The notes below the pieces were generated by a model that worked only from the letters and a program-made list of their open reading frames with translations, did no database searches and was not told the DNA's origin. DNA of 64,000 nucleotides from Lachnospiraceae bacterium. GTDB lineage: Bacteria; Bacillota; Clostridia; Lachnospirales; Lachnospiraceae. Below are positions 1 through 64,000 of the stretch, piece by piece; the first letter of the stretch is position 1, and the number at the start of each line of letters is the position of its first letter. Both the position numbers and the translations under genes were made by a program. The stretch covers positions 1-64,000 of the forward strand of contig CAJTCH010000016.1 of the NCBI GenBank assembly GCA_910574715.1. Reading direction: 5' to 3'.

Positions 1-84
1 CTCCTAAAATTTTTCTACCAATTTTTTCCAACTAATCACAGTATTGTCGAATTCATTATCCATTATACAAAAATGGATGTGTCG

Positions 85-114
85 AATAATCTGTGATGAT
101 TTACACAGATTATT
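85..114. terminator. 11-bp inverted repeat, possible terminator
   Basis: AATAATCTGTG at 85-95 pairs with its complement at 104-114 across an 8-nt loop, followed on the plus strand by TTTT only a base or so later. It lies just beyond the end of the minus-strand 60-residue ORF. On the minus strand the T-run is poor, so it may serve a gene entering from the left or be bidirectional. Seen directly; function inferred. Confidence 0.35.
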
Positions 115-138
115 TTACACACCCATTTCATTTTATTT

Positions 139-321
139 TTAGGTTAGGTTCACGGATTCAGGAACTATTTTATTATCTATAACTTTAATATTGACATCTT
201 TACCAAATGCACTTTTACCAACCCATTTCCAAAAAAGTATGCTTCCATAATCCTCACATTCTCCTTTTTCTTTACTCAATGGTAACTCGTCCATTGCAAC
301 AACCAATTTATTTCTTTTCAA
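139..321 (-). CDS. Hypothetical 60-aa protein downstream of the MFS gene
   Basis: A 60-residue ORF whose start overlaps the last 14 bases of the MFS transporter gene. No clear ribosome binding site precedes it, so translation would depend on coupling. The product is soluble and mixed-charge (start MKRNKLVVAMDEL), with no signal peptide or membrane segment and no family I recognise. It shares the very low GC of the first 3.5 kb, so it probably entered with the RiPP-like locus. It could be a chance ORF at the end of that operon. Confidence 0.4.
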   Translation of the reverse strand: MKRNKLVVAMDELPLSKEKGECEDYGSILFWKWVGKSAFGKDVNIKVIDNKIVPESVNLT

Positions 322-1522
322 TTTTTCTAATCAACTTCTTTCCTTTTCTTAACTTAAAATAAAAACACCACGAAATAATTGATAGTACTATTATAATAAT
401 ATTCATTCCAAGTAAAAACAGTTTTACTGATACTTGATCAAACATAATCCCCATCCCCCCGTAACATATTGCAGTTATACCTGTGCGTACCATGGAAACA
501 ATTGATAGCATAGTGGCCCTATATTCGGAAATAATGTAATCCTGAATAATGCTATCTGCAACGGTAAATATGATTTCAGGAACAAAACAAGCAATAATCG
601 ATATGACTAAAAAAGCTCCTTTATTAGACACGACAACAAGTGCAAATAATATAATGCTTTGCAGTATCAAACCATAAATGAACATCTGCTTTCGATTAAT
701 TATCTTCAATATATAATTAACCAAAATATATGCTACAGAATTTATAAAGTATGATGCAGAAAAAAAGGCTCCAATTATAGCAACACTAATTCCAACTTTT
801 GAAAATATTAACTGATTCATGTTATAATATCCACAAAAGATTCCATCGCAAATGCTAAAACCTAAAATAAATATCAAAAACACTATTTGGGGATCATATT
901 TAATAAGTTTTTTCCACCGATTAATATGTTTCTGCTCATCACCTTTATTTAATAATAAATTCTTTCTTCCTTGGGTTGTTATTTTCCCCAACATTAACAC
1001 AGAGATAAACATTGCTAACGCTTGGATATAATAAACCATTTCCCATGAATATTTTGCAATAACACCACCTGCAAAAATCATAATTCCCATTGTCATTGAT
1101 TGAATTGCAAGTAATTTTGAATTGACTGATAAATATTCTTTTTGTTCTTCTTTTTCTTCTAATATTTCATATAAAAGCGCACTGTCACTTCCTGATATAA
1201 AAGTATACGCAACACCCTCAACACCACCCATTACAATTAATATAATATGATTATGAGTATTTGCCATTATAATAGCATGTAGCGTCAACAATACACATCC
1301 TAATATCACTGAATTTCTCGTACCTATTTTATCTCCCAAAACACCTGTAGGAACTTCACAAAATGCAGTCATAGCATTAAGAATTATCGAATATATTGCT
1401 ATTTCGCTGGCCGTCAATCCCCTATATGATAGATATAGCAAAAAAATTCCTCTTGTTAAAACAAATGAACTGATAAAAGCATATAACCCATAATACACCT
1501 TATTTTTGTTACTATTTTTCAT
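308..1522 (-). CDS. MFS-family transporter
   Basis: A 404-residue polytopic protein of about twelve hydrophobic segments. The loop after the second segment contains GVLGDKIGTRNSVILG, the MFS motif A (G-x3-D-x-G-x-R). A charged cytoplasmic stretch near residues 190-215 separates the two six-helix halves, as usual for this superfamily. The gene starts 1 base after the stop of the upstream radical SAM gene, so the two are co-transcribed. In this position it is a reasonable exporter for a modified peptide or a self-immunity pump, but substrate cannot be read from sequence. Strong AT bias matches the neighbours and differs from the ICE to the right. Confidence 0.8.
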   Translation of the reverse strand: MKNSNKNKVYYGLYAFISSFVLTRGIFLLYLSYRGLTASEIAIYSIILNAMTAFCEVPTGVLGDKIGTRNSVILGCVLLTLHAIIMANTHNHIILIVMGGVEGVAYTFISGSDSALLYEILEEKEEQKEYLSVNSKLLAIQSMTMGIMIFAGGVIAKYSWEMVYYIQALAMFISVLMLGKITTQGRKNLLLNKGDEQKHINRWKKLIKYDPQIVFLIFILGFSICDGIFCGYYNMNQLIFSKVGISVAIIGAFFSASYFINSVAYILVNYILKIINRKQMFIYGLILQSIILFALVVVSNKGAFLVISIIACFVPEIIFTVADSIIQDYIISEYRATMLSIVSMVRTGITAICYGGMGIMFDQVSVKLFLLGMNIIIIVLSIISWCFYFKLRKGKKLIRKIEKK

Positions 1523-1523
1523 T

Positions 1524-3180
1524 TTACTTTTTACTTACAATCTTTGTCGGAATTTCATTCTCTTTTTCCCATTCAAGATAATTATCTTTATTCTGTTTGA
1601 ATTTTTTATATATTTTTTGAACTGGATAGTTATATTCAAAACTATATTCTGAAACATCATTATTTAAAATATAATTTAAATCCATTTCATAACGAATCAT
1701 ATCACATTCTACTGGCGACAAGGATTTTTTCTCCCTTTCATAAAAATATGAAATGGCTTCTTCAGCAGAGCAGAAATTTCCCAAGTTTTCAAACACTTCA
1801 CATATATCTTTATTTTTCATCTTGAATAGTAAGTATGTTGACATATGGTAATTATATAACATTGGAAAATATATAGAAGCACATTTTATATAATATAATA
1901 CATCATAATTGAGATTTTGTATAGTATATAAATGATTAAAATATAAAACTGGCATATTATCAACATCAAACCCAACACTTTTTAATTCCGAATAAATATG
2001 ATCATCTTTTACCATCACGCACTCATCTAAATTTACATTATGAAACACTTCTGACCCAGGCTCTGGACTCATAAACGAATAAGAAATTCGAACATTGAAA
2101 CTTATCCAAGACAATTCTGCCACAAGTCTAATTGTTTGATACAAGTCTTCTAGAGTTTCTTCTGGAAATCCTATAATGAAATTCGACTCAAAGAAAATTC
2201 CTTTATCTGTAATTTTTTTTATTTTACTTTTTATATCATTTAAGTGTAAACGCTTTTTGGATATTTCTTGCATTCGTTCTGATCCAGTCTCTAATCCCAC
2301 AAAAAGATAGACACAATTCGATTTATACAAATCATCAATAATTTCATCATCTATAGCATCTATTCTTCCTTCACACCCATATGGAAAACCATATTTCCCA
2401 CCAAGCTTTTTATTGATAAATTCTTTAAATACTTTGCGACTCGACAAAAAATTATCGTGATTAAAATTAATGTATTTTCTTGTTTCAGCACACATATTAT
2501 CATATAATTCTTGACTTTCAGATAATATTTTTTCAATTTTTTTGTATCGTATATTGTGTCCCACCAGACTTTTTGCAGAGCAATAGTAACAACTATATGG
2601 ACATCCACGTCCCATTTCAACATCTACAATTCTAACATTATAATAATCTTTATAATCAAGAGGGGGAATTTCATTTATATTTTCAGAAGTTAATTGACAG
2701 GTGTAATCCATTTCATCTCTTTTGATAACATTATATGGCAATTGTGCTTTTTCATCCTCTATCATATTCAAAAACTTCAAGACTGTTGTTTCACCTTCAT
2801 ACAACAAACAATAATCTATATTTGTTGTTATATCGAATATCTTCTCCTTCAATGCCGTCGCTTGCGGCCCTCCTACAAATACAATTTTCTTATAGTCTAA
2901 CTTCTTAATAATTTTAGCAATCTCAAGTCCCCATATAAATGTTCCATTCATAATTGAAATACCGTAATATTTCGAAGGATATAATTTTATTTTATTCTCT
3001 ATCCAAGTAAATATTTCCTTAGTAAAAAAATATCCTTCTTTTTTATGCTCTAAGGCTAGATCCAATAGCTTTACTTTATATCCATTCTTTTCACATATAC
3101 TATGTTAAAATTTGCATCCCTAAAGGATTGGATGATAAGCCGTAATGATTTATAGGGTTAATCAATAAAATATCATACAT
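1524..3180 (-). pseudogene. B12-binding radical SAM enzyme, frameshifted near its N-terminus
   Basis: The open frame from the TTG at 3065 encodes 513 residues with the radical SAM cysteine motif CPYSCYYC and a partial N-terminal cobalamin-binding Rossmann region (IVFVGGPQATALKE). The expected start is missing from that frame. It is found at an ATG at 3178-3180, preceded by GAAGGAA, encoding MYDILLINPINHYGLSSNPL and then GMQILT, a typical opening of B12 radical SAM proteins, and ending at a TAG at 3100-3102. The other frame resumes immediately as SICEKNGYKVKLLDLALEHK. One extra base near 3099-3105 joins them. It is either a real inactivating frameshift or an assembly error. Such enzymes methylate or otherwise modify peptides and small molecules; the peptide gene upstream suggests RiPP maturation. 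Confidence 0.8.
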
Positions 3181-3271
3181 TGTTTTTTCCTTCTTTCTCT
3201 CTTTTAATAAAATAAAGTCATTCCTTGACTTTACCTCAAAGAAATGACTTTACCCTCGCTTTGTCAAAATA

Positions 3272-3367
3272 TTAAGATCTTCTAGGAATAGTATATACCA
3301 TTCTATCATCAATCTCCATTTCCTCTTCAGCAAAAACGATTTCTTCTTCCATGATATTCTTCTCCAT
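3272..3367 (-). CDS. Candidate RiPP precursor peptide, 31 aa
   Basis: A short gene missed by length cut-offs. It starts at ATG 3365-3367 behind a strong AGGAGGTGAG ribosome site and ends with TAA at 3272-3274. The first two-thirds is acidic (MEKNIMEEEIVFAEEEMEID), like a RiPP leader. The last part, DRMVYTIPRRS, is basic and aromatic and would be the core. It lies about 90 bases upstream of the ATG of the B12 radical SAM gene in the same direction, which is the usual precursor-then-enzyme order. I do not recognise the peptide family; the role is inferred from size, ribosome site and position. Confidence 0.65.
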   Translation of the reverse strand: MEKNIMEEEIVFAEEEMEIDDRMVYTIPRRS

Positions 3368-3418
3368 ATTCTCACCTCCTAACCTCTGGAATATAATCTT
3401 AATACAGATTACATAACT

Positions 3419-3461
3419 ATTATACTTATTCACTAACAAAAATCCATGAACTTAAGTTCAT
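3419..3461 (-). promoter_or_regulatory. Candidate promoter and palindromic operator for the peptide locus
   Basis: On the minus strand a perfect 16-bp palindrome, ATGAACTTAAGTTCAT (3446-3461), sits immediately upstream of and slightly overlapping the -35 position (ATGGAT, 3442-3447), 17 bp from a consensus -10, TATAAT (3419-3424). A poor -35 with a symmetric site beside it suggests activator-dependent control. The next downstream gene is the 31-aa peptide. Sequence is direct; regulation is inference. Confidence 0.45.
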
Positions 3462-3527
3462 TTCTATCAATCTATAGATGTATCTTTATAAAATAATATT
3501 AAGAATATTACCACAAAATAATAGATT

Positions 3528-5351
3528 TTATATTTGTACTATAATTCCATATCCTAAAATTTTTATATTATCTACCACATAATTTCTCTGTCTCACCGCA
3601 TCCCCCGAATTCCCTTCCACCGTATGCACTCTCCCATTCTCACATTTCTCCACAATCCCCACATGATCCGGATTCCCATCTCCATTCCAGTCAAAGAAAA
3701 TAATCGTCCCTGGTGACGGCTGTTAAGTATTCTCCTGCCATTTTCCGTTCGCCTGAAACCAGCTCATACCGGCAGAGCATAAGGAAAACCTTGGAAACGT
3801 TCCATTTTCAATCAACCCGCACCGATCCGCACACCAGGAGACAAAGCAGGCGCACCATTCTTCCCTGCTGCCAAACCCATACCACGACCAGAACTTCTGC
3901 CCACCCTCATTGCCAAGCTACGTCATCGCCACCGACACCATCTGACTGCTTCCAAATAATCCGACAAACAGATTCCCGCCGGAATAATACCGGAGCACAT
4001 GGGGAACATACTCTGGATCGCCGTATCCCGACCATCCATGGGCAGCCGCCTGTTCCTGGGAGAACCGGAGTGCATTCGCCTCACTATAGCCTCCATAATT
4101 CCGGATCGCCCATCCTATGTATCCGTTGCCGTAATTGTATCCCTGCAGGCTCAGCTTCAGCTTGTCCAGATCCTGAGGACTGGTGCATCCTGCCTGCCGG
4201 ACACAGTCTGCATAATTCTGGATTCCTACTTTGATGGAATACTCTGGATCTGTAATCCCGCCCGGACTATTGGGATACTGGGTATTATACGGACATTCAC
4301 TCGCCTGCATCGGATCTGTTCCCTGCCCTCCGGATTCCTGCATCATGATCGCCTGTATCACCTGCACATACTCCGGGATACCGTATTCCTGTGCGTACCG
4401 CTGGATAATCGGTGTATAATTCAGCACTTCCGGACTCAAAGGCTCCGAACTCTGGGAGCTGTTATTACAAAGGATCCCTCCAATGACTCCGATCATAATC
4501 ACAAAGAATACGGCAATCCCGATACCGCCTGCCAGAAGCGCCTGCAAAGACTTCACTGCGGATGCCGCCGCCCTTACCGCCGCCGAGATTCCTCTTGCAG
4601 TCATCCGCACCGCCTTGTTTCCATAGTGTACTCCCTGCTTCACTCCTGCCTGTGCTGCTTTTGCAGAGTTGACCGCCATCCGCTTTGCCGCTGTTTCTGC
4701 ATGGAGCTTCTGCCACCTCTGTGCCACTCCCATTCCTGCCCGGATCTGCTTCGAGGAAGGATCGGGGAATCTCGTATTCACAATCCGGGGAGCTGTTTTC
4801 ACTGACCGGTTGGAAGAAGCATGCAGACCTGCTTTCCGATCCAGCTTCATCTTTATCTTTTGTCCGCTGGATACCTGACTTTTTGACCGGGTCTTTTTCA
4901 ACCTTGCCATACCAGAATTCCCGGTACCTGATGCTGACGGCTGTCCCGGCATAGAAGAGCGTCCCGGCACAGAGGACTTTCCTGAGACAGATGGATGTGC
5001 CGGATTGCCTGCCGACGCATGTTCTCCGGCTTGTTCTATACCCTCTACTGAGGTCTGTCCCTGGCTTCGTTCCCGGATTTTCTTATAGGATTTTTTTACC
5101 GTATCCCTTGCAATTGAAGAAGAAAGCGACATTGCTTTTCCTGCTGCCCACTCTTCTGCCGTCTCTACTTTTGCGCTGGCATATTCCGTGGGAGACTCCT
5201 GTTCTTCCCCCGCACGCACATTGTCTGCAATCCGATGGGATTTCTCCTTTGCCTCCAACGCTGTCATTTTTGCCTGTTCTTTCGGCATCTTTCCTGCCGG
5301 ATTCCTCACTTTTGGCATCCGGCAGCTTTCTTTCATTTTAATCTCTTTCAT
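3528..5351 (-). pseudogene. ICE cell-wall hydrolase (lytic transglycosylase plus CHAP/NlpC), two in-frame stops
   Basis: The open part is 477 residues: a long basic Ser/Lys-rich N-terminus, one membrane segment near residues 280-305, and a lysozyme-like transglycosylase domain (YAQEYGIPEYVQVIQAIMMQ, then GYNYGNGYIGW). It stops at TAG 3918-3920 where a Gln codon is expected. The same frame continues as LGNEGGQKFWSWYGFGSREE with the amidase-type WCACFVSWCAD cysteine, meets TAA at 3723-3725, then continues through SPGTIIFFDWNGDGNPDHVG to a stop at 3528-3530. Both stops and the end share one frame, so the two-domain CwlT-like enzyme used to open peptidoglycan during conjugation has decayed in its second domain. 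The first domain alone may still be made. Confidence 0.8.
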
Positions 5352-5447
5352 CCCTCATCCTCTTTTCCTCTCCTTACCGCTGCAACTGATCCCCTCATTC
5401 CCCGCCTTCTTTCCTTCTCCCGACAGCTCCATACACTCCCTCGACGT

Positions 5448-5834
5448 TTACTTTTCCTTTCCTGCTGTTTTCTGCCGTTCCATTCCTCTATTCTGCTTTC
5501 CATTCTTACTCATATTCGATAGATACCCCTCCATCTCCTGTACTGCCGCCCTCACCAGTGGATGGCTCTGGTAAGCGGGTATCAGTCTGATCTCTTCTAA
5601 CGCAATCCTTCCGCCCTGATACAGCGGCCAGTTAATATCTGAATACTTCGGCGCTTCCGGATCCTTAAGATTGAATCCGATACCTGGCCCATAAGGAAAA
5701 CCCTTTTTACAGATCCGTTGATAAGCCTCCACCGCTTCCGGCAGGCTCAAATCCTCATACAGTTCCCCGTAATCCAGGAATTCCATGCATTCCGCCGCAA
5801 AAAATGTGATCTTCGCTTTCTCCTGTTCTCCCAC
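5448..5834 (-). CDS. Conserved-looking ICE protein, 128 aa, function unknown
   Basis: A small soluble protein with an acidic first half (CMEFLDYGELYEDLSLPEAV) and the stretch GFPYGPGIGFNLKD, ending in a very basic tail. No signal peptide, membrane segment or catalytic motif is visible. It lies between the transglycosylase gene and a coiled-coil protein in the ICE operon, all on the minus strand with short gaps, so it is probably an accessory conjugation protein. Family not recognised. Confidence 0.6.
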   Translation of the reverse strand: MGEQEKAKITFFAAECMEFLDYGELYEDLSLPEAVEAYQRICKKGFPYGPGIGFNLKDPEAPKYSDINWPLYQGGRIALEEIRLIPAYQSHPLVRAAVQEMEGYLSNMSKNGKQNRGMERQKTAGKEK

Positions 5835-5848
5835 AGCCTTGTCCCCCT

Positions 5849-6649
5849 CTATCTCATTGTTTCCTTCTTTGCCTTCATCTTCTGAACTGATGACGGATCC
5901 CCTTTGTCTGCCAACCTTTTCTCCTGCAAAGACCGCAGGCTTTCTTTCACGGAGGGTTTCCGGATCTCTTTTGCCCTCTGCCCAAGAGAATCTAACTGCT
6001 TAAGCGTCTGATCTGTCTGCTTCTCCATGCCGTTCAGCACTCCGATCGTTCCATACAGCATCTTCTGCATCTGGAATACCGCCCCTGCCTCTACATCACA
6101 GGAGCCTGCCGCCAGCGGTTCTTTTCCTGCAAGTTCCCGTTTTATGTTTCCCAGGTGCGTCTTCACCCCGTGCATATCATCTCCGATATTAGACAGCCGG
6201 TCTATTCCTCTGTCCGCCCTTTCAATCGACTGGTGGAGATGCGTTTTCACTGCCTCCAGTCCTCTCCGAATCCCTAAGAAGTCAATGGTCTTATCGACCA
6301 CCAGGGTTCCCTTCTCCTTGAAGCCTTTAATAGTACGGTTCACGCCATCTACGAAACGCGCTTTCAACACCTTAAGCTGCGTTCTGGCTTCCCCAATCTT
6401 ATTCTCTACTGCCCTTACCGTCTTTAATGCCGACTGCCGCAGGCCTTTTTCCTGCATCTGATCCAACTGCAGCTTAACCTCCTGAAGCTCCGACAGCACC
6501 TTCCCGAACTGCTCGTCCATACTGTCAATATAATCAGCCAGACTTAAGACCTGCTCCTTTTCCTCTTTTAATCCATTTTCATCCAGAATCCGGAATAACT
6601 CCTTCAGATTCTCCTGTTCCCTTAATGGGACAGATAATGATGAGCCCAT
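5849..6649 (-). CDS. ICE coiled-coil protein, 266 aa (possibly DUF6674-type)
   Basis: A helical protein with long heptad-like stretches (LSELQEVKLQLDQMQEKGLR and further helices to about residue 175), no membrane segment and a basic C-terminus. From memory it resembles DUF6674 proteins that follow virB4 in Lachnospiraceae ICEs; that assignment is tentative. It starts about 40 bp after a strong terminator that separates it from virB4, and ends 15 bp before the 128-aa gene, so the two are likely co-transcribed. A structural role in the conjugation apparatus or in DNA handling is inference. Confidence 0.6.
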   Translation of the reverse strand: MGSSLSVPLREQENLKELFRILDENGLKEEKEQVLSLADYIDSMDEQFGKVLSELQEVKLQLDQMQEKGLRQSALKTVRAVENKIGEARTQLKVLKARFVDGVNRTIKGFKEKGTLVVDKTIDFLGIRRGLEAVKTHLHQSIERADRGIDRLSNIGDDMHGVKTHLGNIKRELAGKEPLAAGSCDVEAGAVFQMQKMLYGTIGVLNGMEKQTDQTLKQLDSLGQRAKEIRKPSVKESLRSLQEKRLADKGDPSSVQKMKAKKETMR

Positions 6650-6689
6650 ATCCCCACTCTCCCTTCTATATTTCTGTTATCTGAAAAAA

Positions 6690-6725
6690 GCAGCCTGCCG
6701 GGAATCCTTGTCCCTATGCAGGCTG
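6690..6725 (-). terminator. Intrinsic terminator after the virB4 unit
   Basis: GCAGCCTGC at 6690-6698 pairs with GCAGGCTGC at 6717-6725. Read on the minus strand the hairpin is followed at once by a TTTTTT run (about 6684-6689). It separates virB4 from the downstream coiled-coil gene. Confidence 0.75.
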
Positions 6726-6786
6726 CATAATGCTTACTTTTACCGCTTCTGTCTATCGTTTTCTATCTCTGCCATTTACAAGATTC

Positions 6787-6861
6787 CTATCTCTTACCTG
6801 CCATCTGCTTCTCCTGCTGTCTCTTTTTATCACTGCCGGAGAACAAATTCCTACTTTTCAT
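6787..6861 (-). CDS. Possible 24-aa basic peptide overlapping the virB4 stop
   Basis: An ATG at 6859-6861 overlaps the end of virB4 in another frame and opens a 24-codon ORF beginning MKSRNLFSGSDKKRQQ and ending GKR, then a TAG. Stop and start overlap within 11 bases, so translational coupling is possible. The product is very basic and has no recognised family. It is short enough to be chance. Confidence 0.3.
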   Translation of the reverse strand: MKSRNLFSGSDKKRQQEKQMAGKR

Positions 6862-9613
6862 TTCCTGTATCCTTCCACCCTCTCCCCTGGAAATCCCCTG
6901 CAGAGGTGGACATCAGTTCAAAGAGCTTTGTATTTTTCGGAAACGTATTTTCAAAAGGCACGATATTCCCGGAGCACCGGATCAGCCCATGGCCAGCGCC
7001 TACATTGGTGATATAGGACAGCTGGTTATCGGAAATGTTCAGAAGCCTTGCCAGCTCTTCCCTGTCCGTGCTTGCCTGATTCTGCAGGATCAGGAACTCG
7101 CTGTTGGCAAGCATCAGCCTTGCTGTATCGGACTTCAAAAGCTCCTCCACGTTTTGAGTTAACCCTGTCACAAAACCATAATACTTCCGAATTCTCTTAT
7201 ACAATCGATAGAAAAAATCCGCACTATACTGGTATCGGAACAGCAAATAGAACTCATCTGCAAAGATCCAGGTAGTCCTCCCCTTCTTCCAGTTCTGGAT
7301 CACCCGGTTGAAGATGCTGTCCAATGTCACCAGCATACCAAGAGGCATCAGCTGTTCGCCCAACTCCCGGATATCATAATCGATAATACGGCTTTTCGTA
7401 TTGACATTTGTCGGCTGTGCAAAGGTATTCAGGCTCCCGTTGATAAAGAGCTCCGAGGACAAGGCAAGCCCCCTCGCCTCTTCCTCCGGCTGCAGCATCA
7501 GCGCCCGGTACAGATCCTTTAATGTCGGCACTTCTTCCCGGTATCCGCTTCGAATGTAATCCCGATAGACATCTGCCGTACACCGGTCCAGGATGGACTT
7601 CTCCTTCGCCGACAGATTCCCCGCACCTACCAACTGTTCAAACAATGACAGGATAAATTCTGACTTCTCAATCAACGGATTCTTATCATCTCCGTATGCC
7701 GCATCCATATCCAGCGCATTCAGATGGGTATCCGAGGTTGCAGAGATGCGGATGACCTCCCCATCCAAAGCCTCCACCAGGGAAACAAATTCAGACTCCG
7801 GATCCAGGATCAGGATATCGTCATCTGTAGATAAGGCAAGGTCTACGATCTCTTCCTTTGCGGAAAAGCTTTTCCCGGAACCGCTGACGCCAAGGCGGAA
7901 GGAGTTCCCGTTCAGAAGTTTTCTGCGGTCTGCAACGATCATATTTTTGCTTACCGCATTCTGCCCGTAATAAATGCCGCCCGGCTGCATCACCTCCTGA
8001 GTATGGAAGGGGATCAACACCGCCGTCGACTCCGTTGTCAGCGTCCGCAGTGCATGGATCTTACGTAGCCCATAGGGAAGCACTGTGTTCAAACCGTCCA
8101 CTTGCTGCCATTTCAGGACGGACATCTGGCAAAGCGCCTTTCTCCCCACAGAAAGCAGGGTTTCCGTATCGGAATCCAACTGCTTCTTGCTGTCCGCCAT
8201 ATGCACCATGGTCAGAAGCCCGAACATCATCCGCTGGTCCCTGGTAGTCAGGTCGTCCAGCATTTCCTTCGTCTCCTTCCTCTGCAGTTCCATATCATAA
8301 GGCACCACGGCTGAGAAGTTATTATTGGCATTCTGCCGCCGCTGCCAATTCGTCACATTGGTCTCTACCCCAAGGAGGCGGTTCTGGATCTCCCGTACCG
8401 CTTCATCCGTGGGTACCGGCAGGATATCAATGGACAGCATCAGGTCACGGCTCAAACCGCAGAGTTCCGAGATCATGTCATCTTTCACGTAACTGGCATA
8501 ATCCTGCATATACAAGACTCTTCCGTACCTGCCGTCAATTTTAAAGAAATCCTTACGGAACTCCATAGACTCCGGGCAGATCCAGTCCTTGAAGCTCCCT
8601 CCCCTTTTTGCCGAAGCCTTCAGGTCAAAGGGGAAACAGGGCGGATCCCCTGCCTTGAAGAAATCCCGGAAGATCTGCAGGCGGTCTCCCGCATCCAGTT
8701 CCTCTGCCGTAGAGGACAGCTTCGCCAGATGGGTCACGATGTCCGTACCTACACGGGCAAAATACGTCCTCGCCTCATCCACGCTCTTCTTATGGATACT
8801 GACCGTCAGATACCGCTCCTGGAAAATACTGTTGTTGGTGCCGCTGACCTTGGAGCGCAGCATTTCATTGTATTCCTTTCGGTACCGGTCAAGCCGGTCT
8901 CCCTTCATCGGGATCAGCAGGGACTCTTCAAACTCTTCCTTATTGATCCTGCAGTTGTTCAGCGTGATCTTCACCGAGGAACCGGAATCTAAGGCATTTA
9001 AGAGTTCCGAGTAATCCAGGAACATTTCCATCTTGTCGCTCTTGCTTGCAATATAATAGTTGATATCGGAAAACCGGAACGACTTTGAAAATTTATTCCC
9101 CACCTGGAAGATCCCGTCCTGCCAGATCCTCTGTATAGGAAGCGCCTCCTGGACAGACTTGGGGACTTTGAATTTATCCCGGTCCATCTTCATCGCCTGG
9201 TTTAATGTCTTAATCACTGGCACCCCTTCCCTTCGCTGCTGTGTTGATGGAATATAGGTAATCCCCCGCTTCTTCATCCATCTGGCAAAGGTCAGCAACA
9301 CCCACCTCTTCCCGTCAATGGAAGCGTGGCGCCTGTCCAGATAATGACAGAGACAGGTCTGCCTGTCTCCATTCTCACTAAACAGTTCTATACAGCCTCC
9401 ATCCTCAATCCAGAACAATTCCTGATTATTGGTATCTACAAATGAAATCTGCTTCTGATCCTTTCCTGTATCAGGCAGCACTTTTTCTGATTTGCTCTTC
9501 GGTCTTCTTCTCTCCTTCCGGTCTTCCCTGCCTCCGGCTATCGCAATACAGAGTAGAAGGAGCACCATCGTTCCTCCAAGCAACGCGCCTGTTATCACGC
9601 CCATTATGAACAT
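6851..9613 (-). CDS. virB4: VirB4/TraE-type conjugation ATPase
   Basis: A 920-residue type IV secretion ATPase, the energy source for DNA transfer through the mating channel. The N-terminus carries one membrane segment (GVITGALLGGTMVLLLLCIA). The N-terminal accessory domain follows to about residue 520. The ATPase half has a Walker A, GVSGSGKSFSAKEE, a following LILDPESEF motif, and a Walker B region TWIFADEFYLLF. Length fits the larger Firmicute ICE versions that keep the membrane anchor. It is intact, the best marker that this stretch is a conjugative element, but no relaxase, coupling protein or VirB6 gene is in the window, so the element is incomplete or rearranged. Confidence 0.92.
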   Translation of the reverse strand: MFIMGVITGALLGGTMVLLLLCIAIAGGREDRKERRRPKSKSEKVLPDTGKDQKQISFVDTNNQELFWIEDGGCIELFSENGDRQTCLCHYLDRRHASIDGKRWVLLTFARWMKKRGITYIPSTQQRREGVPVIKTLNQAMKMDRDKFKVPKSVQEALPIQRIWQDGIFQVGNKFSKSFRFSDINYYIASKSDKMEMFLDYSELLNALDSGSSVKITLNNCRINKEEFEESLLIPMKGDRLDRYRKEYNEMLRSKVSGTNNSIFQERYLTVSIHKKSVDEARTYFARVGTDIVTHLAKLSSTAEELDAGDRLQIFRDFFKAGDPPCFPFDLKASAKRGGSFKDWICPESMEFRKDFFKIDGRYGRVLYMQDYASYVKDDMISELCGLSRDLMLSIDILPVPTDEAVREIQNRLLGVETNVTNWQRRQNANNNFSAVVPYDMELQRKETKEMLDDLTTRDQRMMFGLLTMVHMADSKKQLDSDTETLLSVGRKALCQMSVLKWQQVDGLNTVLPYGLRKIHALRTLTTESTAVLIPFHTQEVMQPGGIYYGQNAVSKNMIVADRRKLLNGNSFRLGVSGSGKSFSAKEEIVDLALSTDDDILILDPESEFVSLVEALDGEVIRISATSDTHLNALDMDAAYGDDKNPLIEKSEFILSLFEQLVGAGNLSAKEKSILDRCTADVYRDYIRSGYREEVPTLKDLYRALMLQPEEEARGLALSSELFINGSLNTFAQPTNVNTKSRIIDYDIRELGEQLMPLGMLVTLDSIFNRVIQNWKKGRTTWIFADEFYLLFRYQYSADFFYRLYKRIRKYYGFVTGLTQNVEELLKSDTARLMLANSEFLILQNQASTDREELARLLNISDNQLSYITNVGAGHGLIRCSGNIVPFENTFPKNTKLFELMSTSAGDFQGRGWKDTGNEK

Positions 9614-9763
9614 TTCTTTCTTCCTCTCTTTTCATGACTTTTCCTCTTTCTCAAAGACTTTCCCTCTCCCCACTTATATCTGAAAAGGACTCCGGTGCAA
9701 ATGTTTCCATTCTGTACCGATTCTAATTCAGCAGATTCTGTTGAGCCTGCCAGGTCACGGGGG

Positions 9764-9803
9764 TTTGGGGTTCTCCCCAAAGTGCGTTTGGATATCCAAA
9801 CGC
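9764..9803. other. Candidate oriT: adjacent palindromes in the ICE
   Basis: Two symmetric elements lie close together in a gene-poor 255-bp gap upstream of virB4: TTTGGGG/CCCCAAA (9764-9770 and 9775-9781, a hairpin with a 4-nt loop) and a perfect 20-bp palindrome GCGTTTGGATATCCAAACGC (9784-9803), followed by GCTTGC. Clustered inverted repeats of this kind beside transfer genes are typical of origins of transfer. The relaxase that would confirm it is absent. The rest of the gap (9615-9763, 9804-9868) shows no convincing gene. Confidence 0.4.
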
Positions 9804-9868
9804 TATGCTTGCAAAACCTGTCGCACCGGTTCATTCAGCCTCCCTCCGGCAAAATCAGTACACATATA

Positions 9869-10192
9869 TCATTCTGACTCTTTGATCCTGACCAGTCCGT
9901 CCAGCGTCGTACAGATGATATGGTTCCGGTCTGCAATGCTGATCTCCGTATTCATGGTTCCGGTCATCTCTTTTCCACACACTACCACCATCCGGCACCT
10001 TCTGAGTACCATATGCGACATCCTCTGGAACGCCTGCATATCCTCCGCATCTCCTTCGTCCAAAAACGGGGAAAAACCAAACTGCGGGCAGATTGGGACA
10101 TATCCCAACTCATAAATCTTCCGGCAGTATTTCTGCACTTTCGTCCTGCCCGCATCTGACGGGCAGCACACATAAGCCAATGCAATCTCCAT
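9869..10192 (-). CDS. DUF4406/DUF7768-like protein (2-deoxyribosyltransferase fold)
   Basis: A 107-residue protein opening MEIALAYVCCPSDAGRTKVQ, then YELGYVPICPQFGFSPFLDE and a central MVVVCGKEMTGTMNTEI. The pattern of a first beta strand ending in a small-residue loop, a P-x-C-P-Q-F turn and a G-K-x-M-T-x-G-M motif is that of small nucleoside-deoxyribosyltransferase-like proteins common on phages and ICEs. Whether it is catalytic is unknown. It begins 31 bp after the DUF3848-like gene ends. Confidence 0.6.
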   Translation of the reverse strand: MEIALAYVCCPSDAGRTKVQKYCRKIYELGYVPICPQFGFSPFLDEGDAEDMQAFQRMSHMVLRRCRMVVVCGKEMTGTMNTEISIADRNHIICTTLDGLVRIKESE

Positions 10193-10222
10193 TCAGCAAC
10201 CCTCCTTCCTTTTTACAACTAA

Positions 10223-10570
10223 TCACCTTTCCCGGCGTTCTCTCCCCGGCTGGCTTCTTTCTGCTCTTGCCAAAGACTCTTGATAAACCGCCACCGCATG
10301 GATCAGGATATTTTCCCCAATCATCCCTTGTGACTCTGCTTCTGTATAAATATTCTGCAGAACATTCCCTGCTTTCAACATTGCTCCTGCCGCCTTAATT
10401 GAAAACTCCGTATTACTAAAAAATGCGGCCAATTCTTCCTTCATGGCAATCTCCTGTGCCATGCTATAAATTTCTTCGGTGTTTTTCTCCAAAACACTCT
10501 TACGGAATGTCTCCTGTTCCTGCTGTACCATCTCCCGAAGCTTTTCGTTCAGGATGGTCTGATTTTTCAT
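10223..10570 (-). CDS. DUF3848-like ICE protein, 115 aa
   Basis: I place the start at ATG 10568-10570 because GAGGTGAATG precedes it; a start 11 codons upstream lacks an equivalent site. The protein is helical and acidic, with LNEKLREMVQQEQETFRKSV followed by EIYSMAQEIAMKEELAAFF, a pattern I associate with DUF3848 proteins found beside DNA-processing genes on ICEs. No catalytic motif is visible. Function unknown. Confidence 0.55.
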   Translation of the reverse strand: MKNQTILNEKLREMVQQEQETFRKSVLEKNTEEIYSMAQEIAMKEELAAFFSNTEFSIKAAGAMLKAGNVLQNIYTEAESQGMIGENILIHAVAVYQESLARAERSQPGRERRER

Positions 10571-10620
10571 TTCATTCACCTCTTCTTCCTGCTTATTTGT
10601 CATTTATAGGGGGAATTCCA

Positions 10621-10682
10621 GGCATCCTATTGGATGCCTCGCCCTCTTTTCAGCATAATTTTGGACATCCCATTGGATGCCC
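10621..10682. repeat. Two copies of a CATCC-ATTGGATGCC hairpin
   Basis: GGCATCCTATTGGATGCC (10621-10638) and ACATCCCATTGGATGCC (about 10666-10682) are near-identical self-complementary elements 44 bp apart in the short gap between the DUF3848-like gene and the methyltransferase gene. They could be paired operators, an RNA processing signal or weak terminators; there is no T-run. Confidence 0.4.
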
Positions 10683-10684
10683 TG

Positions 10685-11533
10685 CTACTCTTCCTGGTCT
10701 TCATTTTTCCTTTCTTCCGTCTCACTTTCCTCTGCTTTTCCTCCCGCTTCCAACGCAATCCTTACACGGTCTGTTCCCAACTTAAAATAGGCATCGGTGA
10801 CCTTAATCCCGACCGCCTCATAGCCTTCTTCCACAGCCGCAAGGATGGTAGTCCCGGAACCGGCAAAGGGATCTAAAATCCTGCCTCCCGGCTCACAGAT
10901 CTGGATGACATCCTTCATCAGCTGCAGTGGCTTCTCCGTCACATGGATCCGGTTCTGGGGATTCCCATACCGGAACACACCCGGCAGGCATGCCACCGGA
11001 CGGCTGATGGGCATCGGTCCGTTGCTGCCCCATACGATATATTCTGCCTGCTGGCGGAACCGTCCTTTCTGCGGACGGGAGTTTCCCTTATCCCACACGG
11101 CAGTCCCTCTCCAGATCCATCCTGCCCACTGCATGGCATCCGTGATAGACGGATACTGCCTCCAATCGATAAACAGGCAGATAGGCGCACCGCTAACGCA
11201 TGCTTTCCGCACATCATACAGCCATTCCGCCATCCAGTGTGTCCATGACCTCTGGTCCTTGTTATCCCCGTCAAAATCAGGCAGGGCATTTCCCGGCTTC
11301 ATACTGCTGTATTTCTGATTGGTCGTCCGGTTCCGCTCATTCTGCTTCGTACCTCCGGAAGCATAGGGTGGGTCCGTGATGACCGCGTCAAAGATTCCGG
11401 GACGGAAGGATTTCACAAGCTTCAACGTATCCCCATGCAGAATCCTCCACCGCTGGCCTCCTGCCGATTCCTCCGGATACATCCCATCCTTAAGAAGCTC
11501 CTCCAGTTTCAAAGTTTTTTCCATAGGCATCAT
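10685..11533 (-). CDS. Beta-class N4/N6 DNA methyltransferase
   Basis: A 282-residue SAM-dependent DNA amino-methyltransferase. The catalytic motif IV comes first (AVITDPPYASGG, around residue 50) and the SAM-binding motif I comes last (LDPFAGSGTTILAAVEEGYE, around residue 220), the order of the beta class. DPPY indicates adenine-N6 or cytosine-N4. No restriction endonuclease is adjacent, so it is an orphan methylase, likely protecting the element from host restriction or marking its DNA. An ICE-borne metK about 3.5 kb upstream in the same direction could support its SAM supply. Confidence 0.85.
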   Translation of the reverse strand: MMPMEKTLKLEELLKDGMYPEESAGGQRWRILHGDTLKLVKSFRPGIFDAVITDPPYASGGTKQNERNRTTNQKYSSMKPGNALPDFDGDNKDQRSWTHWMAEWLYDVRKACVSGAPICLFIDWRQYPSITDAMQWAGWIWRGTAVWDKGNSRPQKGRFRQQAEYIVWGSNGPMPISRPVACLPGVFRYGNPQNRIHVTEKPLQLMKDVIQICEPGGRILDPFAGSGTTILAAVEEGYEAVGIKVTDAYFKLGTDRVRIALEAGGKAEESETEERKNEDQEE

Positions 11534-11546
11534 CCCCTCTCTTATC

Positions 11547-12146
11547 TCATCTCTCTAAGTTTCCTTGTACTGCTCTTTCTTTTCGGATCTGCTCTGGCGG
11601 CTTCAGCTTCCGCTCCTTCACCAGCACCGTCCGCTTTCCATTTTCCAGGATGAAAAGATCCTGAGTTGGATTCCGGTAATTCTCACCCGGAAGCACCACA
11701 TCCTTGACCACATACCAGCCACAGACATTTCCATAGATACGGCTGTTTCCGGCGATCAATGGTGACAGTCCTCCTGTATCACTGGCCACTATGGCCGTTC
11801 CTGCAACTCTGGCATCGTCTTTGATCTCTCCATTGCGGATACAGCAATTCCCATCCGCACAAGTCCTGTCAAACATCCTCGCATCCCCGCCTACCACTGC
11901 AGAATCTCTTGCCACCGCTCCGTCAAAGATCCTGCCGTCTTTATGCACCACCGCATCCTCACAGCAGATTGCATGGTCATGGATCCAACAACTGTCTTTC
12001 TGGCTGAGATTATCCTCAGACTGAACATACCCTCCCAAATCCCCGGCGCTTACCTGCTCATTGACCGGAATCAGCGCACGGATCCTGTGAAGCCAGGGGT
12101 ATTTCGGATGTGCGATGTCCGTGATCTCATATTTCTTCTGTTCCAT
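11547..12146 (-). CDS. Left-handed beta-helix repeat protein, 199 aa
   Basis: Starting around residue 30 the sequence runs in short hexapeptide-like turns (GDLGGYVQSEDNLSQKDSCW, then V-x-x-D-A-R-I-F-D steps) to about residue 160, as in left-handed beta-helix or polymer-forming bactofilin-like proteins. It is a paralogue of the C-terminal half of the neighbouring 328-aa protein. It has no catalytic signature. Such proteins recur between methylase and TOPRIM genes in Lachnospiraceae ICEs; role unknown. Confidence 0.6.
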   Translation of the reverse strand: MEQKKYEITDIAHPKYPWLHRIRALIPVNEQVSAGDLGGYVQSEDNLSQKDSCWIHDHAICCEDAVVHKDGRIFDGAVARDSAVVGGDARMFDRTCADGNCCIRNGEIKDDARVAGTAIVASDTGGLSPLIAGNSRIYGNVCGWYVVKDVVLPGENYRNPTQDLFILENGKRTVLVKERKLKPPEQIRKERAVQGNLER

Positions 12147-12161
12147 CTGTTCTGCCTTTCC

Positions 12162-13148
12162 CTATCTCTCTGTCTCTCCCTTCTTTCGGTCCTTATCAGC
12201 CCGCTTTTCCTCCAAACACATTCGGTTCTCCCCTGCCGCAACGATTTCATCCTTAAGCCGTACTTTCCCGACTACCGTACCCTGGATACGGCTCTTCCCG
12301 CAGATGAGCGGTATCCCTGCGCCGCCGGGAGCCTTCTGTACGATTGCGTCGCCTGTAATCAGCACATCATCCTCGATCCGTGCATCGCTTACATAGGCAT
12401 TCCCCTGTATGATACCGTTCCCACAGATCTGCGCACGCCCCGACACCATGGCCTGTCCTTCTGCTGCGGAATTTCCAAACAACTGTGCATCCATCTGCAC
12501 ACGTGCAAATTCACGGCAGACCGCCTCTGGATGGATCCAGCTGTCTCCCTGCTGATCCAGGTTCCATTCCCGCTCTACATATCCTCCAAGGTCGCCTTTC
12601 CTGACGCTTGATCCGATATCTCTAAACGCCTGAATCTGCCGAAGCTTTGGAAACTTGGGGTGCAAATGTTCTGTAACTTTATATTTTAAATGGGAATCTT
12701 CCGAGTAATCCTGCACATCCATCAGGAACTGCGAAGTATATGGATTTTCTGCCTGAATCCTCAAGATTCCTTCTTCTACCGTGATCGGGATTCCCCGGAA
12801 CCGCTCTCCCCATCCTTTTAAAAACTGCTCATCCATACGCCTGCCGAGTTCCTCCTGTTCCCCTCTGGTCAATGCAATGTCACTGTAAAAACTCATTTCC
12901 CCATACAAAGAATCCTCACTGCCTTTGATGCATACTTCCATCTTCTTTACTTTCCCGTTTTCATGATATTCCGGATCATTAATAAATTCTTTGAAATCCT
13001 TCGAAAACACAAACGCCGGATCCGAAGGAAGCCTCTCTAATACGGCGTTTTGGAATACTGCCAGATCCTCTCCATATAACTCCCTGACCGGATTCCCCAA
13101 CCTGTCTTCCAGTTTTCCGCTAAACGGTATATATACTGTTAATTTCAT
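12162..13148 (-). CDS. Two-domain ICE protein: unknown N-domain plus beta-helix
   Basis: 328 residues. The N-terminal about 165 residues (MKLTVYIPFSGKLEDRLGNP, with LYGEMSFYSDIAL) resemble part of the next gene upstream, which has LYGCTTLKLREPL and a similar following GWGEGF/GWGERF motif. The C-terminal half is a hexapeptide-turn beta-helix beginning at KGDLGGYVEREWNLDQQGDS, paralogous to the 199-aa gene downstream. The gene overlaps the upstream gene by 4 bp. The three genes thus form a family built from two shared modules. DUF6329 comes to mind for the N-domain, but I am not sure. Confidence 0.55.
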   Translation of the reverse strand: MKLTVYIPFSGKLEDRLGNPVRELYGEDLAVFQNAVLERLPSDPAFVFSKDFKEFINDPEYHENGKVKKMEVCIKGSEDSLYGEMSFYSDIALTRGEQEELGRRMDEQFLKGWGERFRGIPITVEEGILRIQAENPYTSQFLMDVQDYSEDSHLKYKVTEHLHPKFPKLRQIQAFRDIGSSVRKGDLGGYVEREWNLDQQGDSWIHPEAVCREFARVQMDAQLFGNSAAEGQAMVSGRAQICGNGIIQGNAYVSDARIEDDVLITGDAIVQKAPGGAGIPLICGKSRIQGTVVGKVRLKDEIVAAGENRMCLEEKRADKDRKKGETER

Positions 13149-13948
13149 CTGCTGTCACCACTCCTTTTCTTCTGGTCTCTTTGTTCTGATTTTCGGATCT
13201 TCTGATCCTGCTCTTCTCTCATCTCTTTCCTTCCTTTTTGAACCTGGGGACTTAATTCCGTCTCCACATATTCACTGACGATTGCCAAGGCCCGGTAATA
13301 ATCCCCTGCATCACTTACCCGGTCAATCATCTCTTTTGCCTCTTGGTGTTGTCCATCTCGAACCAGCAGCTGCTTTGCCCTTGCCATAATCACAAAGATA
13401 TTTTCATCATGTCCAAGTAACTGTATCCGCGGCCTCTTATGGGGTTCCTCTGCAGATGAATCCCTGCCAAGCTCCGCTTCACTCAAGAACCGGAATCCGT
13501 CAGGCTGCCAAAAATGTACATACAATTCCCCGCCGACAACGGAAATCTCCCTCTGCTCAAATCCTTCTCCCCATCCGTCGCTGTATTGCCCACGGATGTA
13601 ATCTTTCAATTCAGATAATTCCTTTTCATCTAAAGGTTCACGAAGCTTCAGTGTCGTACAGCCATACAAGGTATCTCCCCTGCTTTTTACGGATATCACC
13701 GCGCTTTCCACCTTACGCTTTACTTCATTTTCCTCGTGATAATATACCATCAGATTGCACGGGTCTCCTACGGAAGAATCCAATCGGTTTTCTTCCTCTG
13801 CCCGTTCCCGGATAGAAGCTTCATACTGCAAAAGATCCCTGCCGTCAAACGGTTCCCCTTCCTCCAGGTCGGAATAATCTATGTCATCTTCTCGCTCATC
13901 TGAGAAAAAATCTCCGGTCAGCGGAGACAAAAGTTCTATTTCTATCAA
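13145..13948 (-). CDS. ICE protein sharing a domain with its neighbour, 267 aa
   Basis: Acidic N-terminus, then a domain (about residues 60-165) with DTLYGCTTLKLREPLDEKEL and DGWGEGFEQREI, matching the equivalent part of the 328-aa protein. The C-terminal 90 residues are different and helical, ending in a strongly charged tail. No catalytic motif recognised. Its stop overlaps the next start by 4 bp, so translation is coupled. Function unknown. Confidence 0.55.
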   Translation of the reverse strand: MIEIELLSPLTGDFFSDEREDDIDYSDLEEGEPFDGRDLLQYEASIRERAEEENRLDSSVGDPCNLMVYYHEENEVKRKVESAVISVKSRGDTLYGCTTLKLREPLDEKELSELKDYIRGQYSDGWGEGFEQREISVVGGELYVHFWQPDGFRFLSEAELGRDSSAEEPHKRPRIQLLGHDENIFVIMARAKQLLVRDGQHQEAKEMIDRVSDAGDYYRALAIVSEYVETELSPQVQKGRKEMREEQDQKIRKSEQRDQKKRSGDSR

Positions 13949-13992
13949 TCTTCCTTCCTCCTGCCTTTCTACTCATTTCTATCCCCTACCGC

Positions 13993-14967
13993 TCATCTCC
14001 CTCGTCCATATTTCTGTCTTGCCTCTCTCTTCTTCTCTGCCTCCTGCCACGCCAGATCTCCGTAGTCTGCTCCTTCTATCTGCGGCAGATTTTCTATGAT
14101 ATGATACCGTTCCTGATAGGCCTGTTTCATCTGCCCGCATGCCCACCTTCCGGCAAAATCATTGTCTGTGCAGATCTCTATCTCCCGGATTCCCGGATGC
14201 TCTGACAGAAAATATTCCAGCGCCTGGGGTTTCTTCCCTTCTTTCCTTAGCTCTCCCTCCTTGGGCGCACTGATCCCGCCAAGCACCAGCCGGTACTTTT
14301 CTGCCGTTCCTCCCTCCAATGTCATATGCGCAAGAGCGTCAATGCAGGCTTCATACACAGCCACCCGGATGCTCTCCCGATTTGGAGGGACACAGAATGC
14401 ATATTTCTTATCACTTCCCGCCTGCTCGATCCGAAATGATTTCCCATTTCTGTCATAGATTCCCCGTAAAAATGCATACTTGGGTATCCCTTCTGTATCT
14501 TTGCCAACAAAAACAGCATTGTGGTAAGGCGCGCTTTCATACAAAAGCCCGTACTGCCTGCAGTATCGGATCACTCCATCGCTGATCCCGCGCCGGTTCA
14601 GATACTCTTGTACCTGTCTGCAGTTACGGTATCTTTCCGGAAGCACAAATGGCTTCGATTCCTTCTCCTTTGGCATCGGCGAAATATAAGCAGGATTCTC
14701 CCGAAGCAGCAGATCTACCGCCTCCTTAAAGTCCATGCCGTCCACTTTTACCAGGAAATTCAACGCACAGATCCCGCCGATGTCTCTGGACTTCCAGTGC
14801 CACTGGCTGGTAATACCGTTGATCTTGAAGCTGTCATGGTCCGTCAGTTCCCATTCATTTCTTGCCGAGGATTTCTTCAGGCGGTATGGCTGGTATCTCC
14901 GGAGATACTCCATCGCAGTCATCTGCCGTGCCGCTTCTATTTGTTCCCCGCTGTACCAGGGCATCAC
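13993..14967 (-). CDS. DUF3991/TOPRIM domain protein
   Basis: A 324-residue primase-like protein of mobile elements. The N-terminal DUF3991-type domain contains WHWKSRDIGGICALNFLV (about residues 57-74). The C-terminal TOPRIM domain shows the Glu in VYEACIDALAHM and the acidic pair in EICTDNDFAGRWACGQ. TOPRIM chemistry is Mg-dependent nucleotidyl transfer or strand cleavage; these proteins probably act in element replication or strand priming after transfer. The first codons overlap the end of metK by 4 bp, so the two are translationally coupled. Confidence 0.75.
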   Translation of the reverse strand: MMPWYSGEQIEAARQMTAMEYLRRYQPYRLKKSSARNEWELTDHDSFKINGITSQWHWKSRDIGGICALNFLVKVDGMDFKEAVDLLLRENPAYISPMPKEKESKPFVLPERYRNCRQVQEYLNRRGISDGVIRYCRQYGLLYESAPYHNAVFVGKDTEGIPKYAFLRGIYDRNGKSFRIEQAGSDKKYAFCVPPNRESIRVAVYEACIDALAHMTLEGGTAEKYRLVLGGISAPKEGELRKEGKKPQALEYFLSEHPGIREIEICTDNDFAGRWACGQMKQAYQERYHIIENLPQIEGADYGDLAWQEAEKKREARQKYGRGR

Positions 14968-16124
14968 ATCACCGCATTTCTCAGTTCTTCTGTCTTATCA
15001 ATCCTCTCCCATGGGAATTCCTTTCTGCCAAAATGTCCGTATACGGCAGTCCTCTGGAAGATAGGGCGTTTCAGCCGGAAGGTATCGCAGATCTGCTTTG
15101 GTGACAACCCAAACACCAGCGGGATTGCCGCCGCCAGACAGTCATCGGCACACACTCTTCCGGTTCCAAATGTCTCTACCTGCACCATGACCGGTTCTGC
15201 CATGCCAATGGCATAGGCAAGAGAGACCTGGCATCTGTCGGCAAGATTCGCAGCCACCAGATTCTTTGCAATATAACGCGCCATGTATGCCCCGGATCGG
15301 TCCACCTTGGAGCAGTCCTTTCCGGAAAATGCACCGCCTCCATGGGGAACCATACTGCCGTAGGAATCCACAATCAGCTTCCTCCCGGTAACTCCGGTAT
15401 CTGCATTCAATCCGCCGCACACAAATCTGCCGGACGGATTGATATATATCCTGGTATCCTCATCTGCCGAGAGGGGGCGCAATGCCGGAAACAACACTTT
15501 GTTCCGAATCTCCTGCTCCAACTTTCTCAGGTTCTTATCCCCGGCATGCTGGCAGGACACAATCACACTGTCCACCCGCAGCGACTTCCCATTCTCGTAT
15601 TCCACCGTCACCTGCTCTTTCCCGTCCGGCAAAAGCCCCTGAATATATTCACTGCGCCTGCAAGCAGACAGCTCCCGCACAATCCGGTGTGCCAGCACAG
15701 CCGGCATAGGCATCAGCTGTGCCGTCTCATTGCAGGCATATCCAATCATCACACCCTGATCCCCGGCTCCATTTCCCCTGGCTTCCGCTTCCTCAGACAG
15801 TCCTTTTCGTCTTCCCTGTGGATGATCCACTGCCCTGGCAATGTCCGGACTCTGCTTATGGATCTGCACATCAATCGTGATATCTTCTGCCTGATACCCT
15901 GTGTCCTCAAGAATCTTTTTCACAATCTCCGGCACATATGGCTCATGCTTACTGGTGATCTCTCCTGCCACCAGCAGATGTCCTCTCATTGCCAGCACCT
16001 CGCAGGCTGCCCTGGATTCGCTGTCCTCCTTCAGACATTCATCCAAAACAGCGTCCGCAATCCGATCACACAACTTATCCGGATGTCCTTCTGTTACTGA
16101 TTCTGCTGTATAAAATCGTCTCAT
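14964..16124 (-). CDS. metK: S-adenosylmethionine synthetase carried by the ICE
   Basis: 386 residues, full length for MetK, which makes SAM from methionine and ATP. Signature motifs are present: TAESVTEGHPDKLCD at the start, GAGDQGVMIGYACNET (ATP binding) and GGGAFSGKDCSKVDRS (P-loop-like). It lies inside the ICE operon, overlaps the TOPRIM gene by 4 bp and is preceded by GGAAAGGAAGG. Since the host must have its own metK, this is an extra copy, probably feeding the element's DNA methyltransferase. The motifs seen look intact, so it should be active. Confidence 0.9.
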   Translation of the reverse strand: MRRFYTAESVTEGHPDKLCDRIADAVLDECLKEDSESRAACEVLAMRGHLLVAGEITSKHEPYVPEIVKKILEDTGYQAEDITIDVQIHKQSPDIARAVDHPQGRRKGLSEEAEARGNGAGDQGVMIGYACNETAQLMPMPAVLAHRIVRELSACRRSEYIQGLLPDGKEQVTVEYENGKSLRVDSVIVSCQHAGDKNLRKLEQEIRNKVLFPALRPLSADEDTRIYINPSGRFVCGGLNADTGVTGRKLIVDSYGSMVPHGGGAFSGKDCSKVDRSGAYMARYIAKNLVAANLADRCQVSLAYAIGMAEPVMVQVETFGTGRVCADDCLAAAIPLVFGLSPKQICDTFRLKRPIFQRTAVYGHFGRKEFPWERIDKTEELRNAVM

Positions 16125-16154
16125 CTCTTAACCTTCCTTTCCAATCCAAAAAGG

Positions 16155-16198
16155 CACGGGATACATCCATACGGTGGATATACCCTGTGCCTGCTTTT
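16155..16198 (-). terminator. Terminator after toxN
   Basis: On the minus strand AGGCACAGGGTATA and its imperfect complement ending in GTGCCT form a long hairpin followed by TTTTT. It closes the toxIN transcript and separates it from metK. Confidence 0.7.
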
Positions 16199-16283
16199 CA
16201 TCCATATTCAGTTTTGTATAGATTATCTCTGACTACTGGCTTTCTCTTTCTACATAATCTCTCCTTTGTAAAACAATTGGAAT

Positions 16284-16766
16284 TTATTTGAATTGCTTAC
16301 TCTTTTCTTCCAACAACAAAAAATCATTACATCTTTTCGCTAATGCTGTTGCGGAGCCTTTCGTTATTTTGTGCTTATAAACCTCCGCTGCGTGATTTTT
16401 AATTTTGTCCTGTAATTTCCTGATAATACGGTATTCCGTTGTTAACAGCTTCTTGTATTGCGGATTCTTCACTTTGGGAATATCCACATATGTATACTCT
16501 CCATCCGGAACCGGGAACATATTATTGATATTGATTACGGCATAATTCCCTACTTTAATAAAATCTAATCCATTTTTCATTTTTTCGTGCTTGGCTTTAA
16601 ACGAAGATAAAGGTGCAAAATAATTCATGCCATTAACGATTAAAACAATACCAATATACTTTCTTTCATTGCTTTGTCCTGGCTGTTTATTTTGAAATAA
16701 ATGCGGAGCATATGGGATCAGGTAATCGATGTATTTAGGATTGACTTCGTATAATTTTATTGACAA
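16284..16766 (-). CDS. toxN: Type III toxin, ToxN/AbiQ-family endoribonuclease
   Basis: 160 residues, close to the family's usual size. The opening KLYEVNPKYIDYLIPYAPHL, the YIGIVLIVNGMNYFAPLSSF block and the LTTEYRIIRKLQDKIKNHA helix match the ToxN/AbiQ/CptN fold. These toxins cut cellular or phage RNA and are held inactive by a repeated antitoxin RNA that they themselves process. That RNA is visible upstream (36-nt repeats) with an attenuating terminator between it and this gene, the classic architecture. A good AGGAGGGTAT site precedes the ATG. It would act in phage abortive infection or ICE maintenance. Confidence 0.88.
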   Translation of the reverse strand: MSIKLYEVNPKYIDYLIPYAPHLFQNKQPGQSNERKYIGIVLIVNGMNYFAPLSSFKAKHEKMKNGLDFIKVGNYAVININNMFPVPDGEYTYVDIPKVKNPQYKKLLTTEYRIIRKLQDKIKNHAAEVYKHKITKGSATALAKRCNDFLLLEEKSKQFK

Positions 16767-16791
16767 TTTGATACCCTCCTGTTATAAAAAT

Positions 16792-16810
16792 GGGGCGGAA
16801 AATCCGCCCC
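16792..16810 (-). terminator. Attenuator between ToxI RNA and toxN
   Basis: GGGGCGGA (16792-16799) pairs with TCCGCCCC (16803-16810) across a 3-nt loop; on the minus strand it is followed by ATTTTTAT. In type III systems a leaky terminator here makes antitoxin RNA far more abundant than toxin mRNA. Confidence 0.8.
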
Positions 16811-16819
16811 ACTGTTAGA

Positions 16820-16935
16820 TTCGCACTTAGAGTGGCGAAACACTCGCTCATAACTGTCTCGCTTAGGGCTGAGATATGCCCGCTTATAACTGTCTCGCTT
16901 AAAGGTCGAGATATACCTTCTGTTAAGCCAAAAGC
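16820..16935 (-). ncRNA. toxI: ToxI antitoxin RNA, about three 36-nt repeats
   Basis: Three tandem units of about 36 nt are visible on the plus strand around the shared core CGCTTATAACTGTCTCGCTT, with inner parts diverging: the unit nearest toxN is the most altered and the promoter-proximal one is partial. Repeats immediately upstream of toxN, between a strong promoter and a terminator, identify the ToxI antitoxin, whose monomers form an RNA pseudoknot wrapping the toxin. Exact unit borders need RNA mapping. Confidence 0.8.
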
Positions 16936-16949
16936 ATTAACCTACCTAT

Positions 16950-16978
16950 AGTATACTCAAATACTCCCGAAATATCAA
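16950..16978 (-). promoter_or_regulatory. Promoter of the toxIN locus
   Basis: On the minus strand TTGATA (16973-16978), a 17-bp spacer and TATACT (16950-16955), placing the start about 8 bp later, directly before the ToxI repeats. Confidence 0.8.
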
Positions 16979-17172
16979 CTGGCTTTTAAAATTATTTTCC
17001 GGATAAATATACTGAATGCTCTCCCCACATCTGATCCAACAGACAAGCTTATAGATTGCCTGCCCCGCCAATGGAATATTGGGATTCGGGCGTTACCCTT
17101 GCCTTCCTACGGTCTGAGATTATTTTAACATATCTTCTATAAAAAAGCCAATATTTTTCGCTTTCTACAAAT

Positions 17173-17553
17173 CTACGGATACATACTATCTTCTCCCATA
17201 AGAATCTCTTCCGCAAGTTTCTGATACTGTGGGAACTGCTCGATATAAGGCTGGTATCTTCTCCTAATTTCTGCCCGCTCCAACGGATCGGCATTCTTTC
17301 TGTCATGGCCATTCCCGGTATACTCCAACACATCATTGGCGATCTCACAAAAAAGCTCTTCACACAGCATTTCTCCATCCTCAATAATCACCGGCGCCAA
17401 TGGGATACTTCTGCTGGAAACCCAGATCTTCAACAGGATATATCCAATCTTGTCCGACCAGATTAATTCCAAATATTCACTGTTCCTTAAGTAATCCCCA
17501 AATGCTGTAACCATTTCTTCCAATTCTTTTTTCTGTTCCTTCGTATATAGCAT
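17173..17553 (-). CDS. Hypothetical 126-aa protein with a chromosomal paralogue
   Basis: Start chosen at ATG 17551-17553 because AGGAGGAAAGC precedes it; the longer frame upstream lacks a site. The protein is soluble and helical. It is clearly homologous to the product at 46126-46485: both share YLELIWSDKIGYILLKI / YIDWLWSDKLGYILMEI, a downstream EIA(N)DDVLE-type helix and ADPLERAEIRRR / ADPLEKAEIKKR. One copy is in the ICE and the other sits among core genes. Family not recognised. Confidence 0.7.
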   Translation of the reverse strand: MLYTKEQKKELEEMVTAFGDYLRNSEYLELIWSDKIGYILLKIWVSSRSIPLAPVIIEDGEMLCEELFCEIANDVLEYTGNGHDRKNADPLERAEIRRRYQPYIEQFPQYQKLAEEILMGEDSMYP

Positions 17554-17683
17554 ATGCTTTCCTCCTGCCGCTGACTGATTTTTTAATATGCCAGCTGTAC
17601 AAAGAGAGTTTACCATAATCAGAACAATCCTGTCATAAAAGTACCCTTGACGCACTGTGCCACACCATGTTCTGGGAGCCTCT

Positions 17684-18061
17684 GGTTTAGAACACTTCCG
17701 GGACATGCAACAGAGCGTTGCGATATGTTCCGCAAATCGCCTGTTTCGAACACTTCTCCTGATTCTGCCCTAAATCCCTCCACACTGGTTCCACACATCC
17801 TGCAGTTTCCCCGAATTACAGCACATTGATGCAGCACCATTCCTGGCGCCATCGACGCAGAGTGTCACAAATTGTTCCGCAAAGCGGTCGTTTCGAACAC
17901 TTCCTGCTTCCCAGGCCTCCATCTTTGATACAGAAGCCGGACAGGCTGTTCCAGCACACGTCCTACTCCCTCAGTTTCGAACACTTTCTCCGTGCGTCAT
18001 GAACCTTATTCTCGCCAGATACCTCATGATATTCCTTACGTCGGTACTTCCGAACACCCTT
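17684..18061. repeat. Five spaced copies of a GTTTCGAACACTTC motif
   Basis: Copies at 17684-17699 (GGTTTAGAACACTTCC), 17743-17756, 17890-17904, 17974-17988 and a weaker one at 18047-18061. Two copies are preceded by GTTCCGCAAA, hinting at a longer decayed repeat of roughly 145 bp. The stretch 17554-18077 holds no convincing gene. Iterons, regulator sites or remnants of a repeated coding segment are all possible. Confidence 0.5.
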
Positions 18062-18077
18062 CCTTCAAGTCTCCTTC

Positions 18078-18790
18078 CTAATCTGCCATGCCGGTTTTTA
18101 CCGCCACAATGATATTCCGGGCATCCTTCCACTCATAGGAACAGGTCATCAGCGTCAGCACCTGATCCGCTTCCATCACTTCCGCATCTTCTCCCTTTTC
18201 AAACATTCCAAGCCCTTTTGCCCTAATCACGTAATCCTGCAGTCCTCCCGCCTCCGAAAAGTCAGCCTGTTGGAACGGAAACATCCGAATATCAGCCTTC
18301 ATTACTGACGCAATCCATTCCCGAACATTGCCCCGCTGTTCATGTTATGTCCGTAGATGATGAAATTCCGGCTTTCGGGCACTTTACAATTCCATTGCAG
18401 GAACAGGCTGCCGTTCGCATCCCGTTCTCCTTTATAATTCCGCTTCAGATAATACTCCGGGCTGTCTTCCCCGCTTTGAAGCACAGGGTAATCGATATTT
18501 GTACCTGGAATCGTAAGCCATCCCTGGACATCCGGATATTTTTCCCGAAGGGCGGCAAGATCCACAGACAGGATCCCTTTTTTTTTTCCAGCCGGTGAGC
18601 GTTCTTTGGAAGAGGCCGAACCTCCCGGAGGGATATCGCCCTCCGGGAACTCACCCTTCAATCGTTCTGCCGCTTCCCGGTTCCTCATTGGCATATACAC
18701 CATCTGATAAACTAAGAGCCCGGTACTGATACAAAATATCAACACCAGGACTGCCTGCCAAAACCGATATTTATTCACAATCTTCCTCAT
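18078..18790 (-). pseudogene. Class B sortase, split and internally deleted
   Basis: The first part (18302-18790, 162 aa) has an N-terminal membrane anchor (FWQAVLVLIFCISTGLLVYQ), the sortase strand GWLTIPGTNIDYPVLQ and the catalytic-His motif FIIYGHNMNSGAMFGN, then stops. The second part (18078-18302, 74 aa), in another frame with its ATG overlapping that stop, carries the catalytic Cys motif VLTLMTCSYEW and a late basic end. Roughly 40-50 residues normally lying between MFGN and the DYVIRAKGL helix are missing. It would have anchored the adjacent SpaA-type protein. Probably inactive. Confidence 0.8.
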
Positions 18791-21700
18791 TGCCTAATCC
18801 TACGGATACTTCCAGCATTTCTACATCCGGTTTCTTTGCATCTTCCACATCCATGCCGGCCATCTGCCTTTCCCGGCGCTTCTTCGCCGTTACCACAACA
18901 AAGAAGATCACCGCTCCGATACTGGCTGCCGCAAGTGTCATCGGAAGCCACGGCAGGTCTCCGGTCTTTGGTACAGCCGGCGCTTCCTCGGCTAGCTGGT
19001 TCTTCACCTCCAGTGTCACCACGATATGGTCATCCATCTGATTTTCCAGTTCGAATCTGACCGGATGTACCGTATCATCCAATACATATCCTTCCGGCGC
19101 TTTCGTTTCCACACACTCATATTCAAATAATTCCCGGAGACCTTCTGTGCCGTAAGTACCGATCAGCAAATCGCTGCTCTCTGCTTTTCCCTCGGCATCG
19201 GTCACCAGGGTTTCCATGGTCATGCCTGTGGTTTTATTGCGGATCTCAAACTCTGCTCCTGCCAGCGCCTTTCCGGTTGCTCCGTCTGTCTTCCTGAGCA
19301 TAATCTTTCCATACAGATAATCGTCCTTCATCTTCGCTTTCTGCACTTCCATTGTATCTTCCAGCGTAAACTTCACCTCTTCCGCCACAATATATCCATC
19401 CGGCGCGCTGATCTCGCGGAGTGTCAGTTCCTCTCCCACCGGGAGCTTCTCCACACGGTGCGGCTTTCCGTCCGTCACCCATTCCTCCAGCACCTTCCCG
19501 TCCGGATCCAGGATCTGCAGTGTAGCGCCTGGGATCTCTTCCCCGGTGGTCAGGTCTGTCTTGGAAATGTCGATCTTGGAATATTCATCCTCCATCTCCA
19601 CCTCTGCAACACTGCCGTCTTCCAATACCTCAAAGTCCACATCTGCTGCAGACACATAGCCGTCCTCATACGGAGCCAGTTCCTCATGCAGGGTATAGGT
19701 TCCTTCCGGCAGACAGTAAACTACATGCGGCTCTTCGGTACTGATCCATTCTTCCACCACATTGCCGTCTCCATCTAAGATCTGCAGCTTCGCTCCCGGA
19801 AGTTCCTCTCCGGTTGTGGCATCCTTCTTTGTGAAATGGGATTCTGTCGGCTGGTTCTCTACTTCCTGTTCAAATGTCAGCACCTTTGTATTCTGATCTG
19901 TATATACCGCTTCAAACTCCCATACTTCCTCATTGGGAAGATATCCCGGCAGGCGCTGTTCTTCCTTCACATAATAGCTTCCATGGTATAAATCGCTGTC
20001 AAATGTGACGGTTCCCTCTGTATCCGTAGCCTTGGTCTCCAACAAGGTATCCTTAGAAACCAAAACCTTCCCCTGATTGGATACGATATCTTCTCCGGCA
20101 TATAAGCCAAAGATGACACCTTCCAGATTTTCTCCGGATACGGCATCCTTCTTCCTTACGGTTACCTCTACCTTCTGCCGCTCGTTTTTATAAGAAACTC
20201 CCTCATATACCACTGCCTGCGTATCATCTTTGGCAGTTAACGTAAACTCTTTGACCTCCGTATTCAATACAAAATGCTCTCCTGCTCTCGTCTCCTTCAG
20301 ATAGTAAGAACCTAACGGCAGGTTATTTACCACCGCTTTTCCTTCCGCATCTGTAGTAAGCTCTGCCACCAGGTCATCTTTGCTGTATCGGACGATCCGG
20401 TTCCCATTTTCATCCTTTGCGCCATCCGGCGAATAAATAGTCTCCTTCGCATGGAGTTCGAACCCTGCGCCCTCAACACCGGATTCTTCATATTCAAATC
20501 TACGGGAAATTCCTGTTGTCTCAGTTCCCATAATCGTATCTTTGAGATCTGTGAATACTGCTTTCACTTTTTCCAATATAGAGCCTTCCTGCACCTTTAC
20601 CAGCTGTTCCCCGGTCTTTGTAAGTGTAAGGCTTCCCACCTGCTCATCATTGGACTGATCCACTTCCACAATGGCATCCCCGGTATCCGGATCGATCTGG
20701 TGTGCTGTGTTGGAGGCAATGGCAACCTCGACTACTTTAGACGGCGCTTCTTTATATTCTCCGCTGCCTGCGATAGCTCCGGCAGAGCGCATTTTCCCAT
20801 CAGTATATAAGACTTCCTCACTGCCCTGCTTCACAAATCCTTCCGGAGCCTCTGTCTCTTCGATTCGGTAGGTCGAGGCTTTCAGTTCTTCTGGCGTGAC
20901 CAGATACCCATCCTCATTGGTGGTAAATACACTGACCTTCTCCTTCTTCGGATACTGGATGGCCTGCTCTACATAGGCTTTCTTCTTGCAGTCAAAAATC
21001 TTATAACAGGTTCCCGCTTTCAGCACGGTATTCCCGGTCTGTGCATCCTTCTTTACGATCTTCATCAGGAATTCAAAGAGACGGTCATCGAACACCCGCC
21101 ACTGCATCGGTTCCCGGCTGTCCGCATCAATCCTGACAAGAAACGGATCCACTTCCTTCAGATTCTCCGGCACCCTGCTTTCCTTCACCACATAAAGGCC
21201 ATAAGAAAGTTCCGGACTGACCGCATATCCCTTAGAATCCGTGATAAGTTCCGGGACAGGAACTGCCTTTCCATTTTCATAGGTCACTGCTACATTCTCG
21301 CCGCTGAAATCATAATCCCTAAAATCTGCCGCTGTAAATGCATTTCCGTCTGCCGGTTTCAGTTCCCCGCTTTTTACTCTGGACAAGTTGCTGACAAGAT
21401 ACACTTTGAATCCTGCTCCTGCCACCAGATCTGTCTCCGTCTGCTCTCCGTCTTCACTGACCTTGATCATCTGAAAAGCCTGTTTCTTCACCTGCTCCGC
21501 GACCGTCACGCTTTTGGTAACCTCTGCCTGATCCTGCCCTCCATAGGCAAGCTCCACATCATACTGCGTGGTATCCAGCAGATAACCTTCCGGCGCCGTG
21601 ATCTCTTTGACAAACATTTTTCCAAGATACAGGTCTGTAAACTCAAGGGTTCCGTCCTTCCCAACCGTCCCCTGGGTGATGAGGCTCCCGCTCCGGTGGA

Positions 21701-21893
21701 GCACTCCCGTCCTGCCGTCCGGATGCACGATATCTTCCCTCGCATACAATCCATACACCGCACCGGCAAGCACGCTGTCTCCCTGGGGGAGGAATCTGGT
21801 CGTCTCCCGGTCGATCTTATTGAGATGGATACTGCCCTTTACACAATCATTTCCTGCCGATACCTGCGTGACCTTGCCTGCCTCTGCATCCAC
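18771..21893 (-). CDS. SpaA/CnaB-repeat surface protein with sortase signal, N-terminally truncated
   Basis: 1040 residues of repeated SpaA-type prealbumin-like (CnaB) domains, recognisable by recurring F-x-L-x-K-x-D, G-T-V-x-F and APEGY(L/V)L motifs (e.g. EITAPEGYLLDTTQYDV). The C-terminus has a VPKTG sorting signal, a hydrophobic helix and the basic tail KKRRERQ, followed by a 32-residue acidic extension. The frame enters through a GTG with no signal peptide and is blocked upstream by TGA at 21912-21914, exactly where IS-like sequence begins, so the true start was lost. It would be the element's surface adhesin or pilin substrate for the sortase downstream; export now seems unlikely. Confidence 0.82.
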   Translation of the reverse strand: MDAEAGKVTQVSAGNDCVKGSIHLNKIDRETTRFLPQGDSVLAGAVYGLYAREDIVHPDGRTGVLHRSGSLITQGTVGKDGTLEFTDLYLGKMFVKEITAPEGYLLDTTQYDVELAYGGQDQAEVTKSVTVAEQVKKQAFQMIKVSEDGEQTETDLVAGAGFKVYLVSNLSRVKSGELKPADGNAFTAADFRDYDFSGENVAVTYENGKAVPVPELITDSKGYAVSPELSYGLYVVKESRVPENLKEVDPFLVRIDADSREPMQWRVFDDRLFEFLMKIVKKDAQTGNTVLKAGTCYKIFDCKKKAYVEQAIQYPKKEKVSVFTTNEDGYLVTPEELKASTYRIEETEAPEGFVKQGSEEVLYTDGKMRSAGAIAGSGEYKEAPSKVVEVAIASNTAHQIDPDTGDAIVEVDQSNDEQVGSLTLTKTGEQLVKVQEGSILEKVKAVFTDLKDTIMGTETTGISRRFEYEESGVEGAGFELHAKETIYSPDGAKDENGNRIVRYSKDDLVAELTTDAEGKAVVNNLPLGSYYLKETRAGEHFVLNTEVKEFTLTAKDDTQAVVYEGVSYKNERQKVEVTVRKKDAVSGENLEGVIFGLYAGEDIVSNQGKVLVSKDTLLETKATDTEGTVTFDSDLYHGSYYVKEEQRLPGYLPNEEVWEFEAVYTDQNTKVLTFEQEVENQPTESHFTKKDATTGEELPGAKLQILDGDGNVVEEWISTEEPHVVYCLPEGTYTLHEELAPYEDGYVSAADVDFEVLEDGSVAEVEMEDEYSKIDISKTDLTTGEEIPGATLQILDPDGKVLEEWVTDGKPHRVEKLPVGEELTLREISAPDGYIVAEEVKFTLEDTMEVQKAKMKDDYLYGKIMLRKTDGATGKALAGAEFEIRNKTTGMTMETLVTDAEGKAESSDLLIGTYGTEGLRELFEYECVETKAPEGYVLDDTVHPVRFELENQMDDHIVVTLEVKNQLAEEAPAVPKTGDLPWLPMTLAAASIGAVIFFVVVTAKKRRERQMAGMDVEDAKKPDVEMLEVSVGLGNEEDCE

Positions 21894-21901
21894 CGGATAA
21901 A

Positions 21902-22294
21902 CCGCCGGATTTCAAAGAAAAGATCGGGCTCACCAATTTCCGGGGCTATTCCGAGAACTCCGTTCTCCAGGAATTCTGGATATCGGTATTGCTTGCAAAC
22001 CTGGCTCTTGCCATAAAGCGGGAGACGGACGGCATTGTTGACAGCACCATAAACCAGAAAGGGAATCAGAACAAATATATGACAAACATGAATGAGCTTG
22101 TCGGATACCTGAGCCGTCACATAGGAGAATATATGGATGCTGATACAGACACAGAAAAGTATGGCATCATCCGCTGTATATTTGATTTTGCCGTATCTCA
22201 CCGGGTGCGTGACAAAAAGGGCCGCTGGGAATCAAATCTACGTACAACTCCAAGAAAAGTCAAACATCATTACAATAACAAGACTACACACTAA
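21902..22294 (+). pseudogene. IS4-like transposase C-terminal remnant
   Basis: A plus-strand frame without a start encodes EKIGLTNFRGYSENSVLQEF, WISVLLANLALAIKRETDGI and a basic end to TAA at 22292-22294. The L-x-N-F-x-G-Y-S... Q-E-F-W pattern near the end of IS4-family DDE transposases is clear. The catalytic core and the IS ends are gone. Its left border coincides with the loss of the SpaA-protein start, so this insertion or a later deletion through it truncated that gene. Confidence 0.7.
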
Positions 22295-22494
22295 TACCAT
22301 TTAAGAAAGGTGATGGTGCCAGTTTCTTTATATTCTACAATACAAACGCCATATCTAAAAAAACAGCTGATAGCAACCAAGGGGGAAGTCTGCCCTTTTT
22401 TCAGTGTATTTTAATCATTCCTATCATCTACTATTATTGGTTTAATAACTTAATCCTATTGTGATATCATGCCACTACTAAGTTGTTAACATTG

Positions 22495-22844
22495 AATGAC
22501 AATGTACTGGATGAGCAGAATTTCAATTATGATACGGACACTATTTTACAGCACATACAGGACACTGTATTAATCCATTTAAGGGATTATTCTTTATTAG
22601 CCGGACAATATTCTAAAATAGATATAACCGTTACATAAACCGTATTAAGGGGTATCTTGCAGTCAGCAGATGCCTTTTTTGTAACGCATTTTTGTGTGCT
22701 ACCTCATGTGTGCTACTTGTGTGTTACCTGTGTGCTACCCGGCAAAATTTAAGGCTACCGCCGACAATCCACGTCAGCGATAGCCCTTATTCTACACGAT
22801 TCTTTAAAATTTCCCTGCCTTTGCCGCTTCTTCAATCGCAACTG
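22495..22844 (+). repeat. ICE right-end copy 1, ending in a partial att site
   Basis: About 350 bp nearly identical to 24106-24454. It holds the C-terminal part of a small ORF (22495-22638, no start left), a CAGATGCCTTTTTTGTAACG stretch, GTGTGCTACCT repeats, a hairpin, and a decayed copy of the last about 30 bp of the GGGtGRT gene (22813-22844). Past that point the two copies diverge, marking an ICE/chromosome-type junction. Confidence 0.75.
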
Positions 22845-22973
22845 TGAATATTGATTTTACAGGGGTTTAAGCATTCTTTGTCTATTACCTGATTATTACC
22901 CACACCATTTTTAAGCTATGATAATCTTCTTGAATCAATCTTTATTCTATCACGCTTCAAATGAAAGCGATAA

Positions 22974-23016
22974 ATAATTTTCTTGAATCCTGCTGCCAGA
23001 TATGCTATATTATGAA
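22974..23016 (+). promoter_or_regulatory. Candidate antisense-RNA promoter of the type I toxin locus
   Basis: The plus-strand sequence TTGAATCC... then TATATT with about 17 bp spacing, followed by ATAGAGGGAAAGCC, mirrors the sequence on the other strand at the far end of the locus (TATATT then GATAGGGAAAGACC near 23290-23305). Two similar promoters facing each other across the toxin gene suggest a toxin mRNA and an antitoxin RNA. Confidence 0.45.
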
Positions 23017-23110
23017 TAGAGGGAAAGCCGTACAAGCGGCTCTACCCCAAAGATGTGTTGCTACCTATGACTTGGCATAGGCAAGCCGTCACTATTGGTA
23101 GTAGTGGCGG

Positions 23111-23206
23111 CTATTTCTTTCTTCCCTTGTAAATCTGATAAAACAGACTGATAAGGGCAACAATGAGTATACCTATCTGAATTAAATCCGAATATGTAAC
23201 ATACAT
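23111..23206 (-). CDS. Holin-like type I toxin, 31 aa
   Basis: ATG 23204-23206 to TAG 23111-23113. The product MYVTYSDLIQIGILIVALIS plus LFYQIYKGRKK is one membrane helix with a basic end, as in the small putative holin-like toxins of Firmicutes (TxpA/Fst-like). The ribosome site GGAGGGC (23214-23220) can be masked by GCCCTCC of the 5' leader (leader hairpin at 23233-23254), so translation is likely structure-controlled. Facing promoters suggest antisense RNA antitoxin. It would stabilise the element. Confidence 0.65.
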   Translation of the reverse strand: MYVTYSDLIQIGILIVALISLFYQIYKGRKK

Positions 23207-23232
23207 TGCTATCGCCCTCCTTTCTCTCGTCT

Positions 23233-23254
23233 GGAGGGCATTTATACGCCCTCC
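23233..23254 (-). promoter_or_regulatory. Leader hairpin able to sequester the toxin ribosome site
   Basis: GGAGGGC (plus 23233-23239) and GCCCTCC (23248-23254) form a hairpin in the toxin 5' leader. The first arm is also complementary to GCCCTCC at 23214-23220, whose complement is the toxin's Shine-Dalgarno. Two exclusive foldings are therefore possible. The remaining gap to 23613 (23340-23570) is AT-rich with no gene seen. Confidence 0.5.
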
Positions 23255-23571
23255 GAGTAAAAGAGGGGTAAAGCCGCCCGGCTTCATGGTCTTTCCCTAT
23301 CGACAATATAACATATTTTTCATGATACAACAATATCATCTTTTTTGTTTTTGAAATAATTTCTTTAAGGCTTTTTCTTGATTTGCGGTTAATTTTGCGG
23401 GTTAATGAAGCCGAACATATATTCTACACAAATCCCTCACCCGGTTACTTCAACGCTTCTTTCTCATTTATTATCACATCCTTTCTATGCGTCATATTCG
23501 CGTCATATTCGCCCCATACAGGCAGTTAAGACAGTAATACATATCATGCCATTAAAATAAACGCAAAATAA

Positions 23572-23600
23572 AAGGATATGCAGTTATTGCATACCCTTAA
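23572..23600 (-). terminator. Terminator after the resolvase remnant
   Basis: On the minus strand GGGTATGCA pairs with TGCATATCC around a short loop (about 23576-23597) and is followed by TTTTATTTTG. Confidence 0.6.
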
Positions 23601-23613
23601 ACAATATCAATAC

Positions 23614-23807
23614 CTATTCTGCTTTCATTTCCCTCTTATACTTGTAGAATGTATTCCTTGCAAGTCCTGTCAGCTTCATACAATCCACGTCTGACAGATT
23701 GCCCCCGAAATCCTTGCTATGTTTCCGTATCTGCTTCTTTGCTTCAATAGCTTTCTTTATTTCATTGTGCTTATTCTCGCATATCCAAAAATGGTTGATT
23801 TACTCAT
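23614..23807 (-). pseudogene. Serine resolvase remnant (start and C-terminal HTH fused by deletion)
   Basis: ATG 23805-23807 gives MSKSTIFGYARIST, the beginning of resolvase/invertase proteins, and stops after two more codons. A second frame then gives NEIKKAIEAKKQIRKHSKDF and SDVDCMKLTGLARNTFYKYK to TAG at 23614-23616, the C-terminal helix-turn-helix end. Nearly the whole catalytic domain is missing, so it is inactive. It marks the ICE or transposon cargo that once lay here. Confidence 0.75.
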
Positions 23808-23937
23808 GATTTTCTCTCCCTTTCGTGGTATACTGTACTCATTTAAACGAACGTTTGTGGTGGGTTATAATCGGAGTTACAGAGCTAATAGAAAAGATTC
23901 AGAAAGCGGCGAAAGTCATTGACGAGGAAATGAGCGC

Positions 23938-24027
23938 ATGAATGACGAAAAGAATTACCGAGAAGAGATTATGCGAATGGTACAAGAGATTGAAAATGAG
24001 GATTATCTTTTATATATCATTACATAA
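23938..24027 (+). CDS. Small 29-aa ORF at the ICE right end
   Basis: ATG 23938-23940 overlaps the stop of a preceding partial frame (ITELIEKIQ-type remnant) in an ATGA arrangement. It encodes MNDEKNYREEIMRMVQEIEN and ends shortly after EDYLLYIIT. Acidic, helical, no family recognised. It is followed 33 bp later by the 62-aa gene, in the same direction. Confidence 0.35.
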   Translation: MNDEKNYREEIMRMVQEIENEDYLLYIIT

Positions 24028-24060
24028 TCGCAAAATATCGCAGAGAGAAAGGAATTAAAC

Positions 24061-24249
24061 ATGAGTAGTGAGAATATAGCGAAGCGGATAGCAGAGGAAT
24101 TGTTAAATGACAATGTACTGGACGAGCAGAATTTCAATTATGATACGGACGCTATTTTACAGCACGTACAGTACACTGTATTAAGCCATTTAAGGGATTA
24201 TTCTTTATTAGCCGGACAATATTCTAAAATAGATATAACCGTTACATAA
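24061..24249 (+). CDS. ICE right-end hypothetical protein, 62 aa
   Basis: Preceded by GAGAGAAAGGAATT. Soluble acidic protein, MSSENIAKRIAEELLNDNVL then helical to the end. A truncated second copy lies at 22495-22638, so it belongs to a related element present twice. No family recognised. Its position next to the arm-type repeats and att site suggests a role in excision control, by analogy with small terminal genes of tyrosine-recombinase ICEs; that is inference. Confidence 0.5.
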   Translation: MSSENIAKRIAEELLNDNVLDEQNFNYDTDAILQHVQYTVLSHLRDYSLLAGQYSKIDITVT

Positions 24250-24303
24250 ACCGTATTAAGAGGTATCTTGCAGTCAGCAGATGCCTTTTTTGTAACGCAT
24301 TTT

Positions 24304-24352
24304 TGTGTGCTACCTCATGTGTGCTACTTGTGTGTTACCTGTGTGCTACCCG
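24304..24352 (+). repeat. Four GTGTGCTACCT-type direct repeats, candidate integrase arm sites
   Basis: GTGTGCTACCT, GTGTGCTACTT, GTGTGTTACCT and GTGTGCTACCC occur in quick succession close to the att junction, and again at 22692-22740. Spaced direct repeats inside an element's end are typical arm-type binding sites of tyrosine recombinases. Confidence 0.5.
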
Positions 24353-24361
24353 GCAAAATTT

Positions 24362-24402
24362 AAGGCTACCGCCGACAATCCACGTCAGCGATAGCCCTTA
24401 TT
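24362..24402 (-). terminator. Terminator of the GGGtGRT operon
   Basis: On the minus strand AAGGGCTATCGCTGAC pairs with GTCGGCGGTAGCCTT, followed by AAATTTT, 13 bases after the stop codon. Confidence 0.6.
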
Positions 24403-24414
24403 CTACACTATTTC

Positions 24415-25425
24415 TTAAAATTTACCTGCCTTCGCCGCTTCTTCAATCGCAACTGCAACCGCAACAGTCATACCAACCATCGGATTGTTACCTGCGCCGA
24501 TCAGACCCATCATCTCAACGTGAGCCGGTACGGATGAGGATCCTGCAAACTGTGCGTCAGAATGCATACGTCCCAATGTATCAGTCATACCGTAAGAAGC
24601 CGGACCTGCAGCCATGTTATCCGGGTGAAGCGTACGTCCTGTACCGCCGCCGGATGCTACTGAGAAATACTTCTTGCCTTGTTCGATACATTCCTTCTTA
24701 TAAGTACCTGCAACCGGATGCTGGAAACGTGTCGGGTTGGTAGAGTTACCTGTGATAGATACGTCTACGCCTTCCTTGTGCATGATCGCAACGCCTTCAC
24801 GTACATCATTAGCGCCGTAGCAGTTAACCTTGGAACGAAGTCCGTCTGAGTAAGCGATCCTCTGAACCTCTTTTAACTCACCTGTATAATAATCATAATC
24901 TGTCTCTACATAGGTAAATCCATTGATTCTGGAAATGATCTTCGCAGCATCCTTTCCAAGTCCGTTCAGAATAACGCGAAGAGGTTTCTTACGAACCTTG
25001 TTAGCCTTCTCTGCGATACCGATAGCGCCCTCTGCTGCCGCGAATGACTCATGCCCTGCAAGGAATGCGAAACAGTCTGTCTCCTCCTCGAGAAGCATCT
25101 TGCCTAAGTTACCATGTCCAAGTCCAACCTTCCTCTGGTCAGCCACAGAACCCGGAATACAAAATGCCTGTAATCCTTCCCCGATCGCTGCTGCAGCATC
25201 AGCAGCCGTCTTACATCCCTTCTTGATCGCGATCGCCGCACCTACTGTATATGCCCAGCATGCATTCTCAAAACAGATCGGCTGGATTCCCTTAACCTGA
25301 TTGTATACGTCAAGTCCGGCATCCTTCGTGATCTTCTCTGCTTCTTCAATGGAAGCAATGCCATAGCTTCCTAACACTTCATTGATTTTATCAATTCTTC
25401 TTTCATATGATTCAAATAAAGCCAT
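24415..25425 (-). CDS. GGGtGRT protein
   Basis: 336 residues with the family's signature FSVASGGGTGRTLHPDNMAA and the following GPASYGMTDTLGRMHSDAQF. The N-terminal half has a Cys-containing helix (QPICFENACWAYTVGAAIAI) and an FLAGHESFAAAEGAIGIA motif. Function is not established. It is always, as far as I recall, paired with the Fe-S scaffold-type gene that lies directly upstream here, so an Fe-S-linked metabolic role is plausible. Its 3' end is the ICE attachment site. Confidence 0.88.
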   Translation of the reverse strand: MALFESYERRIDKINEVLGSYGIASIEEAEKITKDAGLDVYNQVKGIQPICFENACWAYTVGAAIAIKKGCKTAADAAAAIGEGLQAFCIPGSVADQRKVGLGHGNLGKMLLEEETDCFAFLAGHESFAAAEGAIGIAEKANKVRKKPLRVILNGLGKDAAKIISRINGFTYVETDYDYYTGELKEVQRIAYSDGLRSKVNCYGANDVREGVAIMHKEGVDVSITGNSTNPTRFQHPVAGTYKKECIEQGKKYFSVASGGGTGRTLHPDNMAAGPASYGMTDTLGRMHSDAQFAGSSSVPAHVEMMGLIGAGNNPMVGMTVAVAVAIEEAAKAGKF

Positions 25426-25490
25426 TTACTTGTCCTCCTAATTTTTTCGTTACTTTTACGGACACAGATTGAACTTCCTTCAATCCGGTG

Positions 25491-26183
25491 CTATTCTTTT
25501 CTCGGGTCAATAATCTTTGCTGCGTCCGCAACACGTCCATACTGCCCTTTTGCCTTCTCCCATGCATCGTTCGGTGTATCGCCTGCCTTGATAAAGTCTG
25601 TGAACTTTCCAAGGTTAACGAACTGGTATCCGATAATCTCGTTGTTATCATCCAGTGCAACACCTGTTACATAGCCTTCTGCCATCTCAAGATAACGAGG
25701 ACCTTTTGCCAATGTTCCATACATAGTACCTACCTGAGAACGAAGTCCCTTGCCGAGATCTTCCAGACCTGCACCAATCGGAAGTCCGTCCTCTGAGAAC
25801 GCGCTCTGAGTTCTTCCGTATACGATCTGAAGGAATAATTCTCTCATTGCCGTATTGATCGCATCACAGACAAGGTCCGTATTAAGAGCTTCCAGAATAG
25901 TCTTTCCCGGAAGGATCTCTGAAGCCATAGCTGCTGAATGTGTCATTCCTGAACATCCGAGTGTCTCCACCAATGCTTCCTGAATAATACCGTCTTTTAC
26001 GTTTAAAGTGAGTTTGCAGGCTCCCTGCTGCGGTGCACACCAGCCCACACCATGTGTCAGACCGGAGATATCCTTTACCTCTTTTGCCTTTACCCATTTT
26101 GCTTCTTCCGGAATCGGAGCTGGTCCGTGATTTGCACCCTGAGCCACAGGACACATCATTTCTACTTCATGTGAATAAATCAT
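25491..26183 (-). CDS. Iron-sulfur cluster assembly scaffold-like protein (NifU-N type)
   Basis: 230 residues. IscU/NifU-like features: GWCAPQQGACKLTLNVKDG, ETLGCSGMTHSAAMASEI (cysteine in a G-C-S-x-x motif) and NTDLVCDAINTAMRELFLQI, giving three spaced cysteines that could hold a cluster. It starts behind GAAAGGAG and is followed 65 bp later by the GGGtGRT gene; the two appear to form a dedicated pair. The C-terminal part from about residue 150 is an extension not found in the core scaffold. Confidence 0.8.
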   Translation of the reverse strand: MIYSHEVEMMCPVAQGANHGPAPIPEEAKWVKAKEVKDISGLTHGVGWCAPQQGACKLTLNVKDGIIQEALVETLGCSGMTHSAAMASEILPGKTILEALNTDLVCDAINTAMRELFLQIVYGRTQSAFSEDGLPIGAGLEDLGKGLRSQVGTMYGTLAKGPRYLEMAEGYVTGVALDDNNEIIGYQFVNLGKFTDFIKAGDTPNDAWEKAKGQYGRVADAAKIIDPRKE

Positions 26184-26383
26184 TGTAAAACTCCTTTCAA
26201 CTATGTATGATTTTTCTGTCGTAGGGTTTGTTATTACTTTAACACCATACTTGTTTATATTCTCTCACATTATATAAAATTCGTCAATTGACACTTTTTA
26301 TATTTTCTTCTGTTTTTCTGCTACAAATTACACAAATCATGATAGAATGGTACCAGGGACAAAAGAAGAAAGGCGGTATCTAT

Positions 26384-26653
26384 ATGCTCTCTCCCAAAGA
26401 TTATTATATCCTGGCATTCGACACGACCGACAGTGTCATGGCGGCAGAAGCCTGTTTAAAAGAACATTTCCACATCACCATCATGCCCGTTCCCCGGGAG
26501 ATCAGCACTGGCTGCGGGCTTGCAATCCGTTTCCTAGATCCCGATGAAGCCGCGATCCTTGCCTTCCTTAACAGCAGTTCTCTGGACGGTACCCTGTACA
26601 GGATGAACACACAGAAGATCGGCGGAAGACATCCCATCGAGAGAATCAGATAA
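26384..26653 (+). CDS. DUF3343 protein, putative Se/S carrier
   Basis: Start placed at ATG 26384-26386 because family members begin like MLSPKDYYILAFDTTDSVMA; the longer frame adds a hydrophobic stretch unlike the family. 89 residues with VPREISTGCGLAIRFLDPDE, the conserved cysteine region. DUF3343 proteins occur with selenium-use genes and are described as putative selenium/sulfur carriers. Here it lies next to a five-Sec gene set, facing it across a shared terminator, which fits a role in selenium supply or transfer. Confidence 0.8.
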   Translation: MLSPKDYYILAFDTTDSVMAAEACLKEHFHITIMPVPREISTGCGLAIRFLDPDEAAILAFLNSSSLDGTLYRMNTQKIGGRHPIERIR

Positions 26654-26681
26654 GCTCTGGCCGCATCACTGCAGCCAGAGC
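26654..26681. terminator. Bidirectional terminator
   Basis: GCTCTGGC (26654-26661) and GCCAGAGC (26674-26681) form a hairpin between the convergent DUF3343 and HMA-domain genes. T-richness is weak on both sides, so efficiency is uncertain. Confidence 0.6.
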
Positions 26682-26699
26682 CTTCTCATACCGGTATTC

Positions 26700-26900
26700 T
26701 TATGAGATCCTCTCTGCCTCAAATCCCATCTCTTTTAAGATATCAAGCGTTACTTCCTGGCAATGGTCGCAGTCACAGATGGACACCTTCTTGCCTTCAA
26801 AATCAACTTCATGATTCACTCCTGCATCCTCTAATGCAGCATCGATCTTCTTAGCACAATCCGGACAGCAAAGCTCCGGTACGCTGAATACTCTCATCAT
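26700..26900 (-). CDS. HMA-domain metal-binding protein (MerP/CopZ-like)
   Basis: 66 residues, the size of a single heavy-metal-associated domain. The metal site is SVPELCCPDCAKKIDAALED, a C-C-x-x-C variant of the usual C-x-x-C, and there is an unusual second cysteine group CDCDHC in the middle. Soluble, no signal peptide. GGAGGATGG precedes the ATG and the gene is the last of the minus-strand SAO operon, 9 bp after the DsrE-like gene. It would bind a released soft metal ion (for example Hg or Cu) in the cytoplasm; the metal is inference. Confidence 0.8.
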   Translation of the reverse strand: MMRVFSVPELCCPDCAKKIDAALEDAGVNHEVDFEGKKVSICDCDHCQEVTLDILKEMGFEAERIS

Positions 26901-26909
26901 TCCATCCTC

Positions 26910-27242
26910 CTATAACGTAATTACCTGGTCTACACCTGCCGGAGCCAGCGCAGCGTACACATTCGGGAAGCATCCAATCCCTGCCGGGGCGATCAGCTTG
27001 TCCGCAATGTCTCTTTGATAGCAGCATCTGTCGCACGCCATCAGAAGCACGCCTGTCTTCTCGCTTAGCTTCTTAAGTCTCTCCGCAATATCGCATCCCT
27101 CTACCAGCATGTAAGCATTGTCAAAGAAGAACATCATGCCCGCAACCTCTGCTCCGTGACGGTCTTCTTCCATCTGGGGAATGATCATGTGCTCAAGAAT
27201 CTCTCTCGCATGCTCCGATTCCAATAAATAAGCTACCTTCAT
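26910..27242 (-). CDS. saoD: DsrE-like protein SaoD
   Basis: Start set at ATG 27240-27242 behind AGGAGGTGTAAGA. 110 residues: MKVAYLLESEHAREILEHMI and MMFFFDNAYMLVEGCDIAER give the DsrE/DsrF fold (small sulfur-relay proteins). A cysteine cluster, LLMACDRCCYQRDIADKL, sits where DsrE-family proteins keep their reactive cysteine. Between the Sec lyase and the HMA protein, it could receive a metal or a sulfur/selenium atom from the lyase. The name follows my memory of the SAO family set. Confidence 0.75.
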   Translation of the reverse strand: MKVAYLLESEHAREILEHMIIPQMEEDRHGAEVAGMMFFFDNAYMLVEGCDIAERLKKLSEKTGVLLMACDRCCYQRDIADKLIAPAGIGCFPNVYAALAPAGVDQVITL

Positions 27243-27264
27243 TCTTACACCTCCTGTGTTAGAT

Positions 27265-27885
27265 TTATACTTCAAATGTTGCCTTTGCCTCTTCAACTGC
27301 CTTCTCTATGTCCGCCTTAATGATTGAATCCGGGTCAAGCTCCATATCCGTAACGTATTGATCAAATTCTGCACCGCTGCAGAAGAAATTCATTACATTT
27401 CAGCAAGACCCTGCCCAGTTTGACAATTCTCCCAGAGGAAATGTCAGCGCATGCAGCGTCTTTGGTTCATATTCATCCACCTTCTCATCCTTGATCCGGA
27501 TATAGATCGGCTCGCCGCTCACCGCGCTCACCGAATTTACCTCGGTATCTTTATGGAACGTAAACGCGGCGCCGATGGCGTCGATGGCGCACATAGCAGA
27601 AAACTGCCTTCCGTCGTCAAGCGTAACCTGGTGGTTCGTCTTAAGGGCGGATACCGGATAGATGAAGTTCACCTTCCCCTTCTCGTCCACCACCATACCG
27701 TCTTTCTCTAGCAGACAGTCTGTGATCTCCTTATACTCCTCTTCCGTCATATGCAGGTACTCTAACGCAGCTTCCTTATCATTCTCTATATGATAAGCCC
27801 GCCCATGATCCACCGTAAATTCTATAATATACAGTCTCAGTTCGTTCTGCCTGTCCGTAAATTTTCTATGAACATTCTGATCCAA
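27265..27885 (-). CDS. saoL: MerB-like organomercurial-lyase-related selenoprotein SaoL
   Basis: 206 residues if TGA 27400-27402 is read as Sec. Before it lies the MerB core: FSAMCAIDAIGAAFTFHKDT keeps the Cys and Asp that cleave the carbon-mercury bond (Cys96/Asp99 in R388 MerB). The frame then reads SNWAGSC-Sec-NVMNFFCSG and continues without a stop to TAA at 27265-27267, matching MerB's end (CC-HVHFFAS), so Sec replaces one of MerB's adjacent cysteines. A perfect 7-bp hairpin with a GCGG loop (27367-27384) starts 15 nt after the TGA, as bacterial SECIS elements do. The gene overlaps the ATPase gene by 20 bp. Confidence 0.85.
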
Positions 27886-28723
27886 CGAATTCTACCTCCT
27901 CATTCTTGCCTTTCTGTCCCTGAATAAATTCCATCAGGTCTTTATCCTCCTGCGTAAATACGCCGCCGCTTAACGCATCCTTAAGGATCACCGTCAGGCG
28001 GTCCACATACTCATGATACTTAGGCGCCGTGCGGTCTCTCGGCCTTGGAAGATCGATCTTCAGGTCTTCAATGATCTTCCCGTGGTCTCTGGACATCACC
28101 ACAACACGGTCGCTTAAGTATATGGACTCATCCACATCATGGGTTACCATCAGCGCCGTAGTCTTCTTCTGCTGCAGGATCTCTTCAAGCTGCATCTGGA
28201 GCATCTGCCGCATCTGGAAATCTACCGCCCCAAGGGGCTCGTCCATCAGGAGCACCTGCGGATCACACGCAATCGCCCGAAGAAGCGCTACTCTCTGTTT
28301 CATACCACCGGAAATCTCATGAATATAATAATGCTCGTAAGCCGTAAGCTGCGCCATCTCAAGCAGCTCCTTAAGCTGCGCCTTACGCTGTGCTTTCGGT
28401 ACTTTCATCTTCTTCATAGGATACTCAATATTCTCTCCCACCTTAAGCCACGGAAATAACGCATAATTCTGGAACATAAATGAACGGTCCGTGCCCGGCT
28501 TCTTCACTTCATTGCCATTCACTACGATCTTACCCTCATTCGCCTTCCGAAAACCTGCGATGATTGTAAGCGTCGTAGTCTTACCGCAGCCGGACGGCCC
28601 AAGCAGTGATACGAATTCACCCTCTTCTACATTAAAAGAGACATCCTTAAGCACCACATTCTCCGGATCCCCCTTCTTCCTTCCTTTAAATACCTTCGTT
28701 ATCCCTTCTACAGATATGGACAT
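27866..28723 (-). CDS. saoA: ABC transporter ATPase SaoA (NitT/TauT type)
   Basis: 285 residues. Walker A LLGPSGCGKTTTLTIIAG, Q-loop MFQNYALFPWL, signature EISGGMKQRVALLRAIACDP and Walker B VLLMDEPLGAVD are all present, close to SsuB/TauB/NitT importer ATPases. A C-terminal extension of about 30 residues follows the usual end. It lies between the Sec substrate-binding gene and the Sec lyase and would drive the permease encoded on the other strand at 31156-31977. Confidence 0.9.
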   Translation of the reverse strand: MSISVEGITKVFKGRKKGDPENVVLKDVSFNVEEGEFVSLLGPSGCGKTTTLTIIAGFRKANEGKIVVNGNEVKKPGTDRSFMFQNYALFPWLKVGENIEYPMKKMKVPKAQRKAQLKELLEMAQLTAYEHYYIHEISGGMKQRVALLRAIACDPQVLLMDEPLGAVDFQMRQMLQMQLEEILQQKKTTALMVTHDVDESIYLSDRVVVMSRDHGKIIEDLKIDLPRPRDRTAPKYHEYVDRLTVILKDALSGGVFTQEDKDLMEFIQGQKGKNEEVEFVGSECS

Positions 28724-28754
28724 TCCTTAATCCTCTCTCTCTATCTCTATTCAT

Positions 28755-29540
28755 CTATGGCTGCCCCAGTGTCAGAAACCGAATCTTCTTATCCTTAAGC
28801 CAGTCTTCTTCCACCCCAAGCTTCCCGGCAAGAATCTCCGGATCATTCAGACTCTCGGCCGCCCGATTATAATTTTCTATAAATTCTCCAAATTCTTCCG
28901 TCTCCACAAACTTCTTATCCACTACCAGCACATAAGATATATAGTCCGTCTCTGAAATAGGCGCACACAGATAATCCGGTACATTCGCCGCCTTCGATAT
29001 ATCCTGGACTACTCCGTCCACCTGTCCGTTCTCCAGTGAATACAGAATCCCCTTCTGGGTGATCTCCTGAAATTCTTCGATCTGTGGATAGGTCTCCCTC
29101 GCCTGCTCCTTCTCATTCTGCCTTCCCTGACTGATACCGACAGTTCTCACATCCGCCAGATCACTCTTATAACACAGGACTTCCGCATTCATGATGACTG
29201 GGCCGTAGATCATGACATTCTCATTCTCCTCTATGGTATGCATAGCGATATGGCTGCAGTAGAACGCCACATTGATCTCCTCCGCACTCAGTGCCCACTG
29301 AGCAAGATTACTTCAGCAGTCCTGAAATGACGAACTCTCATAATCCTCCGTAACCTTACATACCCTGCCGAATTCCTCCACCGTTGCTTCCATCAGGACT
29401 CCGGAGATATCCGCTCCTGCTCCGACCCTCAGAGGCGCATCCTTATTCTGCCGCTCCTCTTTTGGGAAAAACACTGACACAAGTGTACCAACAAGTATCA
29501 GGCCTGATATAAAGACCGCAATCTTCCTGCCGTGCTCCAT
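28755..29540 (-). CDS. saoB: ABC substrate-binding selenoprotein SaoB
   Basis: 261 residues with Sec at position 76. An N-terminal membrane anchor or signal (KIAVFISGLILVGTLVSVFF) is followed by the start of a periplasmic-binding fold, then SSSFQDC-Sec-SNLAQWALSAEEINVAF at TGA 29313-29315 and the rest of an NMT1/TauA-like domain. The two halves are in one frame. A 6-bp hairpin CTCAGT/ACTGAG with a four-base loop (29287-29302) begins 10 nt after the TGA. A vicinal Cys-Sec pair suits binding of a thiophilic organometal. Without Sec insertion only a 75-residue stub would be made. Confidence 0.82.
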
Positions 29541-29544
29541 CTGC

Positions 29545-30705
29545 TTACGCTTCCTTCATTCTGGAATGCACCAGTCCGGATCTGATATATTTCCACAGAG
29601 AATACAGAGCATATGCGATCAGGACCAGGCTGCAGATCCACTCTCCCCACTCAGGTATGGTGACCATAAGCTTGTTCGCATGCGCGATAGTATTCGATGT
29701 CCTGTCAAAATCCAGCACCGGAACAAATCCCGGCATCAGTAATTTGTTCGTGATCCAGCCCACCAGATTGGAGATTCCGACTACCATGGTAAAATACATC
29801 ATCATAGCCCTCTTCCCAATGGTCTTTGTGATCGTCAATAATTCCGGGATATTCGTCCCGGCTCCCGCCATCAAGAATGTGATGGCGACTCCAGGCGCCG
29901 CCCCGCTGGCAACCAGCGCCGCGATAAACGGGATATGGCCCACCGCACAGACATACATAAGTCCTGCAACCACCGTGATCCCGAGAAGGGATATCATGCC
30001 CGGATTCCCAAGATAATCCTGCACGAAGGACTGGGGCACGACCGTGAATAAGAAACCCGCGATCAGCATCCCCGTAACCGTGTACTTGCTGATGGTCACA
30101 CTCAATTCGGTCAGTGACCAGCGAAGCCCGCTCTTTACCTTCTCCCAGAACGACGGCTCTTCGAACTCAAGCTGGATCATGGCCGGCGCATCCTCGTCGT
30201 CGGATTCCAGCGTAATCCTTCCCTCCTCTTCTTCCTGCTTCTTATGGATCTTATTGATCCCGATATGTAATTCGTCGCCGGCGTACTTATTCGCCACCAT
30301 GCCGATGATCATCGGCGCGACAAATCCCGTAATAACATAGATAATGGTAATCTCTTTGCCCAACAGCCCCCAGGATAGGATCACCGCCAGCGGATTGATC
30401 ATAGGCGTACTGGTCATGAACGCCAGCGTCGGCCCCAGATAAGCCCCGCTGTAATACATACTGATGCCAAGAGGAATCGTTCCGCAGCTGCAGATCGGTA
30501 TAAACATCCCCGACACCGTCGTCCAGAACACACCGCTCGCCCGCTTTGAGCCGATGGACGTCTTCTGTACCTTCTCAGGCTTCAGAAATTCATGCAGCAG
30601 ACCAGCTACGACAAAACTGAATACCAGCCACGGTGATGAACTGTTGAGCATCGACCACGCTGACACTACTATACTGGACAGAAACCCCCACAAATCTCCT
30701 ATCAT
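29545..30705 (-). CDS. saoE: Efflux permease SaoE (ArsP/YraQ, DUF318 family)
   Basis: 386 residues with eight or more membrane segments. The family motif FIPICSCGTIPLGISMYYSG and the repeat MTSTPMINPLAVILSWGLLG are present in the first half; the second half has FLMAGAGTNIPELLTI. The family includes ArsP, which exports trivalent organoarsenicals, so an organometal or metal product is a reasonable substrate. A cytoplasmic acidic loop lies near residues 155-185. Its ATG overlaps the stop of the thioredoxin-like gene, and the next gene starts 4 bp after its stop. Confidence 0.85.
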   Translation of the reverse strand: MIGDLWGFLSSIVVSAWSMLNSSSPWLVFSFVVAGLLHEFLKPEKVQKTSIGSKRASGVFWTTVSGMFIPICSCGTIPLGISMYYSGAYLGPTLAFMTSTPMINPLAVILSWGLLGKEITIIYVITGFVAPMIIGMVANKYAGDELHIGINKIHKKQEEEEGRITLESDDEDAPAMIQLEFEEPSFWEKVKSGLRWSLTELSVTISKYTVTGMLIAGFLFTVVPQSFVQDYLGNPGMISLLGITVVAGLMYVCAVGHIPFIAALVASGAAPGVAITFLMAGAGTNIPELLTITKTIGKRAMMMYFTMVVGISNLVGWITNKLLMPGFVPVLDFDRTSNTIAHANKLMVTIPEWGEWICSLVLIAYALYSLWKYIRSGLVHSRMKEA

Positions 30706-30956
30706 ATCTTCAACGCCTCCTCGAATGCTTTACGCACGGCAGGCTTGGTCAGCTTCGTCACTGCCTTCTTCTCGTTGATGACCAGCATACTCTTGGTCAC
30801 CGCACCGTACTTCTTGATATAATCAAAATCCTGACCTGCGCGATAGATCTTCACATTCACTCTTCCTTCATATTCTTTCTCCAGGACTTGAACCAAGTCT
30901 CCAAACACTTCACATCATGCACATGCACTGATATATTCGATGCAAGGCTTCTTCAT
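30702..30956 (-). CDS. saoT: Thioredoxin-like selenoprotein SaoT, C-A-Sec-C motif
   Basis: 84 residues with Sec at position 14: MKKPCIEYISACA-Sec-CEVFGD. Start ATG 30954-30956 follows GGGAGGTGCC. The TGA is 30915-30917 and the frame is open on both sides. The C-x-Sec-C group occupies the redox site of a small thioredoxin fold; residues after it (VNVKIYRAGQDFDYIKKYGA) fit. A hairpin GACTTG/CAAGTC (30885-30899) begins 15 nt after the TGA. It is first in the minus-strand operon and would reduce, or relay metal between, the other Cys/Sec proteins. Confidence 0.83.
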
Positions 30957-31155
30957 TCACGGCACCTCCCAACAATTTATTCCATCTTAATTATAGCTAT
31001 TATAGCTTTATTCGCCCGCACTTTCCGGTTTTATAAAAAAATACAATATTCGACACCGACTTTATTTTTTTGTATAATATTTCTATTATAATTATTAAAA
31101 TTTTGTTATGATTTGGCTGTATATATTATCCTCAATTCATAAGGGAGGTGAACAA
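30957..31155. promoter_or_regulatory. Divergent promoter region between saoT and saoP
   Basis: 199 bp, AT-rich in the middle, separating the two divergent halves of the SAO locus. Several TATAAT-like boxes occur on both strands (plus around 31073-31078; minus around 30999-31004), but no pair with a good -35 at 17 bp stands out. No repeat or palindrome long enough to call an operator was seen. Confidence 0.4.
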
Positions 31156-31977
31156 TTGGGAGATAACAAACAGGTAGATCGTATGATACACGCTACCAAG
31201 ACAAAAGACCGACAGAATTGGCGGAAAATGGGCGGCAGGAATTATAACAAGGGCGCGATCTTTTCCCTGGCCCTGATCTGTGTGATCTGGTATTTTGCCG
31301 CTCACGCAGTAAAAGCCCCGTTTATATTTCCGTATTTGGAGAATGTGGCCTATCAGGTCGTTTATTCATTAACCGATATGTATGTTTTAGAGAATCTTGC
31401 CATCACCATGCGGCGAGTCGTGACCGGTTCTCTGTACGCATTCCTGATCGGATTCCCGCTTGGAATGGTCATGGGATATTCACCCAAGCTTTTACAGACC
31501 ATGTCCCCATTCATCAATTCCCTGCGTCAGGTACCGATCATGGCCTGGGTGCCGCTCACCATCGTATGGTTTGGTATCGGGGACGGACCTACTGTTTTCC
31601 TGATCGCGTTCAGCGGTATTTTTACGATCATCCTCAATACCGTTTCCGGCGTACAGGATATTAGTAAGGATTTCTACAATGCCGCCAGATCCATGGGCGC
31701 GAACACATTCAATATCATCAAAGATATCGTAATTCCGGGTTCTCTCCCCGGAGTGCTTACCGGCATACGTCTGGCGATCGGACTTGGCTGGATGTCCGTC
31801 ATATGAGCGGAGTTCATTGCGACAAGTGCCGGATTCGGTTACATAATGGTGGAAGCACAGGGACGGTTAGAGACAGAGCGCGTCATCGCTTATATGGTGA
31901 TCGCCGGTCTGATCGGATACCTGATGGATACCATCCTGGTATTGTGCGAGAGAGCACTGCTTAGATGGAAAGAATAA
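31156..31977 (+). CDS. saoP: ABC permease selenoprotein SaoP
   Basis: 273 residues. I use the TTG at 31156-31158 because GGGAGGTG lies 5 bp upstream. It is a NitT/TauT-type permease: six membrane segments and the EAA-like loop NAARSMGANTFNIIKDIVIP. At TGA 31804-31806, GLGWMSVI-Sec-AEFIATSAGFGYIM continues to TAA 31975-31977; other permeases have Ala, Val or Cys there, inside the translocation path. Without read-through the last two helices would be lost. A G-T-G-C-C-G/C-G-G-T hairpin (31826-31842) begins 19 nt after the TGA. Sec in an ABC permease core is most unusual. Confidence 0.85.
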
Positions 31978-32022
31978 TTTCGGACGGAACAAAGGCATGG
32001 CCACCGGGTTGCCGCCGTCAGC

Positions 32023-32069
32023 AAAAGGCTGCTGCATATATGATCCTGTCATTATGCAGCAGCCTTTTA
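32023..32069. terminator. Bidirectional terminator
   Basis: AAAAGGCTGCTGCATA pairs with TATGCAGCAGCCTTTT between the convergent saoP and LysR genes; T-rich tails on both strands. Confidence 0.8.
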
Positions 32070-32975
32070 TGAGTATTTTTCTGCGCAGTATCTTCGAAGC
32101 GCTTCTATGGTCCGTTCCGACACGATGCTTAATTTCCTGTCTTTGTGATACATCAGATAGATCTGACGCTTCGTATTCACATTCTCAAAATTAAACTCTA
32201 ACACCTTCTGCTTATCCAATGATTCCTTTGCCGCCGTCCTGCTGATGAATGCGACTCCGCCGCCGGCCTCTACCGCCCGGCGCACCAGCTCCGATGATTC
32301 AAACTGCGCCGCCACATGAAGGGATGCGTGATTCAATTTCAGTCCCTCTTCCACATTCTCAGAGGCCGTCTTGGTCCCGCTGCCAAGCTCCCGTATCACG
32401 AACCACTCCCGGCGGAGCTGCTCAATGGGGAACTCCCCGTTCAGGTTCCTGTATTTGGCCTGGTTCGGCGTGATCAATATGATCTCGTCTTCAAAGAGGA
32501 TCTCCGAATAGATCTTATCATTCCCGCTGGTCAGGCCGCCGATCCCGATCTCCACATCATAATTCAAGATCTTCTGCAGCACATTCCCGCTGTCCCCCTC
32601 CGATACCTTGAAGCTGATATCCATATTCTTTGCCCGAAATGAAGCTAAGAACTGAGGGAACATATAGTTCCCGGGAACGGACGAAACCGCCATGGAAACT
32701 ACCCGGCCCGCCTCATTCTCATTCCGGTTCAGCTGCTCCAATGCCTGATTCTCTGTCTCTAATAACTGCAGCGCAAACGGATAGAATACTCTACCCTCCT
32801 CAGAGAGAACGATATCCTTCGTAGAGCGCACCAGAAGCTGTACTCCAAGCTCCGATTCCAACTGCTTGATATGTGTACTGATCGTGGGCTGCGACAGATA
32901 CAGATACTTTGCAGCCAGTGAAAAACTCTTATAATTAACGACTCCAATAAAGCTTCTTACGTATTCTAAACGCAT
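32067..32975 (-). CDS. LysR-family regulator
   Basis: 302 residues from ATG 32973-32975 (GAGGGAGAAG before it; a longer frame adds 11 residues). The N-terminal winged helix is typical: FIGVVNYKSFSLAAKYLYLS, then QPTISTHIKQLESELGVQLL. The remainder is a periplasmic-binding-like effector domain with few cysteines, so the ligand may be organic rather than metal. It is divergent from the cysteine-rich binding protein gene, the usual arrangement for a direct target. Confidence 0.88.
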   Translation of the reverse strand: MRLEYVRSFIGVVNYKSFSLAAKYLYLSQPTISTHIKQLESELGVQLLVRSTKDIVLSEEGRVFYPFALQLLETENQALEQLNRNENEAGRVVSMAVSSVPGNYMFPQFLASFRAKNMDISFKVSEGDSGNVLQKILNYDVEIGIGGLTSGNDKIYSEILFEDEIILITPNQAKYRNLNGEFPIEQLRREWFVIRELGSGTKTASENVEEGLKLNHASLHVAAQFESSELVRRAVEAGGGVAFISRTAAKESLDKQKVLEFNFENVNTKRQIYLMYHKDRKLSIVSERTIEALRRYCAEKYS

Positions 32976-33040
32976 ATCTTCTCCCTCGATCCTAAAATAT
33001 CTCATCATTTATTATATTGCTTTTTACTATTCTGGTCTAA

Positions 33041-33090
33041 TTGAAAATGATGATATATTTAACCTCTTTATTTGAAATGATAATATATTT
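33041..33090 (+). promoter_or_regulatory. Two direct repeats upstream of the binding-protein gene
   Basis: TTGAAAATGATGATATATTT (33041-33060) and TTGAAATGATAATATATTT (33072-33090) are near-identical and about 31 bp apart, three helical turns, between the LysR gene and the divergent lipoprotein gene. They are good candidates for LysR binding. The promoter itself is not clear. Confidence 0.5.
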
Positions 33091-33173
33091 TATTAGTCCT
33101 TTTTCTTCTCAGGCTCTTCTGCTATGATGAATGTAAATATTAATAAATATTAATTTTTTAAAGGGGGATACCA

Positions 33174-34451
33174 ATGAAAAAGAAATTAATTGCATCACTA
33201 CTGGCTGCGGCTATGCTCTGTTCTCTTCTCACAGCATGCCATAACAGCAGCGAGACCAATACCGTAGATGTTGAATCCACAGATTTTGATCCCAAGAAGG
33301 CAGTGGAGGACTATGAGTTCGGCGAGTTAAGCGAGGAAGAGAAGAACTATACCGTGGAGATGGGCTACTTCAACTGTGACCATATGTGTGCCTCCATTAT
33401 CGGAGAGAAATCCGGGATCTACGAGGCTCTTGGCCTGAAGGTCAACCTTACCAAATCTCCTGAGACAGTGAATGCCCTGATCAGCGGCGCCATGGACGTG
33501 GGATACATCTTCTTCAGCAAGAACCTGATGTCAGATGACTCCCCTGTTTATCAGGCAGCAGCCAACCACTTAGGCGGCTCCCGGTATCTCGTAGTCAGCA
33601 ACGATATCGATGTAGACGATCCGCTCTCCATCGAAGGCAAGACCATTTCCATGGATGCCGAACCGCAGGTTAACTCCGAGTGGAGAAAATGGTCCGAAGA
33701 ATACGGCTTCTCCTTCCAGCCAGAGGATTACGACATCGTTGCCATGGGACAGAAGGATGCCATGTTCGCGCTGAAGGCAGGACAGATCGACGCATTCACC
33801 TGCTGCGACCCATACGCTTCCCAGGCAGAATTCGAAGGCTTCGGCAAGATCATGTGTATCAGTTGGGGCGCGAACCTGGAAGAAGGCGAGCTTCTCACCG
33901 AAGAGAATGCCGGAACCTGCTGCAGCTACGCCATGTCTGTCGCTTTCAGGGAGAAGTATCCGGAGCTTGCACGCCGTCTTGTCTATGCCCATATGCTCTC
34001 TGTCAAATATTTATACGAGCATCCGTATAACGCAGCCATGATGTTCGCCGACGGCTTCGATGTAGACCCTTACGTAGGACTTCGTACCGTATATATGAAG
34101 ACGGTAGCAGAAGGCCGGACCATCACCTGGCAGTGGTCCGAACAGACCATGCAGAACAATGAAGATTTCCAGACACAGTGGAAGGATCCGGCCGTACCGG
34201 AAGAGGATATCATCTTTGCCAAGGATTCTATGAAGTCTCTGGAACTATCCAACGAGATCTTTGAAGAAGCCGGTGTTCCGGACTTTGATGAATTCATCAA
34301 GGATTCCGTGGAAGACAAGTTCCCGCTTGGAATGACCTTCGAAGACTGGTACAATGCCGCTAAGAAGATCGACAATATCTCAGACGAAGATGCGGTCGAC
34401 ATTACCGATACCGCAACACCTTATCTGAACGAGAATCTGGAAGAAGAATAG
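33174..34451 (+). CDS. Cysteine-rich ABC substrate-binding lipoprotein (NitT/TauT type)
   Basis: 425 residues. Lipoprotein signal MKKKLIASLLAAAMLCSLLT then AC, with the lipobox cysteine at about residue 22. NMT1/THI5-type fold. Three cysteine groups are unusual for the family: GYFNCDHMCAS, FTCCDPYASQ and GTCCSYAMS, so up to six thiols could line the site. It has no Sec, unlike SaoB. GGGGGATACCA precedes the ATG. It is probably a second receptor for the same importer, handing a soft-metal compound to SaoB or the permease. Confidence 0.82.
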   Translation: MKKKLIASLLAAAMLCSLLTACHNSSETNTVDVESTDFDPKKAVEDYEFGELSEEEKNYTVEMGYFNCDHMCASIIGEKSGIYEALGLKVNLTKSPETVNALISGAMDVGYIFFSKNLMSDDSPVYQAAANHLGGSRYLVVSNDIDVDDPLSIEGKTISMDAEPQVNSEWRKWSEEYGFSFQPEDYDIVAMGQKDAMFALKAGQIDAFTCCDPYASQAEFEGFGKIMCISWGANLEEGELLTEENAGTCCSYAMSVAFREKYPELARRLVYAHMLSVKYLYEHPYNAAMMFADGFDVDPYVGLRTVYMKTVAEGRTITWQWSEQTMQNNEDFQTQWKDPAVPEEDIIFAKDSMKSLELSNEIFEEAGVPDFDEFIKDSVEDKFPLGMTFEDWYNAAKKIDNISDEDAVDITDTATPYLNENLEEE

Positions 34452-34461
34452 GCTTAATATA

Positions 34462-34495
34462 AGGCGCCGTGAATCTGTCATGTTCCGGCGCCTTG
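34462..34495 (+). terminator. Terminator after the binding-protein gene
   Basis: AAGGCGCCG and CGGCGCCTT pair across a 15-16 nt loop, followed by GTATATTATT. Confidence 0.65.
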
Positions 34496-34516
34496 TATAT
34501 TATTGCCCGATTCCTG

Positions 34517-36133
34517 TCATCTCACCCGCGGAAAGTCTAAGATGAACATCGTCCCCTTTCCTTCCTCTGTCTTCACACGTATCGAGCCTCCATGCTCCTC
34601 CGTAAGCCTCTTTACTACCGTAAGCCCAATCCCCGTTCCTTCCCCGCCCTCTTTCGTCGTGAAGAACGGATGAAATACCTGCTGTCTGATATCTGCCGGA
34701 ATCCCGGCTCCGCTGTCCTCTACCACGAGGCGGACAGTCTTTTCATCATCCACGCTGAGTCCGAACTGGATCCGAAGCGTCCCTCCCTCCTTCATCGCAT
34801 GGAGGGCGTTGGTCGTCAGGTTCAGAAGGATCTGATTCAAAGCGCCTGCCTGTCCGCGGATATAGTAAGAGTTCCTGCTGAGGTTCTCTCTTAGCTTCAC
34901 CTCTTTGGGAAGCAGCTTCTTCACGATATTCACCGCCTCCTGTATCGCAAGAGCGGCGTCATATTCCGTATACACCTTCTCCGCCCTGCCCTGACGGCTG
35001 TAGCTTAGAAGCTGTCTCGCCAGCTCCTCGCATCTGCCCGCGGCGCTCTTTAGCTCCGTAACCTCCTCCGGCATCTCGTTAAAAACCGTCTCATTCTCCT
35101 CCAACAGATCGGCATACAGTACGATCGGCGTCATAAGGTTGTTAAACTCATGGGCAATGGATCCCGTCAGCACACTCATAGTCTTCGAGTGATTATATCT
35201 CTGCATCAGTCCCTCCTGCTGCCTCATCGTCTCATTCAGGGTCTTCTCGTGTTGTAACTCCCTCACCAGAAGCTCTTCCTTCTTCCTCTGTTCCGTGATC
35301 TTATAGATCAACGCCGCGGCACAGAGGATTGCCGCAGTTCCAAGCAGACAGAAATAAAAAGCGATCTGCTCGATGGGCTCTATGATCTGCTCATAATCTT
35401 CAATAATATAAAGATAGAACTCCTCTTCTCCTATCTCCAGGGCTTCATAGGCGACAAGCTTTCTCGTTCTCGTCGGCGTTCCGCTCTCCGTCTCATAGAC
35501 CCATTCGATCGTACAGCCGTTACGATCCATATGGGTAAGAGAGATCTCTTCCTTCGCATCCTTTCCCGGCATCACGGTGGTTCCGTCCGCCCCCTTCACG
35601 ATACAATACCTGCCGTTCTCAAGCCAGAGTCCTGACAATGCCTGTTCCTGGGCATAGATCTCATCCAGATTAAGCTCAGCCATCACATACCCTGAGATCC
35701 TCCCGCCCATTCCTACTGCCTTTGTCATATACAGGATGTAATATCCCTCTTCTGACTTCCTCACCGGTCCGGTAATAACGGCTCCGGGGCTTTCTCCTGC
35801 CCGCTCACAGAGTCTGTGCTCCCAATCTCTCAGTTCCTCTAACTCTTCGATCGGAATATAGCTTCCCTTCTCCCGCAGCCGTAGAAGTCCGGTCTCAATA
35901 TCCTCTTCCTTCCTCATGCCGCCTGAGAACACCGCATAGAGCAGATTCGCCTTCGCCTCCAGGCTCGACTGGAGACTCTTGGCATTCACTTGAGCAAGGC
36001 TTCTTAAGCTCTCCTGTTCATTTAAAACGATCGATCTTCTCACATCCTGATAGCTGAATACGGCAATCCCGAACAATGCCGCCACTCCAGCTGCCGTCAC
36101 TAGGATCTGCCTCCTAAGTCTCTTCTTATTCAT
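34517..36133 (-). CDS. Membrane sensor histidine kinase
   Basis: 538 residues. Two membrane segments (about 10-27 and 258-280) enclose an extracytoplasmic Cache-like sensor. Then a coiled coil, a dimerisation box SIAHEFNNLMTPIVLYADLL with the phospho-accepting His, and the catalytic domain with N-box NLTTNALHAM, G1 DSGAGIP, F-box FHPFFTTK and G2 GTGIGLTVV. The HEFNN box is of the NtrB type, yet its presumed partner, 98 bp away on the other strand, is an OmpR/PhoB-type regulator. The pair lies between SAO genes, so it may sense the compound that system handles; that is inference. Confidence 0.88.
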   Translation of the reverse strand: MNKKRLRRQILVTAAGVAALFGIAVFSYQDVRRSIVLNEQESLRSLAQVNAKSLQSSLEAKANLLYAVFSGGMRKEEDIETGLLRLREKGSYIPIEELEELRDWEHRLCERAGESPGAVITGPVRKSEEGYYILYMTKAVGMGGRISGYVMAELNLDEIYAQEQALSGLWLENGRYCIVKGADGTTVMPGKDAKEEISLTHMDRNGCTIEWVYETESGTPTRTRKLVAYEALEIGEEEFYLYIIEDYEQIIEPIEQIAFYFCLLGTAAILCAAALIYKITEQRKKEELLVRELQHEKTLNETMRQQEGLMQRYNHSKTMSVLTGSIAHEFNNLMTPIVLYADLLEENETVFNEMPEEVTELKSAAGRCEELARQLLSYSRQGRAEKVYTEYDAALAIQEAVNIVKKLLPKEVKLRENLSRNSYYIRGQAGALNQILLNLTTNALHAMKEGGTLRIQFGLSVDDEKTVRLVVEDSGAGIPADIRQQVFHPFFTTKEGGEGTGIGLTVVKRLTEEHGGSIRVKTEEGKGTMFILDFPRVR

Positions 36134-36231
36134 AATACCTCTTTTGGAAAATATTTGACATCAAAAACGCTGCCCGATATAATCTATGATAACAGAAGCA
36201 CAACACTCACAGAAAGGCAGGAATCAATCAT

Positions 36232-36939
36232 ATGTCCAATATCACCGTTCTCATTGTTGATGATGAAGCACCCGTATTAAAAGCTATATCCTCCGTACTA
36301 AGGCATGAACAGATAGATGCCGTCTGCGCTTCCGACAGCACGGACGCTTTCGCATGCCTTGCCCGTCAGACCTTTGACCTGATCCTTCTGGATATCATGA
36401 TGCCGGGTCAGGACGGCTTCTCTATGCTGCGGGAACTTAGGGAACGGAAGATCTTAACCCCTGTGATCCTCCTAAGCGGCAGGGAAGAAGACTCGGCCCA
36501 GGTAGAGGGTCTTGGTCTCGGCGCGGACGATTATATGACCAAGCCCTTCAGCAAGGCCGTGCTGGTCTCCAAGATCCGTGCCATCGTAAGGCGCACACAG
36601 CAGTATATCCCCGCCGCTTCTTCCGGCGCGCCTCTGTCCACAACTGCACAGGTGGGTGCCTTCACTCTGCATTTTGATTCGCAGACCGTATATAAGAATG
36701 ACAAGGAGATCTCCCTGTCCTCCAAGGAATTCTCCCTGCTGTGCTTTTTTATGGAGAATCCCGGGGTGCTCCTGACCAAACAGGAGATCTTCACCAAGGT
36801 ATGGAAGAGCGAGACTCTGGATGACAACTCCATCCTTGTATACATCAAGCGTCTCCGTGATAAGATCGAAGACAACCCTTCCAAGCCAAAGCACCTGACC
36901 ACAGTGTGGGGCAAGGGATATTGCTTCCATCCCTCTTAA
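36232..36939 (+). CDS. OmpR/PhoB-family response regulator
   Basis: 235 residues. Receiver domain with the acidic pair in LIVDDEAPVLK, the phospho-Asp in LILLDIMMPGQDG and the Lys in MTKPFSK. The C-terminal winged helix has LSSKEFSLLCFFMENPGVLL and VYIKRLRDKIEDNPSKPKHL then TTVWGKGYCF. AGGCAGGAATCAATCAT precedes the start. Divergent from the kinase gene. Confidence 0.9.
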   Translation: MSNITVLIVDDEAPVLKAISSVLRHEQIDAVCASDSTDAFACLARQTFDLILLDIMMPGQDGFSMLRELRERKILTPVILLSGREEDSAQVEGLGLGADDYMTKPFSKAVLVSKIRAIVRRTQQYIPAASSGAPLSTTAQVGAFTLHFDSQTVYKNDKEISLSSKEFSLLCFFMENPGVLLTKQEIFTKVWKSETLDDNSILVYIKRLRDKIEDNPSKPKHLTTVWGKGYCFHPS

Positions 36940-36948
36940 GACTGGCTT

Positions 36949-36965
36949 ATCTGCCGCCGGCAGAT
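36949..36965 (-). other. Hairpin downstream of saoC TGA, candidate SECIS
   Basis: Perfect 7-bp stem ATCTGCC/GGCAGAT with a 3-nt loop, starting 13 nt after the TGA of saoC. Neither strand has a T-run beyond it, so it is not a normal terminator although it lies between convergent genes. Spacing equals that of the other candidate SECIS hairpins in the window. Confidence 0.55.
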
Positions 36966-36975
36966 CAATCTACGC

Positions 36976-37578
36976 CTATCAGCAGTCTTCCATCCCTTCG
37001 CCGAACAGGTTGACGGTCTCCCCTTCCACCACACGGAAGATTCCGTATCCTACCTTATTGTCCTTCTGCCCCTGGAGAACGAACTCTATCTCGTCCTTCT
37101 TGTCTATGTTCTGGAACTGGATCTTCTGGTTCTCCACAGGTGCCGGGATCGGCTCTGTGAATTCATAATTCACTCCGTCCCCGGAATCAATGGCTACCGT
37201 AAGCCGGATATGCTTATGCCGTCCAAGATTCTCGGTCCCTACATGCTCGTCATCTTCCGTAGTAGCAAATATAACAACCAGATCCTTAAGCCCGTCATTG
37301 GTAAGATCCTCCTCACAAGCCGCCAACACCTCCGCCTCCGGATGCTCCTTATGAAAAGCTCCAAGGGTCGGATGCTCATCCGGTACATTCTCGGCGTAAG
37401 CCAAAGCCCTGCCAACCCTGTCTCCCTCGGAATATACATTGACCTCTCCCTCTCCTTCCCGCGTCTGCTGCCGCTCATACAGGCCGTCAAGCCTCCCCCG
37501 GATCAGGAAACCTGCCAATATTACCAGAATGATGATAACCATCTTCCCTCTTGTTTTTTTCAAAAATACTTTATCCAC
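36976..37578 (-). CDS. saoC: Membrane-anchored Cys-Sec-COOH protein SaoC
   Basis: 200 residues if TGA 36979-36981 is Sec; TAG follows at once, so the protein would end GEGMEDC-Sec. GTG start (37576-37578) with GAGGAAG before it. One N-terminal membrane segment (MVIIILVILAGFLI), then an extracytoplasmic domain with EDLTNDGLKDLVVIFA, a Ca-loop-like FG-GAP motif. Only the last residues carry thiol/selenol apart from one inner Cys. A C-terminal Cys-Sec pair on a flexible arm resembles the GCUG tail of thioredoxin reductase. I recall this family as Cys-Cys-COOH (seleno)protein SaoC. The alternative is simple termination at TGA after Cys. Confidence 0.75.
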
Positions 37579-37673
37579 CGTACTTCCTCAACTTTATTAA
37601 TAATCTGTAATATATTTTATTTTTATTTCTGCGGCTTGTAAAGCAGTTCCGAGCGCACGAACACCGCATATTG

Positions 37674-37718
37674 AAAATGGGGACGCAGTAAAATTGCATT
37701 TTACCGCGTCCCCATTTT
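37674..37718. terminator. Long GGGGACGC hairpin (terminator or REP-like element)
   Basis: AAAATGGGGACGC and GTAAAA on the left pair with TTTTAC and GCGTCCCCATTTT on the right, with one mismatch, ending 2 bp before the stop codon of the GNAT gene. The arm length and the A/T ends fit a bidirectional terminator, but also the kind of dispersed REP-like repeat seen in Clostridia. The gap 37579-37673 shows nothing else. Confidence 0.6.
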
Positions 37719-37719
37719 G

Positions 37720-39171
37720 TTACTCGATCTCCTTCCAGAATCCGCTCCCCGACGCATACTCCCGGATCTCATCGAGGGTAAACGGCGCGGTCACCCACAC
37801 GTACCCCTGATCATTAGGGTCCCCGTCTTCGTAATTCAAGTCAAAACCAATCTCGATCCCATCGGCATCCAGGAAGAAGTTCACCACATAGACTCCTTCT
37901 TTGCTGTCACCCTCCAGAGCCTTCTTCATCTCCGTCTGGTCAAGCTCCGATAAGAAATCGTCGTCTCCCGTCTCTTTGCGCATCACCCGAAGCCACTGAT
38001 CTACAAATCTGTTATCCAGGCTTACAATATCCTTCACCTCGTAGGCCGTCCCGTCCTTAAGACTGATGTTACATGTCCGAAGATGTTGGTATGCATATGC
38101 CTGGCCGCCCTCATAGCTCAGATCATTATAAGCCACGCTGATCAGATCCTCGGACGCATAGCAGACCTTGTACTCTACATAGCTGATCAGCACCGGATTC
38201 TGCTCTCCTAAGACCCTCTCTTTGATCTCCGGAACCGGATCCTCGTAGATCTTCTTTACCGTCTCCATAGCGCGGGCCTTCAATATCTTGTTCACTTTAT
38301 CTTCCGTACCGGAATCAGACAGACCGCTGATCTTCGGATAATTCACATGGAATTCGATCACCATGGACTGCTTCTCTTCATCCGAAAATGTATATAACTC
38401 ATCCTCGATCTCATAGGGAAGATTACTGGCTATATCTTCCGGGATCGCAGCTATGCCGGAAAGCTCTTCCTCGTACCCGCCGCTGTCATATTCCTCTGAA
38501 TAATCATACGGCAGGTCATCCCGGTAATCATCCTCTCCGTACTCATCATCCCGGTAATCGTATGAATCATTATAGCCCCGGATCTCTTCTCTAAGATCGC
38601 GGCCGACGCTGATTCCGATCCCTGACAAGATCAGCACAAGAACCAAAGCATATACTCCAAGCGCGATCCACGGCGCCTTCGACTTCTGCCCTGTCTTCGC
38701 TATCATATTAAGATTCACATACATCTCCATGGGGACATAGCGTATTCCGTCCTTCTCCTGCTCCTGCCCGACAGGACGCATCCCCATATGTATATATTTA
38801 TCAACCGCTCCCGGCGCGGCATTCACCGTCATCCGGCCCGCGCGAAGCAACTCGGCGCAGCAATGGTAGGCGGCCCCATATAACATCCGCCCCGCACCCT
38901 GGCCCTGATACTGCTTCTTCACAAAGAAGAGGACGATGTGGCCGTCCGGCCTCAAGGCCAGCGTGCCGCAAAGTTCCTCTCCCTCGTATGCGCCAAAAAA
39001 GATCAGATTCCCCCTCTGCCATACCTGGCTGATATAATCATATTTGATAAATTTCTGGAACGACGCAACACCTTCGGGAGAGATCGCCGGTGCGATCTCA
39101 TCTGCGAATACCTCCCATGTAAGATGCAGCGCCGCGAGCAGCTCAGACTGCCCAAGCCTTCTGATTTCCAT
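37720..39171 (-). CDS. GNAT acetyltransferase fused by a membrane segment to an RsiV/PdaC-like domain
   Basis: 483 residues in three parts. Residues 1-150: GNAT fold with the acetyl-CoA loop VKKQYQGQGAGRMLYGAAYH. About 168-188: one membrane segment (APWIALGVYALVLVLILSGI). An acidic Tyr/Asp-rich linker (about 195-235) follows, then about 240 residues resembling the DUF4163/DUF3298 domains of PdaC and RsiV (SYVEYKVCYASEDLISVAYN, GGQAYAYQHLRTCNISLKDG). Cytoplasmic acetylation joined to an extracytoplasmic sensing or wall-binding domain is uncommon. Not obviously linked to neighbours; the start overlaps nothing and cinA lies 1 bp upstream of it. Confidence 0.7.
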   Translation of the reverse strand: MEIRRLGQSELLAALHLTWEVFADEIAPAISPEGVASFQKFIKYDYISQVWQRGNLIFFGAYEGEELCGTLALRPDGHIVLFFVKKQYQGQGAGRMLYGAAYHCCAELLRAGRMTVNAAPGAVDKYIHMGMRPVGQEQEKDGIRYVPMEMYVNLNMIAKTGQKSKAPWIALGVYALVLVLILSGIGISVGRDLREEIRGYNDSYDYRDDEYGEDDYRDDLPYDYSEEYDSGGYEEELSGIAAIPEDIASNLPYEIEDELYTFSDEEKQSMVIEFHVNYPKISGLSDSGTEDKVNKILKARAMETVKKIYEDPVPEIKERVLGEQNPVLISYVEYKVCYASEDLISVAYNDLSYEGGQAYAYQHLRTCNISLKDGTAYEVKDIVSLDNRFVDQWLRVMRKETGDDDFLSELDQTEMKKALEGDSKEGVYVVNFFLDADGIEIGFDLNYEDGDPNDQGYVWVTAPFTLDEIREYASGSGFWKEIE

Positions 39172-39172
39172 A

Positions 39173-40429
39173 TTAAAGCCTCCTTACCGCCTTATCCTGA
39201 AGTTCCTCACGAAGGAATGTCAATGCTCTCGCCACAGCAAATTCCCGATTCTTATCCCTGTTCCCTGTAAAATGAAATTCCTCTGCACAGACATGTCCCT
39301 TCACATAGCAGCCCACGTACACAAGCCCTACCGGTTTGTCTTTGGTCCCGCCTCCCGGCCCGGCGATTCCCGTCACACTGAGCGCTGCATCCGCGCCTGC
39401 CGCCCTGGCTGCGCCTTCTGCCATCTCGCATGCCGTCTGACGGCTTACCGCGCCGTACTCCATAAGCGTCTCTCTCTTCACACCCAGAAGACGCTCCTTC
39501 GCGTCATTGGAATAGGTGATATACCCTTCACGGTACACGTTGGACGCTCCCGCCACATTCATGATCCTTCCCGCAAGAAGTCCTCCCGTACAGGATTCCG
39601 CCGTCGTCACGGTCATCTTCTGTTCCTCAAGAAGCTTCACGACCGCCGCCTCAAGAGTCACTTCTTCTTCCGTTGTGTAGATCTTATCCCCAAACCTCGC
39701 AAATAATTCTTCTATCACCGGAGCGATCAGCTCTTCGGCCTCATCCTCGCTTGCGGCCTTCGCCGTCACACGCAGATGTACCTCGCCGGTCTTCGCATAG
39801 GGCGCGATGGTCGGATTAGTCTGTGCTTCCATCAGATCCGCGATCATGGTCTCCGCCTTGCTCTCCCCGATCGAACTGATCTTCACCATCTTCGAGTAGA
39901 TACCCTCCGGCTGCAATCGGTTCAGATAAGGAGCCACATCCCGCTCGAACATAGGCACGATCTCATTGGGCGGCCCCGGAAGAAGGATCGCAATCTTCCC
40001 GTTCTCCTCCAAGATCAATCCCGGAGCGGTACCATTATGGTTATCGATCACCTTCGCCCCCTCAGGAACCAGCGCCTGCTTCCAGTTGTTGGGTGTAACC
40101 TGGTCGCTGTGCACCCTGCGGAAATATTCTTCGATCCGCTTCTTCGTGTGCTCATCCTCGTATAATTCCTTCCCGAATGCCTTCGCCGTCACTTCCTTGG
40201 TCAGATCATCCTTCGTAGGTCCAAGCCCGCCGCTCAAGATCAGGATATCCGACCTGGTCAACGCCTGGCGGACCGCTTCCAGGAGACGCTCCTCATTGTC
40301 TCCCACCACGCTCTGATGATAGCAGGAAAGCCCAAGCGCCGCACACTGCTCTGACAGAAACGCCGCATTGGTGTTCACGATGTTCCCAAGCAGGATCTCT
40401 GTCCCAACAGATATCAATTCTACCGTCAT
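39173..40429 (-). CDS. cinA: CinA-family nicotinamide-nucleotide amidohydrolase
   Basis: 418 residues, the standard two-domain length. N-terminal MoCF-binding-like domain with ILSGGLGPTKDDLTKE and the NDGTAPGL-like loop NHNGTAPGLILEENG. C-terminal amidohydrolase domain with TTAESCTGGLLAGRIMNVAG and SVTGIAGPGGGTKDKPVGLV. It deamidates NMN and is tied to competence in some Firmicutes. Follows pgsA by 3 bp. Confidence 0.93.
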   Translation of the reverse strand: MTVELISVGTEILLGNIVNTNAAFLSEQCAALGLSCYHQSVVGDNEERLLEAVRQALTRSDILILSGGLGPTKDDLTKEVTAKAFGKELYEDEHTKKRIEEYFRRVHSDQVTPNNWKQALVPEGAKVIDNHNGTAPGLILEENGKIAILLPGPPNEIVPMFERDVAPYLNRLQPEGIYSKMVKISSIGESKAETMIADLMEAQTNPTIAPYAKTGEVHLRVTAKAASEDEAEELIAPVIEELFARFGDKIYTTEEEVTLEAAVVKLLEEQKMTVTTAESCTGGLLAGRIMNVAGASNVYREGYITYSNDAKERLLGVKRETLMEYGAVSRQTACEMAEGAARAAGADAALSVTGIAGPGGGTKDKPVGLVYVGCYVKGHVCAEEFHFTGNRDKNREFAVARALTFLREELQDKAVRRL

Positions 40430-40432
40430 CTT

Positions 40433-40975
40433 CTACATACCCCCTTGTGTCAATACCTGTACGTTCTTTGCGACATAATCGATCAAAGAAACAACCGTCA
40501 GTATTAAGGATACCCAGATCAGCGCCATTCCAATCATATCAAATACTCCTCCGAAATCCGCGATCAGTACAATGATCATCGCCATCTGTGATACCGTCTT
40601 GAACTTGCCCCAGTAGCTTGCCGCGATCACGATCCCGTTATCAGACGCAACCAGACGGAAACCGCTGATGATGAATTCCCTCGCGATGATCACGATGACA
40701 AACCACGCCTCAAGCTTTCCTGACGGGATCAGGCAGATCATGGCCGAGCAGACCAGGAGCTTATCAGCCAACGGATCCATGAATTTCCCGAAATTCGTCA
40801 CCAGATTCCTGGCGCGTGCGATCTTACCGTCCAGCATGTCCGTAAGGCTTGCCACACAGAACAGCACAAGCGCGATCCATTTGTTCGCACTCCCTCCCAC
40901 ATCCGTCAGCATAAAAAATACAAAAAACGGAACCATAATCACTCTCAGTACAGTTAACTTGTTTGGTAAATTCAT
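40433..40975 (-). CDS. pgsA: CDP-diacylglycerol-glycerol-3-phosphate 3-phosphatidyltransferase
   Basis: 180 residues, integral membrane. The CDP-alcohol phosphotransferase motif D-G-x2-A-R-x8-G-x3-D-x3-D is seen as MLDGKIARARNLVTNFGKFM followed by DPLADK. It makes phosphatidylglycerol phosphate from CDP-DAG. It overlaps rimO by 4 bp. Confidence 0.93.
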   Translation of the reverse strand: MNLPNKLTVLRVIMVPFFVFFMLTDVGGSANKWIALVLFCVASLTDMLDGKIARARNLVTNFGKFMDPLADKLLVCSAMICLIPSGKLEAWFVIVIIAREFIISGFRLVASDNGIVIAASYWGKFKTVSQMAMIIVLIADFGGVFDMIGMALIWVSLILTVVSLIDYVAKNVQVLTQGGM

Positions 40976-42297
40976 GATATCAACTCTCCTATCAAATCAT
41001 ATTCTAAAGCCCCGGTGACCCTCACTCTCGCAAAATCCCCGGACATCATCTCTTCCTGCGTATTAATAAATATCAGTCCGTCCACATTGGGCGCGTCCCT
41101 GTATGTCCTTCCCACGTAAGCGTCCTCATCGGCTACCTTGCCTTCGATCATCACCAGGACCTCTCTTCCGATCATCTCCTCCGCCTGTGCAAATACGACC
41201 TCCTGCTGAAGCTCCATCAACTCTGCCTGACGCTCTTCTTTGACCTCCTCCGGAATCTGATCCGGCAGATCGGCCGCCGGCGTATCCTCCTCCGGCGAAT
41301 AGGTAAATACTCCCAGACGGTCAAACTCTATCTCATCTACGAACTCCATAAGCTCCTCATGCTGTTCCTTCGTCTCTCCCGGAAATCCGGTGATCAGCGT
41401 CGTACGGATCGCAATATCAGGGATCTCTTTCCGGAGCTTCCCGACGATCTCCCCTAACTGCTTCCTCGACGTCCGCCTGCCCATCCGCCTCAATATCTCG
41501 TCATTGGCATGCTGGACCGGGAGATCTATATAATGACAGATCTTCTTCTCTTCCTTCATCACCTGGATCAGCCCGTCATATATCTCCTCCGGATAACAAT
41601 AGAGAATCCGGATCCAGCGAAGCCCGCCGATCCTGCACAGTTCCTTAAGAAGCCTGTGCAAAGACTTCTCGCCGTAGAGATCCTTCCCATACAGTGTCGT
41701 CTCCTGGGCTACCAGAATCAGTTCCTTCACGCCCTGATCCGCAAGTTCACCCGCTTCCTTCAAAAGCCGCTCCATCGGCACGCTCCTGTAATTCCCCCTA
41801 AGCTTCGGGATGATACAGTAAGTACAGTGCTTATCACACCCCTCCGCGATCTTAAGATAAGCGTAGTGCCCGCCTGTGGTCACAAGCCGTCTCTCCTGCA
41901 CCGCCGGCAATGTGTCAAGCTCTGCGAGCCTTACACCCCCCTGTCCGGCAAGCGCTTCTTCTATCGACTGCACGATCTGGTCATAGGAAGCAGTCCCCAG
42001 AACAGCATCCACCTCCGGAATCTCCGTACGTATCTCCTGCTGATATCTCTGGGCAAGACATCCCGCGACGATCAACGCCTTAAGCCTGCCCGTCTTCTTA
42101 TACTCTGCCATCTCAAGGATGGTCTGTATACTCTCTTCCTTGGCATCATGGATGAAACAGCAGGTGTTGATTACGATGACATCCGCCTGCATCTCATCAT
42201 CCACGATCTGATAGCCGCCCGCCTCGAGAATCCCCAGCATGACCTCCGAGTCCACCAGATTCTTATCACATCCCAGAGAAATAAATAATAGATTCAT
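40972..42297 (-). CDS. rimO: Ribosomal protein S12 methylthiotransferase
   Basis: 441 residues. N-terminal UPF0004 domain (ISLGCDKNLVDSEVMLGIL, with two further cysteines at INTCCF and AGCLAQ), the radical SAM motif EGCDKHCTYCIIP, and a C-terminal TRAM domain. Both Fe-S clusters' cysteines are present. It adds a methylthio group to Asp88 of S12. The first part of the operon is upstream: yicC, gmk, rpoZ. Confidence 0.95.
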   Translation of the reverse strand: MNLLFISLGCDKNLVDSEVMLGILEAGGYQIVDDEMQADVIVINTCCFIHDAKEESIQTILEMAEYKKTGRLKALIVAGCLAQRYQQEIRTEIPEVDAVLGTASYDQIVQSIEEALAGQGGVRLAELDTLPAVQERRLVTTGGHYAYLKIAEGCDKHCTYCIIPKLRGNYRSVPMERLLKEAGELADQGVKELILVAQETTLYGKDLYGEKSLHRLLKELCRIGGLRWIRILYCYPEEIYDGLIQVMKEEKKICHYIDLPVQHANDEILRRMGRRTSRKQLGEIVGKLRKEIPDIAIRTTLITGFPGETKEQHEELMEFVDEIEFDRLGVFTYSPEEDTPAADLPDQIPEEVKEERQAELMELQQEVVFAQAEEMIGREVLVMIEGKVADEDAYVGRTYRDAPNVDGLIFINTQEEMMSGDFARVRVTGALEYDLIGELIS

Positions 42298-42333
42298 CTC
42301 TTCTCCCTTCTGTAAATAGCTTCTTTGAAGAAA

Positions 42334-42357
42334 GGCAGATACCTCACGGCATCTGCC
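42334..42357. terminator. Hairpin between rpoZ and rimO
   Basis: GGCAGAT and ATCTGCC pair across 10 nt; T-run on the plus side (CCCCTTTT) and a weaker one on the minus side (TTTCTTC). It may attenuate transcription into rimO. Confidence 0.5.
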
Positions 42358-42391
42358 CCTTTTGCACTGCAGAATCCCCTGCAGGCTTAAT

Positions 42392-42664
42392 CTATGAAAG
42401 CACGGCCTCCTCAGTCACACTCTGCTTATCTTCCTCTTCTCCGACCACTTTGATCTTGGCCTGATTCAGCTCGGCGATTGCAACAGACAACGGCTTCTCT
42501 CCGTTCTTGACCGCCACTAAGGGCATGTTGCCGTCGATGATCTCCCTGGCTCTCTTCGCGGTCGCCATAACGATGGAATACCGGCTGTTAACAACCTTCG
42601 TCTCACCTTCCTCTACATCCTTATTCACTACCTTCATTAAATCTGTGTAAGATGGGTGCAGCAT
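42392..42664 (-). CDS. rpoZ: RNA polymerase omega subunit
   Basis: 90 residues. Core motif SRYSIVMATAKRAREIIDGN and a following KPLSVAIAEL are diagnostic of omega. Directly follows gmk by 3 bp, the conserved gmk-rpoZ order of Firmicutes. Confidence 0.93.
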   Translation of the reverse strand: MLHPSYTDLMKVVNKDVEEGETKVVNSRYSIVMATAKRAREIIDGNMPLVAVKNGEKPLSVAIAELNQAKIKVVGEEEDKQSVTEEAVLS

Positions 42665-42667
42665 ACG

Positions 42668-43294
42668 CTATTCTCCTTTCAGCTCTTCTTTCATGCGTTC
42701 TATAAATGCCATGTTGCGATAACTTCTTCTGTGTTCTCCCCGGATGATCTGGTGCATCTCCTCCACACACTCATCGACCATATCGTTGATCAGCAGATAA
42801 TCATACCGGTCCATCCCAAGCGCTTCTTCCTTCGCGCGGTTCATGCGGAAATCAATCACATCCTCCGTCTCCGTCCCGCGTCCCTTTAGACGCTCTCTTA
42901 ATTCTCCGGCCGTTGGAGGCGTCACGAACAAAAGCAAAGTCTGCGGAAAATTCTCCTTCACCTTAAGCGCACCCTGGATCTCTATCTCCAGGATCACATC
43001 CTTCCCGGCTTCAAGCTGTTCCTCCACATATGCCCGCGGCGTTCCATAGTAATTGTCCACGTATCTAGCATACTCTATCAATTCGTCTTTCGCAATCATT
43101 TTTTCAAATTCTTCTACGGTTTTGAAGAAATATTCCCTACCCTCTTCCTCTCCCGGCCTGGGCTTCCTGGTCGTCGCTGAGATTGACAGCGCATAATTAT
43201 CATACCGGCGCATGATCTCCTTCATGATCGTCCCCTTGCCTGCGCCTGAGAATCCTGATACCACGATCAATATTCCTCTCTCGCTCATGAACAT
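42668..43294 (-). CDS. gmk: Guanylate kinase
   Basis: 208 residues as drawn; the real start may be the second Met (MSERGILIVVSG). P-loop VSGFSGAGKGTIMKEIM, GMP-binding SATTRKPRPGEEEGREYFF and the lid ERLKGRGTETEDVIDFRMNR. Phosphorylates GMP to GDP. Confidence 0.95.
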   Translation of the reverse strand: MFMSERGILIVVSGFSGAGKGTIMKEIMRRYDNYALSISATTRKPRPGEEEGREYFFKTVEEFEKMIAKDELIEYARYVDNYYGTPRAYVEEQLEAGKDVILEIEIQGALKVKENFPQTLLLFVTPPTAGELRERLKGRGTETEDVIDFRMNRAKEEALGMDRYDYLLINDMVDECVEEMHQIIRGEHRRSYRNMAFIERMKEELKGE

Positions 43295-43301
43295 ACCCTC
43301 T

Positions 43302-44183
43302 CTACTCTATATTCTGAATCTGCTCTCTGACCTTCTCTATCTCTGTCTTCAGATCGATCCCCACATTGGAAACCTCCAGATCATTGGCCTTAGACAGGAT
43401 CGTATTGGCCTCGCGGTTCATCTCCTGGGCGATAAAGTCAAGCTTCCTTCCGATCCCGTTTTCTTCTGACTTAAGCGTCTCCTTCATGTGTACAACATGG
43501 CTCCTAAGCCTCACGACCTCCTCGTCCGTACAGATCTTATCGGCAAATATCACGACCTCTGCTGCGATCCGCCCCTCCTCGATCTGCGTATCCGAAAGCA
43601 ACTCACGAACCTTATTCTCAAGCTTCTCACGGTACTGTGCGATGATCTTCGGCGCACGCTCTTCTATGTAGCCTACCAGATCAAGCATCCCGTCAAGCTT
43701 CTTAATGATATCATTCCTTAAGTGTTCCCCCTCAAGCGTCCTTGATTCAACGAACTGCGAAGTTGCTCCTTCAAGAGCTTTCTTAAGACCGTTCCACAGC
43801 TCCTCATCATCCACCGCCTGCTCTTCCATTGTAAGCACCTCCGGACAGCGCAGCAGCGTGGACACCCGGATATCATTGTCCAGCGAGAAGCTCTCTTCCA
43901 TCTGACTGAAATAATCCATATATTCACCCGCCAGCTTCTCATTGTACTTCAGCGACATCTGGTTCTCCGACAGATCCTCATAGGTGATAAAAATATCCAC
44001 CTTTCCTCTCTGGATACTCTGCTTCAGCAAATTGCGGATCGCCGTCTCAAAAAAATTCAGCTTCTTAGGCATACGGATATTCACGTCCAGATAACGATGG
44101 TTCACGCCCTTCATCTCCACAGTAAACTTCCGTTCCCCTTCTGAAACTTCACAGCGTCCAAAGCCTGTCATACTCTTTATCAT
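43302..44183 (-). CDS. yicC: YicC-family endoribonuclease
   Basis: Start placed at ATG 44181-44183 (MIKSMTGFGRCEVSEGERKF), with GAAGAGGTTC before it. A longer frame would begin upstream of the promoter at 44227-44255 and is therefore wrong. 293 residues, the family length. The C-terminal DUF1732 part (GRKLDFIAQEMNREANTILS) is intact. Family members cut RNA and influence sRNA stability. First gene of the yicC-gmk-rpoZ-rimO-pgsA-cinA run. Confidence 0.92.
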   Translation of the reverse strand: MIKSMTGFGRCEVSEGERKFTVEMKGVNHRYLDVNIRMPKKLNFFETAIRNLLKQSIQRGKVDIFITYEDLSENQMSLKYNEKLAGEYMDYFSQMEESFSLDNDIRVSTLLRCPEVLTMEEQAVDDEELWNGLKKALEGATSQFVESRTLEGEHLRNDIIKKLDGMLDLVGYIEERAPKIIAQYREKLENKVRELLSDTQIEEGRIAAEVVIFADKICTDEEVVRLRSHVVHMKETLKSEENGIGRKLDFIAQEMNREANTILSKANDLEVSNVGIDLKTEIEKVREQIQNIE

Positions 44184-44226
44184 GATATGAACCTCTTCCC
44201 TAATAATCATTCTTGTAATCTCATTT

Positions 44227-44255
44227 ATTATAAGACATTTGGCAAATTGCGTCAA
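44227..44255 (-). promoter_or_regulatory. Promoter of the yicC-gmk-rpoZ operon
   Basis: Minus strand TTGACG (44250-44255), exact 17-bp spacer, TATAAT (44227-44232). A near-consensus sigma-A promoter about 45 bp before the yicC start. Confidence 0.88.
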
Positions 44256-44323
44256 CCATGTTATACTGAACTATAACTTGTATTTAACATTGAATTAACA
44301 TTGTAGTAGAAAGGAATGTTATT

Positions 44324-46069
44324 ATGGCATTTGACGGCATTACAGTTGCGGCTGTTACGCAAGAACTTAAGAATGTCCTTACCGGCGGACGGATCACGAA
44401 GATCGCGCAGCCGGAGGCGGACGAGCTTTTACTTACCATCAAGACACCCGCGGGGGCGAGCAGGCTGTATATCTCTGCCAGCGCTTCGCTCCCTCTCATA
44501 TATCTGACCGACGAGAACAAGCCAAGCCCTATGACCGCGCCGAATTTCTGCATGCTTCTTCGCAAGCACATCGGCAACGGACGGATCACCGGGGTGTCGC
44601 AGCCAGGCCTTGAGCGTATTATTCATCTGGATATCGAGCACTTAGATGAACTTGGAGACCTCTGTAAGAAGAAGCTGATCGTCGAGATCATGGGGAAACA
44701 CAGCAATATCATTTTCTGTGATGACAAGGATATGATCATAGACAGTATCAAGCATGTCAACGCACAGATGAGCTCCGTCCGGGAGGTGCTTCCGGGGCGG
44801 GCTTATTTTATACCGGATACCATGGCGAAGCAGAATCCCCTGGATGTAAGCCCTGATACCTTCATTCAGGCGCTGACTTCGAAGCCCATGCCTCTTGGCA
44901 AGGCTGTCTACACAAGCTTCACCGGTATAAGCCCTGTTGCGGCGGAAGAGATCTGCTGCCTTGCCGGTCTGGAATCCGGCGTGACGGCAAAGGATCTGTC
45001 GGCCGATATGCTCGCCCATCTGTACCGGCAGTTTGCTTATTATATGGAGAATATCAAGACAGGAGAATACCATCCGACAATATACTACAAAGGGAACTCC
45101 CCGAAGGAATTCTGCGCGCTTTCGCTGTCCCATTACGAACAAGGCTATACGGCACGTGAATTTCCCTCCATCTCCCAGGTGCTCAAGACCTATTATGCCA
45201 CGAAGAACACTCAGACCAGGATCCGTCAGAAGAGCACCGACCTGCGCCATGTAGTCCAGACCTCCCTTGAGCGTAACCGTAAGAAATACGACCTGCAGGC
45301 CAGGCAGTTAAAGGACACCAATAACCGGGAGAAATACAGGGTATACGGCGAGCTGATCAATATCTATGGTTACGGCCTGCCTTCAGGATCGAAGGAAATG
45401 ACTGCTCTTAATTACTACACGGACCAGGAGATCACGATACCCTTAGATCCCACGCTGACCCCCCAGGAGAATTCACAGAAATATTTCGCCAGATATAACA
45501 AACAGAAACGGACCTTTGAAGCGCTCTCTGAACTGATCCAAGAGACCGCCGATGATATCCGGTATCTGGAAACCATCAGCAACGCGCTGGATATCGCCAT
45601 GAATGAGGCCGATCTCATCCAGATCAAAGAAGAGCTGATACAGAGCGGCTATATCCGAAGAAAGAACTCCAAGAAGAAGATCAAACTGACCAGCAGGCCT
45701 ATGCATTATATTTCCAGCGACGGTTATCATATGTATGTGGGGAAGAATAATCTGCAGAACGACGAGCTGACCTTCTCTCTTGCCGTCGGCAATGACTGGT
45801 GGTTCCATGCCAAAGGTGCTCCCGGCTCCCACGTGATCGTGAAAACCAACGGAGACGAACTTCCTGACCGCACCTTCGAGGAAGCAGGACGGCTGGCGGC
45901 TTATTATTCCAAGAACCGCGGGAGCGACAAGGTCGAGATTGATTATGTGGAGAAGAAGCATGTGAAGAAACCAAACGGAGCCAAGCCTGGATTTGTCGTA
46001 TATTACACCAATTATTCACTGGTGATAGATTCGGATATCTCCGGGATAGAGGTTGCTGCAGATCAGTAG
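44324..46069 (+). CDS. rqcH: NFACT-family ribosome quality-control protein (RqcH/FbpA)
   Basis: 581 residues. N-terminal NFACT-N domain (MAFDGITVAAVTQELKNVLT, GRITKIAQPEADELLLTIKT), HhH and coiled-coil middle, and the C-terminal NFACT-R domain with DWWFHAKGAPGSHVIVKTNG. RqcH binds obstructed 50S subunits and adds C-terminal alanine tails. Divergent from yicC; GAAAGGAATG before the start. Confidence 0.93.
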   Translation: MAFDGITVAAVTQELKNVLTGGRITKIAQPEADELLLTIKTPAGASRLYISASASLPLIYLTDENKPSPMTAPNFCMLLRKHIGNGRITGVSQPGLERIIHLDIEHLDELGDLCKKKLIVEIMGKHSNIIFCDDKDMIIDSIKHVNAQMSSVREVLPGRAYFIPDTMAKQNPLDVSPDTFIQALTSKPMPLGKAVYTSFTGISPVAAEEICCLAGLESGVTAKDLSADMLAHLYRQFAYYMENIKTGEYHPTIYYKGNSPKEFCALSLSHYEQGYTAREFPSISQVLKTYYATKNTQTRIRQKSTDLRHVVQTSLERNRKKYDLQARQLKDTNNREKYRVYGELINIYGYGLPSGSKEMTALNYYTDQEITIPLDPTLTPQENSQKYFARYNKQKRTFEALSELIQETADDIRYLETISNALDIAMNEADLIQIKEELIQSGYIRRKNSKKKIKLTSRPMHYISSDGYHMYVGKNNLQNDELTFSLAVGNDWWFHAKGAPGSHVIVKTNGDELPDRTFEEAGRLAAYYSKNRGSDKVEIDYVEKKHVKKPNGAKPGFVVYYTNYSLVIDSDISGIEVAADQ

Positions 46070-46074
46070 TCAAA

Positions 46075-46108
46075 GAAAGGCGGTTCGGGATTCTCCCGGA
46101 CCGCCTTT
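46075..46108 (+). terminator. Terminator after rqcH
   Basis: AAAGGCGGTTCGGG pairs with CCCGGACCGCCTTT across 5 nt. It also lies beyond the convergent minus-strand gene, so it can act both ways. Confidence 0.85.
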
Positions 46109-46125
46109 CCACTGTACGATGCCTT

Positions 46126-46485
46126 TTACTCCTCGAACAGCTTCTCACAGAGAAAAGTATATTGAGGCAGCCGGTCAATATACGGTTTCAGCCGCTTTTT
46201 GATCTCTGCCTTCTCAAGCGGGTCTGCTTCCTGCGGGATGTGATCATTCTGAGTCATCTCCAGCACATCATCTGCAATCTCATGGAACATGATCAGACAC
46301 AGATTCTCCGCGTCCGTGATGATCCTGCTCTCCATGATCTCCCTGTACTCCAGGCTGATCTCCATCAGGATATACCCAAGCTTGTCAGACCAAAGCCAGT
46401 CAATATAGGGACTGGCCTTTATGTAGTCCTCAAACACTTCGTAGACCTTCTCGATCTCTGCATTTTTCTTGACTTCCTGAGCCAT
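46126..46485 (-). CDS. Hypothetical 119-aa protein, paralogue of an ICE gene
   Basis: Helical soluble protein with YIDWLWSDKLGYILMEISLE and EADPLEKAEIKKRLKPYIDR. The same motifs occur in the ICE gene at 17173-17553. GGAGGATAAA precedes the ATG. Its position between rqcH and a DUF815 ATPase is chromosomal. Function unknown; family not recognised. Confidence 0.75.
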   Translation of the reverse strand: MAQEVKKNAEIEKVYEVFEDYIKASPYIDWLWSDKLGYILMEISLEYREIMESRIITDAENLCLIMFHEIADDVLEMTQNDHIPQEADPLEKAEIKKRLKPYIDRLPQYTFLCEKLFEE

Positions 46486-46569
46486 TTTATCCTCCTCTCT
46501 TCCTTGAATATATGATACAGAATCATTTTACCACAGAAAAGCCGGAAGAATGGCACTGTAATTACTGGT

Positions 46570-47862
46570 TCATCTGCCAGTCCCTGCCAGATAATCGATA
46601 AATTGCTGGGCCGTCCGCCCCGACAGGCCGCCATGGCTCAGTTCCCACTTATTCGCAGCCAGAAGAAGCTCCTCTTCCGGCATCTCAATCCCGCTCCTTT
46701 GCGCAAGTTGGCGCACGATCTCCTGGAACTCCTTCTTCTCCGGCCTGCCGAAGTAGATGGTCACGCCGAACCTTGCCACCAGCGACAGCTTCTCCTGGAC
46801 CGTGTCGTTCGTGTGGAGTTCCTCGTCCCGGTCCGCCTTATCCCGGAACGTCTCGCGAATCAAGTGTCTGCGGTTGGAGGTGGCATAGATCAGTACATTC
46901 TCGGGCCTCCTCTCCAGCCCTCCTTCGATCACTGCCTTCAGGTACTTGTATTCAATCTCGAATTCCTCGAACGACAGATCGTCCATATAGATGATAAACT
47001 TATAGTTGCGGCTCTTGACCTGTGAAATAATATCATTCAAATCCTGGAACTGGTGCTTATACACCTCGATCATGCGAAGCCCCCTGTCATAATACTGGTT
47101 CAGGACCGCCTTGATGGAAGAAGACTTGCCGGTTCCGGCATCCCCGAAAAGCAGACAGTTATTCGCCCGTCTTCCCTCCACAAATGCTTCTGTATTCTCG
47201 ATCAGCTTCGTCTTCGCGATCTCATATCCCACCAGATCGTCAAGATGCACATGCGCGATCTTCGTGATCGGGATGATCTTCGCTCCGTCTTCCTTATGCT
47301 CTACCCGGAACGCCTTATGAAGCCCCAGCTTCCCCACACCGTATTCCTTGTAAAACTGTGTCAGGATGATCTTGAATTCTCTCTCGTCCTTGGCTGCGGC
47401 AAGGCTTCTGCTAAGACTGCAGATCCGGTCACGGATCCTCTTATTGAACACCTTCCCGTGGCCGCAGTCTCCCTCGTATCTGAAAAGGATCCCCAGACAA
47501 TCCGCTCCAAGCGCCTCTTCCATTCCCGAGAAATCATAATCGAACAGTTCCTTGAATACCGCAAAATCATGCAGCGCTACCTCGTTCATACTTCCCCCGA
47601 CTGCACCCACGATCTCACAGGCGGTACTATAAGCATTCTCGTGGCTTGCCAGCAGAAAGGTCAGGTAATTATGCCAGAGATTCCCCGCAAACCCATGGCT
47701 TGAAGCCATCTCCAGCAGCTTATTGATACTGTCAAACAGGAGGCCTTTCAGATCCTCCCTGTTGTAATAGTCGTTATCATAGTTCTCCATAAGGAAGGTC
47801 ATATCCTTAAGAAGTCCGCCTTCATCCATGTGCTTATACAGCATCAGTTCATTCGTTCTCAT
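46570..47862 (-). CDS. DUF815-family AAA ATPase
   Basis: 430 residues. Walker A NCLLFGDAGTGKSSSIKAVL and Walker B FIIYMDDLSFEE, then ATSNRRHLIRE (sensor 1), typical of DUF815 ATPases. A helical N-terminal domain of about 190 residues precedes the ATPase. These ATPases are widespread and poorly characterised. No operon partner is evident beyond the 119-aa gene after an 84-bp gap. Confidence 0.85.
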   Translation of the reverse strand: MRTNELMLYKHMDEGGLLKDMTFLMENYDNDYYNREDLKGLLFDSINKLLEMASSHGFAGNLWHNYLTFLLASHENAYSTACEIVGAVGGSMNEVALHDFAVFKELFDYDFSGMEEALGADCLGILFRYEGDCGHGKVFNKRIRDRICSLSRSLAAAKDEREFKIILTQFYKEYGVGKLGLHKAFRVEHKEDGAKIIPITKIAHVHLDDLVGYEIAKTKLIENTEAFVEGRRANNCLLFGDAGTGKSSSIKAVLNQYYDRGLRMIEVYKHQFQDLNDIISQVKSRNYKFIIYMDDLSFEEFEIEYKYLKAVIEGGLERRPENVLIYATSNRRHLIRETFRDKADRDEELHTNDTVQEKLSLVARFGVTIYFGRPEKKEFQEIVRQLAQRSGIEMPEEELLLAANKWELSHGGLSGRTAQQFIDYLAGTGR

Positions 47863-47893
47863 CTGTCATCTCTCCCTATATCACCCGTTCTGT

Positions 47894-49024
47894 TTAATAA
47901 TTTCCCAGTATCCGAAGGCTCCTGCTCTCTTCTCTTAAACCCCGGATGGCATTCTTGACCGCCGGATCCGCCAGATTCCCTTCAAAGTCAACGAAGAAAC
48001 GATATTCCCAGTTTCTTCCCTCCACCGGCCTTGACTCTATCTTCGTCATATTCAGATCATTGTAGATAAAATGTGAAAGCAGCTGGTACAGCGATCCGCT
48101 CTCATGGGGCACCTCAAAACAGATACTGATCTTCTTCGCATCCTTAAAGAAGATCTTCTGGTTCGTCACCACAATAAAGCGTGTCGAATTATTGGGGTTA
48201 TCATTGATATTCGCTTCCAGCACCTCAAGGCCGTGCACCTTCGCCGCGTAGGCGCTGCAGACCGCCGCCTGGCTCTTATCCCGATCCTCCACGATCTTCT
48301 TCGCAGCGATTGCTGTGTTCGCCACACTGATCTGCTGCCACTCGCTGTGACTGTCCAGGAACCGGGATGCCTGCATCAGCGCTACACCCTTGGAGTATAC
48401 CCGTTCAATGTCTTCAAGCCTTGCCCCCTTAAGCCCCGCCAGTGTATGCATGATGGGGATCACCGTCTCTCCTACGATATAGTTCTCGAACTCTACTAAC
48501 AGATCATACATCTCGTCCACCGCGCCTGCCGTCGAATTCTCGATGGGAAGCACCGCGTAATCTGCCGCCCCCTCTTCGATGGCTTCCATGGCGTCCCGGA
48601 AGGTGCGCACATAGAAGCTGTTGCATCTCTCTCCGAAATAATACTGCATCGCCGCCTGGCTGTACGCCCCTTCCGTTCCAGGAAATACGATCCTGGCATT
48701 CTGCGCATCCAAGCCCGAAACCTCAATAAAAGGCAGCCTTCCAAGCGCCCCCGCCTTCACAAGCTGCTGATACTCCTGCTTACGGTTCATCGCGATCAAC
48801 TGTTCGAATAACTCCCTGATCCCCTTCTTGCCAAACTCTGTAGAAACCTTGCCTGCCACATCCTGCAGCTTATCCTTCTCCCGCTGGCGGTCAGCCACCT
48901 TAAGGCCGTCCCTGATCTTACATTCACCGATCCTCGCGCCAAGCTCCATCCTCCGCTCGAACAGTCTTACGATCTCGTCGTCGACCTCATCGAGCCTCTC
49001 TCTTAGTTCCTCTATCATCTCCAT
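47894..49024 (-). CDS. pheA: Bifunctional chorismate mutase/prephenate dehydratase
   Basis: 376 residues in three parts: AroQ chorismate mutase (residues 1-90, LRERLDEVDDEIVRLFERRM), prephenate dehydratase (about 110-285, FPGTEGAYSQAAMQYYFGER, with the T-R-F motif in NSTRFIVVTNQ), and a C-terminal ACT domain with the Phe-binding ESRP motif (KIESRPVEGRNWEYRFFVDF). Makes phenylpyruvate; ACT gives Phe feedback. Confidence 0.95.
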   Translation of the reverse strand: MEMIEELRERLDEVDDEIVRLFERRMELGARIGECKIRDGLKVADRQREKDKLQDVAGKVSTEFGKKGIRELFEQLIAMNRKQEYQQLVKAGALGRLPFIEVSGLDAQNARIVFPGTEGAYSQAAMQYYFGERCNSFYVRTFRDAMEAIEEGAADYAVLPIENSTAGAVDEMYDLLVEFENYIVGETVIPIMHTLAGLKGARLEDIERVYSKGVALMQASRFLDSHSEWQQISVANTAIAAKKIVEDRDKSQAAVCSAYAAKVHGLEVLEANINDNPNNSTRFIVVTNQKIFFKDAKKISICFEVPHESGSLYQLLSHFIYNDLNMTKIESRPVEGRNWEYRFFVDFEGNLADPAVKNAIRGLREESRSLRILGNY

Positions 49025-49140
49025 CTGTGTTCTTCCTCTTCTCCGTATTTCTATGCCGTCCGCAGGCTTTGCCGCAAACTATGTTGTATTATAATACATT
49101 TCCTGTATAAAATCCACCTTCCTTTGCCATACTTACAGAT

Positions 49141-49524
49141 ATGAAGCATAATTTCTTAACCTGCGGAACAACCGGATGGTGTATGGAGATCCTCTTCACC
49201 GGGCTCCACTCCTTCAAGGACGAGAATCCCAAACTCACGGGGAATACCTCTATCTGGATGTTTCCCATCTACGGCATGGCAAGCTTCCTTAAGCCCTTAT
49301 GCCGGCTTCTCAAAGGAAAAAGCCTGTTATTGCGGGGAGGCGTATATACCTGCTGCATCTTCTGCGGCGAATATCTGACCGGCTCTTTCCTTAAGAAATT
49401 CGAGGCATGCCCCTGGGATTACAGCGAAGCTCCGCTGAATATCAACGGACTGATCCGCCTGGATTATGCGCCGCTTTGGTTCGGCGCCGGATTATTATTT
49501 GAAAAAATCCTCGACAGACATTGA
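49141..49524 (+). CDS. Putative ABC transporter permease (CmpB-like), 127 aa
   Basis: Membrane protein with GWCMEILFTGLHSF near the start and GMASFLKPLCRLLKGKSLLL in the middle, the PF06541-type small membrane family annotated as putative ABC permease. There are about three hydrophobic segments. No ATPase gene is near. The ribosome site is weak. The end overlaps a long inverted repeat. Confidence 0.65.
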   Translation: MKHNFLTCGTTGWCMEILFTGLHSFKDENPKLTGNTSIWMFPIYGMASFLKPLCRLLKGKSLLLRGGVYTCCIFCGEYLTGSFLKKFEACPWDYSEAPLNINGLIRLDYAPLWFGAGLLFEKILDRH

Positions 49525-49566
49525 AAATCTTTTGTATTTGGTATATGATATACAAAAGGTTTTCAA
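49521..49566 (+). promoter_or_regulatory. 46-bp inverted repeat before the small membrane gene
   Basis: TTGAAAATCTTTTGTAT (49521-49537) pairs with ATACAAAAGGTTTTCAA (49550-49566), one wobble in 17 pairs, around 12 nt. It overlaps the stop codon of the preceding gene and ends just before the ribosome site of the next. Lacking a T-run it is more like an operator or RNA structure than a terminator. Confidence 0.5.
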
Positions 49567-49585
49567 AGCAGGAGGATATTACTTG

Positions 49586-49834
49586 ATGTTGATCTTATCT
49601 TACGTTATGTTATTTTTATTGTGTTTTTTGATTCCCTGGCTGATCAGTCAGATCATCCGGTTTATTTCTTCTTTTGCTTTTGATCCTTCTTTTATTCTTA
49701 CAGATTCGTTCATATTAGTATCCCATATAACTATTTTTAATATTTTATACAGAATTCGTATTTTCAGGCGGCTATTGCGTGCTGCCGAACTCCCCTGCTG
49801 TCACTGCGGATATGTCTTAGGACAGATTCGCTGA
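49586..49834 (+). CDS. Small membrane protein with CHCG motif, 82 aa
   Basis: Start at ATG 49586-49588 behind GGAGGATATTACTTG. Two hydrophobic segments (VMLFLLCFLIPWLISQIIRF and a second around residue 40) and a C-terminal PCCHCGYVLGQIR, a small cysteine group that could bind a metal. Family not recognised. Confidence 0.55.
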   Translation: MLILSYVMLFLLCFLIPWLISQIIRFISSFAFDPSFILTDSFILVSHITIFNILYRIRIFRRLLRAAELPCCHCGYVLGQIR

Positions 49835-49880
49835 TGATTTACATATATCTTAACATATTTACTATCATAAGGAGGTTTTT

Positions 49881-50798
49881 ATGAGACACTTAATGAGCCC
49901 ACTTGATTTTTCCGTAGAGGAATTAGACCGGCTGATGGATCTGGCGGTTGACATTGAAGCCAACCCTGCCAAGTATGCGCACGCCTGCGAGGGGAAGAAG
50001 CTTGCAACACTTTTCTATGAGCCGAGTACACGGACAAGACTGAGCCATGAAGCCGCGATGCTGAATCTTGGAGGAAATGTTATGGGATTCTCTACCGCAG
50101 AATCCAGTTCTGCCTCCAAGGGTGAGAGCGTATCCGACACGATCCGCACCGTTTCCTGTTATGCAGACATCTGTGCCATGCGTCATCCCAAGGAAGGCGC
50201 GCCTATGGTTGCCTGCCAGCACTCCGCAATCCCGGTCATCAACGCCGGAGACGGGGGACACCAGCACCCGACCCAGACGCTTACCGACCTTTTGACAATC
50301 CGGAGCCTGAAGGGACGTTTGAATGATATGACCATCGGCCTGTGCGGAGACTTGAAATTCGGCCGCACCGTCCACTCACTGATCCATGCGCTGGTCAGAT
50401 ATCCCGGAATCCGGTTTATCCTGATCTCGCCGGAGGAATTGCGCCTTCCGGGCTACATACGCTTCGATGTACTGGATAAGGGGAATATCCCGTACAAAGA
50501 GGTTGTCCGTCTTGAGGACGCCCTTCCCAAGCTTGACCTGCTCTACATGACACGGGTTCAGAAGGAACGTTTTTTCAACGAAGAAGATTATGTGCGGATG
50601 AAGGATTTCTACATCCTGGATTCCAAGAAGATGGAACTGGCCCCGAAAGACATGTATGTACTCCACCCCCTCCCGCGTGTCAACGAGATCTCCGTCGAAG
50701 TAGACGACGATCCGAGAGCGGCTTATTTCAAACAGACAAAATACGGCGTCTACATCCGTATGGCACTGATTCTGACGCTGCTGAATATCGAAGTGTAG
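49881..50798 (+). CDS. pyrB: Aspartate carbamoyltransferase catalytic chain
   Basis: 305 residues. Carbamoyl-phosphate motif [16 protein letters not shown] and the aspartate-binding [30 protein letters not shown] before the ATG. Commits carbamoyl phosphate to pyrimidine synthesis; pairs with pyrI 12 bp downstream. Confidence 0.96.
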
Positions 50799-50810
50799 GA
50801 GGAATACATT

Positions 50811-51257
50811 ATGGTAAAAAATACACTGAACGTTGGACGTATCGAAGAAGGATTTGTACTGGACCATATTCAGGCCGGACGCAGCATGGATATCTACAAA
50901 TATCTTCACCTGGACAAGCTGGACTGCTGTGTCGCCATCATCAAGAATGCCAAGAGCAGCAAGATGGGCAAGAAAGATATCATGAAGATTGAATGCCCCA
51001 TTGATTTTATCGACCTGGATGTGCTTGGATTCATCGATCACAATATCACTATCAACCTCATCAAGGATTCCGAGATCGTAGCCAAGAAGAGTCTCCATCT
51101 CCCAAAAGAGATCACGAACATTATCCGCTGCAAGAATCCAAGATGCATCACCTCGATCGAACAGGGATTAGACCATGTATTTGTGCTGACCGACATAGAG
51201 AATAAGATCTACCGCTGCAAATACTGCGAAGAAAAATACCACGGGAAATTAAAATAA
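50811..51257 (+). CDS. pyrI: Aspartate carbamoyltransferase regulatory chain
   Basis: 148 residues. Allosteric domain then the four-Cys zinc site: CKNPRC and, 23 residues on, CKYCEEKYHG. Confers CTP/ATP control on PyrB. A pyrBI pair in a Firmicute is typical of Clostridia rather than Bacilli. Confidence 0.95.
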   Translation: MVKNTLNVGRIEEGFVLDHIQAGRSMDIYKYLHLDKLDCCVAIIKNAKSSKMGKKDIMKIECPIDFIDLDVLGFIDHNITINLIKDSEIVAKKSLHLPKEITNIIRCKNPRCITSIEQGLDHVFVLTDIENKIYRCKYCEEKYHGKLK

Positions 51258-51297
51258 ATGATCCCGTGCAAGAATGATACCTTTTGCACCGGAAAAT

Positions 51298-51335
51298 GGG
51301 CTGCTGCGGACATCATATCACGCAGCAGCCCATTT
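51298..51335. terminator. Bidirectional terminator between pyrI and rnpB
   Basis: GGGCTGCTGCG pairs with CGCAGCAGCCC, with ATTTTTG on the plus side and ATTTTCC on the minus side. Confidence 0.85.
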
Positions 51336-51349
51336 TTGATCTGTTTGAT

Positions 51350-51706
51350 CTGGCAAGCAAAACGATAAGCCGGGTTATGTCGTTGGGTAATCATCTATCT
51401 AGGCCCACCGTCGCCGATGGGCTCAAGCGACCTACCTAAGACGTGACGGGCCGCCACATCGTCTTTTTCCGGTCTTGCTTCGGATGGGGTTTACATATGC
51501 CCCTGCTGTTACCAGCAGGGCGGTAGTCTCTTACACTGCCCTTCCACCCTTACCGTGCGGGTCCCGCACGGCGGTTCATTTCTGTTGCACTATCCTTGGA
51601 GTCGCCTCCACCGGACGTTATCCGGCATCCTGCCCTGTGAAGCCCGGACTTTCCTCACCTGCTGCCTTTCGGCTCCTGCAGCTGCGATTACCTGTCTTAC
51701 TTGCAA
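51350..51706 (-). ncRNA. rnpB: RNase P RNA (type A)
   Basis: On the minus strand the conserved blocks are GAGGAAAGTCCGGGCTTC near the 5' side, GTAAGAGACTACCG in the middle, and ACATAACCCGGCTTATCG near the 3' end. GCAAG at the 5' end pairs with CTTGC at the 3' end (helix P1), giving about 357 nt. It is the catalytic RNA that matures tRNA 5' ends. Ends are estimated from P1. Confidence 0.93.
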
Positions 51707-51748
51707 TTCTCATTATAACAAACTATACCCGCTCCTGGCAAGAGCACA

Positions 51749-52693
51749 TTAATATTCCGGTACATGATCTGCGAACATATGAAGCCGCATCTTCGATGAC
51801 AGCTCCCGCAGAACATGCTGTCCCGCGATGCTGTTCCCCTTCGTATCCAGGGCCGGTCCGAAGATTCCGATCCCCATCCGCTTATCTACCACCGAGAGGA
51901 TCCCTCCTCCCACACCGCTCTTAGAAGGCACTCCCACCTCCACCGCGAATCTCCCGGAACCGTCGTACATCCCGCAGGTCAGCATGATAGACTTGACCGT
52001 CTGCACCACCTTACTGTGAAGCAGCCTCTCCCCGGTCAATGGGTTGATTCCGTCAGATGCCAGCACCAGGCCGAATCCTGAGAGACTTCTCGCCGTCACA
52101 TTCAGCGAACACATCCGCACATACAGATCCAGGCTCTCCTCCACGCCGCTTTCCAGTATCCCCTTGCTCTCCAGAAGATATGCGATCGCCTTGTTCCTGG
52201 ATATGTGCCCCATCTCCGAGTGGTACACCTTCTCATTCAGCGTGATCTCATCGTCCATGCAGAGCTTCTTAGTGAATGCGAGCATCCGTTCAAAGCTCAC
52301 CTCACAGGACAGATGGCTTGCGATGGCGATAGCGCCGGAATTGATCATCGGATTAGACGGAAAGTCGCTTGACAGATCCAGCCGCACCAGGGAATCAAAA
52401 GAATCTCCCGAAGGCTCCATCCCCACCCTGTCGAACGTCTTCTCGAACCCGCACCGCTCAAGCGCCACCGCCAGAGATATCACCTTCGATATACTCTGGA
52501 TGGTAAATCTCACATCCGAATCACCGCTTACATGGTATCTCCCGTCTCCGGTGCAGATACATACACCCAGATATTCCTTGTTCACACGGCCAAGCTCCGG
52601 TATGTACGCCGCCGTCTTCCCAAGTTCGATCATCTTTCTCGCGTTGTTAAGCGCATCCTCTAATATCCTGTCCAATAACTGTTCCATACTCAT
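51749..52693 (-). CDS. glsA: Glutaminase
   Basis: 314 residues, the serine-dependent beta-lactamase-like fold. Catalytic motif FTIQSISKVISLAVAL (S-x-x-K) and later NPMINSGAIAIASHL, plus GVPSKSGVGGGIL. Hydrolyses Gln to Glu and ammonia. CAGGGGAATG before the start. Confidence 0.95.
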   Translation of the reverse strand: MSMEQLLDRILEDALNNARKMIELGKTAAYIPELGRVNKEYLGVCICTGDGRYHVSGDSDVRFTIQSISKVISLAVALERCGFEKTFDRVGMEPSGDSFDSLVRLDLSSDFPSNPMINSGAIAIASHLSCEVSFERMLAFTKKLCMDDEITLNEKVYHSEMGHISRNKAIAYLLESKGILESGVEESLDLYVRMCSLNVTARSLSGFGLVLASDGINPLTGERLLHSKVVQTVKSIMLTCGMYDGSGRFAVEVGVPSKSGVGGGILSVVDKRMGIGIFGPALDTKGNSIAGQHVLRELSSKMRLHMFADHVPEY

Positions 52694-52711
52694 TCCCCTG
52701 CAATCCTTTGT

Positions 52712-53185
52712 CTACAATCCTTCATCCGTAATCAGGTCCTTCCCGTCGGCGGCTCCCGTCGCCAGGGCGTCGCACCTCTCGTTCTGCGGATGGCCGGCAT
52801 GTCCCTTCACCCAGATAAATGTCACATCGTGCGGCTCCTTCGCCGTAAGAAGCCGTTTCCACAAGTCTACATTCTTCACCTGTTCATTCTTCCCGCGCTT
52901 CCAGCCCTTCTTGATCCATCCGTCGATCCAACGCTGGTTGAACGCGTTCACCACATACTGAGAATCCGAGTATACCTCCACCTCACAGGGGCGGTTTAAC
53001 GCCTCCAGACCTGAGATCACCGCCATCAATTCCATGCGGTTATTCGTCGTCCTCTTGTACCCCTGGGACAGTTCCCTGGTATGCAGCTCCCCCTTCGTAT
53101 CCACATATTCAAGTACGGTGCCGTAACCTCCCGGCCCGTCCGGGTTCCCTCTTGCCGCACCGTCCGTATAGATCTTCACTTTCAT
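52712..53185 (-). CDS. rnhA: Ribonuclease HI
   Basis: Start at ATG 53183-53185 ([20 protein letters not shown]) behind GGAAGG. 157 residues. Catalytic Asp in YTDGA, Glu in NRMELMAVI, Asp in [12 protein letters not shown] and the last Asp in NERCDALA. Degrades RNA in RNA-DNA hybrids. Confidence 0.95.
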
Positions 53186-53208
53186 CAGCCTTCCACCTTC
53201 TCTCTTCC

Positions 53209-53892
53209 TCATATCAAAAATACCTGCCCCGGTGCATCCACACGCATGAATCTATCCCTGTAAGGCCCGGATACCGGGCTTGCCAGCAGCTTACTACAGA
53301 TATCATACTGGCCCCACATATGCATGGGGAATGCATGCCTTGTCTGCGTGTGCCGCATGAAATAATCCAATCCCCAGGCATACTGTTCTTCCTGTCTTGG
53401 ATCTAACGGGAGAAACGCCGCATCTATCGGCTCCCCCTCCAGCTTCCCTATCTCATGCTGGTATTTGCGGCGCATCATCTCATTATACGCCTTGCTCTCC
53501 TCTTCCCAGTGCCACCAGTTCAGATCTCCTCCGTGGTAGATCTTCTTATCCCAAAGCTTCACCAGATAAGCAACTCCCTCATCTGTTGAGCGAAGCGTTT
53601 GAATCTCCATCTCATCCAGCTGTATCAGCCGGCGCGGCCCGATATATGTACATTTCCCTTCCGGTCCCCTGTCTTTGATATCATCCGACAGGATATAATG
53701 AATGTCTGGATATTGACCCTCCCATTCAAAAATCCGCTTATTAAAATGATCTCCGTGAGCATGGCTTGCAAAGACATAGACCTTCACCCGATTAGAAAAC
53801 GCAGGAAGCGTTCCCTTATAAAAATCAAAGATCATAGCCTTATCCCTTTCTTCAATCACGTATCCGCTGTGTTCCAGAAATGTAATCTTCAC
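53209..53892 (-). CDS. Metallo-beta-lactamase fold hydrolase
   Basis: I use GTG 53890-53892 ([20 protein letters not shown]), with AAGGAGAG eight bases upstream; a longer frame of 265 residues has no site. Zn motif [11 protein letters not shown] and a late [13 protein letters not shown] give the MBL core; it resembles the UlaG/BLASTO-type short MBL proteins. The C-terminal [11 protein letters not shown] supplies a further ligand. Substrate unknown. Confidence 0.78.
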
Positions 53893-53974
53893 GCCGCTTT
53901 CTCTCCTTATATTCATTATATCACTCTTTATATCTGTATAATCCGAAATGTCTGATTCACATACATTAGGGAAT

Positions 53975-54445
53975 CTATCCCTCACCTCGTATAATCTCCA
54001 CCGCATGTGTAAGCTCCGGCAGCAGATACTTCAAAGTCTCCTTAACCGCCCGGGACTTCCCCGGAAGATTCACAATCAGAACATCGCCGCGGATCCCTGC
54101 AACGCCGCGGTTCAGCATGGCACGCTTTGTCATCTGCATCGTATATGCACGCATAGCTTCCGGTATGCCCAGGATCGGACGTTCGATCACATCCATGGAC
54201 GCCTCCGGTACGCAATCCCCAGGCGCACAGCCCGCCCCGCCTGTAGTCAGCACCAGATCGGCAAGCTGCCCATCCGCAAGTCTTGTCATCACCGTCGACA
54301 GGACTTCCCTGTCAACAGGCAGGGCCCGCATGAATACAATCTCGTCTCCGGCCTCTTCTATCAATTCCCTGATCGCCTCACCGCTTGCATTCTCTTCATT
54401 TCCTCTATATATATCCGTACTCGCCGTAATGATCGCAACTCTCAT
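53975..54445 (-). CDS. mogA: MogA/MoaB-type molybdenum cofactor protein
   Basis: Start at ATG 54443-54445 behind GGAGGTACGTC. 156 residues with VLTTGGAGCAPGDCVPEA and NRGVAGIRGDVLIVNLPGKS, the MPT-binding motifs of the MogA/MoaB family. No other moa/moe genes are here. It adenylylates molybdopterin or acts in an equivalent step. Confidence 0.85.
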   Translation of the reverse strand: MRVAIITASTDIYRGNEENASGEAIRELIEEAGDEIVFMRALPVDREVLSTVMTRLADGQLADLVLTTGGAGCAPGDCVPEASMDVIERPILGIPEAMRAYTMQMTKRAMLNRGVAGIRGDVLIVNLPGKSRAVKETLKYLLPELTHAVEIIRGEG

Positions 54446-54516
54446 GACGTACCTCCATTTTTCTAACATCCGCATATTAAACTCATTATACCGTATTCTA
54501 AGAATAATGCAAGCAA

Positions 54517-54545
54517 AAGACCAGAGAACTTATGTCCCTGGTCTT
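54517..54545. terminator. Terminator between the hydrolase island and mogA
   Basis: AAGACCAGAG pairs with CCCTGGTCTT across 9 nt with one mismatch, then CTCTTG. Right border of the core block. Confidence 0.6.
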
Positions 54546-54583
54546 CTCTTGTATATATAGTTTTCAGGTACTTACTGACAATC

Positions 54584-55000
54584 CTACAGGCTGAACTCCT
54601 CTGCATCATCAAGCTCATCATCGAACTCATCCAATACAAACTCTACAAGCTCCTGAGCCGCACTCATATTCTCGCTGTCAGCCTTTACAGAGATCTCTTC
54701 CTTCACGATGTTGAGATCTTTGAACTTATCTATTGCATACTGATAAGTCTTGCCAAGCTCATCTGCATCCGTTGAAGTCGGACAAATATATACAACCTTA
54801 TTCTCTGCACAGTATGCTTTGAGTTCCTCAAGCTTCTCATAGCTCTCGTTGATCTTACCGCCGGTCACATAGATCACCGCCGGACGAGGATTCGCTTTTA
54901 CCGTCTGCTTTCCAATCAGAATTACGGTTACAACCTTTGTATCGCTCTCCGGGTCAACAATGTAACCCAGACCGTTGTATTCATAAAAGTCTACATTCAT
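54584..55000 (-). CDS. 138-aa partner protein B of the duplicated hydrolase unit
   Basis: About 60% similar by eye to the 138-aa protein at 56189-56605. Both begin near YEYNGLGYIVDPESDTK, share RPAVIYVTGGKI..SYEKLEELKAY and end in DDAEEFSL. The strand-then-glycine IYVTGGK and NKVVYICPTSTD pieces look like strands of an alpha/beta-hydrolase fold, but there is no nucleophile serine. Acidic C-terminus. It follows the hydrolase gene by 28 bp, so it is likely a subunit, chaperone or regulator of that enzyme. Family not recognised. Confidence 0.7.
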   Translation of the reverse strand: MNVDFYEYNGLGYIVDPESDTKVVTVILIGKQTVKANPRPAVIYVTGGKINESYEKLEELKAYCAENKVVYICPTSTDADELGKTYQYAIDKFKDLNIVKEEISVKADSENMSAAQELVEFVLDEFDDELDDAEEFSL

Positions 55001-55028
55001 AATCTGTACCTCTCCTTTTAGAATCTTC

Positions 55029-56159
55029 TTATTCTCCGAATTTCTTCTTGAATGCTGCCTTGTAGTCTTCCACTACCCATGGACGGCGCAGATCATACTT
55101 GAAGCAGTCCTCGATATTGCTCTCAAAACTGATCGATGCCCTGGTGGAGTATTCATTCGGTTCGCCGCAGTTCTTAATAACGGCCCAGATACCATTGGAG
55201 TGATGTGCTCCGCCGTATACATGGTACTCTACAAATGAATGTGCCTTAAGAAGCTTGGTATAGAACTCCACATTCTGTAAGATATCCGGATCCATCTCGC
55301 TCTGATACATGAAGGTCGGCGGGAATCCGATACAATCCTCTACGGTTGCGTGGTTCGGCAGCGCCTCAGGACCCACTCTGTTAGAAGCAAAGTTTCTTCC
55401 AAGCCAGTTATACAGTCCGTCATGCTGCTCTACAGCGTCCCACATACCCGTATACAAAGAATCGCCGTCTTTTTCACGATCATCCGTCTGAGCGCTTACC
55501 ACCACGATCCCTCTCGGGCTGTAGCCATATCTCTTAAGCCGGAATGCCGCTGCAAGTCCGAGATGTCCGCCTGTGGAGGAACCGCTGATCACTACCTTAT
55601 CATTATGGATTCCAAGTTCGTCCGCATTGTTGTACATCCACTTATATGCCGCATGAAGGTCATTGATCGCTGCCGGATACTGTGCCTGCCAGGACAGACG
55701 GTAGATCGGAACGATACCTACGCATTTGTGCTCTTCGCACATACGCTCGATCGGATATGCATTCGGATTCAAGCCTGTAAGACCGCCGCCTACAACGTAG
55801 AACAGAACACGGTTTTTCCTCTTCTTCAGGTTCTTCGGTTTCACTACCCATACCTCAACCGGAGTATCTGGCTCTTCCTCACATCCCGGAACCTCGAATT
55901 TCTCAACGTCACAGGTATGTTCGGTTGACCACCACTGCTCCATATAGGAAGCCTGCCTTGCATTTCCTGCCGCCAGCTTCTCCTCCTGAGGAACAGACGG
56001 GCTGTACAGCATTGCAGTTCCCTCATTCAGCTTAGGATCCAGATCCCAGAAATCACGTCCGTCCGGATGTCCCCACTTAGGATCAGTGATATCGATCATA
56101 CGGCCATCTTCTACGATAATACCATTCTTATTGCGATCGCCTTCAAATTTTTCCCACAT
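55029..56159 (-). CDS. Alpha/beta hydrolase B (HSL/esterase family)
   Basis: 376 residues. Oxyanion loop VLFYVVGGGLTGLNP, nucleophile elbow KVVISGSSTGGHLGLAAAF (G-x-S-x-G-G of the hormone-sensitive-lipase family with Thr in place of Ala) and the late His in YGGAHHSNGIW. An Asp/Glu follows SEMDPDIL. A tryptophan-rich acidic N-terminus of about 100 residues precedes the fold. No signal peptide: cytoplasmic. Paralogue of the gene at 56644-57735. Substrate unknown; an ester or lactone is the family norm. Confidence 0.82.
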   Translation of the reverse strand: MWEKFEGDRNKNGIIVEDGRMIDITDPKWGHPDGRDFWDLDPKLNEGTAMLYSPSVPQEEKLAAGNARQASYMEQWWSTEHTCDVEKFEVPGCEEEPDTPVEVWVVKPKNLKKRKNRVLFYVVGGGLTGLNPNAYPIERMCEEHKCVGIVPIYRLSWQAQYPAAINDLHAAYKWMYNNADELGIHNDKVVISGSSTGGHLGLAAAFRLKRYGYSPRGIVVVSAQTDDREKDGDSLYTGMWDAVEQHDGLYNWLGRNFASNRVGPEALPNHATVEDCIGFPPTFMYQSEMDPDILQNVEFYTKLLKAHSFVEYHVYGGAHHSNGIWAVIKNCGEPNEYSTRASISFESNIEDCFKYDLRRPWVVEDYKAAFKKKFGE

Positions 56160-56188
56160 GATTGATAATTTCCTCCTTTTTGATATTT

Positions 56189-56605
56189 TTATAAAGAAAA
56201 TTCCTCAGCGTCATCAATGTCTGCATCGCACTCGTCAACGAGATAATCTACAACTGCCTGAGCATCGTCCATCGTATCCGCATCACCCATAACCGCAATC
56301 TCGTCACGCTTTACATTGAGTACTTTGTATTTGCTCTGGATGTAATTGAAAGTCTCTGCAACCTCTTCCGGATCCTTGGAGGACGGACACACAAACACAA
56401 CCTTATTCTCCTCCGCGTAAGCCTTCAGCTCTTCTAACTTCTCATATCCTTCTACGATCCTGCCGCCGGTGATATAAAGAATCGTTGAACGAGGATTTGT
56501 CTTAACTGTCGTCATAGTCGGCGGTGAAGGGATGAACACCTGCTTTGTGTCGCTCTCCGGATCAATTATATTTCCAAGTCCTTCGTAATCATAAAATTCA
56601 ACCAT
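56189..56605 (-). CDS. 138-aa partner protein A of the duplicated hydrolase unit
   Basis: Paralogue of 54584-55000 with the same layout (YEGLGNIIDPESDTKQVF, STILYITGGRI, NKVVFVCPSSKD, end DDAEEFSL). Lies 38 bp after hydrolase A and 29 bp before hydrolase B. Good ribosome site (AGGAGGAAGATTATT). A protein that duplicates together with its enzyme partner is expected to work with it. Confidence 0.7.
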   Translation of the reverse strand: MVEFYDYEGLGNIIDPESDTKQVFIPSPPTMTTVKTNPRSTILYITGGRIVEGYEKLEELKAYAEENKVVFVCPSSKDPEEVAETFNYIQSKYKVLNVKRDEIAVMGDADTMDDAQAVVDYLVDECDADIDDAEEFSL

Positions 56606-56643
56606 AATAATCTTCCTCCTGATCTTCAGAATCTTCTGAACTC

Positions 56644-57735
56644 TTAGTCTTCTGAATTGAACTCTTCAACGGTCCATGGACGTCTCAGGTCATATTCAAA
56701 CATGTCTACCAGTTCCTTCTCGCATACTCTGTTGAACAGCTGTGCATATGCCGCATCCGGATCATCCTTGTCCAGTACATTCGCAGATGTACTTAAGGAA
56801 CAATGCTGGCTGCCGCCCCACGCATGCATCTCGCAGTAAACACCTGCTGCGGACAGCTTGCTGATATACTCAGATGTCTGGTCCAAACCATTGTCATTGA
56901 TCATCGCATGGATGAATGTCGGCGGAAGACCTACACACTCTTCAACCGTAGCACGTCCCGGGAATGCTTCAGCCGGTACGTCTACAGAGTTATTAAGCTT
57001 CCCAAGGTACTGGCGTGCAGACTGTGCTGCATCGGATCCGCCCCAGAATGCGGAATTAATGCTGAGTGAACGATACTGCGGCAGCGGACGGTCGTCAATG
57101 ATCGGAACCCATACCATACATCCGCGAGGTGTAACACCGCGTTTTTTCAGCCTGTGGCAAAGCGCCAGTGAAAGATGTCCGCCTGAGCTGTTACCATGAA
57201 GGATGATCTTGTTCGCACTGATATTCAGCTCTTTTGCATGCTCTGCCAGGAAATTATAAGCTGCTTCACAGTCATTTACCGGCTCCGGATACTTTGCTCC
57301 CATACACAGTGTACGATAATTCAGCGTTGCAACCGGCACTCCGAATTTGTCTGCCCAGTTCTCGATATCAGCAGTGAAACGGAAGCATGTGGTAAGTCCG
57401 CCGCCAGGGATGATCAGGATACATGGGCTGTTTCTCTTATAACGCCATTTCTCCTTCGGAACTGCAACCAACATCTTAACCGGCGGTGCATCCGGCTCGT
57501 CAATACAGCCAGGGGCCTCATATTCCGTTACGCGCGACCAGTCATAGTCCGGCAGATAATCTTTAAATCCGTCCTCTGCATGCGCTGCGAAATTCTGTCT
57601 CTCCTCAAACGAAAGATCATCATTCAACAGAACCTCTGCGTATCCGACAGAATTGCCCATCAGTGAATAAGCCACTTCAAGTTCCGGGTGTCCCCACTTT
57701 GCATCATCACGAATCCTAAATTTCTCAAGTCCCAT
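56644..57735 (-). CDS. Alpha/beta hydrolase A (HSL/esterase family)
   Basis: 363 residues. Oxyanion CILIIPGGGLTTCFRF, elbow KIILHGNSSGGHLSLALCH with the nucleophile Ser, later FIHAMINDNGLDQT (acid) and WGGSQHCSL (His). Same long N-terminal part as hydrolase B. First gene of the A-a-B-b run; GAAGGAGGATTATATTT precedes the ATG. Cytoplasmic. Confidence 0.82.
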   Translation of the reverse strand: MGLEKFRIRDDAKWGHPELEVAYSLMGNSVGYAEVLLNDDLSFEERQNFAAHAEDGFKDYLPDYDWSRVTEYEAPGCIDEPDAPPVKMLVAVPKEKWRYKRNSPCILIIPGGGLTTCFRFTADIENWADKFGVPVATLNYRTLCMGAKYPEPVNDCEAAYNFLAEHAKELNISANKIILHGNSSGGHLSLALCHRLKKRGVTPRGCMVWVPIIDDRPLPQYRSLSINSAFWGGSDAAQSARQYLGKLNNSVDVPAEAFPGRATVEECVGLPPTFIHAMINDNGLDQTSEYISKLSAAGVYCEMHAWGGSQHCSLSTSANVLDKDDPDAAYAQLFNRVCEKELVDMFEYDLRRPWTVEEFNSED

Positions 57736-57792
57736 AAATATAATCCTCCTTCGACTTTACTGTTGTGAATATTTTATCTATCAAATCCTCTA

Positions 57793-57859
57793 ATGATTGA
57801 TTGTAATACATTCACAAATTCTATAAATCAATCATGCTCTTTTCTATCAGAAAAGTCAA
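57793..57859 (-). promoter_or_regulatory. Promoter and inverted repeat of the hydrolase operon
   Basis: Minus strand TTGACT (57854-57859), 17-bp spacer, CATGAT (57831-57836). Across and after the -10 are inverted arms ATGATTGATT (57793-57802) and AATCAATCAT (57826-57835), 23 bp apart, a plausible repressor site. The remaining gap to 58000 is AT-rich and carries AAACACTTTTC, a motif also seen near 63976. Confidence 0.55.
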
Positions 57860-58001
57860 CAGGAACTCTCCCAAACTCAAACACTTCAAAAAAATTGTAA
57901 TGAATTTAAACACTTTTCAAATGTGTCATTTGATTAATTTGTACAATTACCGTCAGTCTCTAAAAATTGTATATTTCTTGAAGATCTCCCCATAATTAAA
58001 T

Positions 58002-58059
58002 AAGGAGGTTTTCTATGGAGCCAATTACAAAGTATACAGAGACGGACAACACAGAACTA
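58002..58059 (+). pseudogene. Stump of a plus-strand gene start
   Basis: A strong ribosome site AAGGAGGTTTTCT precedes ATG 58015-58017 and the first codons read MEPITKYTETDNTELP, after which the frame runs antisense into the 3' end of the M20 gene. The longer frame there is composed of the M20 antisense and is not credible. It is best read as the 5' end of a lost gene, cut by the rearrangement that placed the M20 gene. Confidence 0.45.
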
Positions 58060-59232
58060 CCCCAGCAGCCGCATCACGATCCGCTCGAAAGTCACCGCCC
58101 CTCTCCACATCACATCCTCATCCACATCAAACTGCGGATTATGGTGCGGCACATCCGTTCCCTTCTCCGGATTCGAGGAACTCAAGAAGAAGAACGCCCC
58201 CGGCACGATCTGCAGATAATTCGCGAAATCCTCCCCACCCATATTAGGAATCGGGAAATTATCGATGATGTCCTTCGGCTCGAACAGATCGCTTACAGAC
58301 TCCGCCGCAAGCTCCGCCATCTCCTCATCATTCACCACCGGCGGAGCTCCCCATATAATCTCGCACTCACAGCTTCCGCCGAATGCCGCCGCAGTCGCCA
58401 CCGCCATCCCGCGGATTCTCTGCGCTACATAGTGTCTGACAGATTCATCCAACGCACGGATGGTACCTTCAAGGACCACCTCATCCGGTATCACATTATA
58501 CTGCGCCCCTCCTGCAATCTTCCCGATCGTAATGACACTAGCAGAGCTCCCGGATATCTCCCTCGTCTGGATCGCCTGCAGCGACAGGATCAGATGCGCC
58601 GCTATATTGACCGGATCAACCCCCTTCTCCGGTGTGGAGCCATGACAGGATTTCCCCCGGATCTTCAAGATAAATTTGTCGAAAGACGCCATACAGCACG
58701 CCCGCGGGAAGATCAATGTACCGCTTGGGATCTCTTTCCCCAGGATACTGCCGATATGAAGCCCAAAGACGGCGTCTACACCTTCCAGATAGCCGTTGGC
58801 GATCGCGATCTCCGATCCTCTTGAGATCTCTTCCGCCGTCTGAAAGATCAAGCGCACCGTTCCGCAAAGATTCTTCTTCTGAATATTCAGAAGCCTTGCC
58901 GCACCCAGGAGGATCGCCATATGAGCGTCATGACCGCAGGCATGCATACACCCCGGATGTACGGATGCGAAAGGGAGATCCGTCTCCTCCTCCAGCGGCA
59001 GCGCGTCCATATCTGTCCGAAGCGCCACCGTCCGCCCTCTTCTTCCGCCCTTGATCGTCGCCAGGATACCGCTGTCCTTCTCCGAACATATATAAGGGAT
59101 CTCCAGACGTTCAAGCTCTTTTACGATATATTCCTTCGTCTTGGGGAGCTCTGTACCAAGCTCCGGGATCTGATGCAGGTCCCTCCGAAGCTTCACAATA
59201 TATTTTTGAACACTCTCATACTTTTTTTCCAT
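58057..59232 (-). CDS. M20-family amidohydrolase/aminoacylase
   Basis: 391 residues, usual length. Metal ligands in HPGCMHACGHDAHMAILLG, the Glu in QTAEEISRGSEIAI and the late His region; dimerisation domain with KSCHGSTPEKGVDPVNIAAH; end NMGGEDFANYLQIVPG. Closest in pattern to hippurate/N-acyl-amino-acid amidohydrolases, which release an amino acid from an acyl group. Its place beside a glycine-reductase-like pair would suit supply of the amine substrate. Translation start lacks a clear site. Confidence 0.88.
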   Translation of the reverse strand: MEKKYESVQKYIVKLRRDLHQIPELGTELPKTKEYIVKELERLEIPYICSEKDSGILATIKGGRRGRTVALRTDMDALPLEEETDLPFASVHPGCMHACGHDAHMAILLGAARLLNIQKKNLCGTVRLIFQTAEEISRGSEIAIANGYLEGVDAVFGLHIGSILGKEIPSGTLIFPRACCMASFDKFILKIRGKSCHGSTPEKGVDPVNIAAHLILSLQAIQTREISGSSASVITIGKIAGGAQYNVIPDEVVLEGTIRALDESVRHYVAQRIRGMAVATAAAFGGSCECEIIWGAPPVVNDEEMAELAAESVSDLFEPKDIIDNFPIPNMGGEDFANYLQIVPGAFFFLSSSNPEKGTDVPHHNPQFDVDEDVMWRGAVTFERIVMRLLG

Positions 59233-59368
59233 TTTTCATCCTCATCCATCCAATTTCCCGGTAAACCAAAATCAGACAGTATATCCGCCCTGCAGATTGT
59301 ATGAGAACTTATTCCCGCAATCTGCCGGACCGGTATACTGCCTATCTTATCAGGATATCCCCCTTCTA

Positions 59369-60688
59369 TTACTCATGGATCAATGCATGCTGTCCTTCCT
59401 CGGGAGCCTCAGTCAGCATCTTAAGCGCCTCTTCTACCAGCCCTTTACGGAACTTCACTTCCTGTTCTGCCGGAAGAGACGGGTTGCCAAATACATGGAG
59501 TACACTGTTGCCGCGAAGGATTCTGTGTGAACCGATACCTTCGGAAATTTTTGTAAGGTTCGTTACATGAATCACCGGGATTCCGGCCCTCTCGATTTCC
59601 TTAACCATCACTGCACCGCAGCGAGAACTGGTACCTCATGTGGAGGTCAGGATCGCCGCATCCACCTGGTTATCCAGCAATCCCTGCGCGATTCCTTCAC
59701 CGAATTTCTTACCCACATCCATAGGCGTCATAACGCCCGCAGTGGTATAATAAGACGTCAGGACGTCCCCGATCTTACCCTCTTTCTTAAGTGCAACGGC
59801 AGCATCCACAGGGATCAGACGGTTCGGATCCTGCAGGACAAACGCATTGTTATAGCCCTGATGGCTGACTTCATAATCTGCCGCATCCAGCCTCTCCACG
59901 TCTCCAAAGGAGTAATTCTTGAAATACTTGGAGTTGGTGGGAACCATATTGTCCGGATTGCCCTTGGGTACCAGACCTCCGTCCGTTACGAATGCAAGAC
60001 GGATCTCGCTAAGCGGTTTCTCAAGGACCGGAAGCGGAATATCCTCGTGGTTCGGCATCATAACTTCTGTACGGAAGTTCCTGTGATAGAACTTATTAAG
60101 CAGCATATTCAGCCCTCGTGCGGACGCCGGCATAGTATAATCAATATCGATCGCCGGTCCGGAACCGTGGAAGCCCTCTTTCTTACCGTCGCCGATAAAC
60201 TCACCCTCAGCCAGACGCTTCGCGAAAGCTGCGATCTCCTTCATGGCCTTGCGCATCTTGGCGGCATTATTCTCTGTCTGCAGGATATACGCACGGTCTT
60301 TGTAGAGATCTGTTCCGGGATTCTCGGAATAAAGCCCGGTCACTGCCGGGAGTTTTAACTTCTCCGTCACCGCAGCCGCAGCCGCCCCGCAGCCAAGCCC
60401 GTAACGCCCCGCATTGAATCCGGGACCCGCGATAAATAGCTGGCCGTTATATTTCTTCACGATCTCAAGGAATTCATTACATACTTTCTCTGTATTTTCG
60501 GCAATATAATTGTCGCCGCATATGATCGTTGCCGCGATCTCATAATCATCGCCAAGCAGGCCCCTAAGCAGCAAACCAGGCCCAACCGGCTCTTCCTTCA
60601 CACTAATACCAACACTGGCCGTATCTTCTCCGCCCATTCCAGCATAGAACTGATTGATATAATGTATGACTCTAATCTTCTCTGCCAT
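59369..60688 (-). CDS. GrdB-like selenoprotein (glycine/sarcosine/betaine/proline reductase family)
   Basis: 439 residues if TGA 59636-59638 is Sec. VDAAILTST-Sec-GTSSRCGAVMVKEIERA is the active-site motif of GrdB/GrdF/GrdH; the frame then runs on to TAA 59369-59371. The N-terminal half (VRVIHYINQFYAGMGGEDTA) fits GrdB throughout. A hairpin TCGCTGC/GCAGTGA (59608-59624) begins 11 nt after the TGA. The Sec attacks the carbon next to the amine after activation by the pyruvoyl subunit. But the companion GrdE-like protein seems unable to form pyruvoyl, so the substrate is in doubt. Confidence 0.85.
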
Positions 60689-60700
60689 GTCTCTTCCTCC

Positions 60701-61984
60701 TTATTTGCCTGTATTCTCCACAGCATTCGGCAGATCACCGTCTGTTGTCACATAACAGTCACCAAGCTGTGACCAGATTCCCTGATAAGCGAAGTTCGTC
60801 GTGTGGGTAAAAGGACCCTGTACATCATATCCCATAAGGCTTGGTACATTGGTCCCTTCTCCGATCACGCGGTCTACCTTCGGGTGCTCTAAGTCATAGT
60901 TTCTTCCGCTGTTGATAACCGCATCAATCTTCGGGTCAGAGATTACCAGCATGTCACCCGGCTTATCATTCGATACCGCTGACAGATTCATCACACAAGG
61001 CATGCCCATCTTCTCCGCCCAGTTAAATGCCAATGCCTGGTCAAGCTGACAGTGGCCCATACCGGATTTGTTAACGATGACACAGTCTGCCTTCAAGGTC
61101 TCCTTAAGAAGTGTAGCCGCGATCATACCCATTGTATCCTTACCGTCAATCTTCATTACATTATTCGTTATCACCATACCCACGAACTCAATATCCTTAC
61201 CGTGGCGTTTCAGCAGCTCTTTCAGATACACTTCATTCTGCAGATAATAATTCGGCTCCCAGTAACGCCATACCATAGCGCCGTCCAGGATCTCTGTAGG
61301 CTGCACTACCATCGGCAGGAAATTCAGCGCGCTCTGCCCATAGAAATGGAAGTTCCAGGTATCATGGGATGCCATATGTACAACCAGATATCCTACCTTC
61401 GGAAGCGGTTTGCCGTCCGGTCCCGGACCTACCGGACCCATCTCGAACTCTTCCGTCTCATCCGGCGTCATCTCGATCGCAAGCTTCGCCAGGAATACGT
61501 TGATGGTCAGGGACGCATGCTTTAAAGCCTCCGCATAGCTTGCATCACTGACGCCTTCCGCCGGCGCCGCATCAAGAATAATGTGATAATGTTTGGAGAA
61601 ATGTGTATATTTCGCACATGGACCTCCCATGTCCATATAATATTTGATATTGCATTTTGCATAATAAATGTCAGAGACAACGACTCCCTTAAGAGCAACC
61701 GTGCGCCCCTCCCCCATCGGAGCAAGCTTTCCCCAGATTCCCGGATAGGATGTCTCAGGCGCATCTGCCTTACAACGCGGCTGCATAATGTCATGAATCC
61801 CTAAGATACGGCAGCTCTCACCCGGAACGGCAAGCTTAATGTCGAGACTTCCGAACATCTCGCTCTTGGCCATATCCGTCAATTCCTCCTTATTCACCGT
61901 CAGCACTCCGTCTGTCAAATTGGTAGTCTCGCCAAATTGTACTTTATTCACGCGGACATAATCAATTTGTAACCTCTTACTCAT
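60701..61984 (-). CDS. GrdE-like component B proprotein, apparently without the pyruvoyl cysteine
   Basis: 427 residues, standard GrdE length, 12 bp before the GrdB-like gene. Start LQIDYVRVNKVQFGETTNLT matches GrdE. Classical GrdE is cleaved at Cys242 (DGAIVSGNC, from memory) to give a pyruvoyl group. Here the matching stretch is DGAMVWRYWEPNYYL and there is no Cys between residues 124 and 300. If the alignment is right the protein is not processed. The chemistry must differ from amine reduction, or another residue is used. ATG overlaps a 45-aa ORF stop. Confidence 0.78.
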   Translation of the reverse strand: MSKRLQIDYVRVNKVQFGETTNLTDGVLTVNKEELTDMAKSEMFGSLDIKLAVPGESCRILGIHDIMQPRCKADAPETSYPGIWGKLAPMGEGRTVALKGVVVSDIYYAKCNIKYYMDMGGPCAKYTHFSKHYHIILDAAPAEGVSDASYAEALKHASLTINVFLAKLAIEMTPDETEEFEMGPVGPGPDGKPLPKVGYLVVHMASHDTWNFHFYGQSALNFLPMVVQPTEILDGAMVWRYWEPNYYLQNEVYLKELLKRHGKDIEFVGMVITNNVMKIDGKDTMGMIAATLLKETLKADCVIVNKSGMGHCQLDQALAFNWAEKMGMPCVMNLSAVSNDKPGDMLVISDPKIDAVINSGRNYDLEHPKVDRVIGEGTNVPSLMGYDVQGPFTHTTNFAYQGIWSQLGDCYVTTDGDLPNAVENTGK

Positions 61985-62118
61985 ATCCTCTTTCTCCTTT
62001 CTCCCTGAGATGTCATACTGAGCGCCAGATCAATCTGCCGTTCCGTATAATGCGCTGCACACAGCCGCACTAAGAATTTTTCCGCTGCGTCCGGCGCGAT
62101 ACCCACGGCAGATTCCAT
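61981..62118 (-). CDS. Possible 45-aa ORF coupled to the GrdE-like gene
   Basis: ATG 62116-62118 gives MESAVGIAPDAAEKFLVRLC then a helical amphipathic end AAHYTERQIDLALSM to TGA 61981-61983, which overlaps the next ATG (ATGA). High GC unlike the AT-rich 62119-62330. No ribosome site and no start in front, so it may be the 3' remnant of a longer gene. Not recognised. The remaining gap to 62331 shows only AT-rich promoter-like DNA. Confidence 0.4.
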   Translation of the reverse strand: MESAVGIAPDAAEKFLVRLCAAHYTERQIDLALSMTSQGERRKRI

Positions 62119-62331
62119 CAGCCATGAGTATATAATAGTTGGATATACTCTGTATTACTTATAATTTTGTCAGAAATCTACTGTAATTCTATTTTACTTT
62201 TGCTTCATCATCCGTTACAACACACAAATAAACTGTTTGTTTAATTCTATTACACATGCGTAATATGCACAAAATATTTCCAATAATCATACAAAACTTA
62301 TAGATATTGTCGAAAAATACTAAAATAGAAA

Positions 62332-62354
62332 GAGGCTGTTTGAACAACAACCTC
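62332..62354 (-). terminator. Terminator after the Cys-type GrdB-like gene
   Basis: GAGGTTGTT pairs with AACAGCCTC around 5 nt on the minus strand, one mismatch, followed by TTTCTATTTT. Confidence 0.6.
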
Positions 62355-62358
62355 GATT

Positions 62359-63186
62359 TTATTTCTTCCGATATTCCTGTAGGCGCTGTACCGCGTCCTC
62401 TGCCATCTGCACGCGGTACAGATATTCTCTCTGTCCTGCCAGAGAAGGCTTCCCAAAAGGATAGCAGACATTATCTCCCTTTATCACACGGCTGATACCC
62501 GTATCGACTGCGATCTGCGTCAGGTTCGTCACCTGCACCACCGGGATCCCCTTTAACTCCAGTTCCTTCCCTATATAGGCCCCGCATCTGGTACTGGTTC
62601 CGCATGCCGAGGTAATGATCACGGCATCCACCTGTTTCTCCATAACATAAGAAGCGATCCGCCTTCCCAGCCGGATACTCTTTTCTGCCGATGTCATCAC
62701 GCCCGTTGTCGCAATGAAACTATCATATAGCTTGCCGATCTTCCCGCATCTCTCCAGTTCCCGCAAAGCATCCACCGGAACCAAGCGGTTGGGATCTTCC
62801 TCAACATAGCGATTATCATAACCCTGATGACAGACCTCATATTCTTCTTTTTCTAATCTTAGCTTTCCTCTTATATCATATACTCCATAGCGGCCGGCAT
62901 TCGTCGATGGTATTCGGTCCGGATTCCCCTTGGGAACCAGCCCGCCGTCCGTGATCACTAATATCACCGCATCCTTCAACGGACACTTCAGATTCGGAAT
63001 ACGGACAGTATCCATAGCTTCCATAAGGACCTCGCTCTGGAACGGCTCCCCGTTGTATTTCGCAAGAAGCATATCCAGACATCTGGCGGGAGCCGGTTTC
63101 TGATAGTTGATGAACGGAATCAGATTCCCGCTGCCCTTCCTTCTGCTCTCCGGATTGGAATATATGTAATCCGTCTGATTTAACAT
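62359..63186 (-). CDS. Shortened GrdB-like protein with Cys at the Sec position
   Basis: 275 residues, equal to the C-terminal two-thirds of GrdB. It has the same middle (ITDGGLVPKGNPDRIPSTNA, HQGYDNRYVEEDPNRLVPVD) and VDAVIITSACGTSTRCGAYI, with Cys where GrdB has Sec. The N-terminal about 150 residues of GrdB are missing and replaced by a short unrelated start. The motif and remaining domain are whole. Overlaps the TetR gene by 7 bp. It may be a regulatory or partner version, or a low-activity enzyme made when selenium is short. Confidence 0.8.
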   Translation of the reverse strand: MLNQTDYIYSNPESRRKGSGNLIPFINYQKPAPARCLDMLLAKYNGEPFQSEVLMEAMDTVRIPNLKCPLKDAVILVITDGGLVPKGNPDRIPSTNAGRYGVYDIRGKLRLEKEEYEVCHQGYDNRYVEEDPNRLVPVDALRELERCGKIGKLYDSFIATTGVMTSAEKSIRLGRRIASYVMEKQVDAVIITSACGTSTRCGAYIGKELELKGIPVVQVTNLTQIAVDTGISRVIKGDNVCYPFGKPSLAGQREYLYRVQMAEDAVQRLQEYRKK

Positions 63187-63815
63187 ACTTTTAAATTCTT
63201 CTTTCTAACTGGATTTTTATCAAAATTTTTGGTTCTCTGCTCCATCATCCGCTGATTCGACAATATTGAATACCCCGACGCCTCAGAATCCAAGATCTCA
63301 CGGATCTGTTCAAAATATTTCATATAATTGTCTCTCATTCCTTCATTCACCCAATCTCTGATGATCCCGACCAACGCATGAGCCTTCAACTTCGCCATAA
63401 GGCTTAATTCATTCTCCGACAGCTTGAATCCGCATTCGGAATATCCCATATCGATATTGATCTTCCATAATTCATAGTAGATCTCATACAGATATTCAAA
63501 CAATGAATTCTGCCCCATATACTGGAAACACGCCAGATAGAACTTCCGGTTCGCATACAGGCATTTGCATACCTTCACAAAACTCTCTGTAAGCTTCGAC
63601 GGATCGTTAAACGTGTTGACATTCTCCAGCATATCTGTATAAAAAATCCAGTTGATCAACTCATACTTGTCTTTGAAATGATAATAAAACGTATTCCTGC
63701 TGATATCACAGTAATCTGTGATATATTTCACAGAAATCTTGGATAATGGCTGCTGCTCTAAAAGCTTTTTCAAAGCACTCGCAAGCGCCTCTTTTGTAAT
63801 TCGGTTATTTGACAT
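63180..63815 (-). CDS. TetR-family regulator
   Basis: 211 residues. N-terminal HTH ITKEALASALKKLLEQQPLS and VKYITDYCDISRNTFYYHFK, the TetR signature (DhaS-like subgroup). The C-terminal ligand domain is helical. Co-transcribed with the Cys-type GrdB-like gene, so it probably controls the reductase island; the inverted arms at 57793-57835 are a candidate site. Confidence 0.88.
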   Translation of the reverse strand: MSNNRITKEALASALKKLLEQQPLSKISVKYITDYCDISRNTFYYHFKDKYELINWIFYTDMLENVNTFNDPSKLTESFVKVCKCLYANRKFYLACFQYMGQNSLFEYLYEIYYELWKINIDMGYSECGFKLSENELSLMAKLKAHALVGIIRDWVNEGMRDNYMKYFEQIREILDSEASGYSILSNQRMMEQRTKNFDKNPVRKKNLKVC

Positions 63816-64000
63816 ACGCGCTTCTCTTACCCTCCGCAGTTTCCGTCATATTTACGAAAACTTTCTCATTTGATTGTATTGCTTTGTATATAATTCATTA
63901 TATTATAGGATTTTTCTATATTCAATATAAAAAATCATGATGTTGTGCACTTATTAAATTTGTAATAAAATTGAACACTTTTCCCACCTCTTTTTCCTCA
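63816..64000 (-). promoter_or_regulatory. AT-rich upstream region of the TetR gene
   Basis: No gene seen. It carries AATTGAACACTTTTC (about 63969-63982), nearly the same as TTTAAACACTTTTC upstream of the hydrolase operon (57908-57920). A shared regulator for both ends of the island is possible. Confidence 0.35.

Follow-up and report, generated by a model that had tools for sequence, protein, structure and literature searches.

What kind of system occupies positions 26700–37578 of the window, the 64-kb stretch of Lachnospiraceae DNA analysed here, in which five genes carry an in-frame TGA codon? A first-pass annotation had read this region as a multi-selenoprotein set of the SAO (selenocysteine-assisted organometal) type. 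All of the parts that it named are found there, and its family assignment is supported by profile searches, in which nine of nine Sao proteins (SaoL, SaoB, SaoT, SaoP, SaoC, SaoD, SaoA, SaoE and SaoX) each score above the curated cut-off of an NCBIfam SAO equivalog model (NF040727–NF040730 and NF040732–NF040736). Its gene list lacked SaoX. The locus belongs to an already named system and is not a new kind; according to an excerpt of a 2026 review (PMC13188914), the Sec-assisted organometallic system owes its name to Haft and Gwadz (2023).

The saoTEBALD run lies on the reverse strand. It encodes SaoT (30699–30956; NF040730, 104.6 bits, cut-off 65), a thioredoxin-like protein with Cys12-Ala-Sec14-Cys15 (TGA at 30917); SaoE (29545–30705; NF040736, 565.3 bits, cut-off 325; PF03773, 181.6 bits), an ArsP-type efflux permease; SaoB (28755–29540; NF040727, 273.9 bits, cut-off 140), an ABC binding protein with Cys75-Sec76 (TGA at 29315); SaoA (27866–28723; NF040729, 439.8 bits, cut-off 360), an ABC ATPase; SaoL (27265–27885; NF040728, 207.3 bits, cut-off 140), a MerB-like lyase with Sec162 (TGA at 27402); SaoD (26910–27242; NF040732, 190.3 bits, cut-off 169), a DsrE-related protein with a CxxC motif; and, as the last gene of the run, a small protein of the HMA-like metal-binding type, containing six Cys residues (26700–26900). 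Convergent with this operon is a forward-strand gene for a DUF3343 putative Se/S carrier (26384–26653; PF11823, 64.8 bits, cut-off 25), a probable associate. The forward strand also encodes SaoP (31108–31977; NF040733, 397.7 bits, cut-off 295), an ABC permease whose Sec233 stands before a conserved AE motif (TGA at 31804); SaoX (33174–34451; NF040735, 436.8 bits, cut-off 300), an ABC binding protein that is probably a lipoprotein; and an OmpR-type response regulator (36232–36939; PF00072, PF00486). On the reverse strand lie a LysR regulator of the selenium-metabolism family (32067–33008; NF040786, 290.9 bits, cut-off 250), a sensor histidine kinase (34517–36133; PF02518, PF00512 and a weak dCache match below cut-off) and SaoC (36976–37578; NF040734, 166.9 bits, cut-off 80), a membrane-anchored protein with a C-terminal Cys199-Sec200 (TGA at 36981).

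The HMA-like protein, the two-component pair, the LysR regulator and the DUF3343 protein are neighbours in the window that stand outside the NCBIfam SAO models. The histidine kinase occurs in 6 of 23 SAO loci and the response regulator in 7. The HMA-like protein, which matches PF00403 at an E-value of 0.009, under the cut-off, and has no NCBIfam family over cut-off, is encoded in four of the 23, all close relatives, and its six Cys residues are kept in 3/3. Adjacent NifU/GGGtGRT genes were rejected as a part of SAO, being present in only 2/23 loci. Locus-presence counts leave out the 3.3-kb fragment L021 and the pair L029/L030, which come from a single near-copy genome; all three are kept in the Sec-column codon counts. 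L095–L097, which have a SaoE-like protein below cut-off and no other Sao gene found, are left out of all counts. Carriage on a plasmid or phage was likewise discarded, given no plasmid match to SaoE at an E-value of 1e-40 and no viral relative of SaoE in a pattern-based search that reaches close relatives only.

Are the five TGA codons read as Sec? The residue contexts are SCUN at SaoL 162, DCUS at SaoB 76, CAUC at SaoT 14, VIUAE at SaoP 233 and DCU-end at SaoC 200. The proximity of Sec to a Cys, as first described, holds for four of the five proteins, with none close by in SaoP, and the described open frame on both sides of the TGA holds for SaoL, SaoB, SaoT and SaoP; in SaoC, TAG directly follows the TGA, and its Sec is therefore C-terminal. 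An open frame around a TGA is not above chance in the window and is a weak argument alone: among joins flanked by 60 or more open codons on the 5' side and 20 or more on the 3' side, the 64 kb contain 90 at TGA, 82 at TAA and 44 at TAG. Such frames, and the hairpins that commonly follow TGAs by chance, would also suit ordinary stops, whether in a broken gene, from an error of sequencing or in a frame open by chance. The relatives argue otherwise. In SaoL, SaoB, SaoP and SaoC, a TGA or Cys codon occupies the Sec column in 74 of 74 covered rows (SaoL, 9 TGA and 2 Cys of 11, two more matches stopping short of the column; SaoB, 10 and 11 of 21; SaoP, 16 and 5 of 21; SaoC, 4 and 17 of 21), and in SaoT it does so in 21 of 25 (13 TGA and 8 Cys), the remaining four having Cys or Sec at position 12 and Cys at 15; L019 and L029/L030, which nearly duplicate the window, are included in these counts, as is L026, a near-copy of L028, and the alignments read TGA as Cys, which biases them to Cys opposite Sec, although the flanking motifs are nonetheless conserved. 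Few other in-frame TGAs occur in the aligned Sao proteins. One is the last codon of SaoT, at 30704 and followed by TAG, which may be a plain stop or encode another Sec; two relatives have one at SaoT position 12, three have one in the N-terminal part of SaoP, which is not conserved, and one has it at SaoX position 211. Rather than all ending at the TGA columns, relatives align beyond them; third-position bias persists past the TGA in SaoL, SaoB, SaoT and SaoP, and the PF03243 (MerB) profile match runs across the SaoL TGA. The Sec-decoding genes on which the first-pass annotation made its reading depend are present in the genome: selA (602.2 bits, cut-off 267.9), selB (365.9), selD (392.2) and tRNA-Sec (64.5), all above their cut-offs, form one cluster on a single contig (C13), and SelD itself has a TGA. 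Homology, as judged from these alignments, lifts the five TGAs above chance, and the PF03243 match, the column exchange and the continued coding bias led us to reject the plain-stop reading as extremely improbable.

Do the hairpins behind these codons identify SECIS elements? Candidate hairpins, all on the reverse strand, lie in saoL (27368–27383; 6-bp stem, GCGG loop, 22 nt after the TGA), saoB (29286–29303; 7-bp stem, GGGC loop) and saoT (30880–30905; GTT loop, 21 nt after the TGA); a further one 3' of saoC (36939–36971; −13.0 kcal/mol), between two convergent genes, may be a terminator. Hairpins do exist after each TGA, as originally observed, but their energies are not above those at random TGAs of the window (n = 400), a hairpin as strong being found at 14.5% of these for SaoL, 34.5% for SaoB, 40.5% for SaoT, 51% for SaoP and 5% for SaoC. 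None of the five Sec TGAs is followed by as strong a hairpin as the normal stop codon of the histidine kinase gene, and hairpin energy was rejected as proof of a SECIS. Comparison of orthologues makes the outcome a mixed one: hairpins are stronger in TGA than in Cys orthologues for four of the five genes, with no difference for SaoP (p 0.42). G is found in the first two loop bases of 43/52 TGA orthologues versus 15/43 Cys orthologues, a trend that SaoP reverses (10/16 versus 4/5). The saoL hairpin keeps its position in 7/9 TGA orthologues and the saoT loop (GTT) is the same in 11/13. For SaoP, neither hairpin energy nor the ortholog comparison reveals a convincing SECIS after the TGA.

With Sec counted as Cys, the soft ligands are fixed across orthologues: C199/U200 of SaoC in 18/18, C75/U76/C95 of SaoB in 19/19, C72/C74/C253 of SaoE in 20/20, C12/C15 of SaoT in 21/21, C68/M71/M107/C211 of SaoX in 17/17 and C70, C73 and C91 of SaoD in 18/18, counts that leave out L019, L021, L026, L029 and L030. 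This fixation would count for a metal-handling explanation. SaoP, SaoA and SaoX resemble TauC/SsuC-TauA/SsuA-type ABC importers by sequence, and SaoX does so also by its predicted type-2 binding-protein fold; unlike those importers, the SAO permease contains Sec and the SAO binding proteins Cys or Sec. Cys211 of SaoX occupies a column in which one relative (L083) has Sec. SaoB is probably extracytoplasmic. A fold search with SaoC gave weak matches, the best to integrin-alpha propellers (E 0.026). Compared with the SAO proteins in the excerpted part of the review (PMC13188914), the window shares the CU motifs of SaoL and SaoC and the CU in SaoB; it differs in having CUxxL rather than CUxxT in SaoB and CxUC rather than UxxC in SaoT, the latter form being found in L085 and L088.

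Is the lysis of organometals central to the system? SaoL resembles MerB, the catalytic residues of which we take to be C96/D99/C159. Its C99, D102 and Sec162 fall in columns that are invariant across eight SaoL and three MerB-type sequences, Sec162 replacing the second catalytic Cys and the other two catalytic residues being retained. PF03243 matches at 85 bits, whereas against the MerB equivalog models SaoL scores 42.3 and 43.8 bits, far under their respective cut-offs of 200 and 193; judged by these residues, SaoL may work like MerB, though outside the MerB equivalog family. The organometal lysis of the first-pass annotation is putative and not universal: no SaoL match is found in 12 of the 26 SAO genomes, some of these 12 being incomplete assemblies, or in 6 of 17 among the high-quality ones. 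A partial SaoL, in L027, belongs to one of the 12 (G1172), and SaoL remnants occur in Dorea sp. 5-2 (L022) and in the single-contig genome G323. Since the family can do without SaoL, soft-metal capture, relay and export would be what all members share, with lysis as an add-on; transport and relay, rather than lysis, look like the SAO core.

In 13 of 22 loci, against 0.3 expected, a double-cubane-cluster-type reductase gene (NF040772) lies at most 1.5 kb from a Sao gene (L084 is omitted from the 23 loci, the window and L019 count as one, and genome sizes are rounded); without the near-copy L026 the figure is 12 of 21. The 64-kb window has none. Compensation of SaoL loss by this reductase was rejected, as its gene is present in 7/8 SaoL-less and 7/12 SaoL-bearing loci (p = 0.19, not significant). 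This comparison omits the short contigs L084, L087 and L094, takes L092 at 2.3 kb and, on account of its partial SaoL, places L027 with the SaoL-bearing loci. Without the near-copy (L026/L028, 99.3% identical), 6/7 well-covered SaoL-less loci have the gene. It is possible, though doubtful, that SAO works as a soft-metal relay lined with selenolates, to which exchangeable modules add cleavage or reduction, either the Sec-containing MerB relative SaoL or the ATP-driven double-cubane-cluster reductase. If so, a constant core would import, relay and export, and SAO would not be an organometal-lysis operon.

How might the parts act together? Gene content, Sec positions, Sec machinery and the MerB-type catalytic residues in SaoL are established at the level of sequence; from them we infer a joint action, with mercury or methylmercury as the likeliest substrate. 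Outside the cell, the selenolate/thiolate pairs of SaoC (C-terminal Cys-Sec) and SaoB (Cys-Sec), together with SaoX, would catch a soft, thiophilic metal or organometal. SaoP-SaoA would import it, the Sec233 beside the conserved AE motif of the permease serving as a soft ligand. In the cytoplasm, SaoL, if present, would protonate the carbon–metal bond like MerB, with Sec162 acting where MerB uses its second catalytic Cys; the ion so freed would pass by way of SaoT (CxUC), SaoD and the HMA protein to SaoE for export. The two-component pair and the selenium-type LysR would regulate expression. We hold with moderate confidence that the window contains a complete SAO locus with five selenoproteins and, jointly, that this full mercury-type mechanism applies.

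The element handled could be another soft one (Cu/Zn-like ions or trivalent organoarsenicals); SaoE would then do most of the work, and SaoL would act on a target other than mercury. SaoE shares the ArsP_1 domain (PF03773) and conserved Cys residues with ArsP/SO_0444-type permeases, and its resemblance to Cu/Zn exporters would count against mercury, although SaoE forms its own equivalog family and reaches only 210 bits of the 300-bit cut-off of the SO_0444 model NF033936. The absence of SaoL matches from many SAO genomes fits this explanation, yet many selenolates with a MerB-type lyase chemically fit mercury best, and we regard another element as somewhat unlikely. ABC importers are odd in a metal-resistance system, and the genes nearby that are linked to selenium might instead indicate selenium handling, be it organoselenium import or detoxification or protection of the selenium pool from soft metals, regulated with selenium metabolism. 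A LysR that passes NF040786 is found in 9/23 SAO loci (the LysR of the sel cluster in the same genome scores 433.2 bits versus 290.9 for that of the SAO locus), and a DUF3343 gene stands beside SAO genes in 8/23. In an mlp-cluster preprint, the legend of Fig. 5, a figure on selenium metabolism, names Sao genes (PMC10418091). SelB is present in 24/25 SAO genomes, among them those of L028, L087, L089, L090 and L093, in which every Sec column observed holds Cys; as proof of a selenium role this co-occurrence is undone by the background, since 266/398 genomes across the phylum sample as a whole have SelB, and 8/8 other SAO genomes in it give p of about 0.04 with relatedness ignored. The MerB catalytic set retained by SaoL also speaks against selenium handling, which we consider unlikely. 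The cluster probably serves the capture, occasional cleavage and expulsion of mercury-like metals.

Five selenoproteins in one 11-kb system represent a dense use of Sec; the excerpted review text puts the number of selenoprotein genes in the SAO operon at six (PMC13188914). SaoL, a Sec-bearing MerB relative, is found in Lachnospiraceae and Dorea records, and a gene caller that takes TGA as stop would break saoL. The bacterium with this cluster is probably a gut inhabitant. Demethylation of methylmercury in the gut is reported, and PMC8220164 recounts a human study (Rothenberg 2016) whose faecal samples lacked merB. SaoL is a directly testable candidate for the demethylation of methylmercury in the gut.

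The locus at 26700-37578 is a selenocysteine-assisted organometal (SAO) system, which is already known and named and which the first-pass annotation identified correctly. The five in-frame TGA codons and the named genes lie at the coordinates proposed there, and all nine Sao families exceed their curated NCBIfam cut-offs: the MerB-like lyase SaoL (207 bits against a cut-off of 140), the ABC binding proteins SaoB (274 against 140) and SaoX (437 against 300), the permease SaoP (398 against 295), the ATPase SaoA (440 against 360), the thioredoxin-like SaoT (105 against 65), the DsrE-related SaoD (190 against 169), the ArsP-type efflux protein SaoE (565 against 325) and the membrane-anchored SaoC (167 against 80). 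The earlier list of parts omitted SaoX. Sec162 of SaoL, Sec76 of SaoB, Sec14 of SaoT, Sec233 of SaoP and Sec200 of SaoC account for five of the six positions at which Sec was observed across the SAO family. The passages covered from works that cite Haft and Gwadz (2023), who named the system, contain no biochemical test of SAO; in those of PMC11448449 and PMC12013277, that study is found solely in the reference lists.

What distinguishes these TGA codons from chance? The first-pass annotation relied on the open frame around each TGA and on the hairpin behind it, and neither argument rises above chance on its own. When a join requires at least 60 codons before and at least 20 after the in-frame stop, the 64-kb window contains 90 TGA joins versus 82 for TAA and 44 for TAG. 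Random TGAs often match the hairpins as well: among 400 of them, a SECIS-shaped hairpin of at least equal strength accompanies 14.5% for SaoL, 34.5% for SaoB, 40.5% for SaoT, 51% for SaoP and 5% for SaoC, and the ordinary stop of the histidine kinase gene has a stronger hairpin than the Sao TGAs. At the level of sequence, it is homology that settles the matter in favor of the Sao TGAs because relatives hold TGA or TGC/TGT at the same columns. With TGA translated as Cys for alignment and near-copies (L019, L029/L030 and L026) included, this applies to 11 of 11 covered rows of SaoL (nine TGA), to 21 of 21 rows each of SaoB (10 TGA), SaoP (16 TGA) and SaoC (four TGA), and to 21 of 25 rows of SaoT (13 TGA); of the four remaining SaoT rows, two (L085 and L088) have Sec in place of the motif's first Cys instead (UPSC and UPGC). 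The homologues do not end at the TGA, and third-position changes predominate on both sides of it in SaoL, SaoB, SaoT and SaoP. Other in-frame TGAs in the aligned Sao proteins are restricted to the SaoT terminal codon, residue 211 of SaoX in locus L083, and an unconserved N-terminal stretch of SaoP in L022, L083 and L092 that is probably upstream of the SaoP start.

The hairpins were also compared among orthologues, with values that are optimistic owing to kinship. Hairpins are stronger in TGA than in Cys orthologues of SaoL (p 0.027), SaoB (p 0.011), SaoT (p 0.004) and SaoC (p 0.039) and not stronger in those of SaoP (p 0.42; all one-sided and uncorrected), and 43 of 52 TGA orthologues versus 15 of 43 Cys orthologues have a G at loop position 1 or 2.

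The genome encodes the Sec-decoding machinery on which the first-pass reading depended. Contig C13 carries selB, selD (with one in-frame TGA) and tRNA-Sec, all scoring above cut-off, and beside them SelA (602 bits against 268), YedE (462 against 200), YedF (227 against 110) and a cysteine-desulfurase-family protein that does not reach the Sec-lyase cut-off (361 against 525); the LysR regulator of this cluster passes a selenium-metabolism model (433 bits). The SAO-locus LysR, found in nine of 23 loci, is also a selenium family member, and DUF3343 is present in eight of 23. In Lin et al. 2015 (PMC5322559), DUF3343 and a selenium-linked LysR subfamily are proposed for selenium metabolism. SelB accompanies SAO in 24 of 25 genomes, the exception being a 1.7-Mb assembly (G1170) whose SaoP still has the TGA; this co-occurrence carries little weight because the phylum background is already 266 of 398 genomes.

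In an alignment of the window SaoL with seven orthologues and three plasmid MerB-type lyases, the 13 invariant columns include C99, D102 and the Sec162/Cys column and exclude Cys161. In MerB, the Cys of this last column is the second catalytic one. A phmmer alignment also places Sec162 on the Cys of the solved MerB2 structure 5c17; against 1s6l, it is off by one in a gapped stretch. Judging from the column and 5c17 alignments, Sec162 most probably stands in for the second catalytic Cys in an active site of the MerB type. The alignment of the 159-position NCBIfam model NF040728 stops at residue 161, just ahead of Sec, and scans with it are therefore blind to the SaoL TGA and the 44 residues beyond. 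SaoL is optional in SAO: the model is matched in 14 of 26 SAO genomes and in 11 of 17 high-quality ones, the 12 without a match including some incomplete assemblies and one genome (G1172) with a partial SaoL (L027). In Dorea sp. 5-2 (L022), saoL is reduced to its ends and its catalytic part is gone, and the single-contig genome G323 (L081) retains a frame-shifted remnant.

Orthologue residue counts identify fixed soft ligands in SaoB (C75, U76 and C95), SaoC (C199 and U200), SaoE (C72, C74 and C253), SaoT (C12 and C15), SaoD (C70, C73 and C91) and SaoX (C68, M71, M107 and C211). SaoX is predicted to adopt a type-2 binding protein fold like SsuA, TauA and Thi5 (pLDDT 85.7). The SaoC model, built without the last residue, combines a long N-terminal helix with a beta domain weakly resembling integrin-alpha propeller blades (pLDDT 82.7), and its Cys-Sec tail is reminiscent of the C-terminal Cys pair of MerA. 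SaoT ends in TGA-TAG at 30702-30704(-), overlapping the ATG of saoE, with an unremarkable hairpin; four relatives (L023, L081, L082 and L083) have TGT/TGC followed by TAG there, which leaves two possible readings of this TGA, as a stop or as a C-terminal Sec. One relative (G117, contig C8:98633-103138, in L083) has two SaoE matches over the cut-off in one SAO locus, with Sec at 211 in its SaoX.

The window probably encodes a sixth selenoprotein away from the SAO cluster, a protein B of the glycine-reductase type with an in-frame TGA (U351, TSTUGTSSRCG; TIGR01918, 418 bits against 65); its gene adjoins one matching the fluoroacetate reductase subunit FarE (911.9 bits against 675) at 59372-60688(-) and 60701-61984(-), and a second GrdB-like gene lies at 62359-63186. 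The GGGtGRT (PF14057) and NifU-like genes at 24415-26183(-) are 99.7-100% identical in L020, whose Sao genes are 84-98% identical. Mobile-element-like segments at 6851-9613(-), 10685-11533(-) and 18771-21893(-) include a TraG-type ATPase, a DNA methylase and a SpaA-repeat surface protein.

In 13 of 22 loci, or 12 of 21 once a near-copy is left out, a PF06050 double-cubane-cluster-type reductase gene lies no more than 1.5 kb from a Sao gene, versus 0.30 expected from the per-genome number of such genes; the 13 loci are not 13 independent events because they are related. Seven of eight scanned proteins exceed the NF040772 cut-off, and an activase gene accompanies the reductase in L024, L088, L091, L092 and L093. 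These genes lie in or beside the relatives' loci (L022 13932-16236, L024 7614-9553, L091, L093 and others). The reductase gene is absent at the locus in the window and its nearest relatives, and the window's genome has two double-cubane-type genes on other contigs. In G659 (contig C150:20538-22349) and G669 (contig C5:130075-132550), saoL stands apart from the SAO locus with a PF06050 gene ~0.3-1 kb away. The literature searches gave no paper on the pairing except the mlp-cluster preprint (PMC10418091), where the legend of Fig. 5, a figure on selenium metabolism, mentions Sao genes along with a dicubane cluster protein; Haft and Gwadz may have already noted it.

SaoE exceeds its cut-off in five of 397 family, five of 12 genus, four of 391 class and nine of 398 phylum genomes, the window's own genome being counted in each sample. 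The histidine kinase (six of 23 loci), response regulator (seven of 23) and HMA protein (four of 23) were found only in nearer loci. Because the lyase is optional and the double-cubane reductase is a neighbor, the core function of SAO is likely to be soft-metal capture and export more than lysis. Our analysis adds to the known system an optional lyase, a double-cubane neighborhood and a Sec that most likely occupies the MerB catalytic column.
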